A stretch of DNA of 64,000 bases. Source: Jiangella aurantiaca (GTDB lineage: Bacteria > Actinomycetota > Actinomycetes > Jiangellales > Jiangellaceae). Each line of letters begins with the position of its first letter. Positions within the stretch are counted from its first letter, which is position 1. Where the stretch lies: assembly GCF_004349105.1 (NCBI RefSeq), contig NZ_SMLB01000003.1, positions 124,001-188,000 of the forward strand. Reading direction: 5' to 3'. Positions 1-64,000 of the stretch are shown here, in pieces. The position numbers and the translations under genes were made by a program. The notes beneath the pieces were generated by a model, which saw nothing but the letters and a program-made list of their open reading frames with translations, was not told where the DNA came from and did not search any database.

Positions 1-1363
<1,363 letters not shown>

Positions 1364-1369
1364 CGACAC

Positions 1370-1846
1370 CTACTTCCGCAGCTCGACGACGGTCTTGCCG
1401 AGCCGGAACCGGCTGCGGGCGGTGACCGGCGTGCTGCGTGTGAGTCGCTGGTTGCCGACGTAGGTGCCGTTGGTGGAGCCGAGGTCCTCGACGTACCACT
1501 GATTATCGTGGAACCGCAGCCGGGCGTGTTGCGTGGACACGTACTCGTCGGACAGCGGCACGGTGCAGTCGGCCCCACGGCCGAACGTCACGGGGGTGCC
1601 GTCGAGCGGCACGGACTTGCCGGTGTCGGGCCCCTCGACGATGAACGCCCTGGTCGGGGTGCCCTTGGCGCCGCGCGGCTGACGGTTCTGCCGAGCCGCC
1701 TCGCGGGCCTCGCGCTGCGGCTTGGGCTGCTTGGGCGGCCGCACGCCGAAGAGGTCGGCCCGCATGGCCGACGTGACGGAGAGGATCAACAGCCACAGCA
1801 CGGCCAGGAAGCCGAGCTTGATGACCGTGAGTGTCAGTTCCGACAC
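1370..1846 (-). CDS. fhaB: FHA-domain membrane protein FhaB (FipA-like)
   Basis: Phosphothreonine-binding adaptor of the cell-division and cell-wall signalling module. It is 158 residues, the usual length for FhaB. An N-terminal membrane helix (about residues 5-27) precedes a basic linker. The FHA domain fills residues ~70-155, with the FGRG, STQHAR and DLGSTNGTYV motifs that form the phosphopeptide loops. It lies between fhaA and the phosphatase gene with gaps of 4 and 6 bp, so the three are surely one transcript. In mycobacteria the FhaB equivalent is a substrate of PknB-family kinases; that role here is inferred from family and order. Confidence 0.95.
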   Translation of the reverse strand: MSELTLTVIKLGFLAVLWLLILSVTSAMRADLFGVRPPKQPKPQREAREAARQNRQPRGAKGTPTRAFIVEGPDTGKSVPLDGTPVTFGRGADCTVPLSDEYVSTQHARLRFHDNQWYVEDLGSTNGTYVGNQRLTRSTPVTARSRFRLGKTVVELRK

Positions 1847-1850
1847 TCGT

Positions 1851-2570
1851 TCACCTCCCGGGACTGCGCCGACGGACGTCGATCACGGTGGAGCCGATCA
1901 CGATGCGGGAACCGTCGGTCAGGGGCGCCTGGCCCACCCGGGCGCCGTCGACGACCGTCCCGTTGGTGGAGCCGAGGTCGACGGCGACCAGCTGGGACTG
2001 CGGTCCCTGCTGGTACACGCGGATCTCCAGATGCCGGCGCGAGACGCCGGGATCGTCGATGCGAAGGTCGCACTCGCTGCCGCGCCCGAGCACGACACCC
2101 GGCGGCAGCACCGGATGCTGGGTGCCGTTGATGATGAGGTACGCGTCGGCTTGCTGCTCGGAGGTAGAAGTGGGCGCGAACGACGACCCGCGGTCGACGC
2201 CGGCCCGCACCGCGCTGCGGATGCGGAAGGCGCCGGTGCCGAGGTCCTCGTGCCGCTCGAACCCGACCCCGACCGGACCCGTGAAGGCGTAATGCTGCAG
2301 CTCGGCGTGCTCGCGGGCCAGCTCGACCAGCTCGGTGGCCAGCGTGCCGATGTACGCGGACAGCCGGTCGTAGTCGCCGGGCCCCAGCTCGACGACGAAG
2401 TCGTTCGGCACGAGCGACCGGTCGCGGCTGACGATCTGCGCGTTGTTGTCGAGCTCGCGCTGGATCGCCGCGGCGATCTCGACGGGCTGCACCTCGGAGC
2501 GGAACGCCCGGGTGAACGCACCTTGGACCATGCTCTCGAGCCGGCGCTCGAAGCGCTGCAACACCCCCAC
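1851..2570 (-). CDS. fhaA: FhaA: DUF3662 plus FHA domain protein
   Basis: Cytoplasmic FHA adaptor which in mycobacteria binds the phosphorylated pseudokinase domain of MviN and tempers peptidoglycan synthesis. The 239 residues open with MGVLQRFERRLESMVQGAF, the start of the DUF3662 domain (to ~125). A short linker follows, then a C-terminal FHA domain with LGRGSECDLR, VSRRHLE and DLGSTNGT (about 155-235). It is shorter than mycobacterial FhaA because the Pro/Gln-rich middle is nearly absent. It is first in the minus-strand operon. The stretch from 2571 to the tRNA at 2822 should hold the operon promoter, but no clear -35/-10 pair stands out. Confidence 0.95.
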   Translation of the reverse strand: MGVLQRFERRLESMVQGAFTRAFRSEVQPVEIAAAIQRELDNNAQIVSRDRSLVPNDFVVELGPGDYDRLSAYIGTLATELVELAREHAELQHYAFTGPVGVGFERHEDLGTGAFRIRSAVRAGVDRGSSFAPTSTSEQQADAYLIINGTQHPVLPPGVVLGRGSECDLRIDDPGVSRRHLEIRVYQQGPQSQLVAVDLGSTNGTVVDGARVGQAPLTDGSRIVIGSTVIDVRRRSPGR

Positions 2571-2821
2571 GGGTACCTCCCTTCACCTCTCGTGCCTGTG
2601 CCGCGGACAAGACCCTGATCGTAACGGCGCGTGGCATGGTGGTGCGGCTGCGCCCTGGATCGGGGCCGTGCGGAAACGGCCGTCGCAACCTTATGTGACG
2701 AAGGACGGCTGGCGGCTGGTTCCGACGGCTCTCACTGTGCTTCTGCCCATGCTGACATCCAGAGGCCAGGATCGTGGAATCGACCATCCGCCGAGGCGTG
2801 TTAACCTTGGTGCCGCACCAC

Positions 2822-2908
2822 GCGCGGGTGGCGGAATAGGCAGACGCGCACGGTTCAGGTCCGTGTGTCCGAAAGGACGTGGGGGTTCAACTCCCCCCTC
2901 GCGCACCA
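2822..2908 (+). tRNA. tRNA-Leu (anticodon CAG)
   Basis: The acceptor arms GCGCGGG and CTCGCGC pair over 7 bp with one G-U. The anticodon stem CACGG/CCGTG closes the loop TTCAGGT, giving CAG (reads CUG). A long variable arm, a GGGGGTTCAACTCCCCC T-arm and an encoded CCA complete a class II tRNA. Confidence 0.97.
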
Positions 2909-2913
2909 CACCG

Positions 2914-2948
2914 AAGATCCCGGTCAGGTTCTCACCTGCCGGGATCTT
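2914..2948 (+). terminator. Terminator hairpin after tRNA-Leu
   Basis: AAGATCCCGG pairs with CCGGGATCTT and CAGGT with ACCTG around a TCTC loop; T2924 bulges. It starts 6 bp after the tRNA and ends in a short T run (TCTTTC), so it is a likely intrinsic terminator. Confidence 0.85.
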
Positions 2949-3136
2949 TCGCGTTCTAGGATGAGCCGCCCCTACGGATCGACGCTTTGCTGTTGGCCGC
3001 CGTTGTCGATGACGATGGGTCGTCGTTGACGTTGACGACCAGGTGTGGACAACCGGTCCGATGTCGGATGGGTCGTCTGCGCCGTCACCGTGCCGATGAA
3101 CGGGGCCGCCGCACACTGCGACGACGACCGGCACGC

Positions 3137-3195
3137 TTGATCATGGAGAAGGTCGCCTTTGGAGTCGCGGGAAACCCGACCTTCTCCATGATCAA
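3137..3195. repeat. Intergenic palindrome, 19-bp perfect arms
   Basis: TTGATCATGGAGAAGGTCG (3137-3155) is repeated inverted at 3177-3195 with a 21-nt spacer. The arm starts TTGATC then TGGAG, as in the palindromes at 52426 and 59807 (TTGATCTTGGAG...). It looks like a member of a dispersed GATC-ended family rather than a terminator: there is no T run and no gene immediately before it. Confidence 0.85.
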
Positions 3196-3297
3196 CTCGG
3201 TGAGGGAGGGTGTGAGCCGCCATGGGGGGCAGGTCATTCCAGGCGCTGCCCGCCGGGGCGGCTCGCATCCCTGCCGGCGCCGGTGATGGCCGCGGAG

Positions 3298-3338
3298 GTG
3301 TTGACATGAGCGCCAACAGTTGGCGCTGGTGTCAACAC
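3298..3338. repeat. Compact 41-nt hairpin palindrome
   Basis: The outer arms GTGTTGACA/TGTCAACAC and inner arms AGCGCCAA/TTGGCGCT pair around a 3-nt loop, with one 2x2 internal mismatch. The sequence is unrelated to the GATC-ended palindromes. There is no active gene beside it. It could be an old operator or a mobile palindrome. Confidence 0.75.
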
Positions 3339-3500
3339 GCCCGGTTGTGATCGGTGCCCGGCCCGAGCCGGCCCAGCGTCGCGGGGGCGGCCGACGCCGT
3401 GACGACGGCGACGTCGCCGCGCCGATCACCCGACCGCGCCCGTGCCCGCCAGATCCTCGTGATCAGTGACGCCATCATCGGCATTTTCAATGGCGGCTAA

Positions 3501-3965
3501 CACGCTTTGCTGACCTTGGCCCATCTGTGTCAGCACCCGACCATCAACCCTTCTGGGGCTGCTCAACTGATTCAGGTGAGCGAGGACGAGGCGATCCATC
3601 GCCTCGATGCCCTGGCGGCTGGGCCGGCCGGATTGATAGAGCGGGACGGCGACTCCCGGCGCGGGCTGCGATGGTGGCTCCGCCCCGCAGTCGCGACCCA
3701 GCTCGGGACAGCGGTGCAGCACCGTACCCGTGCGGATGCAGCCAGACCGCGGGTAGAGGCGCATTTGGCCGAGTACGGCTGGATCACGAACAGAACGATC
3801 AGGAACATGTTCGATCTCGACGTTCAGCAGGCCACTCAGATGCTGAACGACCTCCGGGCCGCGAACGTTGTCATCCAGGACCCTGAGGGTCCACAGCGCG
3901 GCCCATCGATCAGATGGTTGCCCACGCAACCGGCGCGGCGAGGCGGAAGAAGGAGCGCGACGTGA
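3501..3965 (+). pseudogene. Truncated winged-helix tail, resembling AlbA_2/AAA_4-type regulators
   Basis: The frame opens directly after a TAA at 3498 and runs about 154 codons. Two winged-helix-like repeats can be seen. The first is LTLAHLCQHPTINPSGAAQL with SEDEAIHRL; the second is HLAEYGWITNRTIRNMFDLD with VQQATQMLNDLR. This layout resembles the C-terminal part of AlbA_2-type ATP-binding regulators, whose N-terminal catalytic part is absent here. The only early start is TTG at 3507 without a Shine-Dalgarno sequence. Its stop overlaps the GTG of the next gene by 3 bp, a relic of translational coupling. Probably a remnant; a small expressed protein is possible. Confidence 0.5.
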
Positions 3966-4573
3966 GAATCGTGGTCATCGGGGCGAGCTGAGTCGTGGGG
4001 TCGGCGGTGGCCGAGGAGCTGGCGGGACGCGGGCACGAGGTGGTCCGGGCGTCCCGGCGAGGGCCGGTCGTAGTGGATGTGGCGGAGCCGGGGACGGTGG
4101 AGGCGCTGTTCGCGGCGGTGCCCGACGTCGATGGCGTGGTGTGTTGCGCGGCGAACGCGCCGACCGCAGATCTGGTCGAGGCCAGCGACGAGGAGTTCAC
4201 CGCCGGCCTCCCGGGCAAGCTGCTCGGCCAGGTGCGGCTGGCCCGGACGGCGGTGCGCCACCTGAGCGACGGCGGCTCGATCACGCTCACCGGCGGCACG
4301 TTCGCCGAGCCGCTGCCGGGCGGGTCGTTCGGGGCGCTGGTCAACGCAGGGCTGGCGGCGTTCGTCGAGGCGGCGGCGCCGGAGCTGCCGCGCGGTCTGC
4401 GGCTCAACCTCGTCGCGCCGGGGTGGGTGCGCGAGTCGCTGGCGGCCTTCGGCTGGGATCCCGCCCGGGGCGTCCCGGCGGCCGACGTCGCGCGGGTCTA
4501 TGCCGATCTGGTCGAGGGTGCCGCCCATGGCGAGGTGGTCGCCGTCACGGTGCCGGTGCCGAGCACGCGATGA
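3962..4573 (+). pseudogene. Short-chain dehydrogenase with an in-frame TGA at codon 10
   Basis: Small SDR of the ~200-residue type. From GTG 3962 (preceded by GAAGGAG) the frame reads VRIVVIGAS, then TGA at 3989-3991, then VVGSAVAEELAGRGHEVV. The stop replaces the glycine expected in the GASGxxG dinucleotide-binding loop, so a single GGA-to-TGA change explains it. The remaining 194 codons are open and well conserved, with no frameshift, so the lesion looks recent. Restart at GTG 3995 would give a product lacking beta-strand 1 and half of the nucleotide loop, unlikely to bind NAD(P). The neighbouring truncated gene supports local decay. A base-call error is the main alternative. Confidence 0.8.
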
Positions 4574-4611
4574 TCTGCCGAGGCGGCGCGACGGAGCACG
4601 AGCCGACCGCC

Positions 4612-5451
4612 TCACCCACGTGACCGGCCCGGCCCACCCACTACCACGCCCACCTCGGCGACCAGTGCGCGGGCCGCATCGACCGTCGCCGACAGGTCAC
4701 CGGCCGTGGTCCCAGCGGCGCCGAGCAGCCCGTGTGCACGATCCGCGAAGTCCGCCGGAGCCGACGGCAGCGCACCCGCGGCCGTCACGGCGCCCTTCTC
4801 GTTGATCAGCCAGCGGCCATCGTGGCCGTGTAGTGCGTGAGCGCAGATGCCGACGGCGCGGAAGAGGCACCCGGCGACGTAGGCGGCGTCGCCGCGGGCC
4901 GCCGCTTTCGCCGCGATCTCCACCGAGAACCTGGCCTCCCACAGGCCGGCCCGCAGCGCCGCTCGCAACGGCTCCGGGTACTGCTGTGCCCGCGCACGCA
5001 ACGCCGTGAGCTCGCCGGACGGGTCGGCCAGCACCACGGCCAGCGCGATCTCGCCGGCGTAGGCGAAGTCGGGGACGCCGAGCGGGTGACCGGCCTGCTG
5101 GTGGAACGCGTACTCACCACGCTCGGCCGCCCGCCAGGCCGCTTGGACGCGGTCGGCGTCGCGGTAGAGCCAGTCGACCGCGATGCCATCGACGATGAGC
5201 CAGCCGCCGCCGTCGACCCAGGGACCCCACGCGCCGGACTCGGTGACCGTCGCCGACGGGCCGCCGAACCGGCGGGCCAGCTCGCCCAGCCGGTCGACGT
5301 CGAGAGTGCCCCGGTAGTAGACGCCGAGGTCGTAGTCGGAGTCCGGACGGTGCGTGCCCCGGGCCCGGCTGCCGCCCAGGACGGCGCCGACCACGCCGCC
5401 GACCTCGACGAGCGCGTCCGCCATCGCCGCCACCACGTCGTACAAGCTCAC
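4612..5451 (-). CDS. Nucleotidyltransferase-domain protein
   Basis: 279-residue protein with an N-terminal polymerase-beta-type nucleotidyltransferase fold: GSRARG followed by PDSDYDLGVYYRG (about 26-50). This is the G-S-x-D-x-D pattern that binds two metals and NTP. The remaining ~200 residues are helical and may be a substrate-binding or HEPN-like domain. The substrate is unknown; aminoglycoside adenylyltransferases and minimal nucleotidyltransferases share this N-terminus. The start is 3 bp after the MFS gene stop, so it is third in the TetR-MFS operon. That context suggests a role in handling a small toxic molecule; this is inference. Confidence 0.8.
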   Translation of the reverse strand: MSLYDVVAAMADALVEVGGVVGAVLGGSRARGTHRPDSDYDLGVYYRGTLDVDRLGELARRFGGPSATVTESGAWGPWVDGGGWLIVDGIAVDWLYRDADRVQAAWRAAERGEYAFHQQAGHPLGVPDFAYAGEIALAVVLADPSGELTALRARAQQYPEPLRAALRAGLWEARFSVEIAAKAAARGDAAYVAGCLFRAVGICAHALHGHDGRWLINEKGAVTAAGALPSAPADFADRAHGLLGAAGTTAGDLSATVDAARALVAEVGVVVGGPGRSRG

Positions 5452-5454
5452 CCC

Positions 5455-6870
5455 TCAGCCGATCGGGACCACCTCGGTCTCGACGGTAGCGGTGCGGTCG
5501 TCCACGACCCGCCCCGAGGTGAGCAACCCGGCGAGCGCGACCAGGCCACCGGCCACGAGGATGCCCGCGAAGACCGCCGGGCCGGGTGCGGTCAGTGCGA
5601 CCGCGGCACCGCTGACCGCCAGCGTGCCCGCCGTGCTGAGCGACCCGGCCAGCTGCCCGGCGCTGACGTTGCGGCCCTGGTTCGTCCGGTCGGACCCGGC
5701 GAGGATCAACAGCGACAGCACCGGCGACGTGAGCCCCATGCCGACGCCGGCCAGCGCCCAGCCGAGCAGGCCGACCACCGGCGGCACCGCAGGCCAGGCC
5801 AGCAGCGTCGTGACCGCGAGGCCGGCGGTCATCGCGGCCAGCCCGGCCCGCAGCACGACCGCGGGTGCATAGCGGTGGTCGCGGCCCTGCAGCCAGGAGC
5901 CGAACGCCCACATGACGCCGGTGATGGACAGGCTGACGCCGGCCGTCGTCGGAGTGAAACCGTGCACAAGTGTCAGCAGCAGCGGCAGCCATGAGCCGAC
6001 CCCGGCGAAGGCGGCCGAGACGAACGCCCGCTGGGCCACGACGGCGGGCAGCCCGCGGCGCACCCGGAACGTCCCCCGGGGCAGCAGACGGACCGCCGCG
6101 AGCCCGGTCCCCGCCGCTCCAAGGGCTATGAGCGTGGCGGCTGGTACGGGGTCGGCGGCCAGGTGCTCGCCGGCCAGCGACAGCCCGAACACCGCGGCCG
6201 CCGCGATGACCGCCCACGGCAGCACCGCGCGCGGCGGCGACGCCGGCCCCGACTCCGTCTCCGCCCCCGCGGCCGGCGGCGATGACGGCGGCACCGTCCG
6301 CAGTGCCGGGCGGAGCAGCAGCCACACCGGCACCAGTACCGCCAGAGCACCGAGGAACACCCACCGCCACCCGACGCCCTCGGTGACGATCCCGGTGAGG
6401 AACGGGCCGACGACCGACGGGAGCACCCAGGCGGCCGCGAACAGCGAGAACATCCGCGGCCGCAGCGTCTCCGGCAGCGCCCGCGCGATCAGCACCATGA
6501 TCCCGACGTCGATCAGTCCCTCGGCCAATCCGCCGAGCAGCCGGCCGGCGATCACCTGCGGCATCCCCGCGGCCGTGCCGACCAGCACCTGCGCGACGGC
6601 GAACGCGACCGCGCCGGCCCGCAGCGGCGGCACCGGGCCGGACCGGTCGGCCCACACGCCGGCCAGCGCCAGCGAGACGACGTACGTCGCGACGGGTGCG
6701 GCCGTGACCAGCCCGAAGCTGCTGACGGCGTCGAACTCGCGCACCAGGGTCGGCAGTGCGGTGCCGACCGCCCGGTTCTCGAACGCGCCGAGCGTCACCA
6801 GTGCGACGGCGCCGATGGCCAGCGGTAGGTACTCCCGGCTGAACAGCGACGCCGGTGGACTGGAAGGCAT
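5455..6870 (-). CDS. MFS transporter, probable drug/metabolite exporter
   Basis: 471-residue membrane protein built almost wholly of hydrophobic helices, about 14 by eye, as in the DHA2 drug:H+ antiporter group. The motif-A-like loop DRSGPVPPLRAG follows helix 2. A hydrophilic loop near residues 205-220 splits the two halves. ATG at 6870 is 34 bp after the TetR stop. A TetR regulator plus exporter is the standard pattern for inducible efflux. The substrate cannot be read from sequence. Confidence 0.88.
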   Translation of the reverse strand: MPSSPPASLFSREYLPLAIGAVALVTLGAFENRAVGTALPTLVREFDAVSSFGLVTAAPVATYVVSLALAGVWADRSGPVPPLRAGAVAFAVAQVLVGTAAGMPQVIAGRLLGGLAEGLIDVGIMVLIARALPETLRPRMFSLFAAAWVLPSVVGPFLTGIVTEGVGWRWVFLGALAVLVPVWLLLRPALRTVPPSSPPAAGAETESGPASPPRAVLPWAVIAAAAVFGLSLAGEHLAADPVPAATLIALGAAGTGLAAVRLLPRGTFRVRRGLPAVVAQRAFVSAAFAGVGSWLPLLLTLVHGFTPTTAGVSLSITGVMWAFGSWLQGRDHRYAPAVVLRAGLAAMTAGLAVTTLLAWPAVPPVVGLLGWALAGVGMGLTSPVLSLLILAGSDRTNQGRNVSAGQLAGSLSTAGTLAVSGAAVALTAPGPAVFAGILVAGGLVALAGLLTSGRVVDDRTATVETEVVPIG

Positions 6871-6904
6871 GTCCCCGATGCTGCAACCTCAAGCGGAGTT
6901 GAGG

Positions 6905-7615
6905 TCAACCCCTGGCGGGCGCGGGCAGGCCGGCCAGCCGGCCGAGGGTGTCGACGGTGTGGTCGAACAGCGCCGCGCGGTCGTCGACGACGTTGGCGAA
7001 CTGACCGAACACCTCGAAGCTGAGGAAGCCGAACAGGCCGGTCCAGGCGGCGATCGCGCGCGCGACGAGGTCGTCGGGGAGGCCGGGCATCACCTGCCGA
7101 ACGGCCTCGGCGTCGCCGGCGAACGAGTCTGGCGGCGCCGGGAACCCGTCAGGGGGCGCCAGGGCCCCGGCCGCATATGCGGAGGCGAGGATGCGCCCGT
7201 AGACGACGGTGTCGCGCATGGCCGGGGCGACGGTGTCGACCGGCGCCTGGTAGCCCGGCACCGGCGAGCCGTAGATGAGCGCGTACTCGTGCGGGTGCGC
7301 GAGCGCCCAGTCGCGGACGGCGTGGCAGACCGCTCGCCACCGGCCGGCGTGGTCCTCGGGCTCGCAGGCGACGTCGGCCCGTTCGACCGCCTCACCCACC
7401 GCGTTGTAGGCGTCGATGATCAGGGCGGTCAGCAGGTCGTCGCGGCTGGGGAAGTATCGGTAGACGGCCGACGAGACCATGCCGAGCTCGCGGGCGATGG
7501 CTCGCAGGTTGAGCCCGCCGGCGCCCTCGGTGCCCAGCTGCCGCCGGGCGATCTCGGTGATCTCCCTGGTCACCTCGGCGCGGGCGCGCTCACGTGCGGT
7601 GCGTCCGGCGTTCAT
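6905..7615 (-). CDS. TetR/AcrR-family transcriptional regulator
   Basis: 236-residue repressor. The N-terminal helix-turn-helix covers about residues 12-60 and ends in the diagnostic SSAVYRYFPSRDDLLTALI. The C-terminal ligand domain resembles the TetR_C_13/WHG type. It is divergent from the epimerase gene at 7728 and leads the MFS-nucleotidyltransferase operon. The 112 bp between the divergent starts contain two copies of a 15-bp palindrome (7648 and 7682), the likely operators, so it should control both directions and itself. Confidence 0.92.
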   Translation of the reverse strand: MNAGRTARERARAEVTREITEIARRQLGTEGAGGLNLRAIARELGMVSSAVYRYFPSRDDLLTALIIDAYNAVGEAVERADVACEPEDHAGRWRAVCHAVRDWALAHPHEYALIYGSPVPGYQAPVDTVAPAMRDTVVYGRILASAYAAGALAPPDGFPAPPDSFAGDAEAVRQVMPGLPDDLVARAIAAWTGLFGFLSFEVFGQFANVVDDRAALFDHTVDTLGRLAGLPAPARG

Positions 7616-7647
7616 GCGACGACTCTAGCAGAGCAACGCACCAAATC

Positions 7648-7696
7648 GAGAGCACTGCTCTTGACAGCGTCGCTCCAAATGGAGAGCATTGCTCTC
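7648..7696. promoter_or_regulatory. Twin TetR operators and TTGACA promoter
   Basis: GAGAGCACTGCTCTT (7648-7662) and GAGAGCATTGCTCTC (7682-7696, perfect) are 15-bp palindromes with centres 34 bp apart, about three helical turns. A consensus -35 TTGACA (7661-7666) overlaps the end of site 1, and its -10 should fall in site 2. Binding would block the epimerase promoter. A half site AGAGCAA lies at ~7630. Confidence 0.85.
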
Positions 7697-7727
7697 GAAA
7701 CGGAGCGGCAGACACAAAGGAGCAGTC

Positions 7728-8660
7728 ATGGGCAAGCACGTCATCGTCGGTGCCGGGCAGATCGGCCGGTTGCTGGCCACCCGCCTGGTCACCGACGGCC
7801 ACGAGGTCACCGTGGTCAGCCGGTCCGGGTCGGGTCCAGACGGCGTCACGAAGGTCGCGGCCAGCGCCGCCGACGAAGCCCGCCTGACGCAGATCACCCA
7901 GGGCGCCGACGTGCTCTACAACTGCGCCAACCCGCAATACCACCGCTGGACGCAGGACTGGCCGCCGATGGCCGCCGCGATGCTCGGCGCCGCGCAGGCG
8001 ACCGGCGCCGCCCTCACCATCCTGGGCAACCTCTACCCGTACGGCCCGGTCGACCGCCCGATGACCGAGGACCTCCCGCTCAGCAGCAAGGGCGTGAAGG
8101 GGCAGGTCCGGGCCCGCATGTGGGCCGAGGCGCTGGCGGCGCACCAGGCGGGCCGGGTCCGTGTGACGGAACTGCGCGCGTCGGACTACTACGGCCCGGG
8201 CGTGCGCGACCAGGGGCACGTCGGCGAGCGGTTCTTCCCGTCGCTGCTGGCCGGCAAGCCGGCCACCTACCTGCACGACCCCGGTGTGGTCCGCAGCTGG
8301 ACCTACGTCCACGACGTCGCCGCTGCGCTGGCCACGGCCGGCAGCGACGAGCGCGCCTACGGCCGGGCCTGGCACGTCCCGACGGCGCCGCCGGTCAGCG
8401 CGCGCGAGCTGGCGCAGCAGGCCGCCACGATCGCGGGCACGTCGCCGGCGCGGATCCGCCGGCTGCCGTATTGGGTGCAGGACGCCTTGGGCCTCGTGAC
8501 GCCGATGATGCGCGAGCTCGAGGAGACCCGCTACCAGTTCGACCGGCCGTTCGTCCTGGACTCCGCTGACTTCCAGGCGACGTTCGGTCAGCAGCCCACA
8601 CCCCTCGATGCGGGCGTGGCCGCAACGGTCAGCTGGTGGCAGGGCCAGCAAGCTCGCTGA
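7728..8660 (+). CDS. NAD(P)-dependent epimerase/reductase (extended SDR-like)
   Basis: 310-residue Rossmann protein. HVIVGAGQIGRLLATRL (residues 3-19) is the nucleotide loop. Downstream parts resemble extended SDRs: NCANPQYHRW, a ILGNLYPYGP strand, and SWTYVHDVAAAL near the C-terminal half. The usual YxxxK pair is not obvious, so it may be an atypical or reductase-like member. ATG 7728 is chosen because AAAGGAG precedes it at proper spacing and the protein starts MGKHVIVGAG; an upstream in-frame TTG would run through the operator. Its last 32 bp overlap the convergent aldolase gene. Control by the divergent TetR regulator is strongly suggested. Confidence 0.85.
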   Translation: MGKHVIVGAGQIGRLLATRLVTDGHEVTVVSRSGSGPDGVTKVAASAADEARLTQITQGADVLYNCANPQYHRWTQDWPPMAAAMLGAAQATGAALTILGNLYPYGPVDRPMTEDLPLSSKGVKGQVRARMWAEALAAHQAGRVRVTELRASDYYGPGVRDQGHVGERFFPSLLAGKPATYLHDPGVVRSWTYVHDVAAALATAGSDERAYGRAWHVPTAPPVSARELAQQAATIAGTSPARIRRLPYWVQDALGLVTPMMRELEETRYQFDRPFVLDSADFQATFGQQPTPLDAGVAATVSWWQGQQAR

Positions 8661-9243
8661 CGGCGGACGGCGGCAGCTCGCGGTACGGCAGCCCGCGCAG
8701 CAGCAGCGCCAGCCGGGCGGTCGACTCCAGTTCCTCGGCGAGGTCGGCGGCCAGGTCGACGCCGGCGGCGGCGACCACGCTGCCGTGATTGGCCATCAGG
8801 GCCGCGTGGTTCTCGGCCAGCGCGACGGCGACGCCCTCGGCCAGTGCGGCGCTGCCCGGCGGCGCGTACGGCACGACCGGCAGCGGGCCGATCCGCGTCA
8901 CCTGGTATGGCGTCAACGTCGGCAGCGGCTCGTCCAGGCAGGAGACGGCGACGGCATGCACGGAGTGCAGGTGCACGATCGCCCGCGCCTCGGGCCGGAC
9001 GCGGTACGCGGCCAGGTGCAGCGGGAACTCCTTCGACGGCCGCGCCCCGGACAGCGGCTCGCCGGTCAGCGACAGCACAGCGAGGTCGCCGGCCGTGACC
9101 CGGCTCAGCGCGCCACCGGTCGGCGTGACGAACACCTGCTCGCCCACCCGGACGCTGACGTTGCCGGATCCGCCGGGCGACAGCCCCAGCGCCGCCAGCC
9201 GGCGGCACGCTGCCACCAGTGACTCCACCTCGGCCGCGCTCAC
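8629..9243 (-). CDS. Class II aldolase/adducin-family protein
   Basis: 204 residues, the normal size for fuculose-phosphate-aldolase/OtnC-type enzymes. SPGGSGNVSVRV (N-terminal third) is the phosphate loop. PSKEFPLHL carries the catalytic Glu. IVHLHSVHAVAVSC gives two zinc histidines and LMANHGSVVAA the third. GTG 9243 overlaps the kinase stop by 4 bp (GTGA), so translation is coupled. Paired with a DUF1537-type kinase, it fits the scheme in which a 3-oxo-tetronate is phosphorylated and cleaved to a triose phosphate. The exact substrate is unknown. It overlaps the convergent epimerase gene by 32 bp. Confidence 0.88.
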   Translation of the reverse strand: MSAAEVESLVAACRRLAALGLSPGGSGNVSVRVGEQVFVTPTGGALSRVTAGDLAVLSLTGEPLSGARPSKEFPLHLAAYRVRPEARAIVHLHSVHAVAVSCLDEPLPTLTPYQVTRIGPLPVVPYAPPGSAALAEGVAVALAENHAALMANHGSVVAAAGVDLAADLAEELESTARLALLLRGLPYRELPPSAVSELAGPATS

Positions 9244-10472
9244 GGCCCCACCTCCCAGGCAGTGGTGAACAGGTCGGGCGGCCCGAAGTTGCCCGACTTC
9301 AGCAGCAGTGCCAGCGGCCGCGGCCCGGTGCTGACGGTCCACGGGACGCCCGGTGCGACCTGCGCGCCGATGCGCACCTGCCGGATCCCGAGCGCCTGGG
9401 TCACCGCACCGGACGTCTCGCCGCCGGCGACGACGAACCGCCGCACGCCCTCCTCGGCCACGGCCCGAGCGACGTCACCGAGCGCCTTCTCGACCAGCGC
9501 CGCGGCGCGGTCGCGGCCGTGCCGTTGCTGGACGGCGCGCAGCTCCGCGGGCGGCCGCGAGGTGGTGACGAGCACCGGCCCGGCCGGGATCGCGGCCAGC
9601 GTGGCATCGACGGCGGCGGCGACCGCTTGGACGCTGTCGGCCGCGAGGTCGTCGACGGCGATCCGCACCGTCGGTCCGGGGAACGCGTCGATCTGCTCCC
9701 GGGTCCGCCGCGAGCAGCTGCCGGCCAGCACGACCCGTCCGCCGCCGCGCGGGAGCGCGGGCAGGGCCGCCGGTGTGGCCAAGCCGCTGCCGGCCCAGTG
9801 CCGGGCCAGCGCGGCGGCCAGCCCGGACGCGCCGCCGAGCAGGTCGTCGCCGTCGGCGAGGGCGGCGGCGTGGCGGTCGAGGTCGGCGTCGGTGAGGGCG
9901 TCGAGCAGCACGTGCTCGGCCGTCTCGCCGGCCGGTACTCCGGCGGCCGGCCAGCGCACCAGCCCGACGGAGCGCGGCGTCTGCGCCGCGAGCAACCGGA
10001 CCAGGTCGGCGTCGGTCATCGGCGTCAGCGGATGGTCGCGCAGCGGCGACTCCGACAGCAGCCGGCCGTCGACGAAGAGGTGGCCCTGGTAGACGGTCCG
10101 GCCGACGGCCGGCGTGGCGGGCGTGCCGATCGACCGGCCGCCCACCAGCCCGGCGAGCGCATCGGCGACCGGCCCGATGTTGCCCGCCGGCGTGGAGTCG
10201 AACGTCGAGCAGTACTTCTGGTAGAGCCGCCGAGCGCCGTGGCCGAGCAGCCACCGTGCGGCCGCCACCGACTCCGCGACGGCGTCCGCGACCGGCGCGG
10301 TCCGGGACCGCAGCGCGACGACGACGCAGGCGGCACCGTCCGCGGGCACGTCGGCCGGTGACGGCGGGCCGAGCAGCACGCTCGCCGGCAGGCCGGCCGC
10401 GGTCACGACCCCGGCCAGGTCGCAGGCGCCGGTGACGTCGTCGGCCACCACGCCGAGCCGGAGCGCCGTCAT
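9240..10472 (-). CDS. Four-carbon acid sugar kinase (DUF1537 family)
   Basis: 410-residue kinase of the OtnK/DtnK group. LGVVADDVTGACDLAG at the N-terminus is the sugar-acid-binding signature. YQKYCSTFDSTPAGNIGPV is the second hallmark. The C-terminal nucleotide-binding half contains VVAGGETSGAV and FGPPDLF. Known members phosphorylate erythronate, threonate or their 3-oxo forms. Start ATG 10472 overlaps the DeoR stop (ATGA); the stop overlaps the aldolase start (GTGA). DeoR-kinase-aldolase is therefore one coupled operon. No matching dehydrogenase is in this operon; the FAD oxidoreductase at 22157 is too remote to assign. Confidence 0.9.
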   Translation of the reverse strand: MTALRLGVVADDVTGACDLAGVVTAAGLPASVLLGPPSPADVPADGAACVVVALRSRTAPVADAVAESVAAARWLLGHGARRLYQKYCSTFDSTPAGNIGPVADALAGLVGGRSIGTPATPAVGRTVYQGHLFVDGRLLSESPLRDHPLTPMTDADLVRLLAAQTPRSVGLVRWPAAGVPAGETAEHVLLDALTDADLDRHAAALADGDDLLGGASGLAAALARHWAGSGLATPAALPALPRGGGRVVLAGSCSRRTREQIDAFPGPTVRIAVDDLAADSVQAVAAAVDATLAAIPAGPVLVTTSRPPAELRAVQQRHGRDRAAALVEKALGDVARAVAEEGVRRFVVAGGETSGAVTQALGIRQVRIGAQVAPGVPWTVSTGPRPLALLLKSGNFGPPDLFTTAWEVGP

Positions 10473-11254
10473 GCGGCCGCCCGCGACACTCGCAGGCCGG
10501 CCGCCTCGAGCGCCCGCACGGCCGCGGCATCCGCGGACGAGTCGGTGACCAGCGTCGACACAGTACTGATCGGGGCGAACCGGATGGGCGCGCGGGCCGC
10601 CAGCTTGGACCCGTCGGCGGCGACCACGACCGACCGGGCCGCCGCGGCCAGCGCCCGCTTGGTCTCGGCGTCGTAGGGGTCGGCGCAGAAGACGCCGTCC
10701 GGGCCGACCGCGGTCGCCGACAGCACGGCGAGGTCGACCGCGATGTCCTCCAGCGCACCGCGCACCGCCGGTCCGCCGAACGACCGCGTCGCCGGGTTGA
10801 AGACCCCGCCCAGCCCGATCAGCCGCAGGTCCGGCCGCGCCGCGCACACCGACACCACCGGCACCGAGTGGGTGACGACGGTGAGCCCGGCGGGCAGCAG
10901 CTCGGCCAGCCGGGCAACAGTGGTCCCGGAGTCCAGCGCGACGGTCGCGCCCGCCGGCAGCAGGTCCGCCACCGCCCGGGCCACCGCGGCCTTCTGCGCC
11001 GCGAATTGGTCGGTGCGCAACTCGAACGGGATGCCGTCGCCGCCGGGCAGCCGCGCGCCGCCGGTGACCCGCACCGCGAGCCCGTCCAGCGCCAGTTGGC
11101 GCAGGTCGCGCCGGATGGTCATCTCGGAGACGTCCAGCTCGGCCGCCGCCTGGGCCGCGGACAGGTAGCCGGCCGACCGGAGCTGTCGCAGCAGCTCGTC
11201 GCGCCGGCGCGGCGCGTCGGTGTAGCGCACGGCCCCAGCCAATCCCGGCGCCAT
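10469..11254 (-). CDS. DeoR/GlpR-family transcriptional regulator
   Basis: 261-residue repressor. The N-terminal HTH reads RRDELLRQLRSAGYLSA...LDVSEMTIRRDLRQL, the DeoR signature. The sugar-phosphate-sensing domain includes VALDSGTTVARLAELL, LIGLGGVFNP and VVVAADGSKL. ATG 11254 is preferred over the TTG four codons upstream. It opens the kinase-aldolase operon and is divergent from the YihT-like aldolase. An inverted repeat at 11264-11283 sits between them. The effector is probably a phosphorylated intermediate of the pathway these genes encode. Confidence 0.92.
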   Translation of the reverse strand: MAPGLAGAVRYTDAPRRRDELLRQLRSAGYLSAAQAAAELDVSEMTIRRDLRQLALDGLAVRVTGGARLPGGDGIPFELRTDQFAAQKAAVARAVADLLPAGATVALDSGTTVARLAELLPAGLTVVTHSVPVVSVCAARPDLRLIGLGGVFNPATRSFGGPAVRGALEDIAVDLAVLSATAVGPDGVFCADPYDAETKRALAAAARSVVVAADGSKLAARAPIRFAPISTVSTLVTDSSADAAAVRALEAAGLRVSRAAA

Positions 11255-11263
11255 CGAGAATGT

Positions 11264-11283
11264 CAAGAATCGGACACTTCTTG
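11264..11283. promoter_or_regulatory. Candidate DeoR operator
   Basis: CAAGAA and TTCTTG flank an 8-nt centre in the 62-bp gap between the divergent deoR-type and YihT-like aldolase starts. Position favours an operator for both promoters; the arms are short, so support is moderate. Confidence 0.5.
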
Positions 11284-11316
11284 CGCGATGTGTGCGGCTT
11301 CGAACAGACTCAAGGC

Positions 11317-12204
11317 ATGAGTGAACCCACTCTCGACGCGCTGGCCCGGCCCGGCGGCGGCCTCGCGATGGTCGCGATGGACCAGCGCGAGAGCCTGCGC
11401 ACGATGTTCGACGACGCGGGCGCGGGCCGGCCGCCGGACGACGTGCTGACGGCGTTCAAGCTTGCGGTCGCCCGGGCTCTCGGCCCGCTGGCGTCGGGCT
11501 TCCTGATCGACCGCAGGTACGCTTTCGACCGGCTCCGGCGCGAGCGGCTGCTGCCGGACACCTGCGGGCTGATCCTCGCCGTCGACGCGCTGACGCAGGA
11601 GGACGGCGGGCCGGTCGAGGAGACCGCGCTCGACCCGGACTTCCTCGCCGCGGGCAGCGACCTGGACGGCGTCGCCGCCGTGAAGCTGCTGGTCATCTGG
11701 CGCCGCGACGAGCTGCGCGAGCGGCGCGTCGAGCTGGCCCGCGAGTTCGTCGACCGCGCCCGGGAGCGCGGCGTGCTGTCCGTGCTCGAGCCGGTCGTCC
11801 GGGCCACACCGGCCGAGCTGGAGCGCGGCAGCTGGGGCCTGAACGCGGCGATCGCCGAGGCCGCCCGCGAGCTGTCCGTACTCGGCCCGAGCCTGTACAA
11901 GGCGCAGGTGCCGAGCGCCGGCGAGGGTGACCCGGCGCAGCTGCTGGACGCCTGCCGGGCGCTCGACGACGCCGTCACCGGCCCGTGGGTCGTCCTCTCG
12001 CAGGGCGTGCGGCAGGACCGGTTCCCCGCCGCAGTCGAGGCCGCCTGCCGGTCCGGCGCATCCGGGTTCCTGGCCGGCCGGGCGCTCTGGAGCGACGTGG
12101 TCGGCGGCCCGCTGACGGAGCTTGCGGCGCGGTCGGCGCCCCGGCTGCGGCGCCTGACCGAGATCGTCGACGAGCACGCGACGCCATGGTGGGAAAAGAA
12201 ATGA
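11317..12204 (+). CDS. Class I aldolase of the YihT/LacD family
   Basis: 295-residue TIM-barrel aldolase aligning end to end with E. coli YihT (6-deoxy-6-sulfofructose-1-phosphate aldolase) and more loosely with LacD. Shared landmarks are GGLAMVAMDQRESLRTMF, VAAVKLLVIWRRDE, VLSVLEPVVR, LYKAQVP with the Schiff-base Lys at 195, and SGFLAGRALWSDVVG. The reaction would be retro-aldol cleavage of a ketose phosphate to DHAP plus an aldehyde. Whether the substrate is a sulfo-sugar is open: no isomerase, kinase or reductase of the sulfo-EMP route is in the window. Divergent from the DeoR regulator and coupled (ATGA) to the next gene. Confidence 0.88.
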   Translation: MSEPTLDALARPGGGLAMVAMDQRESLRTMFDDAGAGRPPDDVLTAFKLAVARALGPLASGFLIDRRYAFDRLRRERLLPDTCGLILAVDALTQEDGGPVEETALDPDFLAAGSDLDGVAAVKLLVIWRRDELRERRVELAREFVDRARERGVLSVLEPVVRATPAELERGSWGLNAAIAEAARELSVLGPSLYKAQVPSAGEGDPAQLLDACRALDDAVTGPWVVLSQGVRQDRFPAAVEAACRSGASGFLAGRALWSDVVGGPLTELAARSAPRLRRLTEIVDEHATPWWEKK

Positions 12205-12863
12205 CCCGGCTCGGACTCGTCCACACCGTCCCCGCGCTGGCGGCGACGTTCCACGACCTCGTGACGGCGGCGGCGCCGGCGGACGTCGAGCCGATCCACG
12301 TCGTCGACCCGTGGCTGCTGCGCACGGCGATGACCGCTGGCGTCACGCCGGAGGTCGTCGACCGGCTCGCGGCGCACGTCGCCCATCTGCGCGGCCGGGG
12401 GGTGGCCGGTGTGCTGGTGACCTGCTCGACGCTGGGCGAGGCGACCGAGCAGGTGCTGGACCGGCTCGGCGCGGACACCCCGGTGGTCCGGGTCGACCAG
12501 GGCATGGCCGACCGCGCCGTCGAGCTGGCCGGCGACGGCGGCCGGATCGCCGTGCTCGCCACCGTCGCCTCCACGGTCGGGCCGACCGAGCGGCTCCTGC
12601 ACCGCAGCGCCGAGCGGGCCGGGATCGCCGTCACCGTCGAGTCGGAGCTGCTCGGCCGGGTCCGCGAGTCCGGCGCTGCCGACCCGCACGACGAGATGGT
12701 CGCCACCGCGATCGCCCGCTGGGACGGGGGCGCCGACGTGGTCGTCCTGGCCCAGGCGTCGATGGCCGCCGCGGCGAGCCGAGCGGACGTCACGACCACT
12801 CCCGTGCTCAGCTCACCCGAGCTGGCGGCGCGCCGCCTCGTCGACCTCACAACTTTGGCCTGA
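12201..12863 (+). CDS. Asp/Glu/hydantoin racemase-like protein lacking the second catalytic Cys
   Basis: 220-residue protein of the aspartate/glutamate racemase superfamily. The first half carries GVLVTCSTLGEA with Cys75 at the usual first catalytic position. The second half should show a Cys in the GAD-VVLxxC strand, but here the sequence is GADVVVLAQASMAAA, with Ala/Ser instead. Loss of one Cys argues against classic two-base racemisation; one-Cys relatives include decarboxylases and isomerases. ATG 12201 overlaps the aldolase stop by 4 bp, so it likely serves the same pathway. Confidence 0.75.
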   Translation: MTRLGLVHTVPALAATFHDLVTAAAPADVEPIHVVDPWLLRTAMTAGVTPEVVDRLAAHVAHLRGRGVAGVLVTCSTLGEATEQVLDRLGADTPVVRVDQGMADRAVELAGDGGRIAVLATVASTVGPTERLLHRSAERAGIAVTVESELLGRVRESGAADPHDEMVATAIARWDGGADVVVLAQASMAAAASRADVTTTPVLSSPELAARRLVDLTTLA

Positions 12864-12906
12864 CCAGCGGTGGAACAGGCGTTTCCGTTTCGTTAAGCAG
12901 GAGCCG

Positions 12907-12941
12907 TTGACGACCACTGCGAGTGTGGGTACGTTCTCACA
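12907..12941 (+). promoter_or_regulatory. Promoter and LacI-type operator of the first glycan operon
   Basis: TTGACG (12907-12912), a 17-nt spacer and TACGTT (12930-12935) make a good sigma-70-type promoter. The -10 lies inside the imperfect palindrome TGTGGGTACGTTCTCACA (12924-12941). Its 14-bp core (12926-12939) matches the operators at 25618, 31424 and 31589. The leader to the ATG at 13124 would be about 180 nt. Confidence 0.7.
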
Positions 12942-13123
12942 TGGCAACGATGCCACACCGGGTGACCCACCCGGCTCCTGGCGCGGAGCCGACTGTCCGT
13001 CCTTCTCCGGGGGTATGGACGGTTCGTACTCGTTGTGGACAGACGCGGCGCTCCCTCCTGGACGTCGCTGCTGACGTTCAGGCGTCGTTCGTCGGCGCCT
13101 CCCTCTGAAGTGGAGGACGGTCC

Positions 13124-14527
13124 ATGAAGACAGCAGCCGTCAGATGGAGCGCTCTTGCGCTGGCGGCCGGCCTGGTGCTCGCCGGATGTGCCGAGGGCAC
13201 CAGCGACTCGTCCGACGACGAGACCGGTGGCGGCACGACGTTCGACCCCGAGGCGGAACTGAGCGGTGAGCTCAACGTCATGGGGTTCGGCGCCACCGAC
13301 GAGATCGCGCAGACGCGGCTCGACCTGGCCACCGAGGCCGTCGCGCCGGCAGAGATCAGCCTCATCGAGGGCGACCTCGACATCCAGCAGTTCCTGTCGG
13401 CCGTCGCCACGGGCGAGCCGCCGGAGCTGGTCTACGCCAACCGCGACCAGATCGGCACGTTCGCCTCGCGCGGCGCGATCATCCCTCTCGACGAGTGCAT
13501 CGACGGCGAGGGCATCGACACCTCGCTGTACCTGGAGCCGGCGCTGAACCAGGTGACCTTCGACGGCAGCGTCTACGGCATCCCGGAATTCAACTCCGTC
13601 CAGATCACCCAGGCCAACGCCGACCTGCTCGCGGCCGCCGGGCTGACGCTCGACGACGTCAACGGCTCGGACTGGGACGCCGTCAGCGCCGCCAACGAGG
13701 CGATGTACGTCGGCAGCGGCGGCTCGCTGTCCGTCATCGGCTACGACAGCAAGCTGCCGGAGTTCCTGCCGCTGTGGGCGAAGGCCAACGGCGCCGACCT
13801 GCTGTCCGAGGACGGCCGGACGGCGCAGTTGGACGACCCGGCGGTGCTCGAGGCGCTGGAGTGGGCGGTCAGCATCTACGACGCTCAGGGCGGCTTCGGC
13901 GTGGTGAAGGCCTACCGCGACTCCGCCGACTTCTTCGGCGAGGGCAACCAGTTCGCCACCAACGTGCTGGGCGCGATGCCGATGGAGCAGTGGTACGTCA
14001 ACGTGCTCAACGACGTCTCGCCGGACGCGCCGATGGCCTTTGACACCGTCCGCAGCCTCGAGGGCGAGCCACTGGCGTACGCGTCGGGCTCGGCGTGGGC
14101 CATTCCGGCCGACAGCGCCAACCCGCAGGCCGCCTGCCGGTTCATCAAGACCATGACCGAGACGGATAGCTGGATCGCCGCCGCCCAGGCGCGCGTCGAC
14201 CTGCGCGAGGCCGAGGGCAAGCCGTTCACCGGCCTGCTGACCGGCAACGCGGAGGCCGACCAGGCCATCCAGGACCAGTTCGTCCAGCCCAGCGGTGACG
14301 AGAAGTGGGACGCCGCGGTGGCGGCCACCTACGAGGCCAACGAGAACACGTTCACCCTGCCGGCCAACCCGGCCGACGCGGAGTTCAAGACCGCCTGGCA
14401 GGACGCCGTCAACCGGGTCCTCAACGGGCAGCAGGAGCCCGCCGAAGCCCTGGCCCAGGCGCAGGAGGAGGCCCAGGCGGCGCTCGACGAGGCGTGGGCG
14501 ACCTGGGACGAGCGGGAAGAGGGCTGA
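13124..14527 (+). CDS. ABC importer sugar-binding lipoprotein (system 1)
   Basis: 467-residue extracellular solute-binding protein (family 1, sugar type). A signal peptide ends in the lipobox LVLAGC, then a Ser/Asp/Thr-rich linker. LVYANRDQIGTF and ASRGAIIPLDECI are typical of the first lobe; EGNQFATNVLGAMPMEQWYV and SGSAWAIPADS of the second. GGAGG precedes ATG 13124. It leads a seven-gene plus-strand operon ending at 23689 in which nearly every junction overlaps. It is paralogous to the binding protein at 31669. The ligand is probably an oligosaccharide containing mannose or GlcNAc, inferred from the glycosidases behind it. Confidence 0.93.
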   Translation: MKTAAVRWSALALAAGLVLAGCAEGTSDSSDDETGGGTTFDPEAELSGELNVMGFGATDEIAQTRLDLATEAVAPAEISLIEGDLDIQQFLSAVATGEPPELVYANRDQIGTFASRGAIIPLDECIDGEGIDTSLYLEPALNQVTFDGSVYGIPEFNSVQITQANADLLAAAGLTLDDVNGSDWDAVSAANEAMYVGSGGSLSVIGYDSKLPEFLPLWAKANGADLLSEDGRTAQLDDPAVLEALEWAVSIYDAQGGFGVVKAYRDSADFFGEGNQFATNVLGAMPMEQWYVNVLNDVSPDAPMAFDTVRSLEGEPLAYASGSAWAIPADSANPQAACRFIKTMTETDSWIAAAQARVDLREAEGKPFTGLLTGNAEADQAIQDQFVQPSGDEKWDAAVAATYEANENTFTLPANPADAEFKTAWQDAVNRVLNGQQEPAEALAQAQEEAQAALDEAWATWDEREEG

Positions 14528-14532
14528 CGGCC

Positions 14533-15495
14533 TTGTCCCGCACGCAGGTCAACGCGCCCGGGACGCTCGGTGACGACCGAGCGGCCCGGGCGCGCCGCAT
14601 CGGCCGCCGGCGGGAGACGCGCGCGGCCCTGCTGTTCATCAGCCCGTGGATCATCGGGTTCTTCGTCTTCACGGCGTGGCCGATCATCTACAGCGCGTAC
14701 CTGTCGCTGACCGACTACGACGTGATCAACGATCCGAACTACGTCGGGTTCGAGAACTACGAGGAGCTGTTCCGGGATCCCGACGTCGGTTTGGCGCTGT
14801 GGAACACGTTCTTCTTCACCGTCATCCAGGTGCCGATCTACGTCATCGTGTCGCTGGCGCTGGCGCTGCTGCTCGACAAGGCGGGGCGGGCGTCCGGGTT
14901 CTTCCGGACCGCCTTCTTCCTGCCGAAGATGACGCCGCCGGTGGCCGTCGGCATCCTGCTCCTGCTGCTGTTCAACGGGCAGAGCGGCCTGATCAACGAG
15001 GCGCTGGGCTGGTTCGGCATCGACGGGCCGGCGTGGACGACGGATCCCGACTGGGTGAAGCCGGGCCTGATCCTCATGAGCCTGTGGTCGGTCGGCGCGT
15101 CGGTGATCATCCTGCTGGCCGCGCTGCGCAACGTCCCCCAGGAGCTCTACGACTCCGCGCGGGTCGACGGTGCGAACTGGTGGCAGCAGACCAGGAAGAT
15201 CACCGTCCCGATGATCAGCGGGGCGCTGTTCTTCATCTTCATCGTCAACACCATCGCCGGCTTCCAGACGTTCACCGAGGCCTACACGGCGTACTTCGGA
15301 TCGGGCAATACGACGTACAGCAACGACGCGGCGCTGTTCTACGTGATCTACCTGTTCCGCCAGGCATTCGAGTTCCTCAACATGGGCTACGCCTCGGCGC
15401 TGGCCTGGCTGCTGTTCGTGATCATCATGATCTTCACCGCGATCCAGATCAAGGTCAGCCGGCGGTTCGTCTACTACGAGGGTGAGCAGCGATGA
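14533..15495 (+). CDS. ABC sugar transporter permease, MalF/UgpA type (system 1)
   Basis: 320-residue inner-membrane subunit with six predicted helices. The first is ALLFISPWIIGFFVFTAWPI; the EAA loop is LYDSARVDGANWWQQ followed by KITVPMISG, which contacts the ATPase. The start is TTG 14533, 5 bp after the binding-protein stop, with GGGAAGAGGG at proper spacing. It pairs with the next permease. No ATPase gene is in the operon, so a shared MsiK-like ATPase elsewhere in the genome is expected. Confidence 0.92.
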   Translation: MSRTQVNAPGTLGDDRAARARRIGRRRETRAALLFISPWIIGFFVFTAWPIIYSAYLSLTDYDVINDPNYVGFENYEELFRDPDVGLALWNTFFFTVIQVPIYVIVSLALALLLDKAGRASGFFRTAFFLPKMTPPVAVGILLLLLFNGQSGLINEALGWFGIDGPAWTTDPDWVKPGLILMSLWSVGASVIILLAALRNVPQELYDSARVDGANWWQQTRKITVPMISGALFFIFIVNTIAGFQTFTEAYTAYFGSGNTTYSNDAALFYVIYLFRQAFEFLNMGYASALAWLLFVIIMIFTAIQIKVSRRFVYYEGEQR

Positions 15496-16400
15496 CGACA
15501 CAGACGCGGCTCGACTCCGAGGCCGCGGCGCCGGAACCGGCGGCCGCGCGGAAGGCGGCGCGACGCCGTCGCAAGATCACGCCGGTCAAGGCGCTGATCT
15601 GGGCGGCGCTGATCCTGTCCACGCTGATCTTCATCTATCCGTTCATCTGGCTGATCAGCGCGTCGTTCAAGCCCCGCGGCGAGGTCTTCGACAACAAGCT
15701 GATCCCCGAGACGTTCACGTTCGACAACTACCTGAACGTCTGGCAGGAAGCGCCGATGGCGCTGTGGCTGTGGAACACCGTCCTGGTCACGGTTCTCGCG
15801 GCGGTGACCGTGACGGTCAGCAGCGCGATGGTGGCCTGGGGCTTCGCGTACTTCCGGTTCCGAGGCCGCAACCTGCTGTTCGGCGTGGTGCTGGCGACGA
15901 TGATGCTGCCCGGCGCGGTGACGATGATCCCGCAGTTCCTCATCTGGAACAGCCTGGGGATGGTCGACACCCTCACCCCCCTGTGGGCGCAGAACCTGTT
16001 CGGCAGCGCGTTCTACATCTTCCTGCTCAGGCAGTTCTTCCTCGGGCTGCCACGGGATCTGTTCGACGCGGCGAAGATCGACGGCGCGAACAACTGGACG
16101 ATCTTCATGCGCATCGCCATGCCGCTGTGCAAACCGGCACTGATCATCACGCTGCTGTTCGAGTTCCAGGCGATCTGGACCGACCTCATGCGGCCGCTGA
16201 TCTACCTGCGCGACAGCGACAACTTCACCGTCCCGCGCGGCCTGAAGGCGCTGCTGGACCAGTACGGGTTCGGCGGCGAGTGGCACTGGGAGATCGTGGT
16301 CACCGCGAGCGTCATCACGACGGTCCCGATGATCATCCTGTTCTTCCTCGGTCAGCGGCACTTCGTCCAGGGGATCGCGACGACCGGCAGCAAGGGGTGA
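15492..16400 (+). CDS. ABC sugar transporter permease, MalG/UgpE type (system 1)
   Basis: 302-residue permease. A basic N-terminus is followed by helix 1 (LIWAALILSTLIFIYPFIWL), the SASFKP motif and the EAA loop PRDLFDAAKIDGANNW...MPLCKPAL. ATG 15492 overlaps the previous stop by 4 bp, and its own stop overlaps the GTG of the GH2 gene. It is closely similar to the permease at 34003, supporting duplication of the whole transporter. Confidence 0.92.
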   Translation: MTTQTRLDSEAAAPEPAAARKAARRRRKITPVKALIWAALILSTLIFIYPFIWLISASFKPRGEVFDNKLIPETFTFDNYLNVWQEAPMALWLWNTVLVTVLAAVTVTVSSAMVAWGFAYFRFRGRNLLFGVVLATMMLPGAVTMIPQFLIWNSLGMVDTLTPLWAQNLFGSAFYIFLLRQFFLGLPRDLFDAAKIDGANNWTIFMRIAMPLCKPALIITLLFEFQAIWTDLMRPLIYLRDSDNFTVPRGLKALLDQYGFGGEWHWEIVVTASVITTVPMIILFFLGQRHFVQGIATTGSKG

Positions 16401-18949
16401 CGACGGTCGATCTCGGTGGTACCTGGTCGGTCCGCGAGGCGCTCGGCGACACCTGGCAGTGGTACGTCGACCAGCCGGTCACGGCGCGGAACAACGCCGG
16501 CGACGCGGCGGCCGCGGCGGCGCTGGCTCCGGGATGGCTGCCGGCGCGGGTGCCCGGTGCGGTCATCGGCGATCTGCGCCGGGCCGGCGAGCTGCTCGAC
16601 CCCTACGTCGGGCGCAACTCACGAGCCGCCGAGTGGGTGAGCATGCGGTCGTGGGTGTACCGGCGGTCGTTCGTGGTCTCACCGCTGTCGGACGGTGAGC
16701 GTGCGGCTCTGTGCCTCGACGGTGTCGATCCGGGCGGGACTGTGTACGTGGACGGCGTCCGGGTCGGGGCGGTCGGCGGGCTGTACCGGGGCGCGCGATT
16801 CGACGTGACGGCGCTGGTGGCTGCTGGCGGCGAGCACCGGCTGGCCGTCGTCGTGGACCCGGCGCCGGCGACGGAGCCGCAGGTCGGCCGCACCGACCGG
16901 GTCCGGGTGCACGCGCCGCGCATGGGCTACGGCTGGGACTTCTGCCCACGGCTGGTGCACCAGGGGATCTGGCGCGGCGTCCGGCTGGAGGTCGGGACGG
17001 CGCTGGTCGACGAGCTGTCGGTGCGGCCGGTGGTGTCGAAGGACCTGGCGGCGGCGACGGTGCACGTGTCCGGCCGGGTGTCCGGCGCTTCCGCCGCGTC
17101 GGTCGAAGTCCGGTTCGACGGCGACGTGGTCGCGGCCGGGCCGGTCGAGGTGGGTGCCGACGGCGTCCTCCGCGGCGCCGTCGTGGTCCCGGAACCGGCG
17201 CTGTGGTGGCCCAACGGCCTCGGCGAGCAGCCGCTGTACGACGTCGTCGTGCGCGCGGGTGACGCGTCGCGCCGGGTCACCACGGGCTTCCGGCACGTCC
17301 GGATGGCGGGCAACGACGGCGCGCCGGACGGTGCGTTCCCCTACACCGCCGTCGTCAACGGCCGCCCGGTCGAGTTGACCGGCTGGAACTGGGCACCGGC
17401 CGACGCGCTGTACGGCGAGATCACCGAGGCGAAGGTCGAGTACCTGGTCGAGGTGGCCCGGCGGTCCGGCGCCCGGCTGCTCCGGGTCTGGGGCGGCGGG
17501 CTGGTCGAGACGCCGTCGTTCTACGCCGCCTGTGACCGTGCCGGCCTGCTCGTCTGGCAGGAGTTCTCCCAGTCCAGCTCCGGGATGCAGAGCGCGCCGT
17601 CGGACGACCCGGCGTTCGTCGCTCACCTGCGGGCCGAGGCGGCCGCCGTCGTGCCCGGCCGCACGCACCACCCGTCGCTGCTGCTGTGGGGCGGCGGCAA
17701 CGAGCTGGAGGACGACGCCGGCCCGCTGTCCGACGACCGCTCCCCCGCGCTGGCGGCGCTGCGCGAGGAGGTGGCCCGGCTGGACCCGGGCCGGCCCTGG
17801 CTGCCGACGTCGCCGACCGGGCCCCGCTTCCACAACCGGCTCGACGTCATAAACGGCGACCCGGACGGGCTGCACGACGTGCACGGACCGTGGGAGCACC
17901 AGGGCCTCACGGCGCACTACACGCTGTACAACCGCGGCACCGCGCTGGCGCACACCGAGTTCGGCGTCGAGGGCATGGCGAACCGGCGGCTGTGGAGGGC
18001 GCTGGTGCCGCCGGCGGATCGCTGGCCGGTCGGCCGCGACAACCCCGTGTACCGGCATCTCGGCGACTGGTGGAACAACGCGACGCTGGTGCAGGAGTGC
18101 TTCGGCGGCCGGCTCACCACCCCCGACGCGTTCCGCCGGGCCAGCCAGTTCCTGCAGGCCACCGGGCTGGCGTACGCCGTCGAGGCGGACCGGCGCCGGT
18201 GGCCGCGGACCAGCTTGGTGCTGCCGTGGCAGCTGGCGGAGTCGTACCCGAACGCCTGGTGCACGGCCGTGGTCGACCACGCCGGCGAGCCGAAGCCGGC
18301 CTACCACGCGGTCGCCCGGGCGTACCGGCCGGAGCGGGTCACGGCGCGGCTGGACCGCATCGCCTTGGCCGGCGAGCCGGTCGCCGTCGAGGCGTGGCTG
18401 TGGTCGTCGCCAGGTCGCGCGGCCGGCGGGACGGTGACCGCCCGATTGCTGGACGCGTCCGGCAGCGTACTGGCCGAGGAGCGCTGGCCGGTCTCGGACT
18501 CCGTCGGCGTCCCGCGGCCCGTCGGCCGGCTGGTCGCGGCACTCGAGTGGCTACCCTCGCACGTCGTGTACGTAGAACTGGAGTGGCGGACGGCCGGCGG
18601 CGACCTCGTCGACCGGGAGTGTGTCGAGCTCTCGACGGCGGCCGACCTCGCCCCGCTGCTCGACCTCGAGCCCGCGAAGCTCTGGTTCCACGTGGAACAT
18701 CCGGACGATTCCGGCTCCGGCTGGGACGTCGACGTGGCGCACGCGGGCGGTCCGGTGGTGGTCGGGTTGCAGCTCAGCGACGACCGGCCGCCGCAGTCGA
18801 CCGGCTGGGCGCTCGTCGACGGCGACCCGCGGCCGCTGCTCCCAGGCGAGCGGCGCCGGTTCACCGTCGAGTGGCGGCACGACACCGGACCCCGCCGGCT
18901 GCTGCTGGAGTCGTGGAACACTGAACCTGTTGTCCTGGAGGATGCATGA
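16397..18949 (+). CDS. Glycoside hydrolase family 2, beta-mannosidase type
   Basis: 850-residue enzyme with a jelly-roll sugar-binding domain (1-~175), an Ig-like domain, a TIM barrel (~300-610) and C-terminal beta domains, as in GH2 beta-mannosidases. The acid/base is E436 in LLLWGGGNELE; the nucleophile is probably E521 in HTEFGVEG. ELTGWNWAPADALYG and LLRVWGGG are strongly beta-mannosidase-like. There is no signal peptide, so it should act on imported oligosaccharides in the cytoplasm, releasing mannose from Man-beta-1,4 ends. GTG 16397 overlaps the permease stop; the alternative long upstream extension is just permease sequence in another frame. Confidence 0.9.
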   Translation: MTTVDLGGTWSVREALGDTWQWYVDQPVTARNNAGDAAAAAALAPGWLPARVPGAVIGDLRRAGELLDPYVGRNSRAAEWVSMRSWVYRRSFVVSPLSDGERAALCLDGVDPGGTVYVDGVRVGAVGGLYRGARFDVTALVAAGGEHRLAVVVDPAPATEPQVGRTDRVRVHAPRMGYGWDFCPRLVHQGIWRGVRLEVGTALVDELSVRPVVSKDLAAATVHVSGRVSGASAASVEVRFDGDVVAAGPVEVGADGVLRGAVVVPEPALWWPNGLGEQPLYDVVVRAGDASRRVTTGFRHVRMAGNDGAPDGAFPYTAVVNGRPVELTGWNWAPADALYGEITEAKVEYLVEVARRSGARLLRVWGGGLVETPSFYAACDRAGLLVWQEFSQSSSGMQSAPSDDPAFVAHLRAEAAAVVPGRTHHPSLLLWGGGNELEDDAGPLSDDRSPALAALREEVARLDPGRPWLPTSPTGPRFHNRLDVINGDPDGLHDVHGPWEHQGLTAHYTLYNRGTALAHTEFGVEGMANRRLWRALVPPADRWPVGRDNPVYRHLGDWWNNATLVQECFGGRLTTPDAFRRASQFLQATGLAYAVEADRRRWPRTSLVLPWQLAESYPNAWCTAVVDHAGEPKPAYHAVARAYRPERVTARLDRIALAGEPVAVEAWLWSSPGRAAGGTVTARLLDASGSVLAEERWPVSDSVGVPRPVGRLVAALEWLPSHVVYVELEWRTAGGDLVDRECVELSTAADLAPLLDLEPAKLWFHVEHPDDSGSGWDVDVAHAGGPVVVGLQLSDDRPPQSTGWALVDGDPRPLLPGERRRFTVEWRHDTGPRRLLLESWNTEPVVLEDA

Positions 18950-20319
18950 CCTTCCGCTTCCCGCCGGGGTTCCTGTGGGGCGCGGCCACCTCGGCCCACC
19001 AGATCGAGGGCAGTCTGGACGCCGACGGCCGCGGCGAGTCGGTGTGGGATGTCTTCGCCCGGCAGGCCGGCGCCATCGAGGGTGGTGGTGACGGCTCACA
19101 TGCCTGCGACTCGTACCGGCGGTGGGCCGACGACGTCGACCTGATCGCCTCGCTCGGCCTGAACGCGTACCGGTTCTCCGTCGGCTGGTCGCGGATCCTG
19201 CCCGACGGCCGAGGCCGGGTCGAGAAGCGCGGGCTGGACCACTACGAGCGGTTCGTCGACGCGCTGCTGGACCGCGGCGTGACGCCGGTGCTGACGCTGA
19301 ACCACTGGGACATGCCGCAGGCGTTGATGAGCGACGGCGGCTGGGTCGCGCGGTCGTCCGTCGACGCGTTCGCCGAGTTCACCACCGCCGTCGCGGACCG
19401 GCTGGCCGACCGCGTCGAGTGGTGGGTCACGCAGAACGAGCCGTGGATCATCGCGCTGCTCGGCTACCAGTTGGGACTGCACGCTCCCGGCGTCCGCGAC
19501 CTCGGCGCGTCGGTGGCCGCCGGGCACCACGTCCTGCTCGCGCACGGCGCGGGCGCGGACATCCTGCGGCAGTATCCGCGGACGCGCGCCGGCGTCGCCC
19601 TGAGCCTGTTCCCGTGCGACCCGGCGACGCCGTCCGAGGAGGACGCCGCGGCCGCCCGGGGCTCCGACGGCTACGTGAACCGCTGGTACCTCGACCCGCT
19701 GGCCGGCCGCGGCTACCCCGCCGACATGCGCGAGCACTACGAACGCGCACTGGGCCGGCCGCTGACCGAGATCCGCGACGGCGACGAGGACGCCATCGCC
19801 GGGCGCAGCGACTTCCTCGGCGTGAACTACTACACCCGCCGGGTCATGGCCGCTGCCGAGCCGGGCGAGGGGCGGCCGTTCCCGTGGCGGGTGGTCGGCC
19901 CGTCCGGCGACGTCGCCCGCACCGACGAGGGCTGGGAGATCGCGCCGGACTCGTTCCGCGACCTGCTGCTGCGGCTGCACCGCGACTACGGCTTCGCGCT
20001 GATGGTGACGGAGAACGGCGGCGTCTTCGGCGACGCGCCGCTGCACGACGGGCGGGTCCGCGACGTGCGCCGGCAGTCGTTCCTGCGCGGCCACGTGCGG
20101 GCGATGGGCGAGGCGATGGCGGCCGGCGCCGACGTGCGTGGCTACCTGCACTGGTCGCTGCTGGACAACTTCGAGTGGTCGCTGGGCTACCGGCCGCGGT
20201 TCGGCCTGGTGCACGTCGACTACCCGACCGGGCGCCGGACCGTGAAGGACTCCGGCCGGCTCTATGCACGCATCGCCGCGGCGGGCACGACCGACCCCGA
20301 GGAGAGTGAGAACGCGTGA
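18946..20319 (+). CDS. Glycoside hydrolase family 1 (beta-glucosidase-like)
   Basis: 457-residue single-domain TIM barrel of normal GH1 length. FPPGFLWGAATSAHQIEG at the N-terminus is the GH1 signature. The acid/base is E165 in WWVTQNEPW; the nucleophile is E356 in LMVTENGG. The C-terminal WSLLDNFEWSLGY is the sugar-binding strand. No secretion signal, so cytoplasmic. GH1 covers beta-glucosidases, beta-galactosidases and beta-mannosidases, and the exact specificity cannot be read here. ATG 18946 overlaps the GH2 stop (ATGA), so both are made together. Confidence 0.93.
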   Translation: MTFRFPPGFLWGAATSAHQIEGSLDADGRGESVWDVFARQAGAIEGGGDGSHACDSYRRWADDVDLIASLGLNAYRFSVGWSRILPDGRGRVEKRGLDHYERFVDALLDRGVTPVLTLNHWDMPQALMSDGGWVARSSVDAFAEFTTAVADRLADRVEWWVTQNEPWIIALLGYQLGLHAPGVRDLGASVAAGHHVLLAHGAGADILRQYPRTRAGVALSLFPCDPATPSEEDAAAARGSDGYVNRWYLDPLAGRGYPADMREHYERALGRPLTEIRDGDEDAIAGRSDFLGVNYYTRRVMAAAEPGEGRPFPWRVVGPSGDVARTDEGWEIAPDSFRDLLLRLHRDYGFALMVTENGGVFGDAPLHDGRVRDVRRQSFLRGHVRAMGEAMAAGADVRGYLHWSLLDNFEWSLGYRPRFGLVHVDYPTGRRTVKDSGRLYARIAAAGTTDPEESENA

Positions 20320-22160
20320 CGTTGACCGTCACCGAGACCGACGGCGGCATCGTCGTCACCGGCGCAAGCTACGGACTGGAGGTGCAGGCCGAGCAGCCAC
20401 GGGCGGTGCTCCGCGACGCTGACGGGAAGGTCTGGACCGAGCTGTCGCTGCTCGCCGGGCTGGACCTGGTCGGCGGCCGGGACGAGTCGTACGACCTCGC
20501 GCCGGCCCGCGTCGTCGAGCGCACCGATCGCGCGGTCGAACTGGTCGTGGCGTCGACCAGCTCGCTGTGGGAGCACAAGGCCGTGCACGTGCGCTGCACG
20601 GCCGGCGAGCTCGAGGTGTGGGCGACCGTGTCGGGACGGCGCGCGGACACCGGTGCCACGGCCCGGCTCGCCGAGGTGACGATGCTGGGCGGCCGTGCGG
20701 TGCTGCCCAACGGCGCCGGCGGCACGTTCCGCTCGGCCATCCGGTTCGCATCGCTGTTCAGCCCGACGCCGACCGAGCCGGTGCACGTGGTCCGTCCATC
20801 GACCGCCGGCGCGTCGCTGGGCGTCGTCGGTGACGCCGAGCCCGGCCGCCTGCACGGCATCTTCTCCCCGCCCCCGCTCTGCTGGGCGGTGGGCGACCGG
20901 CTGGCCGAGGACGCGACCGACGTCCCGGCGGGCCGCTGGTGGGGGGTGTCGTTCTGTGCGCCGGTCGACGAGCTGACCATGACCGCGGTCCGGTACGCGC
21001 CGCTGGACGGCGGGTTCCTGCTGCGGCTGGACTACGAGGGGCACACCGTCGTCGGCGACCGGTTCCGCACGCCGACGCTGGTGCTGCGGCCGGCCGCCAC
21101 CCCATGGCAGGCGCTGACGGACTACCGCGACGACCTGGTCGCGCGGGGGCTGGCGCCGTCGCCGCCCGCGCCCGGACCGGACTGGTGGGCCGAGCCGATC
21201 TTCTGCGGCTGGGGCGCCCAGTGCGCCCGGATCGCGGCGCTGAAGGTCGAGCCGGCCGGTGCCGCCGACGGGCTGATCGGCGCGGCCACCGCCGCGACGG
21301 CCGCCCACCTGGCCCGGCAGGACGTGTACGACGAGTTCCTGGCCATCCTCGACAAGGGCGGGCTCGACCCCGGCACGATCGTGATCGACGATCGCTGGCA
21401 GGCCGCGTACGGCACGGGCGACGTCGACCTCGACCACTGGCCCGACCTGCGTGGCTGGATCGCCGCCCGGCACGCCGAGGGCCGCAAGGTGCTGCTGTGG
21501 TGGAAGGCCTGGGATCCGCAGGGGCTGCCGGTCGAGGAGTGCGTCACCGACCCGCTCGGCCGGCCGGTCGCCGTCGACGTCGCGAACCCGGCGTACCGCG
21601 CCCGGCTGCGGCGGATCGTGACGGAGCTGCTCGGCCCGGACGGCCTGGACGCCGACGGCTTCAAGGTCGACTTCACCCAGCGATCGCCGTCGGGCGAGTC
21701 GCTGCGCGCCGCCGAGGGCCCGTGGGGCATCGCCGCCCTCCACACGTTGCTGGCCACGATGACCGAGGCGGCGAAGGCGGCCAAGCCCGACGCGCTGATG
21801 GTCACGCACACGCCGCACCCCTCGTTCGGCGACGTCTGCGACATGGTCCGCCTCAACGACGTGCTGGAGCGCGACAACGCCGGCGACCCGGTGCACGTGG
21901 TCGAGCAGCTGCGGTTCCGGTTCGGCGTCGCCGACAGCAGCCTGCCGGGGCACCTCGTCGACACCGACCAGTGGCCGATGCCGGACCGGGCGTCCTGGCG
22001 CGCGTACGTCGAGGCCCAGGCGGCGCTCGGGCCGCTGGCCGTCCCGGCGCTGTACTACCTGGAGTCCATCGACGGCTCCGGCGAGGAGCTGACGGCGGAC
22101 GACCTCGGCCTGGTCGCGCGGACGTGGGCGGCCTACCGCTCCGGACGGGGAACGGCATGA
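20316..22160 (+). CDS. TIM-barrel glycosidase of the GH31/GH36 kind, family unassigned
   Basis: 614-residue cytoplasmic protein. Residues 1-~280 look like a beta-sandwich domain. The second half is a barrel with IVIDDRWQ, GRKVLLWWKAWDPQG and DADGFKVDFTQR. IDDxWQ plus KxD on successive strands is the pattern of alpha-galactosidase-type (GH36/GH27) and GH31 enzymes, where the Asp of the KxD strand is the nucleophile. A candidate acid is the Asp pair in HLVDTDQW. I do not recognise a precise family. ATG 20316 overlaps the GH1 stop and its stop overlaps the FAD gene. It likely cleaves an alpha-linked sugar from the imported glycan. Confidence 0.65.
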   Translation: MTLTVTETDGGIVVTGASYGLEVQAEQPRAVLRDADGKVWTELSLLAGLDLVGGRDESYDLAPARVVERTDRAVELVVASTSSLWEHKAVHVRCTAGELEVWATVSGRRADTGATARLAEVTMLGGRAVLPNGAGGTFRSAIRFASLFSPTPTEPVHVVRPSTAGASLGVVGDAEPGRLHGIFSPPPLCWAVGDRLAEDATDVPAGRWWGVSFCAPVDELTMTAVRYAPLDGGFLLRLDYEGHTVVGDRFRTPTLVLRPAATPWQALTDYRDDLVARGLAPSPPAPGPDWWAEPIFCGWGAQCARIAALKVEPAGAADGLIGAATAATAAHLARQDVYDEFLAILDKGGLDPGTIVIDDRWQAAYGTGDVDLDHWPDLRGWIAARHAEGRKVLLWWKAWDPQGLPVEECVTDPLGRPVAVDVANPAYRARLRRIVTELLGPDGLDADGFKVDFTQRSPSGESLRAAEGPWGIAALHTLLATMTEAAKAAKPDALMVTHTPHPSFGDVCDMVRLNDVLERDNAGDPVHVVEQLRFRFGVADSSLPGHLVDTDQWPMPDRASWRAYVEAQAALGPLAVPALYYLESIDGSGEELTADDLGLVARTWAAYRSGRGTA

Positions 22161-23689
22161 CCGACGTCGTGGTCTACGCGGCGACCTCCGGCGGTGTGTG
22201 CGCGGCGGTCGCGGCTGCCCGGGCCGGTGCGTCCGTCGTCCTGCTGGAGCCGGGGCGGCACGTCGGCGGCATGACGTCCGGCGGACTCGGCTACACCGAC
22301 ATCGGCGACGTGCGAGTGGTGGGCGGGATGGCCGGCGACCTGCGCCGGGCCATCGCGGACTGGTACGGCGTCGCCGAGGGCCACTACGCCGGGCCGGAGC
22401 CGCACGTCGCCGAGGCGATCTACCTGCGCTGGCTGGAGGAGGCCGGGGTGGACGTCCGCTTCGGCGCGGCCCTCACGGCGGCCGATGCCGACGGCGGGGT
22501 CATCCGCTCGGTCGAGCTGGCCGACGGTTCGCCCGTCACCGGCGCGGTGTTCGTCGACGCGTCCTACGAGGGCGACCTGCTCGCCGCCGCGGGCGTGCCG
22601 CACGCCCTCGGACGTGAGGACCGGTCGCTCTACGGCGAGCGCTACGCCGGGCGGCAGGAGCTGGTGCCCGGGCGGCACACCGTCCCGCCGTGGATCTCCC
22701 CGTTCGCCGGCGACGTCTCCGGCGCGGCGGGTGGCGAGGTCCTGCCGCAGCTGCACGACCGTCCGCTCGCCGACGTCGGCACCGGCGACGGCGGAGTGAT
22801 GTCGTACGGCTACCGGGTCTGCCTGTCTCAGGCCGCGGACCGGGTGCCGTTCGAGCGCCGCGACGGCTATGACGACGCCTACTGGGAGCTCGGCCGGCGC
22901 ATCTTCGACCAGTGGCGGCGCGACGGTGTCGAGGTGCGGGCCGGGCAGTTGCTCGGCCTGGAGAAGAACCTGCCGAACGACAAGTGCGACGGCAACTCCA
23001 TCGGCCCGTTCTCGCTCAGTGTGCTGGACGGGTCGGCGTGGGCGTATCCGGAGGCCGGCCCGGCCGAGCGGGAGCGGATCCGGCTGCACCACGTGCACCA
23101 CGCGCGGGACTTCCTGTACTTCCTCTCGCACGACCCCGCCGTGCCGGCGTCGGTGCGCGAGGAGATGCAGGCCTGGGGTTATGCCGCCGACGAGTTCGCC
23201 GACACCGGCCACCTGCCGCACCAGCTGTACGTCCGTGAGGCGCGCCGGATGCTCGGCGAGTACGTGCTGACCGAGCACGACCTGCTGCCCGCGGCGCGGC
23301 CGCAGCACGACGTCGTGGCGATGGGCTCGTACCACATCGACGTCCGCGAGGTGCAGCGCACGTGGCGCTGGGTCGCCGAGCACCCGCGGCCGGTCGGCAT
23401 GGTGTTCACCGAGGGCTACCTGTCCGTGCCGGTGCAGCCGTACCCGATCCCCTATCGGGCGCTGGTGCCGCGGTACGCCGACTGCACGAACCTGCTGGTC
23501 CCGGTCTGCCTGTCCGCGTCGCACGTCGCGTTCGCGTCGGTGCGGATGGAGGTGCAGTACCAGATGCTCGGCCACGCTGCCGGGCTCGCCGCGGTGGAGG
23601 CGGCGCGGACCGTGCGGCCAGTGCAGTCGATCGACGTGTCCCGCGTGCAGGACGCGCTGCGCGACGCCGGGCAGGTGCTCGCGCTCTGA
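22157..23689 (+). CDS. FAD-dependent oxidoreductase (PF12831-type)
   Basis: 510-residue flavoprotein. The N-terminus VVVYAATSGGVCAAVAAARA is the modified Gly-rich FAD loop of the FAD_oxidored family, followed by GRHVGGMTSGGLGYTD. FVDASYEGDLL, SYHIDVREVQ and MEVQYQMLGHAAGLAA are further family marks. There is no signal peptide. Proteins of this family recur in polysaccharide-use loci, often without known function; sugar oxidation to a keto-sugar is one suggestion. It is the last gene of the first glycan operon, joined by a 4-bp overlap. Redox chemistry on a sugar released by the upstream glycosidases is inference. Confidence 0.8.
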   Translation: MTDVVVYAATSGGVCAAVAAARAGASVVLLEPGRHVGGMTSGGLGYTDIGDVRVVGGMAGDLRRAIADWYGVAEGHYAGPEPHVAEAIYLRWLEEAGVDVRFGAALTAADADGGVIRSVELADGSPVTGAVFVDASYEGDLLAAAGVPHALGREDRSLYGERYAGRQELVPGRHTVPPWISPFAGDVSGAAGGEVLPQLHDRPLADVGTGDGGVMSYGYRVCLSQAADRVPFERRDGYDDAYWELGRRIFDQWRRDGVEVRAGQLLGLEKNLPNDKCDGNSIGPFSLSVLDGSAWAYPEAGPAERERIRLHHVHHARDFLYFLSHDPAVPASVREEMQAWGYAADEFADTGHLPHQLYVREARRMLGEYVLTEHDLLPAARPQHDVVAMGSYHIDVREVQRTWRWVAEHPRPVGMVFTEGYLSVPVQPYPIPYRALVPRYADCTNLLVPVCLSASHVAFASVRMEVQYQMLGHAAGLAAVEAARTVRPVQSIDVSRVQDALRDAGQVLAL

Positions 23690-23740
23690 CCTACGTCGGT
23701 GTCTGGCGCAGGCCAGGGGCCTGCTCTCCGCCCGCCGGGA

Positions 23741-23894
23741 TTCGTGGCGTTGGTCGTCCCCCTGCATCCGGGGCACGTCACTACGTCTTCTAGAGCATCA
23801 CTACGCCTGCAATAGTGGTGACGCTCTAGGAATCCTGGTGATGTAGGCGATCGTCGGATGATCAGGGGCGGCAGGGGACGGCGAACGCCACGAA
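23741..23894. repeat. Inverted-repeat-flanked intergenic element
   Basis: The 24-nt sequence at 23741-23764 (TTCGTGGCGTTGG... CCCCCTG) returns inverted at 23872-23894 with two mismatches and one indel. Inside is a hairpin at 23790-23829 with CTAGAGC/GCTCTAG arms. The right end (CAGGGGACGGCGAACGCC) also occurs in the other convergent gap at 28722 onward. It lies between the convergent FAD and GH84 genes, so it may act as a two-way terminator or be a small non-coding mobile repeat. Confidence 0.65.
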
Positions 23895-23971
23895 CCCGAC
23901 GCACGTCAGCCCGGCAACGGATCGGGTCGGCGAGCCTGCGATGAGCACCTATACGCACCGGCGCTGCGCGT

Positions 23972-25615
23972 TCAGCGGGCGAGGACGGCCTGAACGAACG
24001 GCGGCACCACGGTCCGGAGCACGTTCTGCTGCTCGTGCGCCTCGGCGACGGCGAGCGCCTCGGCCGCCGCCGTCCGCTCCGCCGCACCGGCGGACGGCGC
24101 CAGCGCGGCCAGGGCGGCCAGCCCGGCCCGGCCGGTGTCGGCCAGGGCGACCAGCCACGGCATGACCTCCCGCTCGAGCCGGTCGGCCGGCTCGCGGTCG
24201 CCGTCGGGCGCGGCGGCGACCATCGCCTCGAACCGGTCCCGCAGCTGCTCGCCGGCCGCCGCGAAGCCGGCCAGCGCCGCATCGATCAGCGCGGAGAGCT
24301 CCGGGTCCTGCGGCGCCGACGGCGGCCACGACGCGCACGCGCGGGCCAGCGTCCGTACGGCCTCGGTGGCCCCGACGGCGTCCAGCGCGCGCCCGTGCGC
24401 GGTGACCGGGTCGTACGCCGCCGGGTTCCAGGCCCAGTCGGCGACGGTCGCGACCGCGATCTGCGACGCCGCCTCGTGCGGCATCGGGTTCGCCGTGATC
24501 CCGGCCAGCGGCGCGCCGCCGAGGTCGGTCGTCCGTCCGTGCAGCGGGCCGAGGAACAGCCGCGGGAAGTCGAAGTCGTTGACCGGGAAGTTGTCCCAGA
24601 GCAGCAGCCGGTGCCCGTACGACCGCGCCGCGGCGTCGATCTCGGCCCGCGTGATGTCACCGACCACGATGTCGCGCCCGGTCCACCAGACCAGCACCTC
24701 GGGCGGCAGCTCGGCGGCGAGCAGGTCGCGGTGCGGCGTCGCGTCGATGCCGGCGTAGTCGGTCGGAACCATGATCAGCGGCCGGTCCAGCCCGCTCGGT
24801 GCGAGGAAGCGCTCGATCACCGCGTGGCAGACCGCGGCGTGAGCCCGCGCCGACGACCCCGGCGCCGTGCCGAAGGCGGCGCGGTCCGCGTCGTGCTCCA
24901 GCTCCAGCGGGATGTCGTCGAACAGCAGCGCGAAGTCCTGGACGCCGGCCCGCCGGACCTGCTCCAGCTTCGCGATCAGCAGGTCCAGCTCGGCGGGGTC
25001 GCTGTAGACCATGGTCAGGCCGGGCGAGAGGGAGAAGACGAACCGCACATGCGAGCATTGCGCCGCGGCGGCCAGTTCGCCGATCCGGTCCAGCTCGGCC
25101 GCCGGGTAGGGCTCGCGCCACTGCTTGCGATGGTACGGGTCGTCCTTCGGCGCATAGACGTAGGTGTTGAGCTTGTGCCGGCCGGCGAACTCCAGGTGCG
25201 CCAGCCGGTCGGCGTGCGACCATGGCGGGCCGTAGAAGCCCTCGATCGTGCCGCGCCAGGGCAGCTCCGGCCGGTCCTCGACGGTGACCGGCGGCAGCAC
25301 GCCGTCCGCCGTCAGCGCGCGCAGCGTCTGGGCGCCGTAGAACGCGCCGGCCGGGTCCGATCCGGTGATGGTGACGGTGCCGCCGTCGACGACCAGGCGG
25401 TAGCCCTCTGCCGGGCCACCGGGCGTGACGTCCACCACGACGGTGACCGGCTCGCCGCCGTCCAGCGTCGGCGGACCGGCCAGCACGGCGGCCGCGTTCT
25501 CGCAGCCTACGGCGGCCTCGACCACCACGGAGCCCATGGGTAAACCGTCGTCTCCGGTGGCCACGAGGCGGTGGGGACGAGGGAGCACCCGCTCGGCCAG
25601 CTCAGGAAGCACCAC
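23972..25615 (-). CDS. GH84-type beta-N-acetylglucosaminidase
   Basis: 547-residue cytoplasmic enzyme. An N-terminal alpha/beta domain (1-~125) with GGTVTITGSDPAGAFYGAQT precedes the GH84 barrel that begins RGTIEGFYGPPWSHADRL. The catalytic Asp pair is D233-D234 in FALLFDDIPLE, used in substrate-assisted catalysis through the N-acetyl group. VWWTGRDIV and LLLWDNFPVND are further GH84 marks. The C-terminal ~130 residues are helical. No signal peptide is seen. GTG 25615 is chosen since homology starts near it. It lies only 24 bp from the divergent gene and has no good Shine-Dalgarno sequence, so the message may be leaderless. It should release GlcNAc from imported glycans. Confidence 0.88.
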   Translation of the reverse strand: MVLPELAERVLPRPHRLVATGDDGLPMGSVVVEAAVGCENAAAVLAGPPTLDGGEPVTVVVDVTPGGPAEGYRLVVDGGTVTITGSDPAGAFYGAQTLRALTADGVLPPVTVEDRPELPWRGTIEGFYGPPWSHADRLAHLEFAGRHKLNTYVYAPKDDPYHRKQWREPYPAAELDRIGELAAAAQCSHVRFVFSLSPGLTMVYSDPAELDLLIAKLEQVRRAGVQDFALLFDDIPLELEHDADRAAFGTAPGSSARAHAAVCHAVIERFLAPSGLDRPLIMVPTDYAGIDATPHRDLLAAELPPEVLVWWTGRDIVVGDITRAEIDAAARSYGHRLLLWDNFPVNDFDFPRLFLGPLHGRTTDLGGAPLAGITANPMPHEAASQIAVATVADWAWNPAAYDPVTAHGRALDAVGATEAVRTLARACASWPPSAPQDPELSALIDAALAGFAAAGEQLRDRFEAMVAAAPDGDREPADRLEREVMPWLVALADTGRAGLAALAALAPSAGAAERTAAAEALAVAEAHEQQNVLRTVVPPFVQAVLAR

Positions 25616-25617
25616 TA

Positions 25618-25631
25618 TGGGAACGATACCA
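25618..25631. promoter_or_regulatory. LacI-type operator in a 24-bp bidirectional promoter
   Basis: TGGGAACGATACCA is an imperfect palindrome with the central CG typical of LacI operators. It occupies most of the gap between the divergent GH84 (25615) and MBL-fold (25640) starts. GATACC and, on the other strand, TATCGT lie about 7-10 nt before each start, which suits two leaderless promoters covered by one operator. Confidence 0.7.
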
Positions 25632-25639
25632 TCGGGGTC

Positions 25640-27460
25640 ATGTCGTGGAGTGAGATCGCGCCCGGGGTGTTCCGCGTCCGGGACACCTGCAACGTGTATG
25701 TCGTCCGATCGCCGAACGGGCGCGATGGCATCGCCATCGACTTCGGCTCCGGCGCCGTGCTCGACCACCTCGCCGACATGGGCATCGACCGGCTCACCGA
25801 CGTCCTCATGACGCACCACCATCGTGACCAGGCTCAGGGCCTGCCGCGCGCCGTCGCCGCCGGCATCGCCGTCCACGTGCCGCCGGTCGAGCAGGACCTG
25901 TTCGCCGACGTCGACGACATGTGGTCGTCGCGTCCGATCGTCAACGACTACAACCTCCGGCAGGACAAGTTCTCGATCCTCGCGCCGGTGCCGGTCGCCG
26001 GCGTCGTGCCCGAGTACCGCACCGCCACGTACGGCGGCATCGACGTCCGCGTGCTGCCGACGCCCGGGCACACGACCGGCTCGGTGACGTACGTCGCCGG
26101 GGGCATCGCGTTCACCGGCGACCTCATCTACGCCCCGGGCAAGGTGTGGTCGCTGGCGGCCACCCAGTGGTCGTACACCGAGAACGAAGGCCCGGCCATG
26201 ACGGTGCTCAGCTGCTACCAGTTGCTCGAGGAGCCGCTGGAGCTGTTGCTGCCGTCGCACGGCGAGCCGATGGACGACCCGCACGGCGCGCTGAGCCTGC
26301 TGGCGCAGCGGATGCAGCGTTACGTCGACGCTCGCCGGCCGCAGCCGTGGGACCTGCGGACCTGGCTCGACGATCCGTTCATGCCACTCACCCCGCATCT
26401 GCTGCTCAACCGCACGAGCAACTCCTGTTCATACGTCTTGCTGTCGGAGACGGGGAACGCGCTGGTCATCGACTACGGCTACGACGTCTCGACCGGGCTG
26501 CCGTCGGGCACCGACCGCGCGTCGCGGCGGCCCTGGCTGGCGTCGCTGCGGGCGCTCCGCCGTCAGTACGGCGTCGACCGCGTGGAGGTGGCGCTGGCGA
26601 CGCACTACCACGACGACCACGTGGCCGGGATGCCGTTGCTGCGCGACGTCGAGGGCACGCAGGTCTGGGCGCCGTCGACGGTGACGCCGATCCTCGAGCA
26701 CCCGGAGCGCTACGACCTGCCGTGCCTCTGGTACGACCCGATCCCGGTCGATCGGTCGCTGCCCGTCGGCGAGTCCTTCCGCTGGCACGAGTACGAGATC
26801 ACCGTGCACGACCTCCCCGGGCACACCCTGTACCACGCCGGCTTCGAGTTCGAGGTCGACGGCGTGCGCGTGCTGGCCACCGGCGACCAGGAGGAGCACC
26901 TCGGCGTGCCGGGCGGCCGCCGCGAGGTGCTCAACTACCAGTACCGCAACCTGTTCCGCATCGGCGACTACCAGCGCAGCGCCCAGTTGTATCGCCGGGT
27001 CGCGCCCGGGCTCATGGTGAGCGGGCACTGGGAGCCGCGCTGGGTCGACCAGGAGTACCTCGACCTGCTGACGAAACTGGGCGACGAACTGGTCGAGCTG
27101 CACCAGGACCTGCTGCCGCTCGAGACGGTCGACTTCGGGGCCGGCGGCGTCGCCGCGGCCATCACGCCGTACCGCAGCACGGTTCCGGCAGGCGGCACGC
27201 AACGGCTCGACGTGACCGTGCGAAACCCGCTGCCGGAGAAGGCCGAGGTCACCGTGCGGATGGCGATCCCGATAGGCTGGGCGTCGGCACCGGCCGAGCA
27301 GGTGCTCACGCTGGCGGCCGGCGAAGAGGCGACCGCCACTTTCGACGTCACGGCCGGCAGCACGCCGCGCCGCCGTACGCCGGTCGCGGCCGACGTGACG
27401 GCCGGTGAGCTGCGGCTCGGCCAGTACGTCGAGGCGTTCGTCGACGTCGTGGAGCCGTGA
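25640..27460 (+). CDS. Tandem metallo-beta-lactamase-fold protein with C-terminal beta domain
   Basis: 606 residues with two complete MBL folds. Domain 1 (1-~240) has H59-x-H61-x-D63-Q64, LPTPGHTTGSV, FTGDLIY and LPSHGEP. Domain 2 (~255-510) has H322-x-H324-x-D326-H327, DLPGHTLYHAGF, LATGDQEE and MVSGHWEPR. Domain 1 has Gln where most hydrolases have the last motif His, so metal binding may differ. A ~90-residue beta-sandwich tail resembles NEW3/NPCBM-associated domains of glycan enzymes. Start ATG 25640 follows the divergent promoter. It is cotranscribed with the LacI gene. Substrate unknown; a lactone, ester or modified sugar is possible. Confidence 0.8.
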   Translation: MSWSEIAPGVFRVRDTCNVYVVRSPNGRDGIAIDFGSGAVLDHLADMGIDRLTDVLMTHHHRDQAQGLPRAVAAGIAVHVPPVEQDLFADVDDMWSSRPIVNDYNLRQDKFSILAPVPVAGVVPEYRTATYGGIDVRVLPTPGHTTGSVTYVAGGIAFTGDLIYAPGKVWSLAATQWSYTENEGPAMTVLSCYQLLEEPLELLLPSHGEPMDDPHGALSLLAQRMQRYVDARRPQPWDLRTWLDDPFMPLTPHLLLNRTSNSCSYVLLSETGNALVIDYGYDVSTGLPSGTDRASRRPWLASLRALRRQYGVDRVEVALATHYHDDHVAGMPLLRDVEGTQVWAPSTVTPILEHPERYDLPCLWYDPIPVDRSLPVGESFRWHEYEITVHDLPGHTLYHAGFEFEVDGVRVLATGDQEEHLGVPGGRREVLNYQYRNLFRIGDYQRSAQLYRRVAPGLMVSGHWEPRWVDQEYLDLLTKLGDELVELHQDLLPLETVDFGAGGVAAAITPYRSTVPAGGTQRLDVTVRNPLPEKAEVTVRMAIPIGWASAPAEQVLTLAAGEEATATFDVTAGSTPRRRTPVAADVTAGELRLGQYVEAFVDVVEP

Positions 27461-27475
27461 CGAGGGGGTGGCGGA

Positions 27476-28525
27476 GTGGGGCGAGTGCCCAACGGTGACG
27501 GTAGGGCCGCGCCCGAGCTGACCCGCCGGGCCACCATCAAGGACGTCGCCGTCGCCGCGGGCGTCTCCCGCTCGACGGCGTCGCGAGCGCTCACCGGCCG
27601 CGGCTACGTCGCCACCGACGTGCGGGAACGGGTGCTGGCCGCCGCCGAGGACCTGCGCTACGTGCCCGACGCCACCGCTCGCTACCTCAAGCAGCAGGTC
27701 AGCCTGTCCATCGGCGTGCTCGTCTCCGACCTGCGCAACTCCTTCTACGCCCGCCTCGCCGCCGGCGTAGGCCAGGCCGCGCGCACCCAGGGCTACAGCC
27801 TGGTGCTGGCCGAGGACGGCGGCTCGGCCGAGGCGCAGGTGGAGGCCGCCGAGACGTTCGTCGCCACCCGCGTCGCCGGCGTCGTCGTCACACCGGTCTC
27901 CGCCGACGTCACCACCTACCTGTCCCGGCACCGCATCCCTGTGATCGAGGTCGACCGCCAGTTCGCGGCCGGCGCCTGCGACGCCGTCGTTGTCGACAAC
28001 CAGACCGCGTCGCAGCAGGTCATCGAGGATCTCATCGGGTTCGGGCACCGGCGCATCGCGCTGTTCATCGACGAGACCACGTGGACCACCGGCCGCGAGC
28101 GGCACGCCGGCTACCAGGCCGCGCTGGCCGCCGCCGGCATCCCGCTCGACCCCGACCTCGTCGTCTCCTCCGGCTGGGACGTCGACGCCGCGCGGGCCGC
28201 GGCCAGGGCGCTGCTCCGGTCGGACGAGCGGCCGACCGCCGTGTTCGCCGCCAACAATGTCCTCGCCGAGGGCGTGTGGCGGGCGGCGAACGACCTCGCG
28301 CTGCGTATCCCCGACGACGTCAGCCTCGTCTCCTTCGACGACGCGCCCTGGATGAGCTTGGTCACGCCCGGCCTCACCGCCGTCGCCCAGGACGAGGCCG
28401 CCCTAGGTGCGGCCGCTGTCCGCCGGCTGCTCGAGCGCATCGCCGAGCCGGAGGCCGCCCCGGTGACGGTCATGATGACGACCCGCATCGTCCACCGGCA
28501 GTCCACCCGTGCCGTCACGCCCTGA
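27476..28525 (+). CDS. LacI-family transcriptional regulator of the glycan locus
   Basis: 349-residue repressor. The HTH is ATIKDVAVAAGVSRSTASRA (about 20-40) with the hinge region to ~80. The effector domain is periplasmic-binding-protein-like (SIGVLVSDLRNSFYARLAAG, VSLVSFDDAPWMSL). GTG 27476 starts 15 bp after the MBL stop, so the repressor is in its own regulated operon. LacI operators have a central CG; four such 14-bp sites (12926, 25618, 31424, 31589) sit at the promoters of the two transporter operons, the GH84/MBL pair and the GH38-like gene. I infer one local regulon with an oligosaccharide or sugar inducer. Confidence 0.92.
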   Translation: MGRVPNGDGRAAPELTRRATIKDVAVAAGVSRSTASRALTGRGYVATDVRERVLAAAEDLRYVPDATARYLKQQVSLSIGVLVSDLRNSFYARLAAGVGQAARTQGYSLVLAEDGGSAEAQVEAAETFVATRVAGVVVTPVSADVTTYLSRHRIPVIEVDRQFAAGACDAVVVDNQTASQQVIEDLIGFGHRRIALFIDETTWTTGRERHAGYQAALAAAGIPLDPDLVVSSGWDVDAARAAARALLRSDERPTAVFAANNVLAEGVWRAANDLALRIPDDVSLVSFDDAPWMSLVTPGLTAVAQDEAALGAAAVRRLLERIAEPEAAPVTVMMTTRIVHRQSTRAVTP

Positions 28526-28840
28526 TCTCGCGAGCCGTGATCGTCGTCTCTTCGACCCGATCCGGGGGTCCTTGCTCACCTGTGGTTCGCCGCGGTGGGT
28601 GACGACGATCGGGGCGTCGCGGGTGAGGGGTGGAACAGGCCCACGGCTGTCAACACTGAGATGTGCCCAGGCTCGCCCCGTCCCCCTGACAGCTGCCCGT
28701 CGTGGCAAGAGAATGGGGCAGCAGGGGGACGGCGAACGCCCCGACCCGGCCAACGGATCGGATCGGGAACCTCATCGACGATTGCTGGCGTCAGGGCACC
28801 AGTGATCGCCGATGATCAAGGTCCGGGGTGGCGAAGCTGA
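28526..28840. other. Gene-free convergent gap with repeat remnants
   Basis: No coding signal. It holds the large hairpin at 28678-28732, a 10-bp inverted pair GATCGTCGTC/GACGACGATC (28539 and 28601), and a segment at 28722-28755 that matches the right end of the repeat in the 23.7-kb gap. It looks like decayed non-coding repeats that now separate two convergent genes. Confidence 0.6.
28678..28732. terminator. Long hairpin between convergent LacI and GH38-like genes
   Basis: CCGTCCCCCTG (28678-28688) pairs with CAGGGGGACGG (28722-28732); the inner arms GCTGCCC and GGGCAG extend the stem. It has no T tract, but its place between convergent stops suits a two-way terminator. Its right arm is shared with the repeat at 23872. 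Confidence 0.6.
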
Positions 28841-31408
28841 TCAGACCGACCGACGCAGCCAGACGTCCGCGACGGCGTGTGGCGTGAGCTCGAGCTCCAG
28901 ACCGCCCTCGGTGCCGAGCGGCTGCCAGGTGCCGGCGGGCGCGGTGGCCTCGACCACGCCGGCCGCCGCCCAGCTCAGCCGCGCCCGCACCGGCGCGGCC
29001 GACAGCGACCGCAGCCGGGCCAGGACCACGCCGTCGGCGTCGGCCGGCCGGAGGTCGACCAGCACGTCCTCGCCCGGAGACACCACCAGCCCGGCCGCAC
29101 CAGACGGCGCGACGTGGCCGGCGTACTGCCGGGAGACCAGCGGGTGCAGCAGATCGTCGCCGAAGCGGCGGACGGCCGCCGCGTCGTGCGAGCGGGCCGC
29201 GAACCGGTAGCGGAACGTCTGCGTCCCACCTTGGGCGGCGCGGAAGTTGGTGAAGTGCAGGTTGTTCATCAGCCAGCTGTTCACGTGCCCGGCCGGCGCG
29301 TCGAGCGAGCGAGCCCACTTCCCGGTCTGGAAGCCGCCGAACTGCGCCAGCGGCGCGTCGTACGAGCCCCACAGCACGGCGCTCCCGGTACCCGACACGC
29401 CGGCGGCGTGCTGAATCGCGTACCAGTCCTTGCTGGTGTCGGAGAGCTGCTCGTGCTCGGCGACGAACGCCGCGCCGGCCGTCTCGACCAGGAAGCGCGG
29501 GTCGGCGACGGCGAACGGGAACGTGACGAACAGGCTCTCCGGGGCGAGGGTCTCGGCCTTGGCGACGGTCACGTCAAGGTCGATCAGGTCGAACGACGGG
29601 TACAGCCGCAGCGTCGTGCTCACGTTGACGCCGGCGACACTGCCGGACCACGTCAGCGCGGTGAACGAGGTGCCCCGCATGACGCGCACCGGTGCGCTCG
29701 ACGTCGCTGCCGCCCGGTCGAACTCGGGGCCGGGGAAGTCCGGATGGAAGTCGCGCGGCCGGACCAGGAACGGGTGTTCTGAGTCGGCCGGAATCATCTC
29801 GGCGACCAACGCACCCAGCGGGAACGCGCTGCCGGCGTCGACCAGGTCGGCGCCGGTGCGCCGGTCGACGAGGCTCACGACACCGCCGCGCCCGGGATCG
29901 ACGGTGACGGCGTACTCGGGCGTCTCGACGGTGCCAGCGGTGTCGTCGCTCACGGGTTCGGCCGGCAGCTCCACAGTCGTGACCCCGAACGGCTCCACCG
30001 TGGCCGTCACCACGGTCGTCCGCTGCCCGGCCAGCTCGACCAGGACGGGTTCGGTGCGACGCCGGGCGGTCGGGTTCATCACCACGATCGACGGCCCGCC
30101 GAGGCAAGTGCGGTCGGTGCCGAGCCCGGTCCGGTGCATCGCGGAGCCCGCCACGTCGCCAGAACCGCTGGCCAGCAGCCGGAACAGGCCTTCGGTGGCC
30201 ACGTGCCGGGCGATGTCGTAGGCGCCGTAGGCGAATCCCGCTTTGGCGTTCCAGTGCGACGCCGTGTAGACGCTGTCCGGGCGCGAGAAGCTCTCCCACG
30301 AGCCCCAGGTGTGCTCGCCGAACAGCCAGAGCTGCTCGTCGACGAAGGCGAGGTCGTCGGTCAGCTCGGCCCGCGACCGCAGCCGCACCGGGCCGCGCGA
30401 GTGACCGAGGACGGACGCGAGGTCGACCGCGCCGTCGCCGCGCAGGTCGGACAGCGCGTGCAGCACCTCACCGGTCAGCTGGTGCGTCCGCGCCTGCCGG
30501 TACACCGCCAGCTCGCGGGCGGTCGAGCCGTGGCCGTGCGACCACCAGTCGGCCCACTCGCCCCGCACCACCGGCAGCTCCACCGACGCGGCCACCCGCT
30601 CGAGACGGTCCAGCGCATCGTCCATGGTGGCCAGCCGCATCGGGCGGTCGGGATGCAGCTCGTTCCACTGCGCCATCAGCGGCAGGAACTCCAGCGTCGG
30701 CCACCGGTTGTCGTTGGCGGCGTGCACGACGGCCACGTCGAACGGGTAGTCGTCGCGTTCGTCCAGCTCGTCGACGAGGGCCGCGATGCGCTTCGCCGCC
30801 AGCCGGACGTCGCCGTCGATGATCCCCCATTCCTCGCCGATGCCGTAGTGGGTGCTGAGCAGCACGAACACGCGCGAGCCGTCCGGGCCCTCCCACCAGA
30901 ACCCGCTGGGCTGCGGGAACGGCGGGCGGCCGTGGTCGGGGTTGAGCGCCATCACCAGGCGGCTCACGCCGTGCCGGCGCATGGCCGGGACGCTGCCCCA
31001 GGAGAGCCCGTTGACGTCGCCGTGCTGCTCGGTGCGCACCGGGATCCCGGCCTCGGCCAGCGGTGCGAGCGCCTCGTACATGCGCTCCAGCTCGCGCTCC
31101 CCCGGCAGCTGGGTCAGGTTGAGGTAGCCGGCCGTGACGGCGACGCGGCCGTCGAGAACCAGCCGTCGCAGCCGGTCGACGTCGGCGCGGCCGGCGCGGC
31201 GGACGAACTCGATGACCGGGCGGCTGATCTCGAACGTCCACCGCAGCGCGGCGTCGCCGTCACCCTCGGTCCGGTCGCACAGGTCGAGGACATGCCTGAC
31301 GATGTCGCGGTGCTGGCGGTCGATGAGCCGCGGGCTGTCGGTGTAGCCGACGTCGTGGTGGGTGTGCGGGACGAGCAGGATCTCGCGTACGCGCGAACCA
31401 GCGGGCAC
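28841..31408 (-). CDS. GH38-related alpha-mannosidase-like protein, atypical
   Basis: 855 residues. The N-terminal domain begins EILLVPHTHHDVGYTDSP, an H-x-H-x-D metal motif like GH38 but with GYTD in place of the usual xxW. RTEQHGDVNGLSWGSVPAM and VMALNPDHGRPP follow; the normal GH38 nucleophile motif (D-x-FGHN) is absent, the nearest Asp being in NPDHG. The C-terminal two thirds hold a helical segment and beta domains as in GH38. GTG 31408 is chosen for its GGAG at 7 nt and for homology. The LacI-type operator lies just upstream at 31424. Probably cytoplasmic and acting on alpha-linked sugars, but the changed active site makes the specificity uncertain. Confidence 0.7.
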   Translation of the reverse strand: MPAGSRVREILLVPHTHHDVGYTDSPRLIDRQHRDIVRHVLDLCDRTEGDGDAALRWTFEISRPVIEFVRRAGRADVDRLRRLVLDGRVAVTAGYLNLTQLPGERELERMYEALAPLAEAGIPVRTEQHGDVNGLSWGSVPAMRRHGVSRLVMALNPDHGRPPFPQPSGFWWEGPDGSRVFVLLSTHYGIGEEWGIIDGDVRLAAKRIAALVDELDERDDYPFDVAVVHAANDNRWPTLEFLPLMAQWNELHPDRPMRLATMDDALDRLERVAASVELPVVRGEWADWWSHGHGSTARELAVYRQARTHQLTGEVLHALSDLRGDGAVDLASVLGHSRGPVRLRSRAELTDDLAFVDEQLWLFGEHTWGSWESFSRPDSVYTASHWNAKAGFAYGAYDIARHVATEGLFRLLASGSGDVAGSAMHRTGLGTDRTCLGGPSIVVMNPTARRRTEPVLVELAGQRTTVVTATVEPFGVTTVELPAEPVSDDTAGTVETPEYAVTVDPGRGGVVSLVDRRTGADLVDAGSAFPLGALVAEMIPADSEHPFLVRPRDFHPDFPGPEFDRAAATSSAPVRVMRGTSFTALTWSGSVAGVNVSTTLRLYPSFDLIDLDVTVAKAETLAPESLFVTFPFAVADPRFLVETAGAAFVAEHEQLSDTSKDWYAIQHAAGVSGTGSAVLWGSYDAPLAQFGGFQTGKWARSLDAPAGHVNSWLMNNLHFTNFRAAQGGTQTFRYRFAARSHDAAAVRRFGDDLLHPLVSRQYAGHVAPSGAAGLVVSPGEDVLVDLRPADADGVVLARLRSLSAAPVRARLSWAAAGVVEATAPAGTWQPLGTEGGLELELTPHAVADVWLRRSV

Positions 31409-31423
31409 GATGACACTCCGTTG

Positions 31424-31437
31424 TGGGAACGATCTCG
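31424..31437 (-). promoter_or_regulatory. LacI-type operator upstream of the GH38-like gene
   Basis: TGGGAACGATCTCG; the extended form TGTGGGAACGATCTC differs from the 12924 site at only two bases over 15. It is 16 bp upstream of the GTG at 31408 and downstream of a TTGACG (minus strand, 31475-31470) that could be the -35. Confidence 0.65.
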
Positions 31438-31588
31438 GCACACCGAGCCAAGCACGGCCTTCGACGGGCCGTCAAGGCTGTACGCCCTGACCTGGCTATT
31501 CGGCAGAATGCCGGGTAGAAAGCGGTTTCCAGCACGTCGTAGCGGGTTGACGGTGCCGAGGAGAGCTTGTCATGATGCGGGCGGATGA

Positions 31589-31602
31589 TGGGATCGATCC
31601 CA
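31589..31602 (+). promoter_or_regulatory. Perfect LacI-type operator upstream of ABC system 2
   Basis: TGGGATCGATCCCA is a perfect 14-bp palindrome, the best of the four sites. A possible promoter TTGACG (31547-31552), 18-nt spacer, CATGAT (31571-31576) would place the start of transcription just before it, a classic repressing position. The ATG of the binding protein is at 31669. Confidence 0.8.
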
Positions 31603-31668
31603 CTCCATCTCCGTCGCACCGAGCGAGCGCGCGGCGAAGTGATCCGACCGACAAGAGGGAGCGCAACG

Positions 31669-33048
31669 ATGCGGAGACCCATGGTGCTACCGGCCATCAT
31701 GGCCGGCGCGGCCACACTCACCCTCACCGCCTGCGGGGGAGTCGGTGGCGGCGACGATTCGGACGGCGGCGGCGACTCGCAGTCCGGCGACCTGTCTGCC
31801 GACCCGAGCGGTTCGATCACCACCATCGGTTTCGCGCTTCCAGACGAAATCGCCACGGTCCGCGTCGACACGTTCCGGGAGATGTACCCGGACGTCGAGG
31901 TCAACATCAACGAGGGCGGCTTCGACGAGCAGCAGTTCCTGACGTCGGTCTCCAGCGGCGACCCGACCGAGCTGGTCTACATCCCCGGCGACCAGGTGGG
32001 CGCGTTCGCCGCCCGCGGCGCCATCCAGCCGCTCGACGAGTGCATCGAGCAGCGTGACATCGACCTCGGCCAGTACCGGCCGAACGTCCTCGATCTGGTC
32101 CAGTACGACGACTCCACCTACGCGATCCCGGAGTTCTACAACACCCCGGTCCTCATCGTGAACAACACCGTCCTGGCCCAGGCCGGATTGTCCGCCGCGG
32201 ACATCGACATCTCCGACCAGGAGAGCCTGCTGGCCGCGGCCCAGGCGCTCACCGTCCGCAACGGCAGCACCTACGAGCGCATCGGCATCCACCTCCGGCT
32301 GCCCGACCTCACCCCGTTCTACGGCGTGGTCGACGGCAACCCGTGGGTCGCGGCCGCCGACGACTTCCGGCTCGACGACCCCGCCACCGTCGCCACCATG
32401 GAGCGGCTGAAGGCGGTCCAGGACGCTCAGGGCGGCCACACGGCGCTCAAGGACTTCGAGAACACCTGGGACCTGTTCGGTGAGGGCAACCCGTTCGCGC
32501 AGAACCAGGTCGGCGCCATGGTGATCGAGCAGTGGTACGTGAACGTGCTGGCCAACACGTCGCCGGACGTCGACATCACCGTGCTGCCCATCACGAACGC
32601 CGACGGCGACACCGTCACCTGGGCGACCTCCAACGCCTGGGCCATTCCGAAGGACGCCGACAACGCCGCCACGTCCTGCGAGTTCATGAAGATCATGACC
32701 GCGCCTGACACGTGGGCGGCCGCGGCCGAGGAGCGGATCCGGCTGCGCGAGGCCGAGGGCAAGGCGTTCACCGGCATCTACACCGCCAACGAGGCGGCCG
32801 ATGACAAGGTCTTCGGGGAGCTGTACACGCCGGGCACCGGCGAGAACCAGAAGTGGGACGACGCCGTCCAGTCCGTCCTCGAGGCCCAGGCCGACGCCTG
32901 GGTGGTGCCGGCGAACCCCGTCGGCGCCCAGTTCAAGGCCGCCTGGCTGGAGGCCACGAACCGCATCCTCGCCGGTACCCAGGACGCTCCGAGCGCCCTG
33001 GCCGAGGCCCAGGACAAGGTCGAGCAGGCGCTCGCCGATGTCGGCTGA
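31669..33048 (+). CDS. ABC importer sugar-binding lipoprotein (system 2)
   Basis: 459-residue solute-binding protein. The signal peptide ends in the lipobox LTLTAC followed by a Gly/Asp/Ser linker. FDEQQFLTSVSSGDPTELVY, GAFAARGAIQPLDECI and GAMVIEQWYVNVL are close counterparts of parts of the binding protein at 13124, so the two are paralogues. AAGAGGGAGC precedes ATG 31669. The gene leads the second transporter operon, which continues through permeases, ROK kinase, SIS protein and GH38. The ligand probably overlaps that of system 1 or is another fragment of the same glycan. Confidence 0.93.
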   Translation: MRRPMVLPAIMAGAATLTLTACGGVGGGDDSDGGGDSQSGDLSADPSGSITTIGFALPDEIATVRVDTFREMYPDVEVNINEGGFDEQQFLTSVSSGDPTELVYIPGDQVGAFAARGAIQPLDECIEQRDIDLGQYRPNVLDLVQYDDSTYAIPEFYNTPVLIVNNTVLAQAGLSAADIDISDQESLLAAAQALTVRNGSTYERIGIHLRLPDLTPFYGVVDGNPWVAAADDFRLDDPATVATMERLKAVQDAQGGHTALKDFENTWDLFGEGNPFAQNQVGAMVIEQWYVNVLANTSPDVDITVLPITNADGDTVTWATSNAWAIPKDADNAATSCEFMKIMTAPDTWAAAAEERIRLREAEGKAFTGIYTANEAADDKVFGELYTPGTGENQKWDDAVQSVLEAQADAWVVPANPVGAQFKAAWLEATNRILAGTQDAPSALAEAQDKVEQALADVG

Positions 33049-34006
33049 CGTCTCCACCGCGCCGGTGGCGCCTCCGCTGTCCCGGGGGCGCCGCTGGCGC
33101 GCGGCCTGGCGCCGGCCGGAGACCCGCTGGGCGTACCTGTTCCTGCTGCCGTGGATCCTCGGGTTCCTGATCTTCACGGCCGGGCCGATGCTCGCGAGCC
33201 TGGTGCTGTCGTTCACCGACTACGACGTCATCAACCCGGCGTCGTACGTCGGCGGCGAGAACTACCAGCGCATGGTCGAGGACCCGCAGGTGCGGACGGC
33301 GCTGTTCAACACACTGCTCTACACCGTGATCCACGTGCCGCTGTCCATCGCGATCGCGCTGGCGCTGGCGGTGCTGCTCAACCAGATCGGCGGACGGTTC
33401 GCCGGCTTCTTCCGCACCGTCTTCTACATGCCCGCCATGACGCCGACCGTGGCCGTCGGCGTCCTGTTCCTGCTGCTGCTCAACGGGCAGAACGGGCTGG
33501 TCAACGCCGCTCTCGGGCTGTTCGGCGTCGACGGTCCGGCGTGGACGACGGATCCGGCGTGGGTGCGCTGGGGCATCATCATCATGAGCCTCTGGACGAT
33601 CGGCGGGACCATCGTCATCCTGTTCGCCGCGTTGAAGAACGTTCCGATGGACCTCTACGAGGCCGCGCGCATCGACGGCGCCGGCGCCTGGCGGCAGTTC
33701 CGCGAGGTCACCGTCCCGATGATCTCCGGCTCGCTGTTCTTCGTGACCATCGTGAACACGATCGCCTCGCTGCAGATGTTCACCGAGGTCTACACGATGT
33801 TCTACGGCAACGCGCAGAGCCAGCTGCAGGCGTCTGACAGCGCGCTGTTCTACGTCATCTACCTGTTCCGGCAGGGCTTCCAGTTCCTCGAGATGGGCTA
33901 CGCGTCGGCGCTGGCCTGGGGCCTGTTCGTCATCGTGTTGATCGTCACGCTGGTGCAGGTGAAGCTCGGCGACCGGTTCGTCTACTACGAGGGGGACGAC
34001 CGATGA
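33038..34006 (+). CDS. ABC sugar transporter permease, MalF type (system 2)
   Basis: 322-residue permease. ATG 33038 overlaps the binding-protein stop by 11 bp. Helix 1 is YLFLLPWILGFLIFTAGPM; the EAA loop is LYEAARIDGAGAWRQFREVT followed by VPMISG. Segments such as LSFTDYDVINP and DGPAWTTDPAWV match the permease at 14533 almost word for word. No ATPase gene accompanies it. Confidence 0.93.
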   Translation: MSADVSTAPVAPPLSRGRRWRAAWRRPETRWAYLFLLPWILGFLIFTAGPMLASLVLSFTDYDVINPASYVGGENYQRMVEDPQVRTALFNTLLYTVIHVPLSIAIALALAVLLNQIGGRFAGFFRTVFYMPAMTPTVAVGVLFLLLLNGQNGLVNAALGLFGVDGPAWTTDPAWVRWGIIIMSLWTIGGTIVILFAALKNVPMDLYEAARIDGAGAWRQFREVTVPMISGSLFFVTIVNTIASLQMFTEVYTMFYGNAQSQLQASDSALFYVIYLFRQGFQFLEMGYASALAWGLFVIVLIVTLVQVKLGDRFVYYEGDDR

Positions 34007-34911
34007 CCATGGTCCAGGTGGAGCCCACGCGGCCGGCTGGCGGCGACCAGCGCCGGCGCCCGCCGTCCGGTACGTCCCCGGCCCGCCGGGTGATCCGGAC
34101 GGGGTTCATCGTCACGGCCGTCGCGCTGGTGGCGGCGACGTTCACCTACCCGTTCCTGTGGCTGGTCAGCGCCTCGCTGAAGCCGCGGTACCAGGTGTTC
34201 GACAACCTGCTGATCCCGCGAGAGGTGCAGCCGCAGAACTACACGAGCCTGCTCGACGCCGTCCCGTTCCTCACCTGGTTCGGCAACAGTCTGATCGTCG
34301 GCATCATGGCCGCGCTGACGGTGACGCTGAGCAGCGCACTCGTCGCGTTCGGCTTCGCGTACTTCCGCTTCCCCGGGCGGAACGTGCTGTTCCTGCTGGT
34401 GCTGGGCACGATGATGCTGCCGGCGGCCGTCACGCTGATCCCGACGTTCCTCATCTGGCAGGAGCTCGGGCTGTCGCAGACCCAGGTGCCGCTGTGGGCG
34501 CAGAACGTGTTCGCGTCGGCGTTCTACGTGTTCCTGATGCGGCAGTTCTTCCTCAGCCTGCCGCGCGACACCTTCGAGGCGGCGCGGGTCGACGGCTGCG
34601 GCTACTTCGGGTTGTTCTGGCGCATCGCGATGCCGTTGTGCAAGCCGGCGCTCATCGTGGTGTTCATCTTCGAGTTCCGGGCCAGCTGGACCGACCTGAT
34701 CCGGCCGCTGATCTATCTCCAGGACGAGGCGCTCTTCACGATCCCGCGGGGACTGAAGGCGATCCTGGATGCGTTCGGACAGGGCGGGGAGCAGCAATGG
34801 GAGATCGTCGCCGCCGCGTCGGTGCTGGCCACCGTCCCGCTGATCATTCTGTTCTTCTGCGCCCAGCGGTACTTCGTGGAGGGGATCGCCACGCAGGGGC
34901 GCAAGGGGTGA
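34003..34911 (+). CDS. ABC sugar transporter permease, MalG type (system 2)
   Basis: 302-residue permease with SASLKPRYQVFDNLLIP, six helices and the EAA loop PRDTFEAARVDGCGYF...MPLCKPAL. ATG 34003 overlaps the previous stop by 4 bp. Length and motifs equal those of 15492-16400. It ends just before the ROK kinase region. Confidence 0.93.
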   Translation: MTMVQVEPTRPAGGDQRRRPPSGTSPARRVIRTGFIVTAVALVAATFTYPFLWLVSASLKPRYQVFDNLLIPREVQPQNYTSLLDAVPFLTWFGNSLIVGIMAALTVTLSSALVAFGFAYFRFPGRNVLFLLVLGTMMLPAAVTLIPTFLIWQELGLSQTQVPLWAQNVFASAFYVFLMRQFFLSLPRDTFEAARVDGCGYFGLFWRIAMPLCKPALIVVFIFEFRASWTDLIRPLIYLQDEALFTIPRGLKAILDAFGQGGEQQWEIVAAASVLATVPLIILFFCAQRYFVEGIATQGRKG

Positions 34912-34988
34912 GCATCGGAGGTGAGAGCTCCGGGGGCCCTCCGGACGGGGGAGACATGGTCCAGCACGGGACAGGAAGAGCAGGGCGG

Positions 34989-36014
34989 ATGAACGACACG
35001 GCACAGCACCAGGGTGGACGCGCGGTACCACCCGCACCCGGCGACGGCGGTGGACCTGCGGCCGCCGTGCTGTCCCTGGACATCGGCGGCACGAAGCTGG
35101 CCGTCGGCGTCGTGACGCCGGACGGCGCGGTGCACGGCTTGCTCGTCGAGCCGACGCGGCGCTGGGAGGGCCCGGACGCCGTGATCCGCCGGCTCTTCGA
35201 CCTGGGCCACCGTGCGGTCGCTGCGGCCGGGCTGGACCGGCCGATCGACGCGGTCGGGATCTCCTGCGGCGGGCCGCTCGACAGCAGCACCGGCGTGCTC
35301 ATCTCGCCGCCGCACCTGCCGGGCTGGCTCGACGTCCCGCTGGGCGGGCTGACTCGCCAGGAGTTCGGGGTGCCGGCGTACCTGGAGAACGACGCGACGG
35401 CGGCCGCGCTCGGCGAGCACCGGTTCGGCGCCGCCCGCGGCGTGAGCACGATGATCTATCTGACCATCTCGACCGGGGTCGGCGGCGGCGCGGTCATCGA
35501 CGGCCGGCTGCACCGGGGTGCGGCCGGCAACGGCGGCGAGCTGGGCCACCTGATGGTGCGCCCGGGCGGCCGGCTGTGCTCGTGCGGGCGCCGCGGCTGC
35601 CTCGAGGCGTACGTGTCCGGCACGAACATCGCCGAGCGCGCGGCCGAGGGACTGCGCGCCGGGGCCTCCTCGTCGCTGCGCGACGCCGACCCGCTGACGG
35701 CGGCCGACATCGCGGAGGCGGCCCGGGCCGGCGACGCGTTCGCCCGGGAGATCTGGGCCGAGACCACCGACGTGCTGGGCCAGGCGCTGACCGATCTGGT
35801 GAACGTGTTCGAGCCTGAGCTGGTGGTACTGGGAGGCGGCGTCACCCGGGCCGGCGCGATGCTGCTGGACCCCGTTGCCGAGGCGGTGGCGCGCGACGCG
35901 ATGCCGCCGGCGGCCAAGGCGGCCCGCGTGATCCTGGCCGGCCTCGGCGACGTCGTCTGCGTCGTCGGCGCCGGCGTGGTCGCGCTGGACGCACTGGAGG
36001 TGGAGCATGACTGA
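34989..36014 (+). CDS. ROK-family sugar kinase
   Basis: 341-residue kinase. VLSLDIGGTKLAVGVV is the phosphate-binding loop; ENDATAAALGEHRFGA and TGVGGGAVIDG are ROK motifs. The zinc site reads GELGH with CSCGRRGCLEAY, so this is an enzyme without the N-terminal HTH of ROK repressors. It should phosphorylate a released sugar such as glucose, mannose or GlcNAc. Start choice is uncertain: ATG 34989 (AGGAAG upstream) is used; GTG 34908 would overlap the permease stop by 4 bp as elsewhere in the operon but adds a low-complexity N-terminus, and ATG 34956 is also possible. Its stop overlaps the SIS gene by 8 bp. Confidence 0.87.
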   Translation: MNDTAQHQGGRAVPPAPGDGGGPAAAVLSLDIGGTKLAVGVVTPDGAVHGLLVEPTRRWEGPDAVIRRLFDLGHRAVAAAGLDRPIDAVGISCGGPLDSSTGVLISPPHLPGWLDVPLGGLTRQEFGVPAYLENDATAAALGEHRFGAARGVSTMIYLTISTGVGGGAVIDGRLHRGAAGNGGELGHLMVRPGGRLCSCGRRGCLEAYVSGTNIAERAAEGLRAGASSSLRDADPLTAADIAEAARAGDAFAREIWAETTDVLGQALTDLVNVFEPELVVLGGGVTRAGAMLLDPVAEAVARDAMPPAAKAARVILAGLGDVVCVVGAGVVALDALEVEHD

Positions 36015-36603
36015 TCGAATCGAGCAGCAGCTGGGTGACCATGTCGCCGTCGCCGAGGCGATGCGGGAACTTGTACCACTGGTACGAGAAGTCGGTAGCC
36101 TGATCTGTGATGCGTTCGCATCGGGCGGCGTGCTGTACACGTTCGGCAACGGTGGCAGCGCCGCCGACGCCCAGCATTTCACCGGGGAGTTGATCGGGCA
36201 CTACAAGCGCGACCGCCGGCCGTTGCCCGCGGTGACGCTCACCACCGACCCGACCGTCATGACCTGCATCGCCAACGACTACTCATACGACGACGTGTTC
36301 GCCCGGCAGGTGACCGCGCTGGCCCGGCCGGGAGACGTCGTGGCGGCGTTCACCACCAGCGGTAAGTCGCCCAACGTCCTCGCCGGGCTGGCGGCGGCCC
36401 GCGCCAAGGGCGCCACCACCGTCCTGTTCGGTGGCGGCGACGGCGGACCGGCCAAGGCGCACGCCGACCACGCGCTGCTGGCGCCGTCGACACAGACTCC
36501 GCGCATCCAGGAGATGCACACCCTGTCCCTGCACCTGATCAGCGAGATCGCCGACGACTGGGCGGCCACGACCGAGAACACACCGGAGGAACCGACCGCA
36601 TGA
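36007..36603 (+). CDS. SIS-domain phosphosugar isomerase (GmhA-like)
   Basis: 198-residue single SIS domain. FGNGGSAADAQHFTGELIG is the diagnostic phosphosugar loop, also found in sedoheptulose-7-phosphate isomerase; FTTSGKSPNVLAGLAAAR is the second. Overlaps with ROK (8 bp) and GH38 (4 bp) place it in a sugar-processing operon, so it may isomerise the phosphosugar made by the ROK kinase rather than act in heptose synthesis. The true substrate is not readable from the sequence. Confidence 0.85.
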   Translation: MTDRIEQQLGDHVAVAEAMRELVPLVREVGSLICDAFASGGVLYTFGNGGSAADAQHFTGELIGHYKRDRRPLPAVTLTTDPTVMTCIANDYSYDDVFARQVTALARPGDVVAAFTTSGKSPNVLAGLAAARAKGATTVLFGGGDGGPAKAHADHALLAPSTQTPRIQEMHTLSLHLISEIADDWAATTENTPEEPTA

Positions 36604-39311
36604 GTGCCGACGCGTACCGGCCTCTGGCCATGCGGCAGCGCACGCTGCACATGGTCGGCAACTCGCACCTCGATCCCGTCTGGCTGTGGCCCTGGCAGGA
36701 GGGCTACCAGGAGGCCCGGGCCACGTTCTGGTCCGCGATCCACCGCATGGACGAGTACCCCGACTTCGTCTTCACCTGCGACCAGGTGGTGCTGCTGTCG
36801 TGGGTCGAGGAGCAGGACCCGGAGCTGTTCGAGCAGATCCGCAAGCGGGTAGCCGAGGGCCGGTGGGTGATGACCGGCGGCTGGTGGGTCGAGCCCGACT
36901 GCAACATGCCCGGCGGCGAGTCATTCGTCCGCCAGGGGCTGTACGGCCAGCGTTACCTGCACGAACGGTTCGGCGTGATCGCGACCGTCGGCATGAACGT
37001 CGACCCGTTCGGCCACAACGCGATGCTCCCCGCCGTCCTGCGCGGGCAGCGGATGGACTCCTACACGTTCCTGCGCCCCGGCCCGCACGAGAGCGACCTC
37101 GACGGGACGGCGTTCTGGTGGGAGGCGCCCGACGGCAGCCGGGTGCTGGCGTACCGCATCCCGTTCGAGTACTGCAGCCCGCCCGGCGACGTCGCGCACC
37201 AGACGGAGAAGTCGCTGGGCCAGCTGGACCGCTCGCTCGGCGACGTCATGATCTTCTACGGCGTCGGCAACCACGGCGGCGGCCCGACCAAGGCGAACAT
37301 CGAGTCCATCTACCGTCATGACCAGCGGGGTTCGTACGGAAGGATGATCATGTCCTCGCCGCGGCGCTACTTCGACGAGCTGATCGCCAAGATCGATTCG
37401 GACGGCCTGACGGGCTCCTCTGGGCTCCCCGTCTGGCGCGACGACCTGCAGCACCACGCGTCCGGCTGCTACTCGTCGCACTCCGGCATCAAGCAGTGGG
37501 TGCGACGGACGCAGGCGGCGCTGTTGTCGGCGGAGCGGTGGGCCGCCATCGGCTCCATCACGCACGACGACGACTACCCGCGCGACGAGCTCGGGCACGC
37601 CTGGAAGCAGCTGCTGTTCAACCAGTTCCACGACATCCTGCCGGGCTCGGCCATCGAGCACGCCTACGACGACGCCCGCGACCAGCTCGGCGAGGCCGTC
37701 GCGATCGCGAAGCGGATCATCACCCGCGTGCACAACCGCATCGCCCGCGACGTCGCGATCCCGTTCCAGGACGGCACCCAGCCGGTGCTGGTGTTCAACC
37801 CGCACCCGTGGGCCGTCACGGCCGACGTCGAGCTGCAGTACGGCGTGCAGCCCGCCGGCGTCCACGTCGTCGACGCCGACGGTGAGCTGGTGCCGTCGCA
37901 GCCGATCCAGTCGGTGGCGACCACGAACGACAAGGGCCGGGGCGCCGTCGTGTTCCGGGCCGAGCTGCCGCCGCTGGGCTACCGGCTGTATCGGCTGCTG
38001 CCCGGGGTGGCGCCGGCCGGCCTGTCGTGGAGCGGGGACGCTGCGCCCGGGTCGCTGTCGGCGTCGGACACGGTGCTCGAGAACGACCTGCTGCGCGCCG
38101 AGTTCGACCCGGCGACGGGCTGGCTGTCCAGCCTGCTCGACAAGCGCACCGGCGTCGACCTCGTCGCCGGCGCCGTCGGCGAGCACACGCAGGTCAGCGA
38201 GGACCCCACCGACACGTGGGGGCACGGCGTCGTGTCGTACGCATGGCCGGGCGAGGCGATGAAGACCACCCGGCTCGTCCTGCGCGAGAGCGGCCCGGAG
38301 CGGGCCCGGCTGCGGGTCGAGCGCTCGTGGGGCCGGTCCACCCTGACCGAGGAGTTCATCCTCCGGCAGGGCGCCGACGAGCTCGAGGTTCGGGTGACCA
38401 TCGACTGGCGCGAGCAGGCGCACCTGCTGAAGCTGCGGTTCCCGGTGGCGCTGGCCGACCCCGAGGCGACCTACGAGATCCCGTTCGGCACGCTTCGGCG
38501 GCCGGTGGACGGTGCCGAGGAGCCCGGGCAGTCGTGGGTCGACCTCAGTGCGTCCGGTGCCGGGCTGGCGGTCGTCAACAACGCCAAGCACGGGTACGAC
38601 GTCTCTCCGGAGTACGGTGGCGCCTCGCCGTCGATAGGCATCACGGCCGTGCGCAGCCCGGTGTACTCCTGGCACGACCCGCGGCTACTCGACCCGGACG
38701 GCTTCTACGCGTTCCAGGACCAGGGCGTGCAGCGGTTCAGCTACCTGCTGGTGCCGCACGCCGGCGACTGGCGTGCGGCCGGCCTGACCCGGCGCGCAGC
38801 CGAGCTGGGATCATTGCCGCGGGCGATGCTGGAGAGCTTCCACGACGGTCCGCTGCCGGCGTCGGCCGGCTACGTCGTCGACGGCGGTGGCCAGGTGATG
38901 ATCACCGCGGTCAAGGGCGGCGAGGACGGCGACGCCTCCGCGCCGGACCTGATCGTCCGCGCGGTGGAGACGACGGGTGCCGCGGCGCCGGGTGTGCGGC
39001 TGGCGCTGCCGCTCGTGGACCGGATCGTCGAGGCCGATTTCGGGCCGCACCATATCCGGACCTTCCGCGTGCCGCGCGATCTCGAGCAGCCGATCGTGGA
39101 GGTCGACCTGCTGGAGTGGCCGGTCGACGGCGACCTGCCCGGTCAGCCCGTCGTGGCCGGGGAGGTCCTGAGCGATGGCGGCGGCGACGGCGAGCATGGC
39201 GACGGTGGGCTCGGCTCGGCCGAGCCGAGCGAGGGCGCGTTCACGCCGGCCGAACGGCTTCCGGTCGGCGACGGTCCGCAGCACGAGAACGGCTCCGCGG
39301 GTGGATTCTGA
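36600..39311 (+). CDS. Glycoside hydrolase family 38 alpha-mannosidase
   Basis: 903 residues. The N-terminal catalytic domain starts HMVGNSHLDPVWLWPWQEG, giving the zinc ligands H-x-D; the nucleophile is D135 in GMNVDPFGHN; NQFHDILPGSAIEHAYDDA is the middle helical domain. The C-terminal beta domains end in an unusual Gly/Asp-rich tail of about 50 residues. No signal peptide, so it trims alpha-linked mannose from imported oligosaccharides. ATG 36600 overlaps the SIS stop. Unlike the protein at 28841, all GH38 catalytic motifs are intact. Confidence 0.92.
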   Translation: MSADAYRPLAMRQRTLHMVGNSHLDPVWLWPWQEGYQEARATFWSAIHRMDEYPDFVFTCDQVVLLSWVEEQDPELFEQIRKRVAEGRWVMTGGWWVEPDCNMPGGESFVRQGLYGQRYLHERFGVIATVGMNVDPFGHNAMLPAVLRGQRMDSYTFLRPGPHESDLDGTAFWWEAPDGSRVLAYRIPFEYCSPPGDVAHQTEKSLGQLDRSLGDVMIFYGVGNHGGGPTKANIESIYRHDQRGSYGRMIMSSPRRYFDELIAKIDSDGLTGSSGLPVWRDDLQHHASGCYSSHSGIKQWVRRTQAALLSAERWAAIGSITHDDDYPRDELGHAWKQLLFNQFHDILPGSAIEHAYDDARDQLGEAVAIAKRIITRVHNRIARDVAIPFQDGTQPVLVFNPHPWAVTADVELQYGVQPAGVHVVDADGELVPSQPIQSVATTNDKGRGAVVFRAELPPLGYRLYRLLPGVAPAGLSWSGDAAPGSLSASDTVLENDLLRAEFDPATGWLSSLLDKRTGVDLVAGAVGEHTQVSEDPTDTWGHGVVSYAWPGEAMKTTRLVLRESGPERARLRVERSWGRSTLTEEFILRQGADELEVRVTIDWREQAHLLKLRFPVALADPEATYEIPFGTLRRPVDGAEEPGQSWVDLSASGAGLAVVNNAKHGYDVSPEYGGASPSIGITAVRSPVYSWHDPRLLDPDGFYAFQDQGVQRFSYLLVPHAGDWRAAGLTRRAAELGSLPRAMLESFHDGPLPASAGYVVDGGGQVMITAVKGGEDGDASAPDLIVRAVETTGAAAPGVRLALPLVDRIVEADFGPHHIRTFRVPRDLEQPIVEVDLLEWPVDGDLPGQPVVAGEVLSDGGGDGEHGDGGLGSAEPSEGAFTPAERLPVGDGPQHENGSAGGF

Positions 39312-39318
39312 GGCGGAC

Positions 39319-41253
39319 ATGGCGGCTGAGGCCGGCGGGCCGACGCCGCCCGCGCTGCGGCTGGACGTGCTCGACGCGAGCGGCGCCGTCGCCGGGAGCG
39401 CGGCCGTCGCGGGGAACATGGCTGTCGACGAGCTGACCGCCGGCCCGTTCACGGTCGAGGTGAAGATCGGCGCGCCGTCGGCGACCGGGCTGCACGAGAT
39501 CGCGCTGTCGGTGCTGAACGCGTCGCCGGCCGCATTCACCGGACACGTCCGGCTGGTCGCGACGGTCGCCGACGCTACGGATCCGTGGTGGCTGATCCCC
39601 GGTCTCTTCTACGGTGAGAACCGCCCCGTCGACTGCGACCGCCGGTTCCCGCGGTTCGAGGCCGGCGCGGACGACCCGGCCGGCATGGTGAGCGACCACT
39701 GGTCGTTCCGGTCCGACCGTGCGGCCACGGCGGCGGCGTTCGCCTGGGGCGACTCGGGCGGCGTCGTGGTCGCGACGGCTGAGGCGTCGCCCTGCGGCCC
39801 GGCCGGCATCGGGTTCGCGCACCGCGGCACAGTCGCCGACGTCCACGTCGTGTTCCCGTTCCGCGAGGATCCGGTCACCTACTACGGGTCCGGGACGCCG
39901 CTGCCCGCGCAGGCGGCGACGTACACCTGGCAGCCCGGTGAACGGATCGAGCTGCGGGCCGCCGCCGCGTCGCTGCCGGCCGACCGTCATGCGTACGCGC
40001 CGATCCTGCGCGCGGTCTACGAGCAGAACCGGCTCCTGCATCCCGTCACTCCGTGGGTGACGGTGCCGGAGGCGGCCGAGATCGCCGCAGAGGGCCTCGT
40101 CCGCTGGCACTACGATCCCGACCCCGGCGTGCTGCTCGAGACCGTCGGCTTCGACCGCGAAGTCACCGGCGGCGACGGCCGCCCCGTCGACCGCCAAGCC
40201 ATGCACGTCGGCTGGGTGAGCGGCATCCCGTGGGCGTACGCGCTGCTGGCGCACGGCCGGCGGGTGGGCTCCGCGGCGGCCGTGGACGCCGCGACGCGGG
40301 TCATCGACTTCTGCTGCGCCAACCTGTCGCCGTCGGGCACGTTCTGGGGACGTTGGGAGCGTGCGGGCGGCTGGACCCAGAGCTGGACGCCGATCCGCGA
40401 CGGCCTGCATGCGCGGACCCTCGGCGAGGCGACGCTGTTCCTGCTGCGGGCGCTGTCGGTGCGCGCCGCCGACGCTCGGGAGTCGTGGGTGGCGGCCGCC
40501 CGCTCCAACCTCGACGTCGTCCGCGGCCGTCAGCGCGCCGACGGCAACCTGGGCTCCGTCCACCACGCGGAGGACGGGCGGGTGCTGTCGTGGGCGGGGG
40601 CGTCCGGGCTGACCTGGATCGCGGCGTTCTGCGAGGCCGCCACGCTGGACGACGACGGCTCGTACCTGGCGGCGGCGGTCCGGGCCGGCGAGTACTACGC
40701 GCAGTTCGTCGAGCGTGAGTTCATCCACGGCGCCCCGGAGGACGTCGACCTCGCGCCGACGTCGGAGGACGGCTATGCCGCGGTGATGGCGTACGTCGCG
40801 CTGCACCGGCGCACCGGCGATGCGCGCTGGCTCGACCTCGCCCGGCGGGCGGCGGACTGGATGCTCACGTTCCGCTACACCTACAACGTGAGGTTCACCC
40901 CGCGCACGCCGCTCGGCGTCTACGGGTTCGCCACGCGCGGCGGCGACCAGGCGTCGCCGTCGAACCAGCACGTGCACGCGTACGGCCTGGTCTGCACCGG
41001 GGAGCTGGCCGAGCTGTCGGCGGCGACGGGCGACCCGCACTACCGCGAGCGGGCCGACGAGGCGCTCACCTGCTTCCGCCAGCTGCTCGCGACCGCCGAC
41101 GGCGAGCTGAACTCGTACCGCGGCATGATCACCGAGCGCTACTACCAGACCGAGTGCTTCCAGCCGAAGGGCATGGTGCTGACGCTGTCGCACGCGTGGA
41201 GCGCCGGTGTCCTGCTGCTTGGCTGCGAACAGGTCCTCGGCACCTCGGACTGA
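39319..41253 (+). CDS. Unassigned probable (alpha/alpha)6-barrel protein, glycan locus
   Basis: 644-residue cytoplasmic protein I do not recognise. Residues 1-~240 look like a beta-rich domain (PWWLIPGLFYGENR, HWSFRSDRAATAAAFAWG). From ~270 on, repeated helical hairpins (WVSGIPWAYALLAHGRRVG, TSEDGYAAVMAYVALHRRTG, SNQHVHAYGLVCTGEL) resemble six-hairpin glycosidases and lyases. Candidate acids are scattered; none can be assigned. ATG 39319 with GAGG at 6 nt is preferred; GTG 39301 in the same frame overlaps the GH38 gene by 11 bp. It is the last gene of the second glycan operon, so a hydrolase, phosphorylase or epimerase for the same glycan is likely. Confidence 0.6.
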   Translation: MAAEAGGPTPPALRLDVLDASGAVAGSAAVAGNMAVDELTAGPFTVEVKIGAPSATGLHEIALSVLNASPAAFTGHVRLVATVADATDPWWLIPGLFYGENRPVDCDRRFPRFEAGADDPAGMVSDHWSFRSDRAATAAAFAWGDSGGVVVATAEASPCGPAGIGFAHRGTVADVHVVFPFREDPVTYYGSGTPLPAQAATYTWQPGERIELRAAAASLPADRHAYAPILRAVYEQNRLLHPVTPWVTVPEAAEIAAEGLVRWHYDPDPGVLLETVGFDREVTGGDGRPVDRQAMHVGWVSGIPWAYALLAHGRRVGSAAAVDAATRVIDFCCANLSPSGTFWGRWERAGGWTQSWTPIRDGLHARTLGEATLFLLRALSVRAADARESWVAAARSNLDVVRGRQRADGNLGSVHHAEDGRVLSWAGASGLTWIAAFCEAATLDDDGSYLAAAVRAGEYYAQFVEREFIHGAPEDVDLAPTSEDGYAAVMAYVALHRRTGDARWLDLARRAADWMLTFRYTYNVRFTPRTPLGVYGFATRGGDQASPSNQHVHAYGLVCTGELAELSAATGDPHYRERADEALTCFRQLLATADGELNSYRGMITERYYQTECFQPKGMVLTLSHAWSAGVLLLGCEQVLGTSD

Positions 41254-41261
41254 CCGGGTGC

Positions 41262-41741
41262 TCAGACGCCGCAGGCGGAGGCGGGGCCGTCCTCGATCAG
41301 CCGGCGCGGGCCGGGACCGTGCTCGCCCAGCTCGTCGTGCATGTTGGCCAGCGCGCACCGGCGCAGCGACAGGCAGCCGCAGCCGATGCAGTCGGTGAAG
41401 TCGTCGCGCAGCTGCTGCAGCCGCAGGATGCGCTCGTCGAGGTCGGCCCGCCACTGACGAGAGAGCTGCTCCCAGTCCTCCTGGTTCGGGGTGCGGCCGT
41501 CGGGCAGGTTGGACAGCGCGCGGTTGATCTCGGCGAGCGGGATGCCGACCCGCTGGGCGATCCGGATCAGCGCGACCCGTCGCAGCGCCGCCCGCTTGTA
41601 TCGTCGCTGGTTGCCCGAGGTGCGCCGGGACGTGATGAGGCCTTGCCGCTCGTAGAAGTGGAGCGCCGACACCGCGACGCCGCTGCGTTTCGACAGCTCG
41701 CCGACGGTCAGTTCGGACTTGTTCCACGCGACGGTGTCCAC
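41262..41741 (-). CDS. soxR: Redox-sensing MerR-family regulator SoxR
   Basis: 159 residues. The N-terminal MerR HTH ([20 protein letters not shown]) and dimer helix are followed by the [2Fe-2S] cluster motif [12 protein letters not shown], with Cys118, 121, 123 and 129 spaced exactly as in E. coli SoxR. GTG 41741 is preceded by GAGGGG. It is divergent from an MDR oxidoreductase whose promoter has the 19-bp MerR spacer (41762-41792). In actinomycetes SoxR senses redox-active metabolites rather than driving a SoxS regulon; no soxS is seen here. It is convergent with the glycan operon, ending 8 bp from it. Confidence 0.95.
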
Positions 41742-41761
41742 GGCGGCGTCCCCTCGACGAC

Positions 41762-41792
41762 TTGACCTGAACTTTGCTTCAGGTTTTAGCGT
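41762..41792 (+). promoter_or_regulatory. SoxR-type promoter with 19-bp spacer
   Basis: -35 TTGACC (41762-41767) and -10 TAGCGT (41787-41792) are 19 bp apart, the over-long spacer that MerR proteins untwist. Between and over the -35 is the inverted repeat ACCTGAA/TTCAGGT (41765-41784), fitting the SoxR box. It drives the oxidoreductase at 41847. Confidence 0.9.
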
Positions 41793-41846
41793 AGCGGCGA
41801 CACACGCCAAGCCCAAGCACGCGAAGCTCACACTCGAGGTGACCCA

Positions 41847-42824
41847 ATGCACGCGATCCGTCTGCACGAATTCGGCCCGGCCGAGAACCTGCGTTACGAG
41901 GAGGTGCCCGATCCGGTGCCGGCGGCGGGCCAGGTCCGCGTCGCCGTCGAGGCCAGCGGCGTGCACCTGATCGACACGACGCTGCGGTCCGGGCAGGGCG
42001 GCGGTCCGCTGCCGCTTCCGGCGCTGCCGTCGATCCCCGGCCGCGAGGTGGCCGGCACGGTGGACTCCGTCGGCGACGGGGTCGACCCGGCCTGGGTCGG
42101 CCGGCGGGTCGTGGCCCACCTCGGCGGTGCCGGCGCCGGGTACGCGCGGCTGGCGGTGGCGCCGGTCGAGTCGCTGCACGTGGTGCCCGACGGTCTGGCG
42201 GCCGACGCCGCCGTCGCGATGATCGGCACCGGGCGGACGGCGGTCGGCGTGCTGGACGCAGCTGCTCTGACCTCGGCTGACGTGGTTCTGGTGACTGCGG
42301 CGGCGGGTGGGGTGGGCAGCCTCTTCGTCCAGGCCGGCCGCAACGCCGGCGCCGTCGTCGTCGGGGTCGCCGGCGGTGCGGAGAAGATTGCGCGGGTCCG
42401 GGAGCTCGGCGCCACCCACGTCGCCGACTACACCGTCTCCGATTGGCCGGAGCGGGTCCGCGCCGCCCTAGGCGACCGCGAGGTGACCGTCGTCCTCGAC
42501 GGCGTCGGAGGCACACTGGGGCGCGCGGCGATGGACCTGCTCGGCGTCCGCGGCCGGCTGGTGATGTTCGGCTGGTCGTCCGGCGAAGTGGTCCCGTTCA
42601 CGTCCACCGACCTCGTCGAGCGCGGGCTCACCGCGACGTGGCCGATCAGCCGGCACCAGGTCGGCCGGCCCGGGTTCCTGCGCGGGCTGGAGACTCGCGC
42701 ACTGGCCGAGGCCGCCGCCGGACGGCTGGTCCCGGTGGTGCAGCGCTTTCCCCTCGACCGCGCGGCCGACGCCCACACCGCCTTCGAAGCCCGCCGGACG
42801 ACGGGCAAGGTCGTGCTGGTCTGA
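41847..42824 (+). CDS. MDR-family NADPH:quinone oxidoreductase-like protein
   Basis: 325-residue zinc-free medium-chain dehydrogenase. The N-terminal GroES-like half (residues 1-~120) has [13 protein letters not shown]. The Rossmann half has [18 protein letters not shown], the AAxGGVG cofactor loop of quinone reductases, and lacks the structural-zinc cysteines. Predicted to reduce quinones or enones with NADPH. Placement under the SoxR promoter makes it a response gene to redox-cycling compounds. Confidence 0.92.
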
Positions 42825-42880
42825 TCGCACCCCATCGGTCGCCGCCGGAGCACGCCGGAGGATCGCTGACGGGCCGCCGG

Positions 42881-44140
42881 TCACTCGGAGCAGAGCAGGC
42901 CGGGGAAGCCGACGTCGTCGCTGAGCGACTCATCGCCGGCGTTCGTCTGCGTCGTCTCGCGCTGGTGCGCCCGGCAGGCGCGCAACCGCAGCGTGTGGAT
43001 CACCTGCTCCGCGTCGTCGAGGTCGTCGGCGGCGATCGTCTCTCCGACCTCGTCGCGGTAGACCGTCGGCAGCGCCTCCAGCGGCAGGCCGCCTGGCACG
43101 TCGTACAGCTCGGACAGGTGCACGGGGCCGAGCTCATGCCGGACACCCTGGTAGATCGCGACCTGGCCGCCGCTGACGCCGATGTAGTACTGGTCGCGGA
43201 CCCAGCCGTTGGCGTACGTCAGGCCGGCCCAGCCGACCACCATCACGGCGGCGACCGCGAGCGCCGGCCGCAGCCACCGCCGCCGGCGTCGCCGTGGCGC
43301 GCGGGGCGCGTAGCGCATGGTCTCGGGGTCCTCGTGGAACTCCGGGGACCGGCCGTCCTCGATGCTTTCCGCGGCCGATCCGACGATGAACGTCTCGGCG
43401 GTCGCGTCGGTGCCGGCGGTGTCGGCCTCTACGAGCTCGCCGATGACGACGGTGACGTTGTCGGGCGCTCCGGCATCGAGCGCCATCGCGATGAGCTGGT
43501 CGGCGGCGTCGTCGACGGTGTGGGCGCCGGCCAGAGTCGTCTCGATGTCGTGGTCGGTGATGACGTCGGACAGCCCGTCGCTGCAGATCAGCACCCGGTC
43601 GCCGGCCTGCACGTCGATGATCGAGTAGTCCGGATGGATCGGCGACTGGCCCTGCAACACCTTCGTCACGACGGAGCGCGCGGGATGCTCGCGGGCGTCC
43701 TCCGGGGTGATGCGACCGTCGTCGACCAGCGACTGGACGAACGTGTGGTCGCGCGTGATCTGGGTCAGTGAGCCGTCGCGCAGCAGATAGGCGCGAGAGT
43801 CGCCGATGTGGCCGAGCGCCAGCTGGACGCCGTTCCACAGCAGCGCCGTCGACGTCGTCCCCATGCCGGCGCGGGACGGGTCGGAGCGCGCCATGTCGTT
43901 GATGCGGCCGTTGGCGGCGCTGACGGCCGCTGAGAGCACGTCGATCGGGTCGCCGTCGGGCATCTGGTCGGCGTTGACGAGTTCGTCGATGGCCGCCCGG
44001 CTGGCGACCTCACCCGCTGCGTGGCCGCCCATGCCGTCGGCGACCGCCAGGAGGTGAGGCCCGGCGTAGCCGGAGTCCTCGTTCCCCTCCCGGACCAGGC
44101 CGACGTCGGAGCGCGCGGCATAGCGCAGCGTCAGCGGCAT
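42881..44140 (-). CDS. Second PP2C Ser/Thr phosphatase, paralogue of the gene at the left edge
   Basis: 419 residues with the same layout as 1-1363: PP2C domain (1-~240) with VREGNEDSGYAG, VADGMGGHAAGEVAS, GDSRAYLLRDGS, SDGLSDV and GAPDNVT; an Arg-rich stretch; one membrane helix (~290-310); and an outer domain (QYYIGVSGGQVAIYQGV) closely matching the first copy. It lacks the Pro/Thr tail and ends in SDDVGFPGLLCSE. It stands alone with no FHA or kinase neighbours, which marks it as a duplicated copy moved out of the operon. All catalytic motifs are intact. Start ATG 44140. Confidence 0.93.
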   Translation of the reverse strand: MPLTLRYAARSDVGLVREGNEDSGYAGPHLLAVADGMGGHAAGEVASRAAIDELVNADQMPDGDPIDVLSAAVSAANGRINDMARSDPSRAGMGTTSTALLWNGVQLALGHIGDSRAYLLRDGSLTQITRDHTFVQSLVDDGRITPEDAREHPARSVVTKVLQGQSPIHPDYSIIDVQAGDRVLICSDGLSDVITDHDIETTLAGAHTVDDAADQLIAMALDAGAPDNVTVVIGELVEADTAGTDATAETFIVGSAAESIEDGRSPEFHEDPETMRYAPRAPRRRRRRWLRPALAVAAVMVVGWAGLTYANGWVRDQYYIGVSGGQVAIYQGVRHELGPVHLSELYDVPGGLPLEALPTVYRDEVGETIAADDLDDAEQVIHTLRLRACRAHQRETTQTNAGDESLSDDVGFPGLLCSE

Positions 44141-44433
44141 CGATTCCCTACTCCCGCACCCATCGAGACGGCGGGGGCCCGGAGCGCGCCCACCGCGTCG
44201 CCTTCCCCCAGAGACTTGCCGATCACAGCGGATCGTAACCGCCACCGGTTCGCGACCGGCGGGCCGCCACGCGGACAGATTTGTCCACAGCCCGTACCGA
44301 TCTGCTCACTCGTCCACATTTCCGGTTTCGGCGGGAGCGGGCGGGGCGGGCTCGGCGAACGATGAAGGGGTCCGGCCGGGCGGCCGGGCCGGGGCTTCCG
44401 GCCTCGTCATCGTCGTGGGAGAGGACTCTATTC

Positions 44434-45051
44434 ATGCAGCTCATCAAGGGTGCCGCGGTGTGCGGTCTCACGGTTGCCGCGCTGGTCGCGGGAGGTTCGA
44501 TGGTAGCCGCGGCGTCCGCCGCCGCCGGGCCGCCGGCGGCGAGCCCGGCGGGCGTCGCACCGGCGGCGACGAAGGCGCCCGCCATCGCGAGCCGGACCGC
44601 CGACTGCAGACCCATGCCGCCGCCACGGCATCGCCAGGAGCTCGACGGCTTCGTGCTCGGCTGGGTACCACCAGGCCTCGGACCATTGGCCACGGACTTC
44701 GTGTACGAATGGGAGGACGTCGGCTTCCGGTCACGTGTCTGGGAGTCCGGCCCGTACCCCGACGAGTCGTACCGGGTCGATCTCCAGATCACGGTCATGC
44801 GCAGCCCGTTCTTCACCGACGTGGCGGCGGTCCGGGAGTTCTTGGTCGAGTACCTCGAACGCGACCCCGCCGGCTGGGCGACGGAGCCGTTCGCCCACCC
44901 CGACGGGCCCGGCTTCTCCGACATCGGCGAACTGTTCTGGCTGGCCGAACCCGGAGTCGCGATCCGGGTCTTCGGCGGCGGCGAGCAGATCGACTTCCGC
45001 GACCTCACCCGGACCGCCTGTGCCGTGCGGCAGGTGACGCCGATGGACTGA
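44434..45051 (+). CDS. Secreted protein of unknown function
   Basis: 205 residues. The N-terminal MQLIKGAAVCGLTVAALVAG gives a clear Sec signal peptide with an AAAS-type cleavage region, then an Ala/Pro-rich linker. The mature part (~65-205) has LDGFVLGWVPPGLGPLATDF and RVDLQITVMRSPFFTDVAAV; paired cysteines (Cys62, Cys198) could form a disulfide. GGAGAGG precedes ATG 44434. No family recognised. The 290 bp upstream, back to the phosphatase start, should hold promoters for both genes; nothing sharper is visible. Confidence 0.75.
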   Translation: MQLIKGAAVCGLTVAALVAGGSMVAAASAAAGPPAASPAGVAPAATKAPAIASRTADCRPMPPPRHRQELDGFVLGWVPPGLGPLATDFVYEWEDVGFRSRVWESGPYPDESYRVDLQITVMRSPFFTDVAAVREFLVEYLERDPAGWATEPFAHPDGPGFSDIGELFWLAEPGVAIRVFGGGEQIDFRDLTRTACAVRQVTPMD

Positions 45052-45206
45052 TGCCAGAGGACCGCCGGTCGCGTCGACGCAGCCCGCCGCCGCCCTGCGG
45101 CTCGACTCGGCGGACGTGGTGCGGCGCTCGCTCCAGCCCAACGACGTGCAGCTCGATCAGCTGGAGCGGCGCCGCCCCCTCGGCCGAGCGGCCTACGACG
45201 AAGGCG

Positions 45207-46178
45207 TCAGCCTGCTGGGGACATCCGCCGATCCGCGGCGGTCGCGGTCCGACGCCGCGCTGGCCGGCTGACCGTACGGTGCTGTGACGGCGTCAGCCCG
45301 CGGCGCCGCTTGAACGCGGCACTGAGGGCGAACGCGCTGCCGTAGCCGACCCGGCGGGCGATGCTCTCGATCGTCGCGTCGGTCTCGCGCAGCAGGTCGG
45401 CGGCCATCGACAGCCGCCAACCGGTCAGGTAGCTCATCGGCGGCTCGCCCACCTGGGCGGTGAACTCGCGGGCCAGCAGCGCCCTCGATACCCGGGCCGC
45501 CGCGGCCAGCGAGCCGACCGTCCACGCCCGGCCGGGGTCGTCGTGCAGGAGCCGGAGCGCGCGGCTGACCGGTGAGTCGCCCAGCCGCCCGTACCAGTGC
45601 GGCGCCCGCGCCTGCGGCCGGTCGAACCAGCCGCGCAGCGTCGAGACCAGCATGAGGTCGAGCAGCCGGTCGAGCACGACCTGCTGGCCGGGCCGGTCCG
45701 CGGCGATCTCGTCGGCGACGACGTCGAGCATCGGGCACGGACAGTCGGCCTCGGCGATCACCAGGATCCGCGGCAGCGCGTCGAGCAGCCGTTCGCTGAT
45801 GCCGGCGGCGCCGTCGTAGGTCCCGGTGAGCAGGACGGTGTCGCCGTCGGCACCCGGGTCGCAGGTCCGCCCGGCAGCGCCGGCCCGGACGCTCCATGCG
45901 CAATAGTCGGCGAGCTTGATCGCGTCCTCGGGTCGCGCGGCGGGGTCGACGGCGACGGTGAACGGCTCCGGCCCGCGGACGACGGCGACGTCACCGGCGC
46001 CGACCCGCACCGGGTCACCGTCGGGTGGCAGGAGCCAGGCGGTTCCGTCGATGACGGCAAGCAGCGTCAGCTCGGCGCCCGTCGCGAACCGCACCGACCA
46101 GCGCGGGGCGAGTACCGTCCGCCCGATCAGCGCGCCCCTGGCCCGGACCCCGTCGAGCAGCTCGCTCAGTGCGTCCAT
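45207..46178 (-). CDS. AraC-family transcriptional regulator (cupin_6 type)
   Basis: 323 residues. The N-terminal cupin-like domain (LIGRTVLAPRWSVRF, CPCPMLDVVADEI) is of the AraC-binding-like cupin_6 type. The C-terminal double HTH includes AARVSRALLAREFTAQVGEP and IARRVGYGSAFALSAAFKRR. It is divergent from the NmrA-like gene with 80 bp between starts, the standard layout in which the regulator activates its neighbour. The effector is unknown. Confidence 0.92.
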   Translation of the reverse strand: MDALSELLDGVRARGALIGRTVLAPRWSVRFATGAELTLLAVIDGTAWLLPPDGDPVRVGAGDVAVVRGPEPFTVAVDPAARPEDAIKLADYCAWSVRAGAAGRTCDPGADGDTVLLTGTYDGAAGISERLLDALPRILVIAEADCPCPMLDVVADEIAADRPGQQVVLDRLLDLMLVSTLRGWFDRPQARAPHWYGRLGDSPVSRALRLLHDDPGRAWTVGSLAAAARVSRALLAREFTAQVGEPPMSYLTGWRLSMAADLLRETDATIESIARRVGYGSAFALSAAFKRRRGLTPSQHRTVSRPARRRTATAADRRMSPAG

Positions 46179-46258
46179 CCCGCGAGCGTAGACGACGCCG
46201 CATGGATCGGAGCTTCTGAACCATTCAGAGTCCAGCCGGACGGCGATTGGCTGGCGGC

Positions 46259-47092
46259 ATGACGATTCTTCTCACCGGCGCCACCGGCAAGGTCGGCCGT
46301 CGGGTCGCCGCCCGTCTCGACGACCTCGGCGTGCCCGCGCGGCATGCCGGCCGCACCAGCACCCCGCCGTTCGACTGGACCGACGCGGCCACCTGGCCGG
46401 CCATGCTCGACGGCGTGCGCTCGGCGTTCGTGGTGCCGTACGACGGGGCCCAGCTCACCCGCCCGTTCGTCGACGCCGCGATCCGCAGCGGTGTCGAGCG
46501 GATCGTGCTGCTCTCCGGCCGCGGCGTCGACGTGCCCGACTACCTGCCCGCTCACCTGATGGAAGGCAACGCGCACGTCGACGGCGAGGCGGCGCTGCGC
46601 CCGGCCGCGGTCGACTGGACGATCCTGCGGCCGGGGTGGTTCGCGCAGAACTTCAGCGAGGGCTTCTTCCGCGACGCCGTGCTGGCCGGCGACCTGCGGC
46701 TGCCCGCCGGCGACGGCGCCGCGAGCTTCGTCGATGCCGATGACATCGCCGCGGTCGCCGTGGCGGCACTGATCGACGACGGTCATGTCGGGCAGACCTA
46801 CGAGCTGTCCGGCCCGCGCGCCCTGACGATGTCCGAGGCGGTCGCGGAGATCGCGGCGGCGACCGGCCGCGACGTCCGCTACACGCACGTCGAGCACGGC
46901 GACTTCGTGCGCGAACTGGTGGAGCAAGGCTGGTCCGAGGCCGACGCCGAGGAGTACGCGATCGCCGTCAGCCCGATCCGCCGCGGCATCGACGCCTACC
47001 TCTCCGATGGCGTCGAGCGCGCCCTCGGCCGCCGGGCCCGCGACTTCCGCGACGTCGTCCGTGAGGCCGTGGACGCCGGGGCCTGGTCGTAA
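46259..47092 (+). CDS. NmrA/NAD(P)H-binding atypical SDR
   Basis: 277 residues. ILLTGATGKVGRRVAARL is the GATGxxG dinucleotide motif. ERIVLLSGRGVDVPDY, WTILRPGWFAQNF and SFVDADDIAAVAVAAL follow the NmrA-like pattern. ATG 46259 starts the homology. Such proteins act as NAD(P)-linked reductases or redox sensors. The divergent AraC regulator is the likely controller. Confidence 0.9.
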   Translation: MTILLTGATGKVGRRVAARLDDLGVPARHAGRTSTPPFDWTDAATWPAMLDGVRSAFVVPYDGAQLTRPFVDAAIRSGVERIVLLSGRGVDVPDYLPAHLMEGNAHVDGEAALRPAAVDWTILRPGWFAQNFSEGFFRDAVLAGDLRLPAGDGAASFVDADDIAAVAVAALIDDGHVGQTYELSGPRALTMSEAVAEIAAATGRDVRYTHVEHGDFVRELVEQGWSEADAEEYAIAVSPIRRGIDAYLSDGVERALGRRARDFRDVVREAVDAGAWS

Positions 47093-47209
47093 ATCTTCCG
47101 CTTGACAATCAACACCTTGGACTTATGCGACAGCCTCTGGGGCGTCGTCGCCGGCCGAAGCCGCTTCATCAGCGCGATCGAGTCGCTGCGCTAGGCAACA
47201 GACATGGAG

Positions 47210-47244
47210 AAACCCCAGGCGGGTACCGCTCTGGCCTGGGGTTT
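47210..47244 (-). terminator. Terminator hairpin downstream of tRNA-Arg
   Basis: AAACCCCAGGC (47210-47220) and GCCTGGGGTTT (47234-47244) form a perfect 11-bp stem with a 13-nt loop. On the minus strand it follows tRNA-Arg by 7 nt and ends in T residues, so it should end that transcript. Confidence 0.85.
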
Positions 47245-47251
47245 CAGGGTG

Positions 47252-47324
47252 CGCGCCCGAAGGGATTCGAACCCCTAACCTTCTGATCCGTAGTCAGATG
47301 CTCTATCCGTTGAGCTACGGGCGC
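47252..47324 (-). tRNA. tRNA-Arg (anticodon ACG)
   Basis: The acceptor stem GCGCCCG/CGGGCGC is perfect. The anticodon stem TCTGA/TCAGA encloses CTACGGA, giving ACG, expected to become ICG. The T-arm GGGGTTCGAATCCC is normal. Discriminator G; CCA not encoded. Confidence 0.97.
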
Positions 47325-47481
47325 TCGATCCGTCATGAAGCGGACCGGTGACCGAGTGTACCGGTCGGAGCGGCGAGGCCGAAATCGGATAACGTCGCCG
47401 CCGACTCGACTGCCTGCCACCAGCACGGACAGCACCTATAGCGTGTGACATGACACAACGACACGAGAAGGGTGACCGCCC

Positions 47482-48687
47482 ATGGGCCAGCAGCCGGCCA
47501 GCTTGACCATCACGAACGCGCGCATCTTCGACGGCTTCTCGGCCGAGCTCACCGAGGGCGACGTCCACATCGTCGACGGTGTCATCGTGGACCCGGAGAC
47601 CACCGAACACACCGGCCCGCCGGCCACCATGCTCGACGCCGACGGCGGAACCGTCGTTCCCGGGCTCATCGACGCGCACTGCCATGCGTACGGCGTCGGC
47701 CTGGACATGGTCCGCATCGAGTCGAACCCGCTGAGCTACGTCGCGCTCAAGGCGGCCCGGCGCTTGAACAATGCCCTGCGCCGCGGTTTCACGACGATCC
47801 GCGACGTCGCGGGGGGCGACCCCGGCCTCGCCCGCGCGCTGGACGAGGGCCTCGTCGCCGCGCCCCGCTACTTCTACACCGGTCCCGCCCTCTCCCAGAC
47901 CGGCGGCCACGGCGACCCCCGTCCGGGCGACCGTGACCTCTGCGTCGGTCACTCGCACATGTCCGAGATCGTCGACGGCGTCGACGGTGTCAGGCGCGCG
48001 GTCCGCGAGCGGTTCCGCCGCGGCGCCCACGCGATCAAGATCATGACGTCGGGCGGCGTGGTGTCGTTGACCGACCCGATCCGCCGGCCGCAGTACAGCC
48101 CCGAGGAGGTCCGCGCGATCACCGACGAGGCGGCCCGCCGCGGGTCGTACGTCGCCGCGCACGCCTACTCGCCGGAGGCGATCGAGCACTCTGTCAGCAA
48201 CGGCGTCCGCTCGATCGAGCACGGCAACCTGCTCGACGAGGCGACCGCCCAGCTGATGGCCGATCACGACGCGTTCCTGGTGCCGACGCTGGCGGCGTAC
48301 GACGCGCTGGACCGGCGCGGCGGCGCGCTCGGGCTGAACCCGATCTCCCAGGCGAAGAACCGCGAGGTGCTCGACTCCGGGAAGCACGCCATCGAGCTGG
48401 CGAGGAGCGCCGGCGTCCGCATCGGCTTCGGCACCGACCTCATGGGCGACCTCGAGGACGACCAGCTGATCGGGCTGCGGCTGCAGGTCGACGTGCTCGG
48501 CGTGCTCGACGCGCTGCGGTCGGCCACGTCGGTCAACGCGCAGCTGCTGGGCCACGACGACCTCGGCCGGATCGGCGCAGGCGCGGCCGGCGACGTCGTC
48601 CTGTTCGACGGCGACCCGTTCACGGACGCGTCGCTGCTGTGGACCGAGAAAAGGCGCACCGTCATCCGCTCGGGCGCGGTCGTCTGA
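47482..48687 (+). CDS. Amidohydrolase (imidazolonepropionase/prolidase-like)
   Basis: 401-residue metal-dependent hydrolase. LIDAHCHAYG carries the H-x-H pair; Lys in AIKIMTSGG is the likely bridging (carboxylated) lysine; YVAAHAYS and SIEHGNLL give two more histidines; FGTDLMG the final Asp. The beta-sandwich ends (ITNARIFDG; GDVVLFDGDP) wrap the barrel as usual. GAGAAGGGTGA precedes ATG 47482. Members cleave cyclic amides or X-Pro/X-Arg dipeptides; the substrate here is unknown. Confidence 0.9.
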   Translation: MGQQPASLTITNARIFDGFSAELTEGDVHIVDGVIVDPETTEHTGPPATMLDADGGTVVPGLIDAHCHAYGVGLDMVRIESNPLSYVALKAARRLNNALRRGFTTIRDVAGGDPGLARALDEGLVAAPRYFYTGPALSQTGGHGDPRPGDRDLCVGHSHMSEIVDGVDGVRRAVRERFRRGAHAIKIMTSGGVVSLTDPIRRPQYSPEEVRAITDEAARRGSYVAAHAYSPEAIEHSVSNGVRSIEHGNLLDEATAQLMADHDAFLVPTLAAYDALDRRGGALGLNPISQAKNREVLDSGKHAIELARSAGVRIGFGTDLMGDLEDDQLIGLRLQVDVLGVLDALRSATSVNAQLLGHDDLGRIGAGAAGDVVLFDGDPFTDASLLWTEKRRTVIRSGAVV

Positions 48688-48706
48688 CCCACAGCAGCGG
48701 CGCGCC

Positions 48707-48753
48707 CTGGTACGTACCACCATCGGGATCTGGTGGGGTGACGTACGTACCAG
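48707..48753. repeat. Hairpin with TACGTAC arms between amidohydrolase and pckG
   Basis: CTGGTACGTAC (48707-48717) is inverted perfectly at 48743-48753; CACCA/TGGTG extend the fold inside. It starts 20 bp after the amidohydrolase stop. It could terminate that gene (no T run) or be a regulator site for pckG, since GGTACGTACC is itself a 10-bp palindrome. Confidence 0.65.
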
Positions 48754-48961
48754 TGCCCGTTTTGTCCCGAATTTTGGCGTCCCATGTGGTCCTGATCACC
48801 CCGCCCTCGGTTCCAGTAACTGAGATGCCGGTCCTAGCGTGCTGAGCATCCCCGCGGAACACCGCCCGTCTCCGAATGGCCTGAGACAGGGCGGCTTCCG
48901 CATACCCGGAACGCGCTGCAGGGCCGACTGCGCGCACCGACACGAAGAGGGTGACCGCTAC

Positions 48962-50797
48962 ATGACGACGTTCGCCGAACCCGGAGCAGCACACGATCTC
49001 GACGACGCGCCTACGTCTCACGCCCGCCTGCTCGCCTGGGTCCGCGAGGTCGCGGAGCTGACCCAGCCGGACCGGATCCACTGGTGCGACGGGTCCGACG
49101 AGGAATGGACCGCCCTCACCGACGAGCTCGTCACAGCGGGCACCCTCACCCGGCTGAACCCGGAGAAGAAGCCGAACTCGTTCTGGGCCCGCACCGACCC
49201 CACGGACGTGGCCCGGGTCGAGGAGCGCACGTTCATCTGCTCGGTCGACGAGGCGGACGCGGGGCCGACGAACAACTGGCGCGACCCGAACGAGATGAAG
49301 GCCGAGATGACCGAGCTCTACCGGGGCTCGATGCGCGGCCGCACCATGTACGTCATCCCGTTCTGCATGGGCCCGCTGACCGCGGCGAACCCGATGTTCG
49401 GCGTCGAGCTGACCGACTCGCCGTACGTGACGGTGTCGATGCGGATCATGGCCCGCATGGGCGCCCACGTCCTCGAGGCGATGGGCGACGACGCCGACTT
49501 CGTACCGTGCCTGCACTCCGTCGGCGCGCCGCTGGAACCGGGCCGGCAGGACGTGCCCTGGCCGTGCAACGAGACCAAGTTCATCACCCAGTTCCCCGAG
49601 GAGCGGATGATCTGGTCGTACGGCTCCGGCTACGGCGGCAACTCGCTGCTGGGCAAGAAGTGCTACTCGCTGCGCATCGCCAGCGTCATGGCCCGCGACG
49701 AGGGCTGGCTGGCCGAGCACATGCTGATCCTCAAGCTCACCGCACCTCACGGAACCGTCCACTACATCGCCGCCGCGTTCCCGTCCGCCTGCGGGAAGAC
49801 CAACCTGGCGATGCTCGAGCCGACCATCCCCGGCTGGAAGGTCGAGACGCTCGGCGACGACATCGCCTGGATGCGATTCGGCGACGACGGCCGCCTCTAC
49901 GCGCTCAATCCGGAGTACGGCCTGTTCGGTGTCGCGCCCGGGACCGGCCAGAAGACCAACCCGAACGCGATGCGCACCATCGACCGCGGCAACAGTGTCT
50001 TCACCAACGTCGCGCTCACCGACGACGGCGACATCTGGTGGGAGGGCATGACGGAGGAGCCGCCGGCGCACCTGACCGACTGGCGCGGCCAGTCATGGAA
50101 TCCGCAGTCGCCGGACACCTCTTCGCACCCGAACTCGCGGTTCTGCACGCCGATCACCCAGTGCCCGATCATCGCGCCGGAGTACGACGACCCGCGCGGC
50201 GTCCCGATCTCGGCGATCCTGTTCGGCGGTCGCCGGGCGACGACGATCCCGCTGGTCACCGAGGCACGCGACTGGACGCATGGCGTCTTCATGGGCGCGA
50301 CGCTGTCGTCGGAGACGACGGCGGCAGCGGCCGGCCAGGTGGGCGTCGTCCGGCGCGACCCGATGGCGATGCTGCCCTTCATCGGCTACAACGGCGGCGA
50401 CTACTTCGCCCACTGGATCGCCATGGGCAAGGACGCCGATGCGATCAAGCTGCCGAAGATCTTCTACGTCAATTGGTTCCGCCGCGACGACGACGGCGGC
50501 TTCCTCTGGCCCGGCTTCGGCGAGAACGGCCGCGTCCTCAAGTGGGTCGTCGAGCGGATGGAGGGTCTGGCCGCCGCGACGGAGACGCCGATCGGCCACG
50601 TACCCACGCCGGAGTCGCTGGACATCACCGGCCTCGACCTGACGGCGGAGCAGCTTGCCAAGTGCCTCGAGGTCGACCCCGAGGAGTGGCGGGCCGAGGT
50701 GCCTGGCATCGCCGAGTGGTTCGAGAAGTTCGGCGATGACCTGCCGACGCTGCTCTGGGCCGAGCTCGACGGCCTCAAGGCGCGCCTGGGCATGTGA
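48962..50797 (+). CDS. pckG: GTP-dependent phosphoenolpyruvate carboxykinase
   Basis: 611 residues, the length of GTP-type PEPCK (ATP-type is shorter). Converts oxaloacetate plus GTP to PEP, CO2 and GDP at the start of gluconeogenesis. [13 protein letters not shown] is the P-loop (kinase-1a) with the reactive Cys; [13 protein letters not shown] carries metal-binding acids; FNRxxx-like nucleotide-stacking segments lie in [23 protein letters not shown] 48962 has GAAGAGGGTGA upstream. It stands alone with its own ~270-bp upstream region. Confidence 0.97.
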
Positions 50798-50810
50798 CGG
50801 ATCCGTCGGC

Positions 50811-50876
50811 CGTGATCACCAACCTTCTGCGTCGCCATCACAGGCGCCATCACGGCGCAGAAGGTTGATGATCACG
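50811..50876. repeat. Intergenic palindrome, 21-bp arms, after pckG
   Basis: CGTGATCACCAACCTTCTGCG (positions 50811-50831, key parts TGATCA and CCTTCTGCG) is inverted at 50856-50876 with one mismatch and a 24-nt loop. It begins 14 bp after the pckG stop, so it may terminate it; the GATC end recalls the palindromes at 3137, 52426 and 59807. Confidence 0.75.
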
Positions 50877-50914
50877 GGCTGGGGTCTAGCGTGGGGTCCG
50901 CTGGAAGGAGACCC

Positions 50915-51349
50915 ATGGCGACCGTCACTCCGTATCTCTGTGCCAAGAACGCCGCCGCCGCCCTGGACTTCTACGCCGCGGCGTTCGGCGCGGTCGAGAC
51001 GAGCCGCTGGACCGACCCGGAGACCGGCGCCATCGGCCACGCCGAGTTCACCGTCGAGGGCGCCCGCATCATGATCGCCGACGAGTGGCCGGAGGGCGGC
51101 GTCTACGCGCCCGACCCGGGCCGGTCGTCGGTGTCGCTGGTGCTCGAGGTCGGCGACGTGGACGGCCTGTTCGAGCGGGCGGTCGCGGCCGGTGCCACCG
51201 TCGACTGGCCGGTCACCGACTCACCGCACGGCCGCGGGGGCTGGCTGTACGACCCGTTCGGCCATCGCTGGCACCTGACCTCGCCCGAGCCGGACGTCAC
51301 GAAGGACGACCTGCAGGCCGCGGTCGGCGACGATTACGTGATCAGCTAG
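50915..51349 (+). CDS. VOC-superfamily (glyoxalase/PhnB-like) protein
   Basis: 144 residues forming the paired beta-alpha-beta-beta-beta modules of the VOC fold. VTPYLCAKNAAAALDFYAAA starts module 1; VSLVLEVGDVDGLFERAVAA starts module 2; WLYDPFGHRWHLTS ends it. The start is the PhnB type. GGAAGGAG precedes ATG 50915. Substrate unknown. Its TAG shares CTAG with the convergent lipoprotein gene stop. Confidence 0.9.
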   Translation: MATVTPYLCAKNAAAALDFYAAAFGAVETSRWTDPETGAIGHAEFTVEGARIMIADEWPEGGVYAPDPGRSSVSLVLEVGDVDGLFERAVAAGATVDWPVTDSPHGRGGWLYDPFGHRWHLTSPEPDVTKDDLQAAVGDDYVIS

Positions 51350-52128
51350 TACCCGGCTGCCAGCAGCGCGGCGTCGATGATGCGCGCGACGTCGACCAAT
51401 TCGGTGCCGCCGTTGCCGAGGCTGGCGGCCAGCGTCACCGAGACGTCGTCGCGACGCCAGGCGACCTGCAGGTTCGACGGCGCGCTCAGCGACGCCCACG
51501 CCTCGGTGCCGAGGTCGGCGACGCCCTCGGCGCCGCCGCCGGGGATGTCGGCCGCGCTGACCCAGTCGTCGAACGTAGAGACGTCGACGATCAGCTCGTG
51601 GCCGGTCGTGCCCGTCCAGGCGCAGGCCGGGCCGAAGTCGGCCGGGTCGGAGATGTCCTCGGGCGTCGGGTTCGCCCCTAGCACTCCCGCGATCGCTGCG
51701 GCTCCGAGCGCGCACGCGTCGATCGCCTGCGCCACAGGGTCGGCCGGCGGCGGGTCGTCGGTGCCGCCCGGATCGGGCGGTGGCTGCTCGGCCCCGGCGT
51801 CGCTACCGTCGTCGTCGGCCGGTGCACCCGCGGCATCGCCCGGCGTGCCGCCCGGCGGCTGGCCGGCCGATTCCTCGCCGCCCTCCGCCGGCTGACCGGG
51901 CGCGGCCGCCGGCTCCTCCTCCGCGGCGCCGTCGGCCGCCTCCGTGGCCGCCGGAGTCTCCCCGTCGGCGGGGTTCGGTGCAGGGTCGGCGGGCGTGGAG
52001 TCCCAGGCCGGCGTCGGCGTGACCTCCCCGGCCGCGTCGGCGTCGTCGTCGCCACCGCACCCGGCCAGCGCGCCGGCGGACAGAATCAGGGCAGCCGCAA
52101 CCGCGGACCGCTTGGACGAAGTGATCAC
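51346..52128 (-). CDS. Lipoprotein with long Ala/Pro/Asp/Glu linker, DUF3558-like tail
   Basis: 260 residues. Signal peptide with lipobox LSAGALAGC, then a disordered acidic Pro/Ala-rich linker to ~residue 130. A compact C-terminal domain contains two cysteines (IDACALG and PACAWTG) and WASLSAPSNLQVAWRRDDVSV, a pattern recalling DUF3558-type actinobacterial lipoproteins. GTG 52128 has GAGAGGT upstream. Function unknown; surface-exposed by prediction. The stop overlaps the VOC gene stop in the palindrome CTAG. Confidence 0.8.
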   Translation of the reverse strand: MITSSKRSAVAAALILSAGALAGCGGDDDADAAGEVTPTPAWDSTPADPAPNPADGETPAATEAADGAAEEEPAAAPGQPAEGGEESAGQPPGGTPGDAAGAPADDDGSDAGAEQPPPDPGGTDDPPPADPVAQAIDACALGAAAIAGVLGANPTPEDISDPADFGPACAWTGTTGHELIVDVSTFDDWVSAADIPGGGAEGVADLGTEAWASLSAPSNLQVAWRRDDVSVTLAASLGNGGTELVDVARIIDAALLAAGY

Positions 52129-52245
52129 CTGCGGATACCTCTCGTGAGCACGTCGAAGCGGTCCGACCCTAGCAACAGACGAGGTGGGAACTCGATGGCC
52201 GACGGGGTAACGGTCGAGGAACACCGCCGTCGGAAGGTGGCCTCG

Positions 52246-52410
52246 ATGTCGACCGCTCCCACGCTCGAGTTGTCCGGATTCGTCCTCGGCGCTCCCGAAC
52301 CCCGTGCCCTCGCCGGCTTCTACCGGCGGCTGCTCGGCTGGCAGGTCCGCGATGACGAGCCCGAATGGGTCGTCCTACGCGGCCCCGCCTGTGGGCCGAC
52401 CCTCGCGTGA
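52246..52410 (+). pseudogene. Truncated VOC/glyoxalase gene
   Basis: From ATG 52246 (GGAAGGTGG upstream) the frame reads a good VOC start: LELSGFVLGAPEPRALAGFY, then RRLLGWQVRDDEPEWVVLRG, and then stops at 52408 after 54 codons. Normal members run ~115-130 codons. The break comes 15 bp before the palindrome at 52426, so insertion of that element or a deletion with it probably removed the rest. I see no continuation of the VOC fold after the palindrome. Confidence 0.75.
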
Positions 52411-52425
52411 TCGCCCCCACCCTTT

Positions 52426-52499
52426 CGTTGATCTTGGAGTTGTTCGGCCATCTATCGGACATACCACCCCACAATGGCCGAACAACTCCAAGATCAACG
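52426..52499. repeat. Intergenic palindrome, 26-bp perfect arms
   Basis: Arms 52426-52451 and 52474-52499 are perfect inverse copies; they start CGTTGATCTTGGAGTTGTTC and have a 22-nt spacer. The first 21 bases after the C are identical to the arm at 59807. It sits directly after a broken VOC gene. Confidence 0.9.
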
Positions 52500-52624
52500 G
52501 GGGAGGGTCCGCCGGTGGTTGGGGCTTGGGGGCGACGTGCGCCGGCCTGTCCCAGCGTGGCAGGCGCCCACGAATCGGACCCCATTCCGCGCGCGTTCGT
52601 TCTCACCGAGACCGGACGCACGTC

Positions 52625-52650
52625 GGGCCGGTCCTGGTTCGGACCGGCCC
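52625..52650 (-). terminator. Terminator-like hairpin after tRNA-Ser(GCT)
   Basis: GGGCCGGTCC and GGACCGGCCC form a perfect 10-bp stem with a 6-nt loop, 22 bp beyond the tRNA 3' end on the minus strand. No T run, but position fits. Confidence 0.65.
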
Positions 52651-52671
52651 TCGGTACTCGTACTGGTGGTG

Positions 52672-52762
52672 CGGAGGCGGCGGGATTTGAACCCGCGAGA
52701 GGGTGTGAGCCCTCAACCCGCTTAGCAGGCGGGCGCCATAAACCGGGCTAGGCGACGCCTCC
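52672..52762 (-). tRNA. tRNA-Ser (anticodon GCT)
   Basis: The acceptor stem GGAGGCG/CGCCTCC is perfect; the anticodon loop CTGCTAA within CCCGC/GCGGG gives GCT. A long variable arm marks a class II tRNA. Discriminator G as required for Ser; CCA not encoded. Confidence 0.97.
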
Positions 52763-52832
52763 ATGCCCGAATGGAACACCCGGGCGACGCAAGGCTACCG
52801 TTCCGGCGCCGGAGACGGCAAAGTCAGGTGGT

Positions 52833-53486
52833 GTGAGATCTCGCGAGCGAGCCTGGCGCGATCGTCGAGAGGCCGGTGAGCAGCTGGGCGCGGCGGTCCA
52901 GGAGCAGCTCGGCGACGTCGGGGACGTACTGGTGCTGGGGCTGCCGCGCGGCGGGGTGACCGTCGCGGCGCCGGTGGCCGCTGCGCTGGGCGGGGAGCTC
53001 GACGTGCTGGTGGTGCGCAAGGTCGGCGTGCCGTGGCAGCCGGAGCTCGCGCTGGGCGCCGTCACGACGTCGGGGCATCGCGTGATCAACGGTGAGGTCG
53101 CACGCCGCATCCGGTTGCGCCCCGACGAGGTCGAGACGGTCTTCCGGAACGCCCAGGACGCCGCCCGGGACCGCGAACGGCTGCTCCGCGGCGACCGTCC
53201 GCCGCTGCGGCTGGCCGGCCGGACCGTCGTCCTGGTCGACGACGGCATCGCGACCGGCGCGACGATGCGGGCGGCGGCCGAGCTGCTCGCGACAGCGGAA
53301 CCGGCGCCGCACAGCGTCGTCGTCGCGGTGCCGGTGGGGCCGCAGGACACCGTCGACGAGCTCGCGGCCGTCGTCGACGCCGTGGTGGTGCTGCGGATCC
53401 CGGTGACGTTCAACGCCGTGGGCGAGTGGTACGACGATTTCACCCAGGTCGAGGATGCCGACGTCAGAGCGCTGCTGACGCCGTGA
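52833..53486 (+). CDS. Phosphoribosyltransferase-family protein
   Basis: 217 residues. VLVLGLPRGGVTVAAPVAAA at the start and the PRPP loop TVVLVDDGIATGATMRAA are diagnostic of type I phosphoribosyltransferases. The family with LPRGG and a long C-terminal half often stands alone or beside dienelactone hydrolases; the base acceptor is unknown. GTG 52833 is the first start after the tRNA-Ser promoter region. Confidence 0.88.
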   Translation: MRSRERAWRDRREAGEQLGAAVQEQLGDVGDVLVLGLPRGGVTVAAPVAAALGGELDVLVVRKVGVPWQPELALGAVTTSGHRVINGEVARRIRLRPDEVETVFRNAQDAARDRERLLRGDRPPLRLAGRTVVLVDDGIATGATMRAAAELLATAEPAPHSVVVAVPVGPQDTVDELAAVVDAVVVLRIPVTFNAVGEWYDDFTQVEDADVRALLTP

Positions 53487-53608
53487 CCGTGGTCACGTAG
53501 GCAACTTCTGGGCGCGTTCGGGCGTCGTGTTACACAGGCGGTTGCGCCGACGTCCGGTTGGGGCGGGCCGCGGTGTGATTATCCTGGCTTCGGCGAATAG
53601 AGCGGATC

Positions 53609-55276
53609 ATGAGAGCTGACGACGTGAGAGCGAGGAGGGGTGACCGGCCGGTGCAGCGTGCCCGACGAGCTCAAGGTGCTCGACGCGCCCGGTTGCAGTC
53701 GCGCCGGAACGAGCGCAACCAGCGCTACGGCAGGTTCATCGGCCTGACGGCGCTCGGCTCGCTGATCCCCGGCACCGGGTTGATCGCCGCCGGCAAGCGC
53801 CGGCTCGGCACCACCGTGCTGGTGATCCTGGGCGCCATCTTCGTCCTCGGACTCGCCGTCGTCATCCTCGTCCCGCCCACCGAGCTGGCGTCGTACGGCG
53901 GCGACCGCCAGATGATGCTCATCCTCGGGACGGCGCTTGCGGCCGGCGCGGTGGCCTGGCTGCTCATCGCCCTCGGCAGTCACCGGTCGCTGGAGCCGGA
54001 CGGGCTGCCCACCGGCAAGCGGCTGGCCGGCGCCCTCGTGGTCGTCGTCAGCGCGTCGGTGGTCGTCGCGCCGATGGCGGTCGGTTCCAGGTACGCATTC
54101 ACGCAGCGTGAGCTGGTCGGCAACATCTCCTCCAGCGGCTCCAGCAACACCACCCCGGAGGTCGACCTGGCCGACCCGTGGGCGGACAAGCCGCGGCTGA
54201 ATGTGCTCTTCCTCGGCGGCGACGCCGGCGAGGGCCGCACCGGACTGCGTCCCGACACCCAGATCCTCGCCAGCATCGACACCGAGTCCGGCGCGACGAC
54301 GATGATCTCGCTGCCACGTAACCTGCAGGGCTTCCCGTTCCCCGAGGGCACCCCGCTCGCCGACGCCTATCCCGACGGGTTCACCGGCGGCGGCGACCCG
54401 CTCGAGTGGATGCTCAACGCCGTCTACGCCAACGTCCCGCGCGACCACCCCGAGGTGTTCGAGGGCGTCGGCGACCCCGGCGCCGACGCCACCAAGTGGG
54501 CGGTCGAGGGCGCGCTCGGCGTCGACGTCGACTACTTCGTCATGGTCGACCTCGCCGGCTTCGAGGCGGTGGTCGACGCGCTCGGCGGCATCACCGTCAA
54601 CGTGCCGCGCGACATCCCGTGGGGCAACAAGAGCCTCCCCGACGGCACCTGCACCGAGGCCAACGGCTACATCCAGCAGGGCGACAACCAGCACCTCGAC
54701 GGCTTCCAGGCGCTCTGGTTCGCCCGCTCGCGTTGCGGCAGCGACGACTACGAGCGTATGGAGCGGCAGCGCTGTGTCATGAACGCCATCGTCGACAAGG
54801 TCGACCCCGCCACGCTGCTCAGCCAGTACCAGAGCCTGGCGTCGGCGGCCGGCGACATCATCACCTCCGACGTGCCGGCCGACCTGTTCCCAGCGCTGAT
54901 CGAGCTCATGGGGAAGGTTCGTTCGCAGCCGCTGGAGAGCTTGACGCTCGACAACGAGTTCTTCGGCAGCATGGGCACCACGTCCAGCGACCCCGACTAC
55001 GACCTGCTGCACACGCGCATCCAGGAGATCCTGGCCGACACCCCGGACAGCCCGGCCACGCCGGACGCCGGCGAGACGACGCCGCCCGAGGACACCACCG
55101 AGGCGACCGGGCAGAGCGCGGACGACGCCAGCGACGACCGGTCCGGTGCGGCGGTCCAGCAGGCCTCCGGCGACGCCGAGACGCAGACCGACGAGTCGAC
55201 CGAAGAGACGCCGGGCGGCGACGCCACCGACGAGCCCGCGGCCGACGAGCCGGTCGACGCCGGCGCGGTCTGCTGA
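53609..55276 (+). CDS. LytR-CpsA-Psr (LCP) family cell-wall ligase-like protein
   Basis: 555 residues. A basic cytoplasmic N-terminus is followed by three or four membrane helices (about 45-160). The extracytoplasmic LCP domain (~195-450) contains LNVLFLGGDAGEGRTGLRPD, the metal/phosphate Arg-Asp residues in RPDTQILASID, and SLPRNL. Residues ~475-555 are an acidic Thr/Asp/Glu-rich tail ending in Cys. LCP proteins attach teichoic-acid-like or arabinogalactan polymers to peptidoglycan. ATG 53609 has no strong Shine-Dalgarno sequence; GTG starts slightly downstream are possible. Confidence 0.9.
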   Translation: MRADDVRARRGDRPVQRARRAQGARRARLQSRRNERNQRYGRFIGLTALGSLIPGTGLIAAGKRRLGTTVLVILGAIFVLGLAVVILVPPTELASYGGDRQMMLILGTALAAGAVAWLLIALGSHRSLEPDGLPTGKRLAGALVVVVSASVVVAPMAVGSRYAFTQRELVGNISSSGSSNTTPEVDLADPWADKPRLNVLFLGGDAGEGRTGLRPDTQILASIDTESGATTMISLPRNLQGFPFPEGTPLADAYPDGFTGGGDPLEWMLNAVYANVPRDHPEVFEGVGDPGADATKWAVEGALGVDVDYFVMVDLAGFEAVVDALGGITVNVPRDIPWGNKSLPDGTCTEANGYIQQGDNQHLDGFQALWFARSRCGSDDYERMERQRCVMNAIVDKVDPATLLSQYQSLASAAGDIITSDVPADLFPALIELMGKVRSQPLESLTLDNEFFGSMGTTSSDPDYDLLHTRIQEILADTPDSPATPDAGETTPPEDTTEATGQSADDASDDRSGAAVQQASGDAETQTDESTEETPGGDATDEPAADEPVDAGAVC

Positions 55277-55277
55277 C

Positions 55278-56297
55278 TCACTCGTACAGCACGTAGTCAG
55301 GCGTCGGCGCCAGTCCCAGGACCTCGGCAGGCGTCATCAGCGGCCCCTGCGCGACGTCCTCCTCGAAGAACAGCTTGAAGCCGGGAGCGACGTGCGGCGG
55401 CTTGGTGCTCATGAGGGTGGTCCAGGTCCGCTCCTTGTCGGCGCGGCTCCCGATGCCGTCGACGCTCTTGATGGTGACGACACCCGGGTGCGGCAGCAGC
55501 GCCGCCTCGTCCTCGACGACCGACGAATGCACCTGGTGGAACACCATGACCTTCTCCGGCAGGCCGTGCTCGGCGACCAGCGCCGACAGGTAGGCGGCGA
55601 CGGAGTCCAGCTCGGCGCCGGTCGTGCTGCCGTAGACGTCGCCCGGCACCTCGTTCGGCCCGACCGCCCACTCCGGGTCCAGCGCCAGTCCGACGTCGGG
55701 CTCCCGCAGCCACGGCTCCAGCCGGGTCACCTCGGCCAGGAAGTCGGCGCGGCCGGGCTGGACGTTGAGCAGCAGCAGCGCGCCGTGTCGCCGGGCCGCC
55801 GCCAGGTACGCCGCGATGACCTCGTCGGGCTCGTGCGTGCGGTACAGCCCGTCGGCCGCGGGTGACCCATGTGCGATGACGGTGATCAGCTCGAACACCG
55901 GCAGGATGGTGCGGCCGTCGCCGTCGTACTCGGCGGCGATGGCGTCGATCTGCGCGGCCGCGGCGTCCAGGCCGTCCACGCTGAGCCGCCCGAACGCCGG
56001 CGACCGGCCGCCGGCGAAGCCGACCAGCCGATGGTCGGGCAGGATCGTCGTCCCGCCGCCGGGCAGGGTGGCCGACGGCGTGGGCGTCGGGCTCTGCGTG
56101 GGTGTGGGGCTCGGCGTGGGCGTCGCGTCGGGGGCCGACGGCGACGGCGTGCGGACCGCGTCCGGTCCGGCCGGCTCCGAACCCGCCGACCACGGCGCCA
56201 CCGGTGTGCGTCCCTCGTCGGCGCCGCCACCACCGGTAGCGGCGCACCCGGCGGTCGCCAGAGCGGCGATCGTCAGCAGGAGCAGGGATCTACGCAC
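55278..56297 (-). CDS. Lipoprotein with Pro/Thr linker and barrel-like domain
   Basis: 339 residues. The signal peptide ends in the lipobox ALATAGC. A linker of PT/PS repeats (~45-80) spaces it from the membrane. The mature domain (~85-339) shows repeated strand-helix units (LLLLNVQPGRADFLAEV, LALDPEWAVGP, KVMVFHQVHSSVV), suggesting a TIM-barrel hydrolase-like fold. No family is recognised. Its stop is 1 bp from the convergent LCP stop. Confidence 0.7.
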   Translation of the reverse strand: MRRSLLLLTIAALATAGCAATGGGGADEGRTPVAPWSAGSEPAGPDAVRTPSPSAPDATPTPSPTPTQSPTPTPSATLPGGGTTILPDHRLVGFAGGRSPAFGRLSVDGLDAAAAQIDAIAAEYDGDGRTILPVFELITVIAHGSPAADGLYRTHEPDEVIAAYLAAARRHGALLLLNVQPGRADFLAEVTRLEPWLREPDVGLALDPEWAVGPNEVPGDVYGSTTGAELDSVAAYLSALVAEHGLPEKVMVFHQVHSSVVEDEAALLPHPGVVTIKSVDGIGSRADKERTWTTLMSTKPPHVAPGFKLFFEEDVAQGPLMTPAEVLGLAPTPDYVLYE

Positions 56298-56335
56298 TCA
56301 TCTCAGTGTGCCCGGCCGGCCGGGCCGCTATGCGT

Positions 56336-56812
56336 TCAGCCGAGGTCGTCCTGGCCCGAGAGCGGACGGTAGCCTCGGTCCTGGTTGAGCCGGCCGCGCA
56401 GCTCCCGCGCCAGCACCCGCGGCTCGACGTCGATGGCCGCGGTGCGGATGAGGCTCTGCCGGCCGCCGGAGAGGTCGACGGAGACGATGGCGCCGTCGGT
56501 CTGCACCTTGCGGACGTCGCGCCACGGCACCCGCCGCCCGACACCGAACCCCGTCGCGTTGACGAAGCCGTCGTCGTCGAGCACCAGCCTGGTGCCGCGG
56601 CCGAACACCCGCAGCACGCCGACGAGCAGGATGACCAGCGACACCAGCGCGGCCAGCGCCAGCAGCACCAGCAGCGCGGCGCGCAGCCAGCCGGCGGGGT
56701 CGGCCGCCTGCACGATCGTCACCGAGACGGTGACCAGGCCGAGGCCGGCGGCGCCCACTCCGACGCCCCGGACCGCGAGCTGGGTCGGTGGGCCGTAGAC
56801 CGTGCGTGTCAC
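56336..56812 (-). CDS. Membrane protein with PH-like domain
   Basis: 158 residues. Two membrane helices (about 12-35 and 42-65) precede a bacterial PH-type domain: GTRLVLDDDGFVNATG, RRVPWRDVRKVQTDG, IVSVDLSGGRQSLIRT. This layout is common in small actinobacterial proteins of unknown role, often linked to the cell envelope. ATG 56812. Confidence 0.8.
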   Translation of the reverse strand: MTRTVYGPPTQLAVRGVGVGAAGLGLVTVSVTIVQAADPAGWLRAALLVLLALAALVSLVILLVGVLRVFGRGTRLVLDDDGFVNATGFGVGRRVPWRDVRKVQTDGAIVSVDLSGGRQSLIRTAAIDVEPRVLARELRGRLNQDRGYRPLSGQDDLG

Positions 56813-56856
56813 GGACCCAGTGTGTCACGCGACCGCAGGTCAGCCCGCGTGGAGGG

Positions 56857-57033
56857 TCAGGCCGTGGAGGCCAGCCGGGCGCGGTTCTCGGCGATGATCC
56901 GGCACAGCGGGCACAGGTCGAGCCCGTGCCGGCGCGTCCAGCCGGAGAGCGTCGCGCGAGCGTGGTGTGGCGTCGAACCCAAGGTCCCCAGGTCGCCGCA
57001 TTGGTCGCAGACGATGGCCACCTGTGCGCTCAT
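56857..57033 (-). CDS. Small zinc-ribbon-like protein
   Basis: 58 residues, with CDQC near the start and CPLC at residues ~41-44, a CxxC...CxxC pair able to bind one zinc. AGGAG lies 5 nt before ATG 57033. Similar tiny zinc-ribbon proteins are common in Actinobacteria and are usually unassigned. The tight ribosome site and paired motifs make it real rather than chance. Confidence 0.75.
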   Translation of the reverse strand: MSAQVAIVCDQCGDLGTLGSTPHHARATLSGWTRRHGLDLCPLCRIIAENRARLASTA

Positions 57034-57202
57034 GGTCTCCTACCTGTCTCTCGTGCGCCGCCCCCGGCGCATCCCCACCCTGTGTCAAGGATGCCTGACC
57101 GATAGTGATGTGGCGAGCAAACTCGCCGCGCTGCGCGATCGAAACCATCCGTGACCTGCATCCAGGCTAGCGAGCACAACGGTGCGAGGGGGGCGAAAAC
57201 GA

Positions 57203-58906
57203 TCAATTCGCGGGCCGCTCGGCGGCGGCCACCTCGCCGACCGCGTCGAGGACCGACGCGAGGCGATGCACGGGCAGCTCGATCAGCGGCGTCTCGAGCA
57301 CCCGCGGCGGCACGCCGGACTCGTCGACCAGCAGGCGCGCCTCGTTCTTGGTGAGCGGTGCATCGTCGAGGCGCCGGCTTGCCTTGACGAGGGCCTCGCG
57401 GGCGGCCGTCCCGAGGCGCCGGTGGGCATTGTCCAGGAGGAACCGCCGGGCGATGTCGGCGGGCGGCAGGCCGTCGGCCGGGACCGCGACGGCCTCGACG
57501 ATCGCGTGCCGGGAGTCCGGGGTGCTGCGCCGGAACCGGAGCCGCCACTTGGCGCCGACCAGCCGCTGCAGCTCCTGCTGGCCCGCCTGCGACGTCACCG
57601 CGGGGTGGGTGTTCTGGACCGCCAGCGCGAGCCGCTCGACGTCGAGCGCCAGCAGGGTCCGGAGCAGCCAAGTGTTCGGGTCGCCGACGAGGTGGACCGC
57701 CACGGCCGACGTGCGGGCGTTCGGGATCGCGGCCGCCGCCCGCCCGGCGAAGACGTCCGCGAGCGCGATGCCGGTCGGCGCGCCGCCGCTCCCGGACGGC
57801 CGCTGCAGCGCGACGACCGCCCCGACCTCGAGCTCCTGCGGCCCGGCGGCGGCGTCCAGGAGCGCCGTCATGACGTCCCGCGCGTCCGGCCGGCCGCCCT
57901 CGAGCGACTGGGGCCCGTGCGTGTAGATGGTGACGGCCTCCTGGGCCGCGCGCGGCAGCGACTTCCACGTGGCCGCCGTCGGCTGGCAGACGTAGAGGTC
58001 GCTGGCGCTGCCGATGGCCTGCGCGCCGACATAGCGGTTGAAGTGCGGCAGGATCGCCTCGGTGGCCAGCGACAGGCCGACGATCTCGCGCTGGACCTTC
58101 AGCCCTAGCGCCGGCTGGTGCCGCCCGTGGCCGTAGGCCATGACCAGCCGGCCGTTCCTGCGATCGCGGAGGCTCTCCAGGCCACGGGTGAGGAACAGCC
58201 GGACGCCTTCGGGTGTGTAGGGCGGGTCGGTGAAGACGAGGTCGCCCACCTCCCGCGCGGCCGACGGCAGGCCGGCCCGGAAGTCGGCGTAGGCGGTCAG
58301 GATCGGTAGGTCCAGGGCCGCGGCCTGCTGGTCGACGTAGGCCAGCAGGTCCTCGTCGATGTCCGCGACGACGACGCGTACCCGGGGGTTGACCAGGCAC
58401 ATCGCGATTGAGGTCAGGTCGTGGTCGCCGATGCAGACGAGCGTCGCGTCGTCGAGGTCGAACGTGCCGTCCAGCCACAGCGCGCGGCGCAGCGCGGTGA
58501 CCGGCGTCGCGGGTACGTGGTCGAGCGCCTGGACCGCCTTCGGTGCGCCGGCAACGACGTCGGCGATGCGCCGCGCCATGTCGCCGGCCACGGACGGCGC
58601 GTCCGTCGGACCCGGCAGCGCAAGCCGGTCCAGGCGGTCCAGCGCGAACCGCTTCCGATACGCCGTCCGGGCACCGGTTCGCACGGTGTGATGGCCGCCG
58701 GTCGTCTCCAGATCGCCGCTCAGCGCGTCGAGCAGCCGTTCGAGCAGCCGGCGCGGCACCGCGAACCGCCGGATGAGGTCGTCGAGCGTGACCGGGCCGG
58801 CGACGAGGGCGGCCAGCGCCTCCCGCAGCGGGCGCGCGGCGACGCCGAGCCCCGACACCAGGTCGGCGACACGGTCGGTGGTGTCAGTGCTCCGCGACGG
58901 TTCCAA
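57203..58906 (-). CDS. BpsA-like (branched-chain polyamine synthase family) protein
   Basis: 567 residues. Residues 1-~85 look like winged-helix DNA-binding or substrate-recognition modules. The middle (~100-330) is an aminopropyltransferase/methyltransferase-like Rossmann fold: LVCIGDHDLTSIAMCL, VVVADIDEDLLAYVD and LVFTDPPYTPEGVRLF match the bis-aminopropyl spermidine synthase family. Archaeal and thermophile members make branched polyamines; actinobacterial ones are longer and uncharacterised. The C-terminal ~230 residues are of unknown type. The start TTG 58906 lies 1 bp after the mature 3' end of tRNA-Ser(TGA), so translation may begin only after tRNA processing; an internal GTG at codon 17 is an alternative. 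Confidence 0.75.
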   Translation of the reverse strand: MEPSRSTDTTDRVADLVSGLGVAARPLREALAALVAGPVTLDDLIRRFAVPRRLLERLLDALSGDLETTGGHHTVRTGARTAYRKRFALDRLDRLALPGPTDAPSVAGDMARRIADVVAGAPKAVQALDHVPATPVTALRRALWLDGTFDLDDATLVCIGDHDLTSIAMCLVNPRVRVVVADIDEDLLAYVDQQAAALDLPILTAYADFRAGLPSAAREVGDLVFTDPPYTPEGVRLFLTRGLESLRDRRNGRLVMAYGHGRHQPALGLKVQREIVGLSLATEAILPHFNRYVGAQAIGSASDLYVCQPTAATWKSLPRAAQEAVTIYTHGPQSLEGGRPDARDVMTALLDAAAGPQELEVGAVVALQRPSGSGGAPTGIALADVFAGRAAAAIPNARTSAVAVHLVGDPNTWLLRTLLALDVERLALAVQNTHPAVTSQAGQQELQRLVGAKWRLRFRRSTPDSRHAIVEAVAVPADGLPPADIARRFLLDNAHRRLGTAAREALVKASRRLDDAPLTKNEARLLVDESGVPPRVLETPLIELPVHRLASVLDAVGEVAAAERPAN

Positions 58907-58907
58907 G

Positions 58908-59000
58908 CGGAGGGCATGGGATTCGAACCCATGAGGACGGAGAGGGCCCCGCCCTAGAACTTTTCAAGAGTTCCCCGTTCGGCCACTCCGGCAGCCCTCC
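58908..59000 (-). tRNA. tRNA-Ser (anticodon TGA)
   Basis: The acceptor stem GGAGGGC/GCCCTCC is perfect. The anticodon stem GAACT/AGTTC encloses CTTGAAA, giving TGA. A long variable arm and T-arm CATGGGTTCGAATCCCATG are present; discriminator G. CCA not encoded. Confidence 0.97.
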
Positions 59001-59046
59001 AGGCAGTGCAAGTGTGCCACGTCCGGCGTGTGGCAGCATCGGCCCG

Positions 59047-59811
59047 GTGAGCGAGGCCGAGACGCCGTTGCCGGGTGGCCGGGTGGGCGGGGCCGTGCGC
59101 GTCGGCGACACCGTGCGGCGGCCGACCGGACCCTGGACGCCGGCCGTGCACGCCCTGCTGGCCGAGCTGCGCGGCGCCGGCCTCGACGCGATCCCCGAGG
59201 TGCGCGGCGTCGACGAGCAGGGGCGCGAGGTGCTCGGGCTGATCCCCGGCCGGACCATCGGCCGCGACGAACCGGTCCACGACGCGCTCCTGGCCGATGG
59301 CGTGCGCTGGCTGCGCCGCTACCACGACGCCGTCGCCGGCTACCGGCCCACGGGCGACGTGACGTGGCGGCACGGGCGCCGGGCGCTGGTCGACGGCGAG
59401 ATCATCTGCCACAACGACCCGGCCGCCTACAACTGGATCGCCGACGGCGACCGCGTCGTCGGCGTGGTCGACTGGGACATGGCCGGGCCGGGCGTCGCGC
59501 TGGACGACCTCGCGTTCGTCGCGTGGATGTCGGTGCCGCTGCGCCGCGAGCTGGCGGCGGGCGACGTCGCGCGGCGGCTCCGGATGATGGCCGCGGCGTA
59601 CGGCGACGTCACGCCGGAGGCGATCCTCGCCCACGTGCACGTCCGGATGACCATGGCCGCCGACCGCATCGAGGCCGGTCAACGTCGCGGCGACCCGGGA
59701 CTGCTGAACCTCGCCGCGATCGGCGAGCCGGGCCGGACCCGCTCGGCCCTCGCCGCCCTGGCGGACCGCGAGCCCGCGATCACCGCCGCCCTCCTCTCCC
59801 GCCCACGTTGA
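59047..59811 (+). CDS. Aminoglycoside/choline phosphotransferase-like kinase
   Basis: 254 residues, the C-lobe of the APH/choline kinase fold. The catalytic loop is IICHNDPAAYNWI (H-x-D-x5-N) and the metal-binding motif is VVDWDMAGPG. The N-lobe is short, with a Gly-rich opening. Substrate unknown; such genes are numerous in actinomycetes and only a few confer resistance. GTG 59047 begins a conserved start. The terminal TGA is supplied by the palindrome arm at 59807 (GTTGATC). Confidence 0.85.
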   Translation: MSEAETPLPGGRVGGAVRVGDTVRRPTGPWTPAVHALLAELRGAGLDAIPEVRGVDEQGREVLGLIPGRTIGRDEPVHDALLADGVRWLRRYHDAVAGYRPTGDVTWRHGRRALVDGEIICHNDPAAYNWIADGDRVVGVVDWDMAGPGVALDDLAFVAWMSVPLRRELAAGDVARRLRMMAAAYGDVTPEAILAHVHVRMTMAADRIEAGQRRGDPGLLNLAAIGEPGRTRSALAALADREPAITAALLSRPR

Positions 59812-59878
59812 TCTTGGAGTTGTTCGGCAATTGCGGCGCGAAATGACCGATTGATACCCGAACAACTCCAAGATCAAC
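59807..59878. repeat. Intergenic palindrome, 21-bp perfect arms
   Basis: Arms at 59807-59827 and 59858-59878 start GTTGATCTTGGAG and are identical to the arms at 52427; the 30-nt spacers differ. The first arm overlaps and supplies the stop codon of the kinase gene. It can also act as a terminator between two convergent genes. Confidence 0.9.
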
Positions 59879-59905
59879 TTCGGTACCGGGATGGGCGTGG
59901 CGGGG

Positions 59906-60736
59906 TCAGGGGCCGGTGGCGATCGGGCGTTCCGGGTCGGACGACCACTGCGACCACGAGCCCGGGTACAGCGTCGCGTCGATGCCGGCGACGGCGAGGG
60001 CGGCGACCTCGTGCGCCGCGGTGACGCCGGAGCCGCAGTACACGCCGACCGGGCGGCGGCCGTCGACGCCGAGGGAGGCGAACCGGGCGCGCAGCTCGTC
60101 CGGGCTGAGGAACCGGCCCGCCGCGTCGACGTTGCCGGTCGTCGGAGCGCTGAGTGCGCCGGGGATGTGCCCGGCGCGCGGGTCGACCGGCTCCGTCTCG
60201 CCGCGGAACCGCTCGCCGGCGCGGGCGTCGAGCAGCACGCCGTCGGTCGCCAGCCCGGCCGCGTCGTCGGCGGACAGGGTCGGCAGCGCGCCCGGCCGCA
60301 GCGTCACGTCCCCCTCCGGCGGCGTCACCTCACCCGACTCCAGCGCGCCGCCGGCCGCCGTCCACGCGCTCAGCCCGCCGTCGAGCAGCCGCACGTCGGC
60401 CAGCCCGGCCCAGCGCAGCAGCCACCACGCCCGGGCGGCGGACGTGCCGCCGAGGTGGTCGTAGGCGACGACGGTCTCGCCGTCGCGCACGCCCCACCGC
60501 CGGGCGGCCGCCTGCAGCACGCCGACGTCGGGCAGCGGGTGCCGGCCCTGCGCGGGCGACGGCGGTCCGGCCAGCTCGGTCTCGAGGTCGGCATAGACCG
60601 CGCCGGGCAGGTGACCGGCCAGGTAATGGTCGTGGCCGTGCGGGTCGCCGAGCTTCCAGCGGACGTCGAGCAGGACGGTGCGCTCCCCCGCGGCCAGGCG
60701 CCGGCCGAGCGAGTCGGTGTCGATCAGCACGCTCAT
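59906..60736 (-). CDS. Sulfurtransferase with two rhodanese domains
   Basis: 276 residues, tandem rhodanese folds as in thiosulfate or 3-mercaptopyruvate sulfurtransferases. The inactive first domain has Asp in place of Cys (AYDHLGGTSAAR). The active loop of the second is VYCGSGVTA with Cys234. CGSGVTA is more typical of mercaptopyruvate sulfurtransferase than the CRKGVT of classical rhodanese. ATG 60736. Cytoplasmic; transfers sulfur to thiols or cyanide. Confidence 0.92.
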   Translation of the reverse strand: MSVLIDTDSLGRRLAAGERTVLLDVRWKLGDPHGHDHYLAGHLPGAVYADLETELAGPPSPAQGRHPLPDVGVLQAAARRWGVRDGETVVAYDHLGGTSAARAWWLLRWAGLADVRLLDGGLSAWTAAGGALESGEVTPPEGDVTLRPGALPTLSADDAAGLATDGVLLDARAGERFRGETEPVDPRAGHIPGALSAPTTGNVDAAGRFLSPDELRARFASLGVDGRRPVGVYCGSGVTAAHEVAALAVAGIDATLYPGSWSQWSSDPERPIATGP

Positions 60737-60763
60737 GCGACTCACGCTAGCCCAGCGGCGAAC

Positions 60764-60823
60764 CGCAACCCACGAGTTGCGCGACGGGGCCACCATGTGC
60801 AATCCTAGGGTTGCACATGGTGG
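60764..60823. promoter_or_regulatory. ArsR-type operators upstream of the SRPBCC-ArsR operon
   Basis: A near-perfect 34-bp palindrome covers 60790-60823: 13-bp arms (CCACCATGTGCAA / TTGCACATGGTGG) around TCCTAGGG, itself centred on CCTAGG. A weaker palindrome CGCAAC-6-GTTGCG lies at 60764-60781. Both sit just upstream of ATG 60840, where the ArsR protein of the same operon would autoregulate. Confidence 0.85.
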
Positions 60824-60839
60824 CCGAGGAGGAACACCC

Positions 60840-61283
60840 ATGACCACCGACCGCATCGAACGCGACATCGTCATCGCCGCCGCTCCCCAGCGGGTCTGGG
60901 AGATCGTCACCCGCGCCGAGCACCTGGGCACCTGGTTCGCTGACGCGGGCGCGGAGATCGACCTGCGCCCCGGCGGCGAGCTGACGCTCACGTGGAAGGA
61001 GTACGGCGTCTCGCGCGGCGTCGTCGAGACCGTCGAGCCGTACACGACGTTCGCGTTCCGCTGGGCGCTCGACGACGGGCGGCCGGGCGACGGCAACTCG
61101 ACCCTCGTCGTGTTCACACTGACCCCCGACGGCGACGGCACGCGGCTGCGGGTGATCGAGAGCGGGTTCAGCCGGCTCGCCGGCGGCCCGGACCAGCAGG
61201 CGAAGCACCTGGAGCAGAACGCCGAGGGCTGGCGGCTGGAGCTGGACGAGCTGCGCGGCTACGTGGAGTCCGTCGCGGCATGA
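60840..61283 (+). CDS. SRPBCC (AHSA1-like) domain protein
   Basis: 147 residues with the helix-grip fold: IVIAAAPQRVWEIVTRAEHL at the start, DLRPGGELTLTW in the middle and GGPDQQAKHLEQNAEGW at the end, the typical AHSA1/START family pattern. It binds a hydrophobic ligand in an unknown pathway. ATG 60840 is preceded by GAGGA. The stop overlaps the ArsR gene (ATGA). SRPBCC-ArsR pairs are a common actinobacterial unit. Confidence 0.93.
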   Translation: MTTDRIERDIVIAAAPQRVWEIVTRAEHLGTWFADAGAEIDLRPGGELTLTWKEYGVSRGVVETVEPYTTFAFRWALDDGRPGDGNSTLVVFTLTPDGDGTRLRVIESGFSRLAGGPDQQAKHLEQNAEGWRLELDELRGYVESVAA

Positions 61284-61615
61284 GGTCGCTGCTCGACGCC
61301 GTGCTCGTCGCGCTGGCCGAGCCGACCCGGCGGCAGCTGCTCGACCTGCTCGCCGACCGCGGCGAGGCCAGCGCCAGCACGCTGTCCCAGGCGCTGCCGG
61401 TGACCCGGCAGGCGGTCGTCAAGCACCTCGCCGTGCTCGACGCCGCCGGCCTGGTCAGCGGCCGGCGGGTGGGCCGCGAGGTGCTCTACCGGACCCGGCC
61501 GGAGCGGCTGGCCCAGGCGGCGCACGGCCTGAGCGAGCTGGCGACGGCGTGGGAGGCGCGGCTGGCGGCCATCAAGGCCCTCGCCGAGAGCGCCGAGAGA
61601 GACGACCGCGCATAG
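61280..61615 (+). CDS. ArsR-family transcriptional regulator
   Basis: 111 residues. ALAEPTRRQLLDLLADRG and LPVTRQAVVKHLAVLDAAG form the winged-helix core. No metal-binding Cys motif is present, so it responds to something other than arsenite. ATG 61280 overlaps the SRPBCC stop. The likely binding site is the palindrome at 60790. Confidence 0.93.
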   Translation: MRSLLDAVLVALAEPTRRQLLDLLADRGEASASTLSQALPVTRQAVVKHLAVLDAAGLVSGRRVGREVLYRTRPERLAQAAHGLSELATAWEARLAAIKALAESAERDDRA

Positions 61616-61619
61616 CCGG

Positions 61620-62192
61620 TCAGCCGGCCGCCGGCGGGACGTGGCGGGTCCAGGTCTCGTGGGTGGCGATGACCGCCGACGAGTGGGCCCGGCCGGCCGC
61701 GCCGCTGACCTCCGGCCGCCCGAGCACCCGGGCGCCGTCCACTTCGAGGGTGGCGTCGGTGCAGAAGGTCAGCAGGTTGGTCAGCGTCCACGGCACGCCG
61801 CCCAACTGCCAGGCGACCGCCTCGCCGGGGCGGGTCTCGACCGGCCGGCTGATGGTCGCGATGACCCGCGTGCCGTCGGCGCCGATCACCTTGGCGCGGG
61901 CGTGGTCGGAGCCGATGTGCCACTCGACGACGTCGCACTCGATCGGCTCGCCGATCTCCGGCAGCCCTTCGAGCTCCGGGAACCAGCGGCTGAACGTGTC
62001 GGACAGCCAGCCGCCCAGGGCCGCGTCGGGCGTGAGCAGCCGGACGACGTCGTCGCCGTCGACCCAGACGAGAACGGCGAGGCCGGAGCCCCGCACGCTC
62101 CACTCCGCCTCCCAGAGCGAGACGAATCCGGCGCGGGAGTCCCCGCGCATGAGCGTGGCGCTCGGGTTGGCTCCGACGAACTCGACCGGCAT
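61620..62192 (-). CDS. Conserved-looking protein of unknown function
   Basis: 190 residues, no signal peptide or membrane helix. WSVRGSGLAVLVWVDGDDVV, FSRWFPELEGLPEIG and RPETRPGE-like segments are well folded by appearance but match no family I know. Its ATG at 62192 abuts the acyl-CoA synthetase stop without a gap, so they are cotranscribed. Possibly an accessory protein to the synthetase; inference only. Confidence 0.7.
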   Translation of the reverse strand: MPVEFVGANPSATLMRGDSRAGFVSLWEAEWSVRGSGLAVLVWVDGDDVVRLLTPDAALGGWLSDTFSRWFPELEGLPEIGEPIECDVVEWHIGSDHARAKVIGADGTRVIATISRPVETRPGEAVAWQLGGVPWTLTNLLTFCTDATLEVDGARVLGRPEVSGAAGRAHSSAVIATHETWTRHVPPAAG

Positions 62193-63827
<1,635 letters not shown>

Positions 63828-64000
63828 GAGACCCTCCCCATCGAGGACCCCGGCGACGCCGGCGTCTGTCGCTCCACCCTGCCGCAGGAGAGCGGCCGGC
63901 GGAAGCCTCGATCCACACCGCGATTAACGAATCCGACACACGTCGCCGGTGACGACATCACCTTGTAACCGCCTGCGCCACCTGGCGAAACGCCGGGGGA

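Follow-up and report, generated by a model that had tools for sequence, protein, structure and literature searches.

A tandem metallo-beta-lactamase-fold protein with two conserved metal-site motifs in a LacI-linked glycan cluster of Jiangella aurantiaca

The 64-kb window (the whole stretch of DNA from the soil bacterium Jiangella aurantiaca that was analysed) codes for a protein, called tandem-MBL hereafter, that has two metallo-beta-lactamase (MBL) domains in one chain, both with conserved metal-site residues, and that is encoded in a cluster of glycosidase, sugar importer and LacI-family repressor genes. Our leading but tentative reading, to which we give slightly less than an even chance, is that of a cytosolic two-site MBL hydrolase in LacI-controlled glycan catabolism, most likely cutting an ester or a lactone. 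The weaker claim, that of a two-site MBL hydrolase serving a glycan pathway, is much safer.

The open reading frame runs from an ATG at position 25640 to a stop codon that ends at 27460, and it is organized as follows.

25640..27460, plus strand: tandem-MBL gene, 606 aa (frame and start agree with the homologues)
25640..26374, plus strand: domain 1, MBL fold, residues 1-245 (Pfam, structure alignment, invariant residues)
25814..25831, plus strand: HHHRDQ motif of domain 1, residues 59-64 (H59-H60-H61-R62-D63-Q64)
26375..27115, plus strand: domain 2, MBL fold, residues 246-492 (Pfam, invariant residues, hhalign to domain 1)
26603..26620, plus strand: HYHDDH motif of domain 2, residues 322-327 (H322-Y-H324-D-D326-H327)
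27116..27457, plus strand: putative C-terminal beta-sandwich, NPCBM_assoc/NEW3-like, residues 493-606 (PF10633, model strands)

The first-pass annotation had proposed two MBL folds in one chain, and the profile searches bear this out. Scanned alone, each half scores above the Pfam Lactamase_B (PF00753) cut-off of 22.7 bits (47.0 bits for domain 1 and 49.8 bits for domain 2), and the two halves align with each other (hhalign E 8.6e-9, 24% identity over 202 columns). The AlphaFold2 model, based on 42 sequences (mean pLDDT 87.1, pTM 0.85), comprises two MBL-like halves and, after them, strands that span residues 506-604. In comparisons with the PDB, in which the matches listed are mostly to domain 1, that domain (model residues 1-233) aligns with solved MBLs with VIA-align Z scores of about 21, and it has the alpha-beta-beta-alpha fold (Z 21.0, rmsd 2.3, 192 aligned residues). 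The beta-rich tail of the type found on glycan enzymes, also proposed initially, is retained in part. The model of this region is all-beta, which supports a NEW3-like domain, and residues 493-606 score 26.1 bits with NPCBM_assoc/NEW3 (PF10633) when scanned alone, but the score falls to 20.2 in the whole protein, for a cut-off of 24.4; by sequence, the assignment appears marginal. Judging by N-terminal hydrophobicity, no signal peptide was seen in tandem-MBL, and the reading of a secreted enzyme was rejected since its N-terminus has no visible signal peptide.

The metal motifs are as first described, H59-H61-D63 and H322-H324-D326-H327, with Gln in place of the last His in domain 1. The full sets of metal-site residues are H59, H61, D63, Q64, H144, D161 and H207 in domain 1, and H322, H324, D326, H327, H395, D416 and H463 in domain 2. 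The latter corresponds to the canonical HxHxDH motif followed by His, Asp and His; domain 1 departs from it at the last His of the motif (Gln64) and has the other six residues. All 14 residues, including Gln64, are invariant across 54 actinobacterial sequences. A larger set of 74 homologues was assembled from the actinobacterial loci and family genomes, plasmid records and a distant actinobacterial genome (G009). The pattern HHDQHDH / HHDHHDH is kept in 69 of them, down to 49% identity; with both sites complete in these and in the window protein, tandem-MBL does not have the single dead domain of the tRNase ZL type. Gln64 is found in 72 of the 74, rhizobia and haloarchaea among them, and it is therefore not a local mutation, a sequencing error or a lineage quirk.

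The two Deinococcus homologues have a broken domain 1 site, reading HHDVQGL and HHDVPSH in a loosely aligned region, and a whole domain 2 site. Conversely, in the proteins of Mesorhizobium, Sinorhizobium and Haladaptatus, the domain 1 site is intact, Gln included, and one ligand of domain 2 is changed (H395Q). As one site is lost in Deinococcus and the other is altered in rhizobia and Haladaptatus, the two sites appear to be separable, and their independent loss or alteration would be best explained by two separate active sites. The architecture and the conservation of these residues suggest that both sites bind metal.

The surroundings of the gene in the window are listed below.

9240..10472, minus strand: 3-oxo-tetronate kinase (OtnK) of a linked sugar-acid branch (NF043035, 425 bits, cut-off 350)
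16280..18949, plus strand: GH2-type glycosidase
18946..20319, plus strand: GH1 protein, beta-glucosidase type
20316..22160, plus strand: GHDl, protein with a predicted clan GH-D fold (AlphaFold2, Foldseek)
22124..23689, plus strand: FAD-dependent oxidoreductase (PF12831, matched within a longer frame)
23972..25537, minus strand: GH84 beta-N-acetylglucosaminidase, divergent partner of tandem-MBL (PF07555, E 1.1e-96)
27476..28525, plus strand: LacI-family repressor (PF00356 and PF13377)
28841..31441, minus strand: GH38 N-terminal-domain protein (PF01074, E 4e-9, weak match)
31681..34911, plus strand: solute-binding protein (SBP2) and two sugar-type permeases
34989..36014, plus strand: ROK-family sugar kinase
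36007..36603, plus strand: SIS-domain isomerase, GmhA-like
36600..39311, plus strand: GH38 alpha-mannosidase (PF01074, E 3.3e-60)
39301..41253, plus strand: GH127-like protein (PF07944, E 2.8e-7)

The promoter region said to be common to tandem-MBL and GH84 is a divergent gap of 102 bp (GH84 starts at 25537 on the minus strand), and the LacI gene said to lie behind tandem-MBL begins 15 bp 3' of it. The window harbours two ABC importers, and no signal peptide was seen in the glycosidase neighbours. The GH38-like protein at 28841-31441 (minus strand) matches the N-terminal domain only, and it has a relative in 5 of the 53 homologous loci described below. The segment 9240-12863 codes for the 3-oxo-tetronate kinase, a DeoR regulator, a LacD-type aldolase and one more protein, a relative of the Asp/Glu-racemase-like gene product in the Deinococcus cluster. 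In several Microbacteriaceae-type loci these genes occur in linkage with the MBL cluster, as the kinase gene does in most Jiangella genomes. In addition, two minus-strand genes separated by about 42 kb (2-1363 and 42881-44140) have PP2C-phosphatase-like products with near-identical starts, MPLTLRYxARSDVGLVREGNEDSGYAGPxLLAVADGMGGHAAGEVAS, and they probably result from a duplication.

The same LacI-type palindrome was found at three places in the window.

12942..12955, no strand: palindrome identical to that of the GH84/MBL gap, 5' of the SBP1-permease-GH2-GH1-GHDl-FAD oxidoreductase run
25618..25631, no strand: palindrome TGGGAACGATACCA in the GH84/MBL gap, candidate operator
31589..31602, no strand: identical palindrome, 5' of the SBP2-permease-ROK-SIS-GH38-GH127-like run

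The search pattern TGGnAnCGnTnCCA, with one mismatch permitted, returned just these three sites (12942, 25618 and 31589), and all are exact. Its expectation in the window under the same conditions is 1.25, so the count is weak by itself, and exactness and position carry the argument; a narrower pattern gave 6 strand hits for 0.43 expected. Across the homologous loci, the palindrome occurred 147 times, versus 24 in shuffled sequence, and in 36 of the 53 loci it lies within about 100 bp of the tandem-MBL start. It is thus a shared motif, and the LacI repressor of the cluster would be its likely ligand. Given the palindrome at 31589, the most likely start of SBP2 is 31681.

Full-length relatives of tandem-MBL with 58-97% identity are encoded in 53 actinobacterial loci, in Jiangella, Phytoactinopolyspora, Cellulomonas, Nonomuraea, Microbacterium, Leifsonia, Georgenia and other genera. 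Within the locus DNA examined, GHDl is present in 51 of these loci, LacI in 44, ROK in 39, SIS in 34, GH38 in 31, the GH127-like protein in 30, the FAD oxidoreductase in 28 and GH84 in 25. On two Deinococcus plasmids, the GH84 gene directly follows the MBL gene, with GH38, GH2, GHDl and a four-carbon acid sugar kinase around them; no annotated LacI was found near the MBL gene in these two clusters. The tandem-MBL homologue of genome G009 (49% identity) is next to GH84 and is clustered with a member of the four-carbon acid sugar kinase family, a NEW3-bearing GH38, importer parts and an FAD oxidoreductase, and GHDl is encoded about 10 kb away. Together with the palindromes, these loci uphold the initial proposal of a tandem MBL in a glycan regulon. 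The 3-oxo-tetronate kinase gene, linked to the cluster in most Jiangella genomes as stated above, either is not close to the MBL gene or was not found in 5 of the 14 MBL-bearing family genomes (G397, G406, G411, G413 and G415).

Tandem-MBL was described as unusual, and indeed only 2 of 396 sampled actinobacterial genomes carry it, including that of the window, an approximate count as fewer candidates were scored per genome than in the smaller sample. Outside the phylum, the search covered plasmid records, compared as proteins, and one genome-contig scan, so the taxonomic range given here is a minimum. A phage origin was discarded, as phage records yielded no match. GH84 was likewise discarded as an obligate partner, since 12 of 24 MBL-bearing genomes, chosen mostly because GH84 is absent beside the MBL gene, have none anywhere.

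Close homologues with a known function unrelated to glycans, which the first-pass annotation had named as the observation that would speak against its proposal, were not found. The nearest ones outside glycan clusters are those of rhizobia and Haladaptatus, with 31-34% identity; their location counts against a glycan role. They carry no functional annotation beyond the name of the fold, and their neighbours yield no substrate. Two such rhizobial/haloarchaeal homologues (L059 10001-11872 and L060 9965-11857), 47% identical to each other, adjoin genes of beta-hydroxy/keto-acid or sugar-acid catabolism, and both have Gln for H395.

The most constant neighbour, GHDl, matches no Pfam family in its own right. 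Foldseek searches with its AlphaFold2 model (pLDDT 91) retrieved GH36 and GH31 enzymes, the best match being a Flavonifractor galactosaminidase (TM-score about 0.6, 13% identity). On the strength of these matches, the predicted fold is that of clan GH-D, and GHDl is a candidate for an unassigned glycosidase family. Tandem-MBL and GHDl are found in the same 14 of the 22 family genomes and both are missing from the others (Fisher p 3e-6, ignoring shared ancestry). GHDl thus fits the role of MBL partner better than GH84.

In the pathway that we propose, the ABC transporters would bring in oligosaccharides, to be trimmed by GH84, GH38, GH2, GH1 and the GH-D-fold protein. From the family activities, the set of GH84, GH38 and GH2 seems to resemble an N-glycan-like catabolism. 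As no signal peptides were seen in tandem-MBL and its glycosidase neighbours, tandem-MBL would work in the cytosol on imported oligosaccharides. It would remove a linkage that is not glycosidic, an ester or a lactone being the likeliest, from an oligosaccharide or an oxidised sugar product. Each domain would have its own metal centre, as in a dinuclear-metal hydrolase. Domain 2, with the canonical site, is probably the glycan-related one, since it is the only site retained in the Deinococcus glycan clusters; domain 1 would be a functional variant in which Gln takes the second-metal position.

Enzymes of the MBL type that have these ligands usually hydrolyse esters, lactones, thioesters or phosphodiesters, and the ester, lactone or phosphodiester chemistry initially suggested for tandem-MBL would be plausible for the superfamily. 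The presence of 3-oxo-tetronate-kinase-type genes in the window, Deinococcus and G009 fits a lactone-capable sugar-acid branch, hence our first guess of a lactone or an ester. However, neither the FAD oxidoreductase nor the tetronate kinase is an obligatory partner, which weakens the lactone story. A more speculative possibility, which we deem unlikely, is that the dual-centre MBL and the unclassified GH-D-fold enzyme cooperate on a glycan linkage or modified sugar that no known enzyme opens, and that lineages have specialised according to the centre that they keep.

MBL folds act also on phosphodiesters, thioesters and persulfides. The sites of tandem-MBL might thus cut a phosphodiester decoration such as a sugar-phosphate or glycerol-phosphate link. 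Domain 2 matches Lactamase_B_2 (PF12706; 32 bits, cut-off 27), which we take to be the Pfam entry that contains RNase Z-type phosphodiesterases. However, the RNase Z (TIGR02651) and PhnP equivalog models score far under their cut-offs (17.1 versus 292.95 bits and 26.7 versus 272.25 bits, respectively), and the conserved cluster has no recognisable phosphate-related gene, which makes this activity improbable.

We are distinctly doubtful of a thioesterase or aldehyde detoxifier of the glyoxalase II or persulfide dioxygenase type that would protect the cell during rapid sugar catabolism. Glyoxalase II (GloB, TIGR03413) is the best NCBIfam match, and the PGHT...TGD region of domain 1 can be aligned with MBL structures, those of GloB type among them, but the score of 62.9 bits, gathered over several stretches, is well under the cut-off of 200.8, and a housekeeping role is not expected from a gene so strictly linked to glycosidases and a sugar repressor. 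Just as doubtful is a metal-dependent glycosidase or lyase that would cut a glycosidic bond by itself, or act in sequence with the GH-D-fold protein on a linkage that resists ordinary glycosidases. The full co-occurrence with GHDl in the family genomes and the close linkage to GH84 would agree with it; the argument comes purely from context, and we know of no MBL-fold glycosidase.

It is very unlikely that tandem-MBL serves to destroy the LacI inducer and thereby tunes the repressor encoded behind it. LacI is directly 3' of the MBL gene in most loci, with the palindrome on the 5' side, but 9 of the 53 loci have no LacI beside the MBL gene, and the Deinococcus MBL and GH84 clusters have none annotated nearby. 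Finally, a true beta-lactamase conferring antibiotic resistance is hardly credible despite the fold, the motif and a score of 60.3 bits with the class B core model, as tandem-MBL is under every beta-lactamase cut-off (100 bits for that model; 46.8 versus 240 bits for subclass B3, NF033105), has no visible signal peptide and sits in a sugar regulon.

Many MBL-fold proteins encoded in genomes are named just 'MBL fold metallo-hydrolase'. Tandem-MBL comes with a clear regulon and a constant partner, GHDl, of unassigned specificity, and the lineages in which site 1 is lost or site 2 is changed provide a natural experiment on its activity. Tandem-MBL could point to a step other than glycosidic cleavage in the catabolism of N-glycan-like substrates, along with an unassigned GH-D family.

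In the open-access papers searched, we found no published description of tandem-MBL or its cluster, nor of a protein that combines two intact but unequal centres with a NEW3-like tail and belongs to a LacI glycan regulon. Glyoxalase II shares the MBL fold and the metal motif with tandem-MBL, but not its two MBL domains or its glycan cluster. AHL lactonases of the AidB type share the fold and the proposed kind of chemistry, but they have a single MBL domain, and the AidB model (NF047979) scores 35.7 bits on tandem-MBL for a cut-off of 360; UlaG is another MBL-fold lactonase. The NEW3 domain (PF10633), marginal on the tandem-MBL tail and detected there only when the tail is scanned alone, is also carried by the GH38 of the G009 cluster. 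A Cronobacter sakazakii MBL protein of the HARLDQ type (PDB 6dqh) has a metal motif that ends in Gln like that of domain 1, with which it aligns over 212 residues (VIA-align Z 20.6, rmsd 2.9). However, it has Arg in place of the second His, whereas the HHHRDQ motif of domain 1 retains both His residues, and the HARLDQ-type model NF000405 scores 17.4 bits on tandem-MBL (cut-off 350). Variants at the last His occur in bona fide MBL members, including B1 beta-lactamases (PMC7785958). Long-form tRNase Z proteins (ELAC2, yeast Trz1) also have two MBL domains in a single chain, thought to originate from a duplication (PMC2942849, PMC7785958). In those proteins, metal binding is gone from one domain (PMC7785958, PMC2942849), whereas both sites of tandem-MBL are intact, and they are invariant in the window's family.
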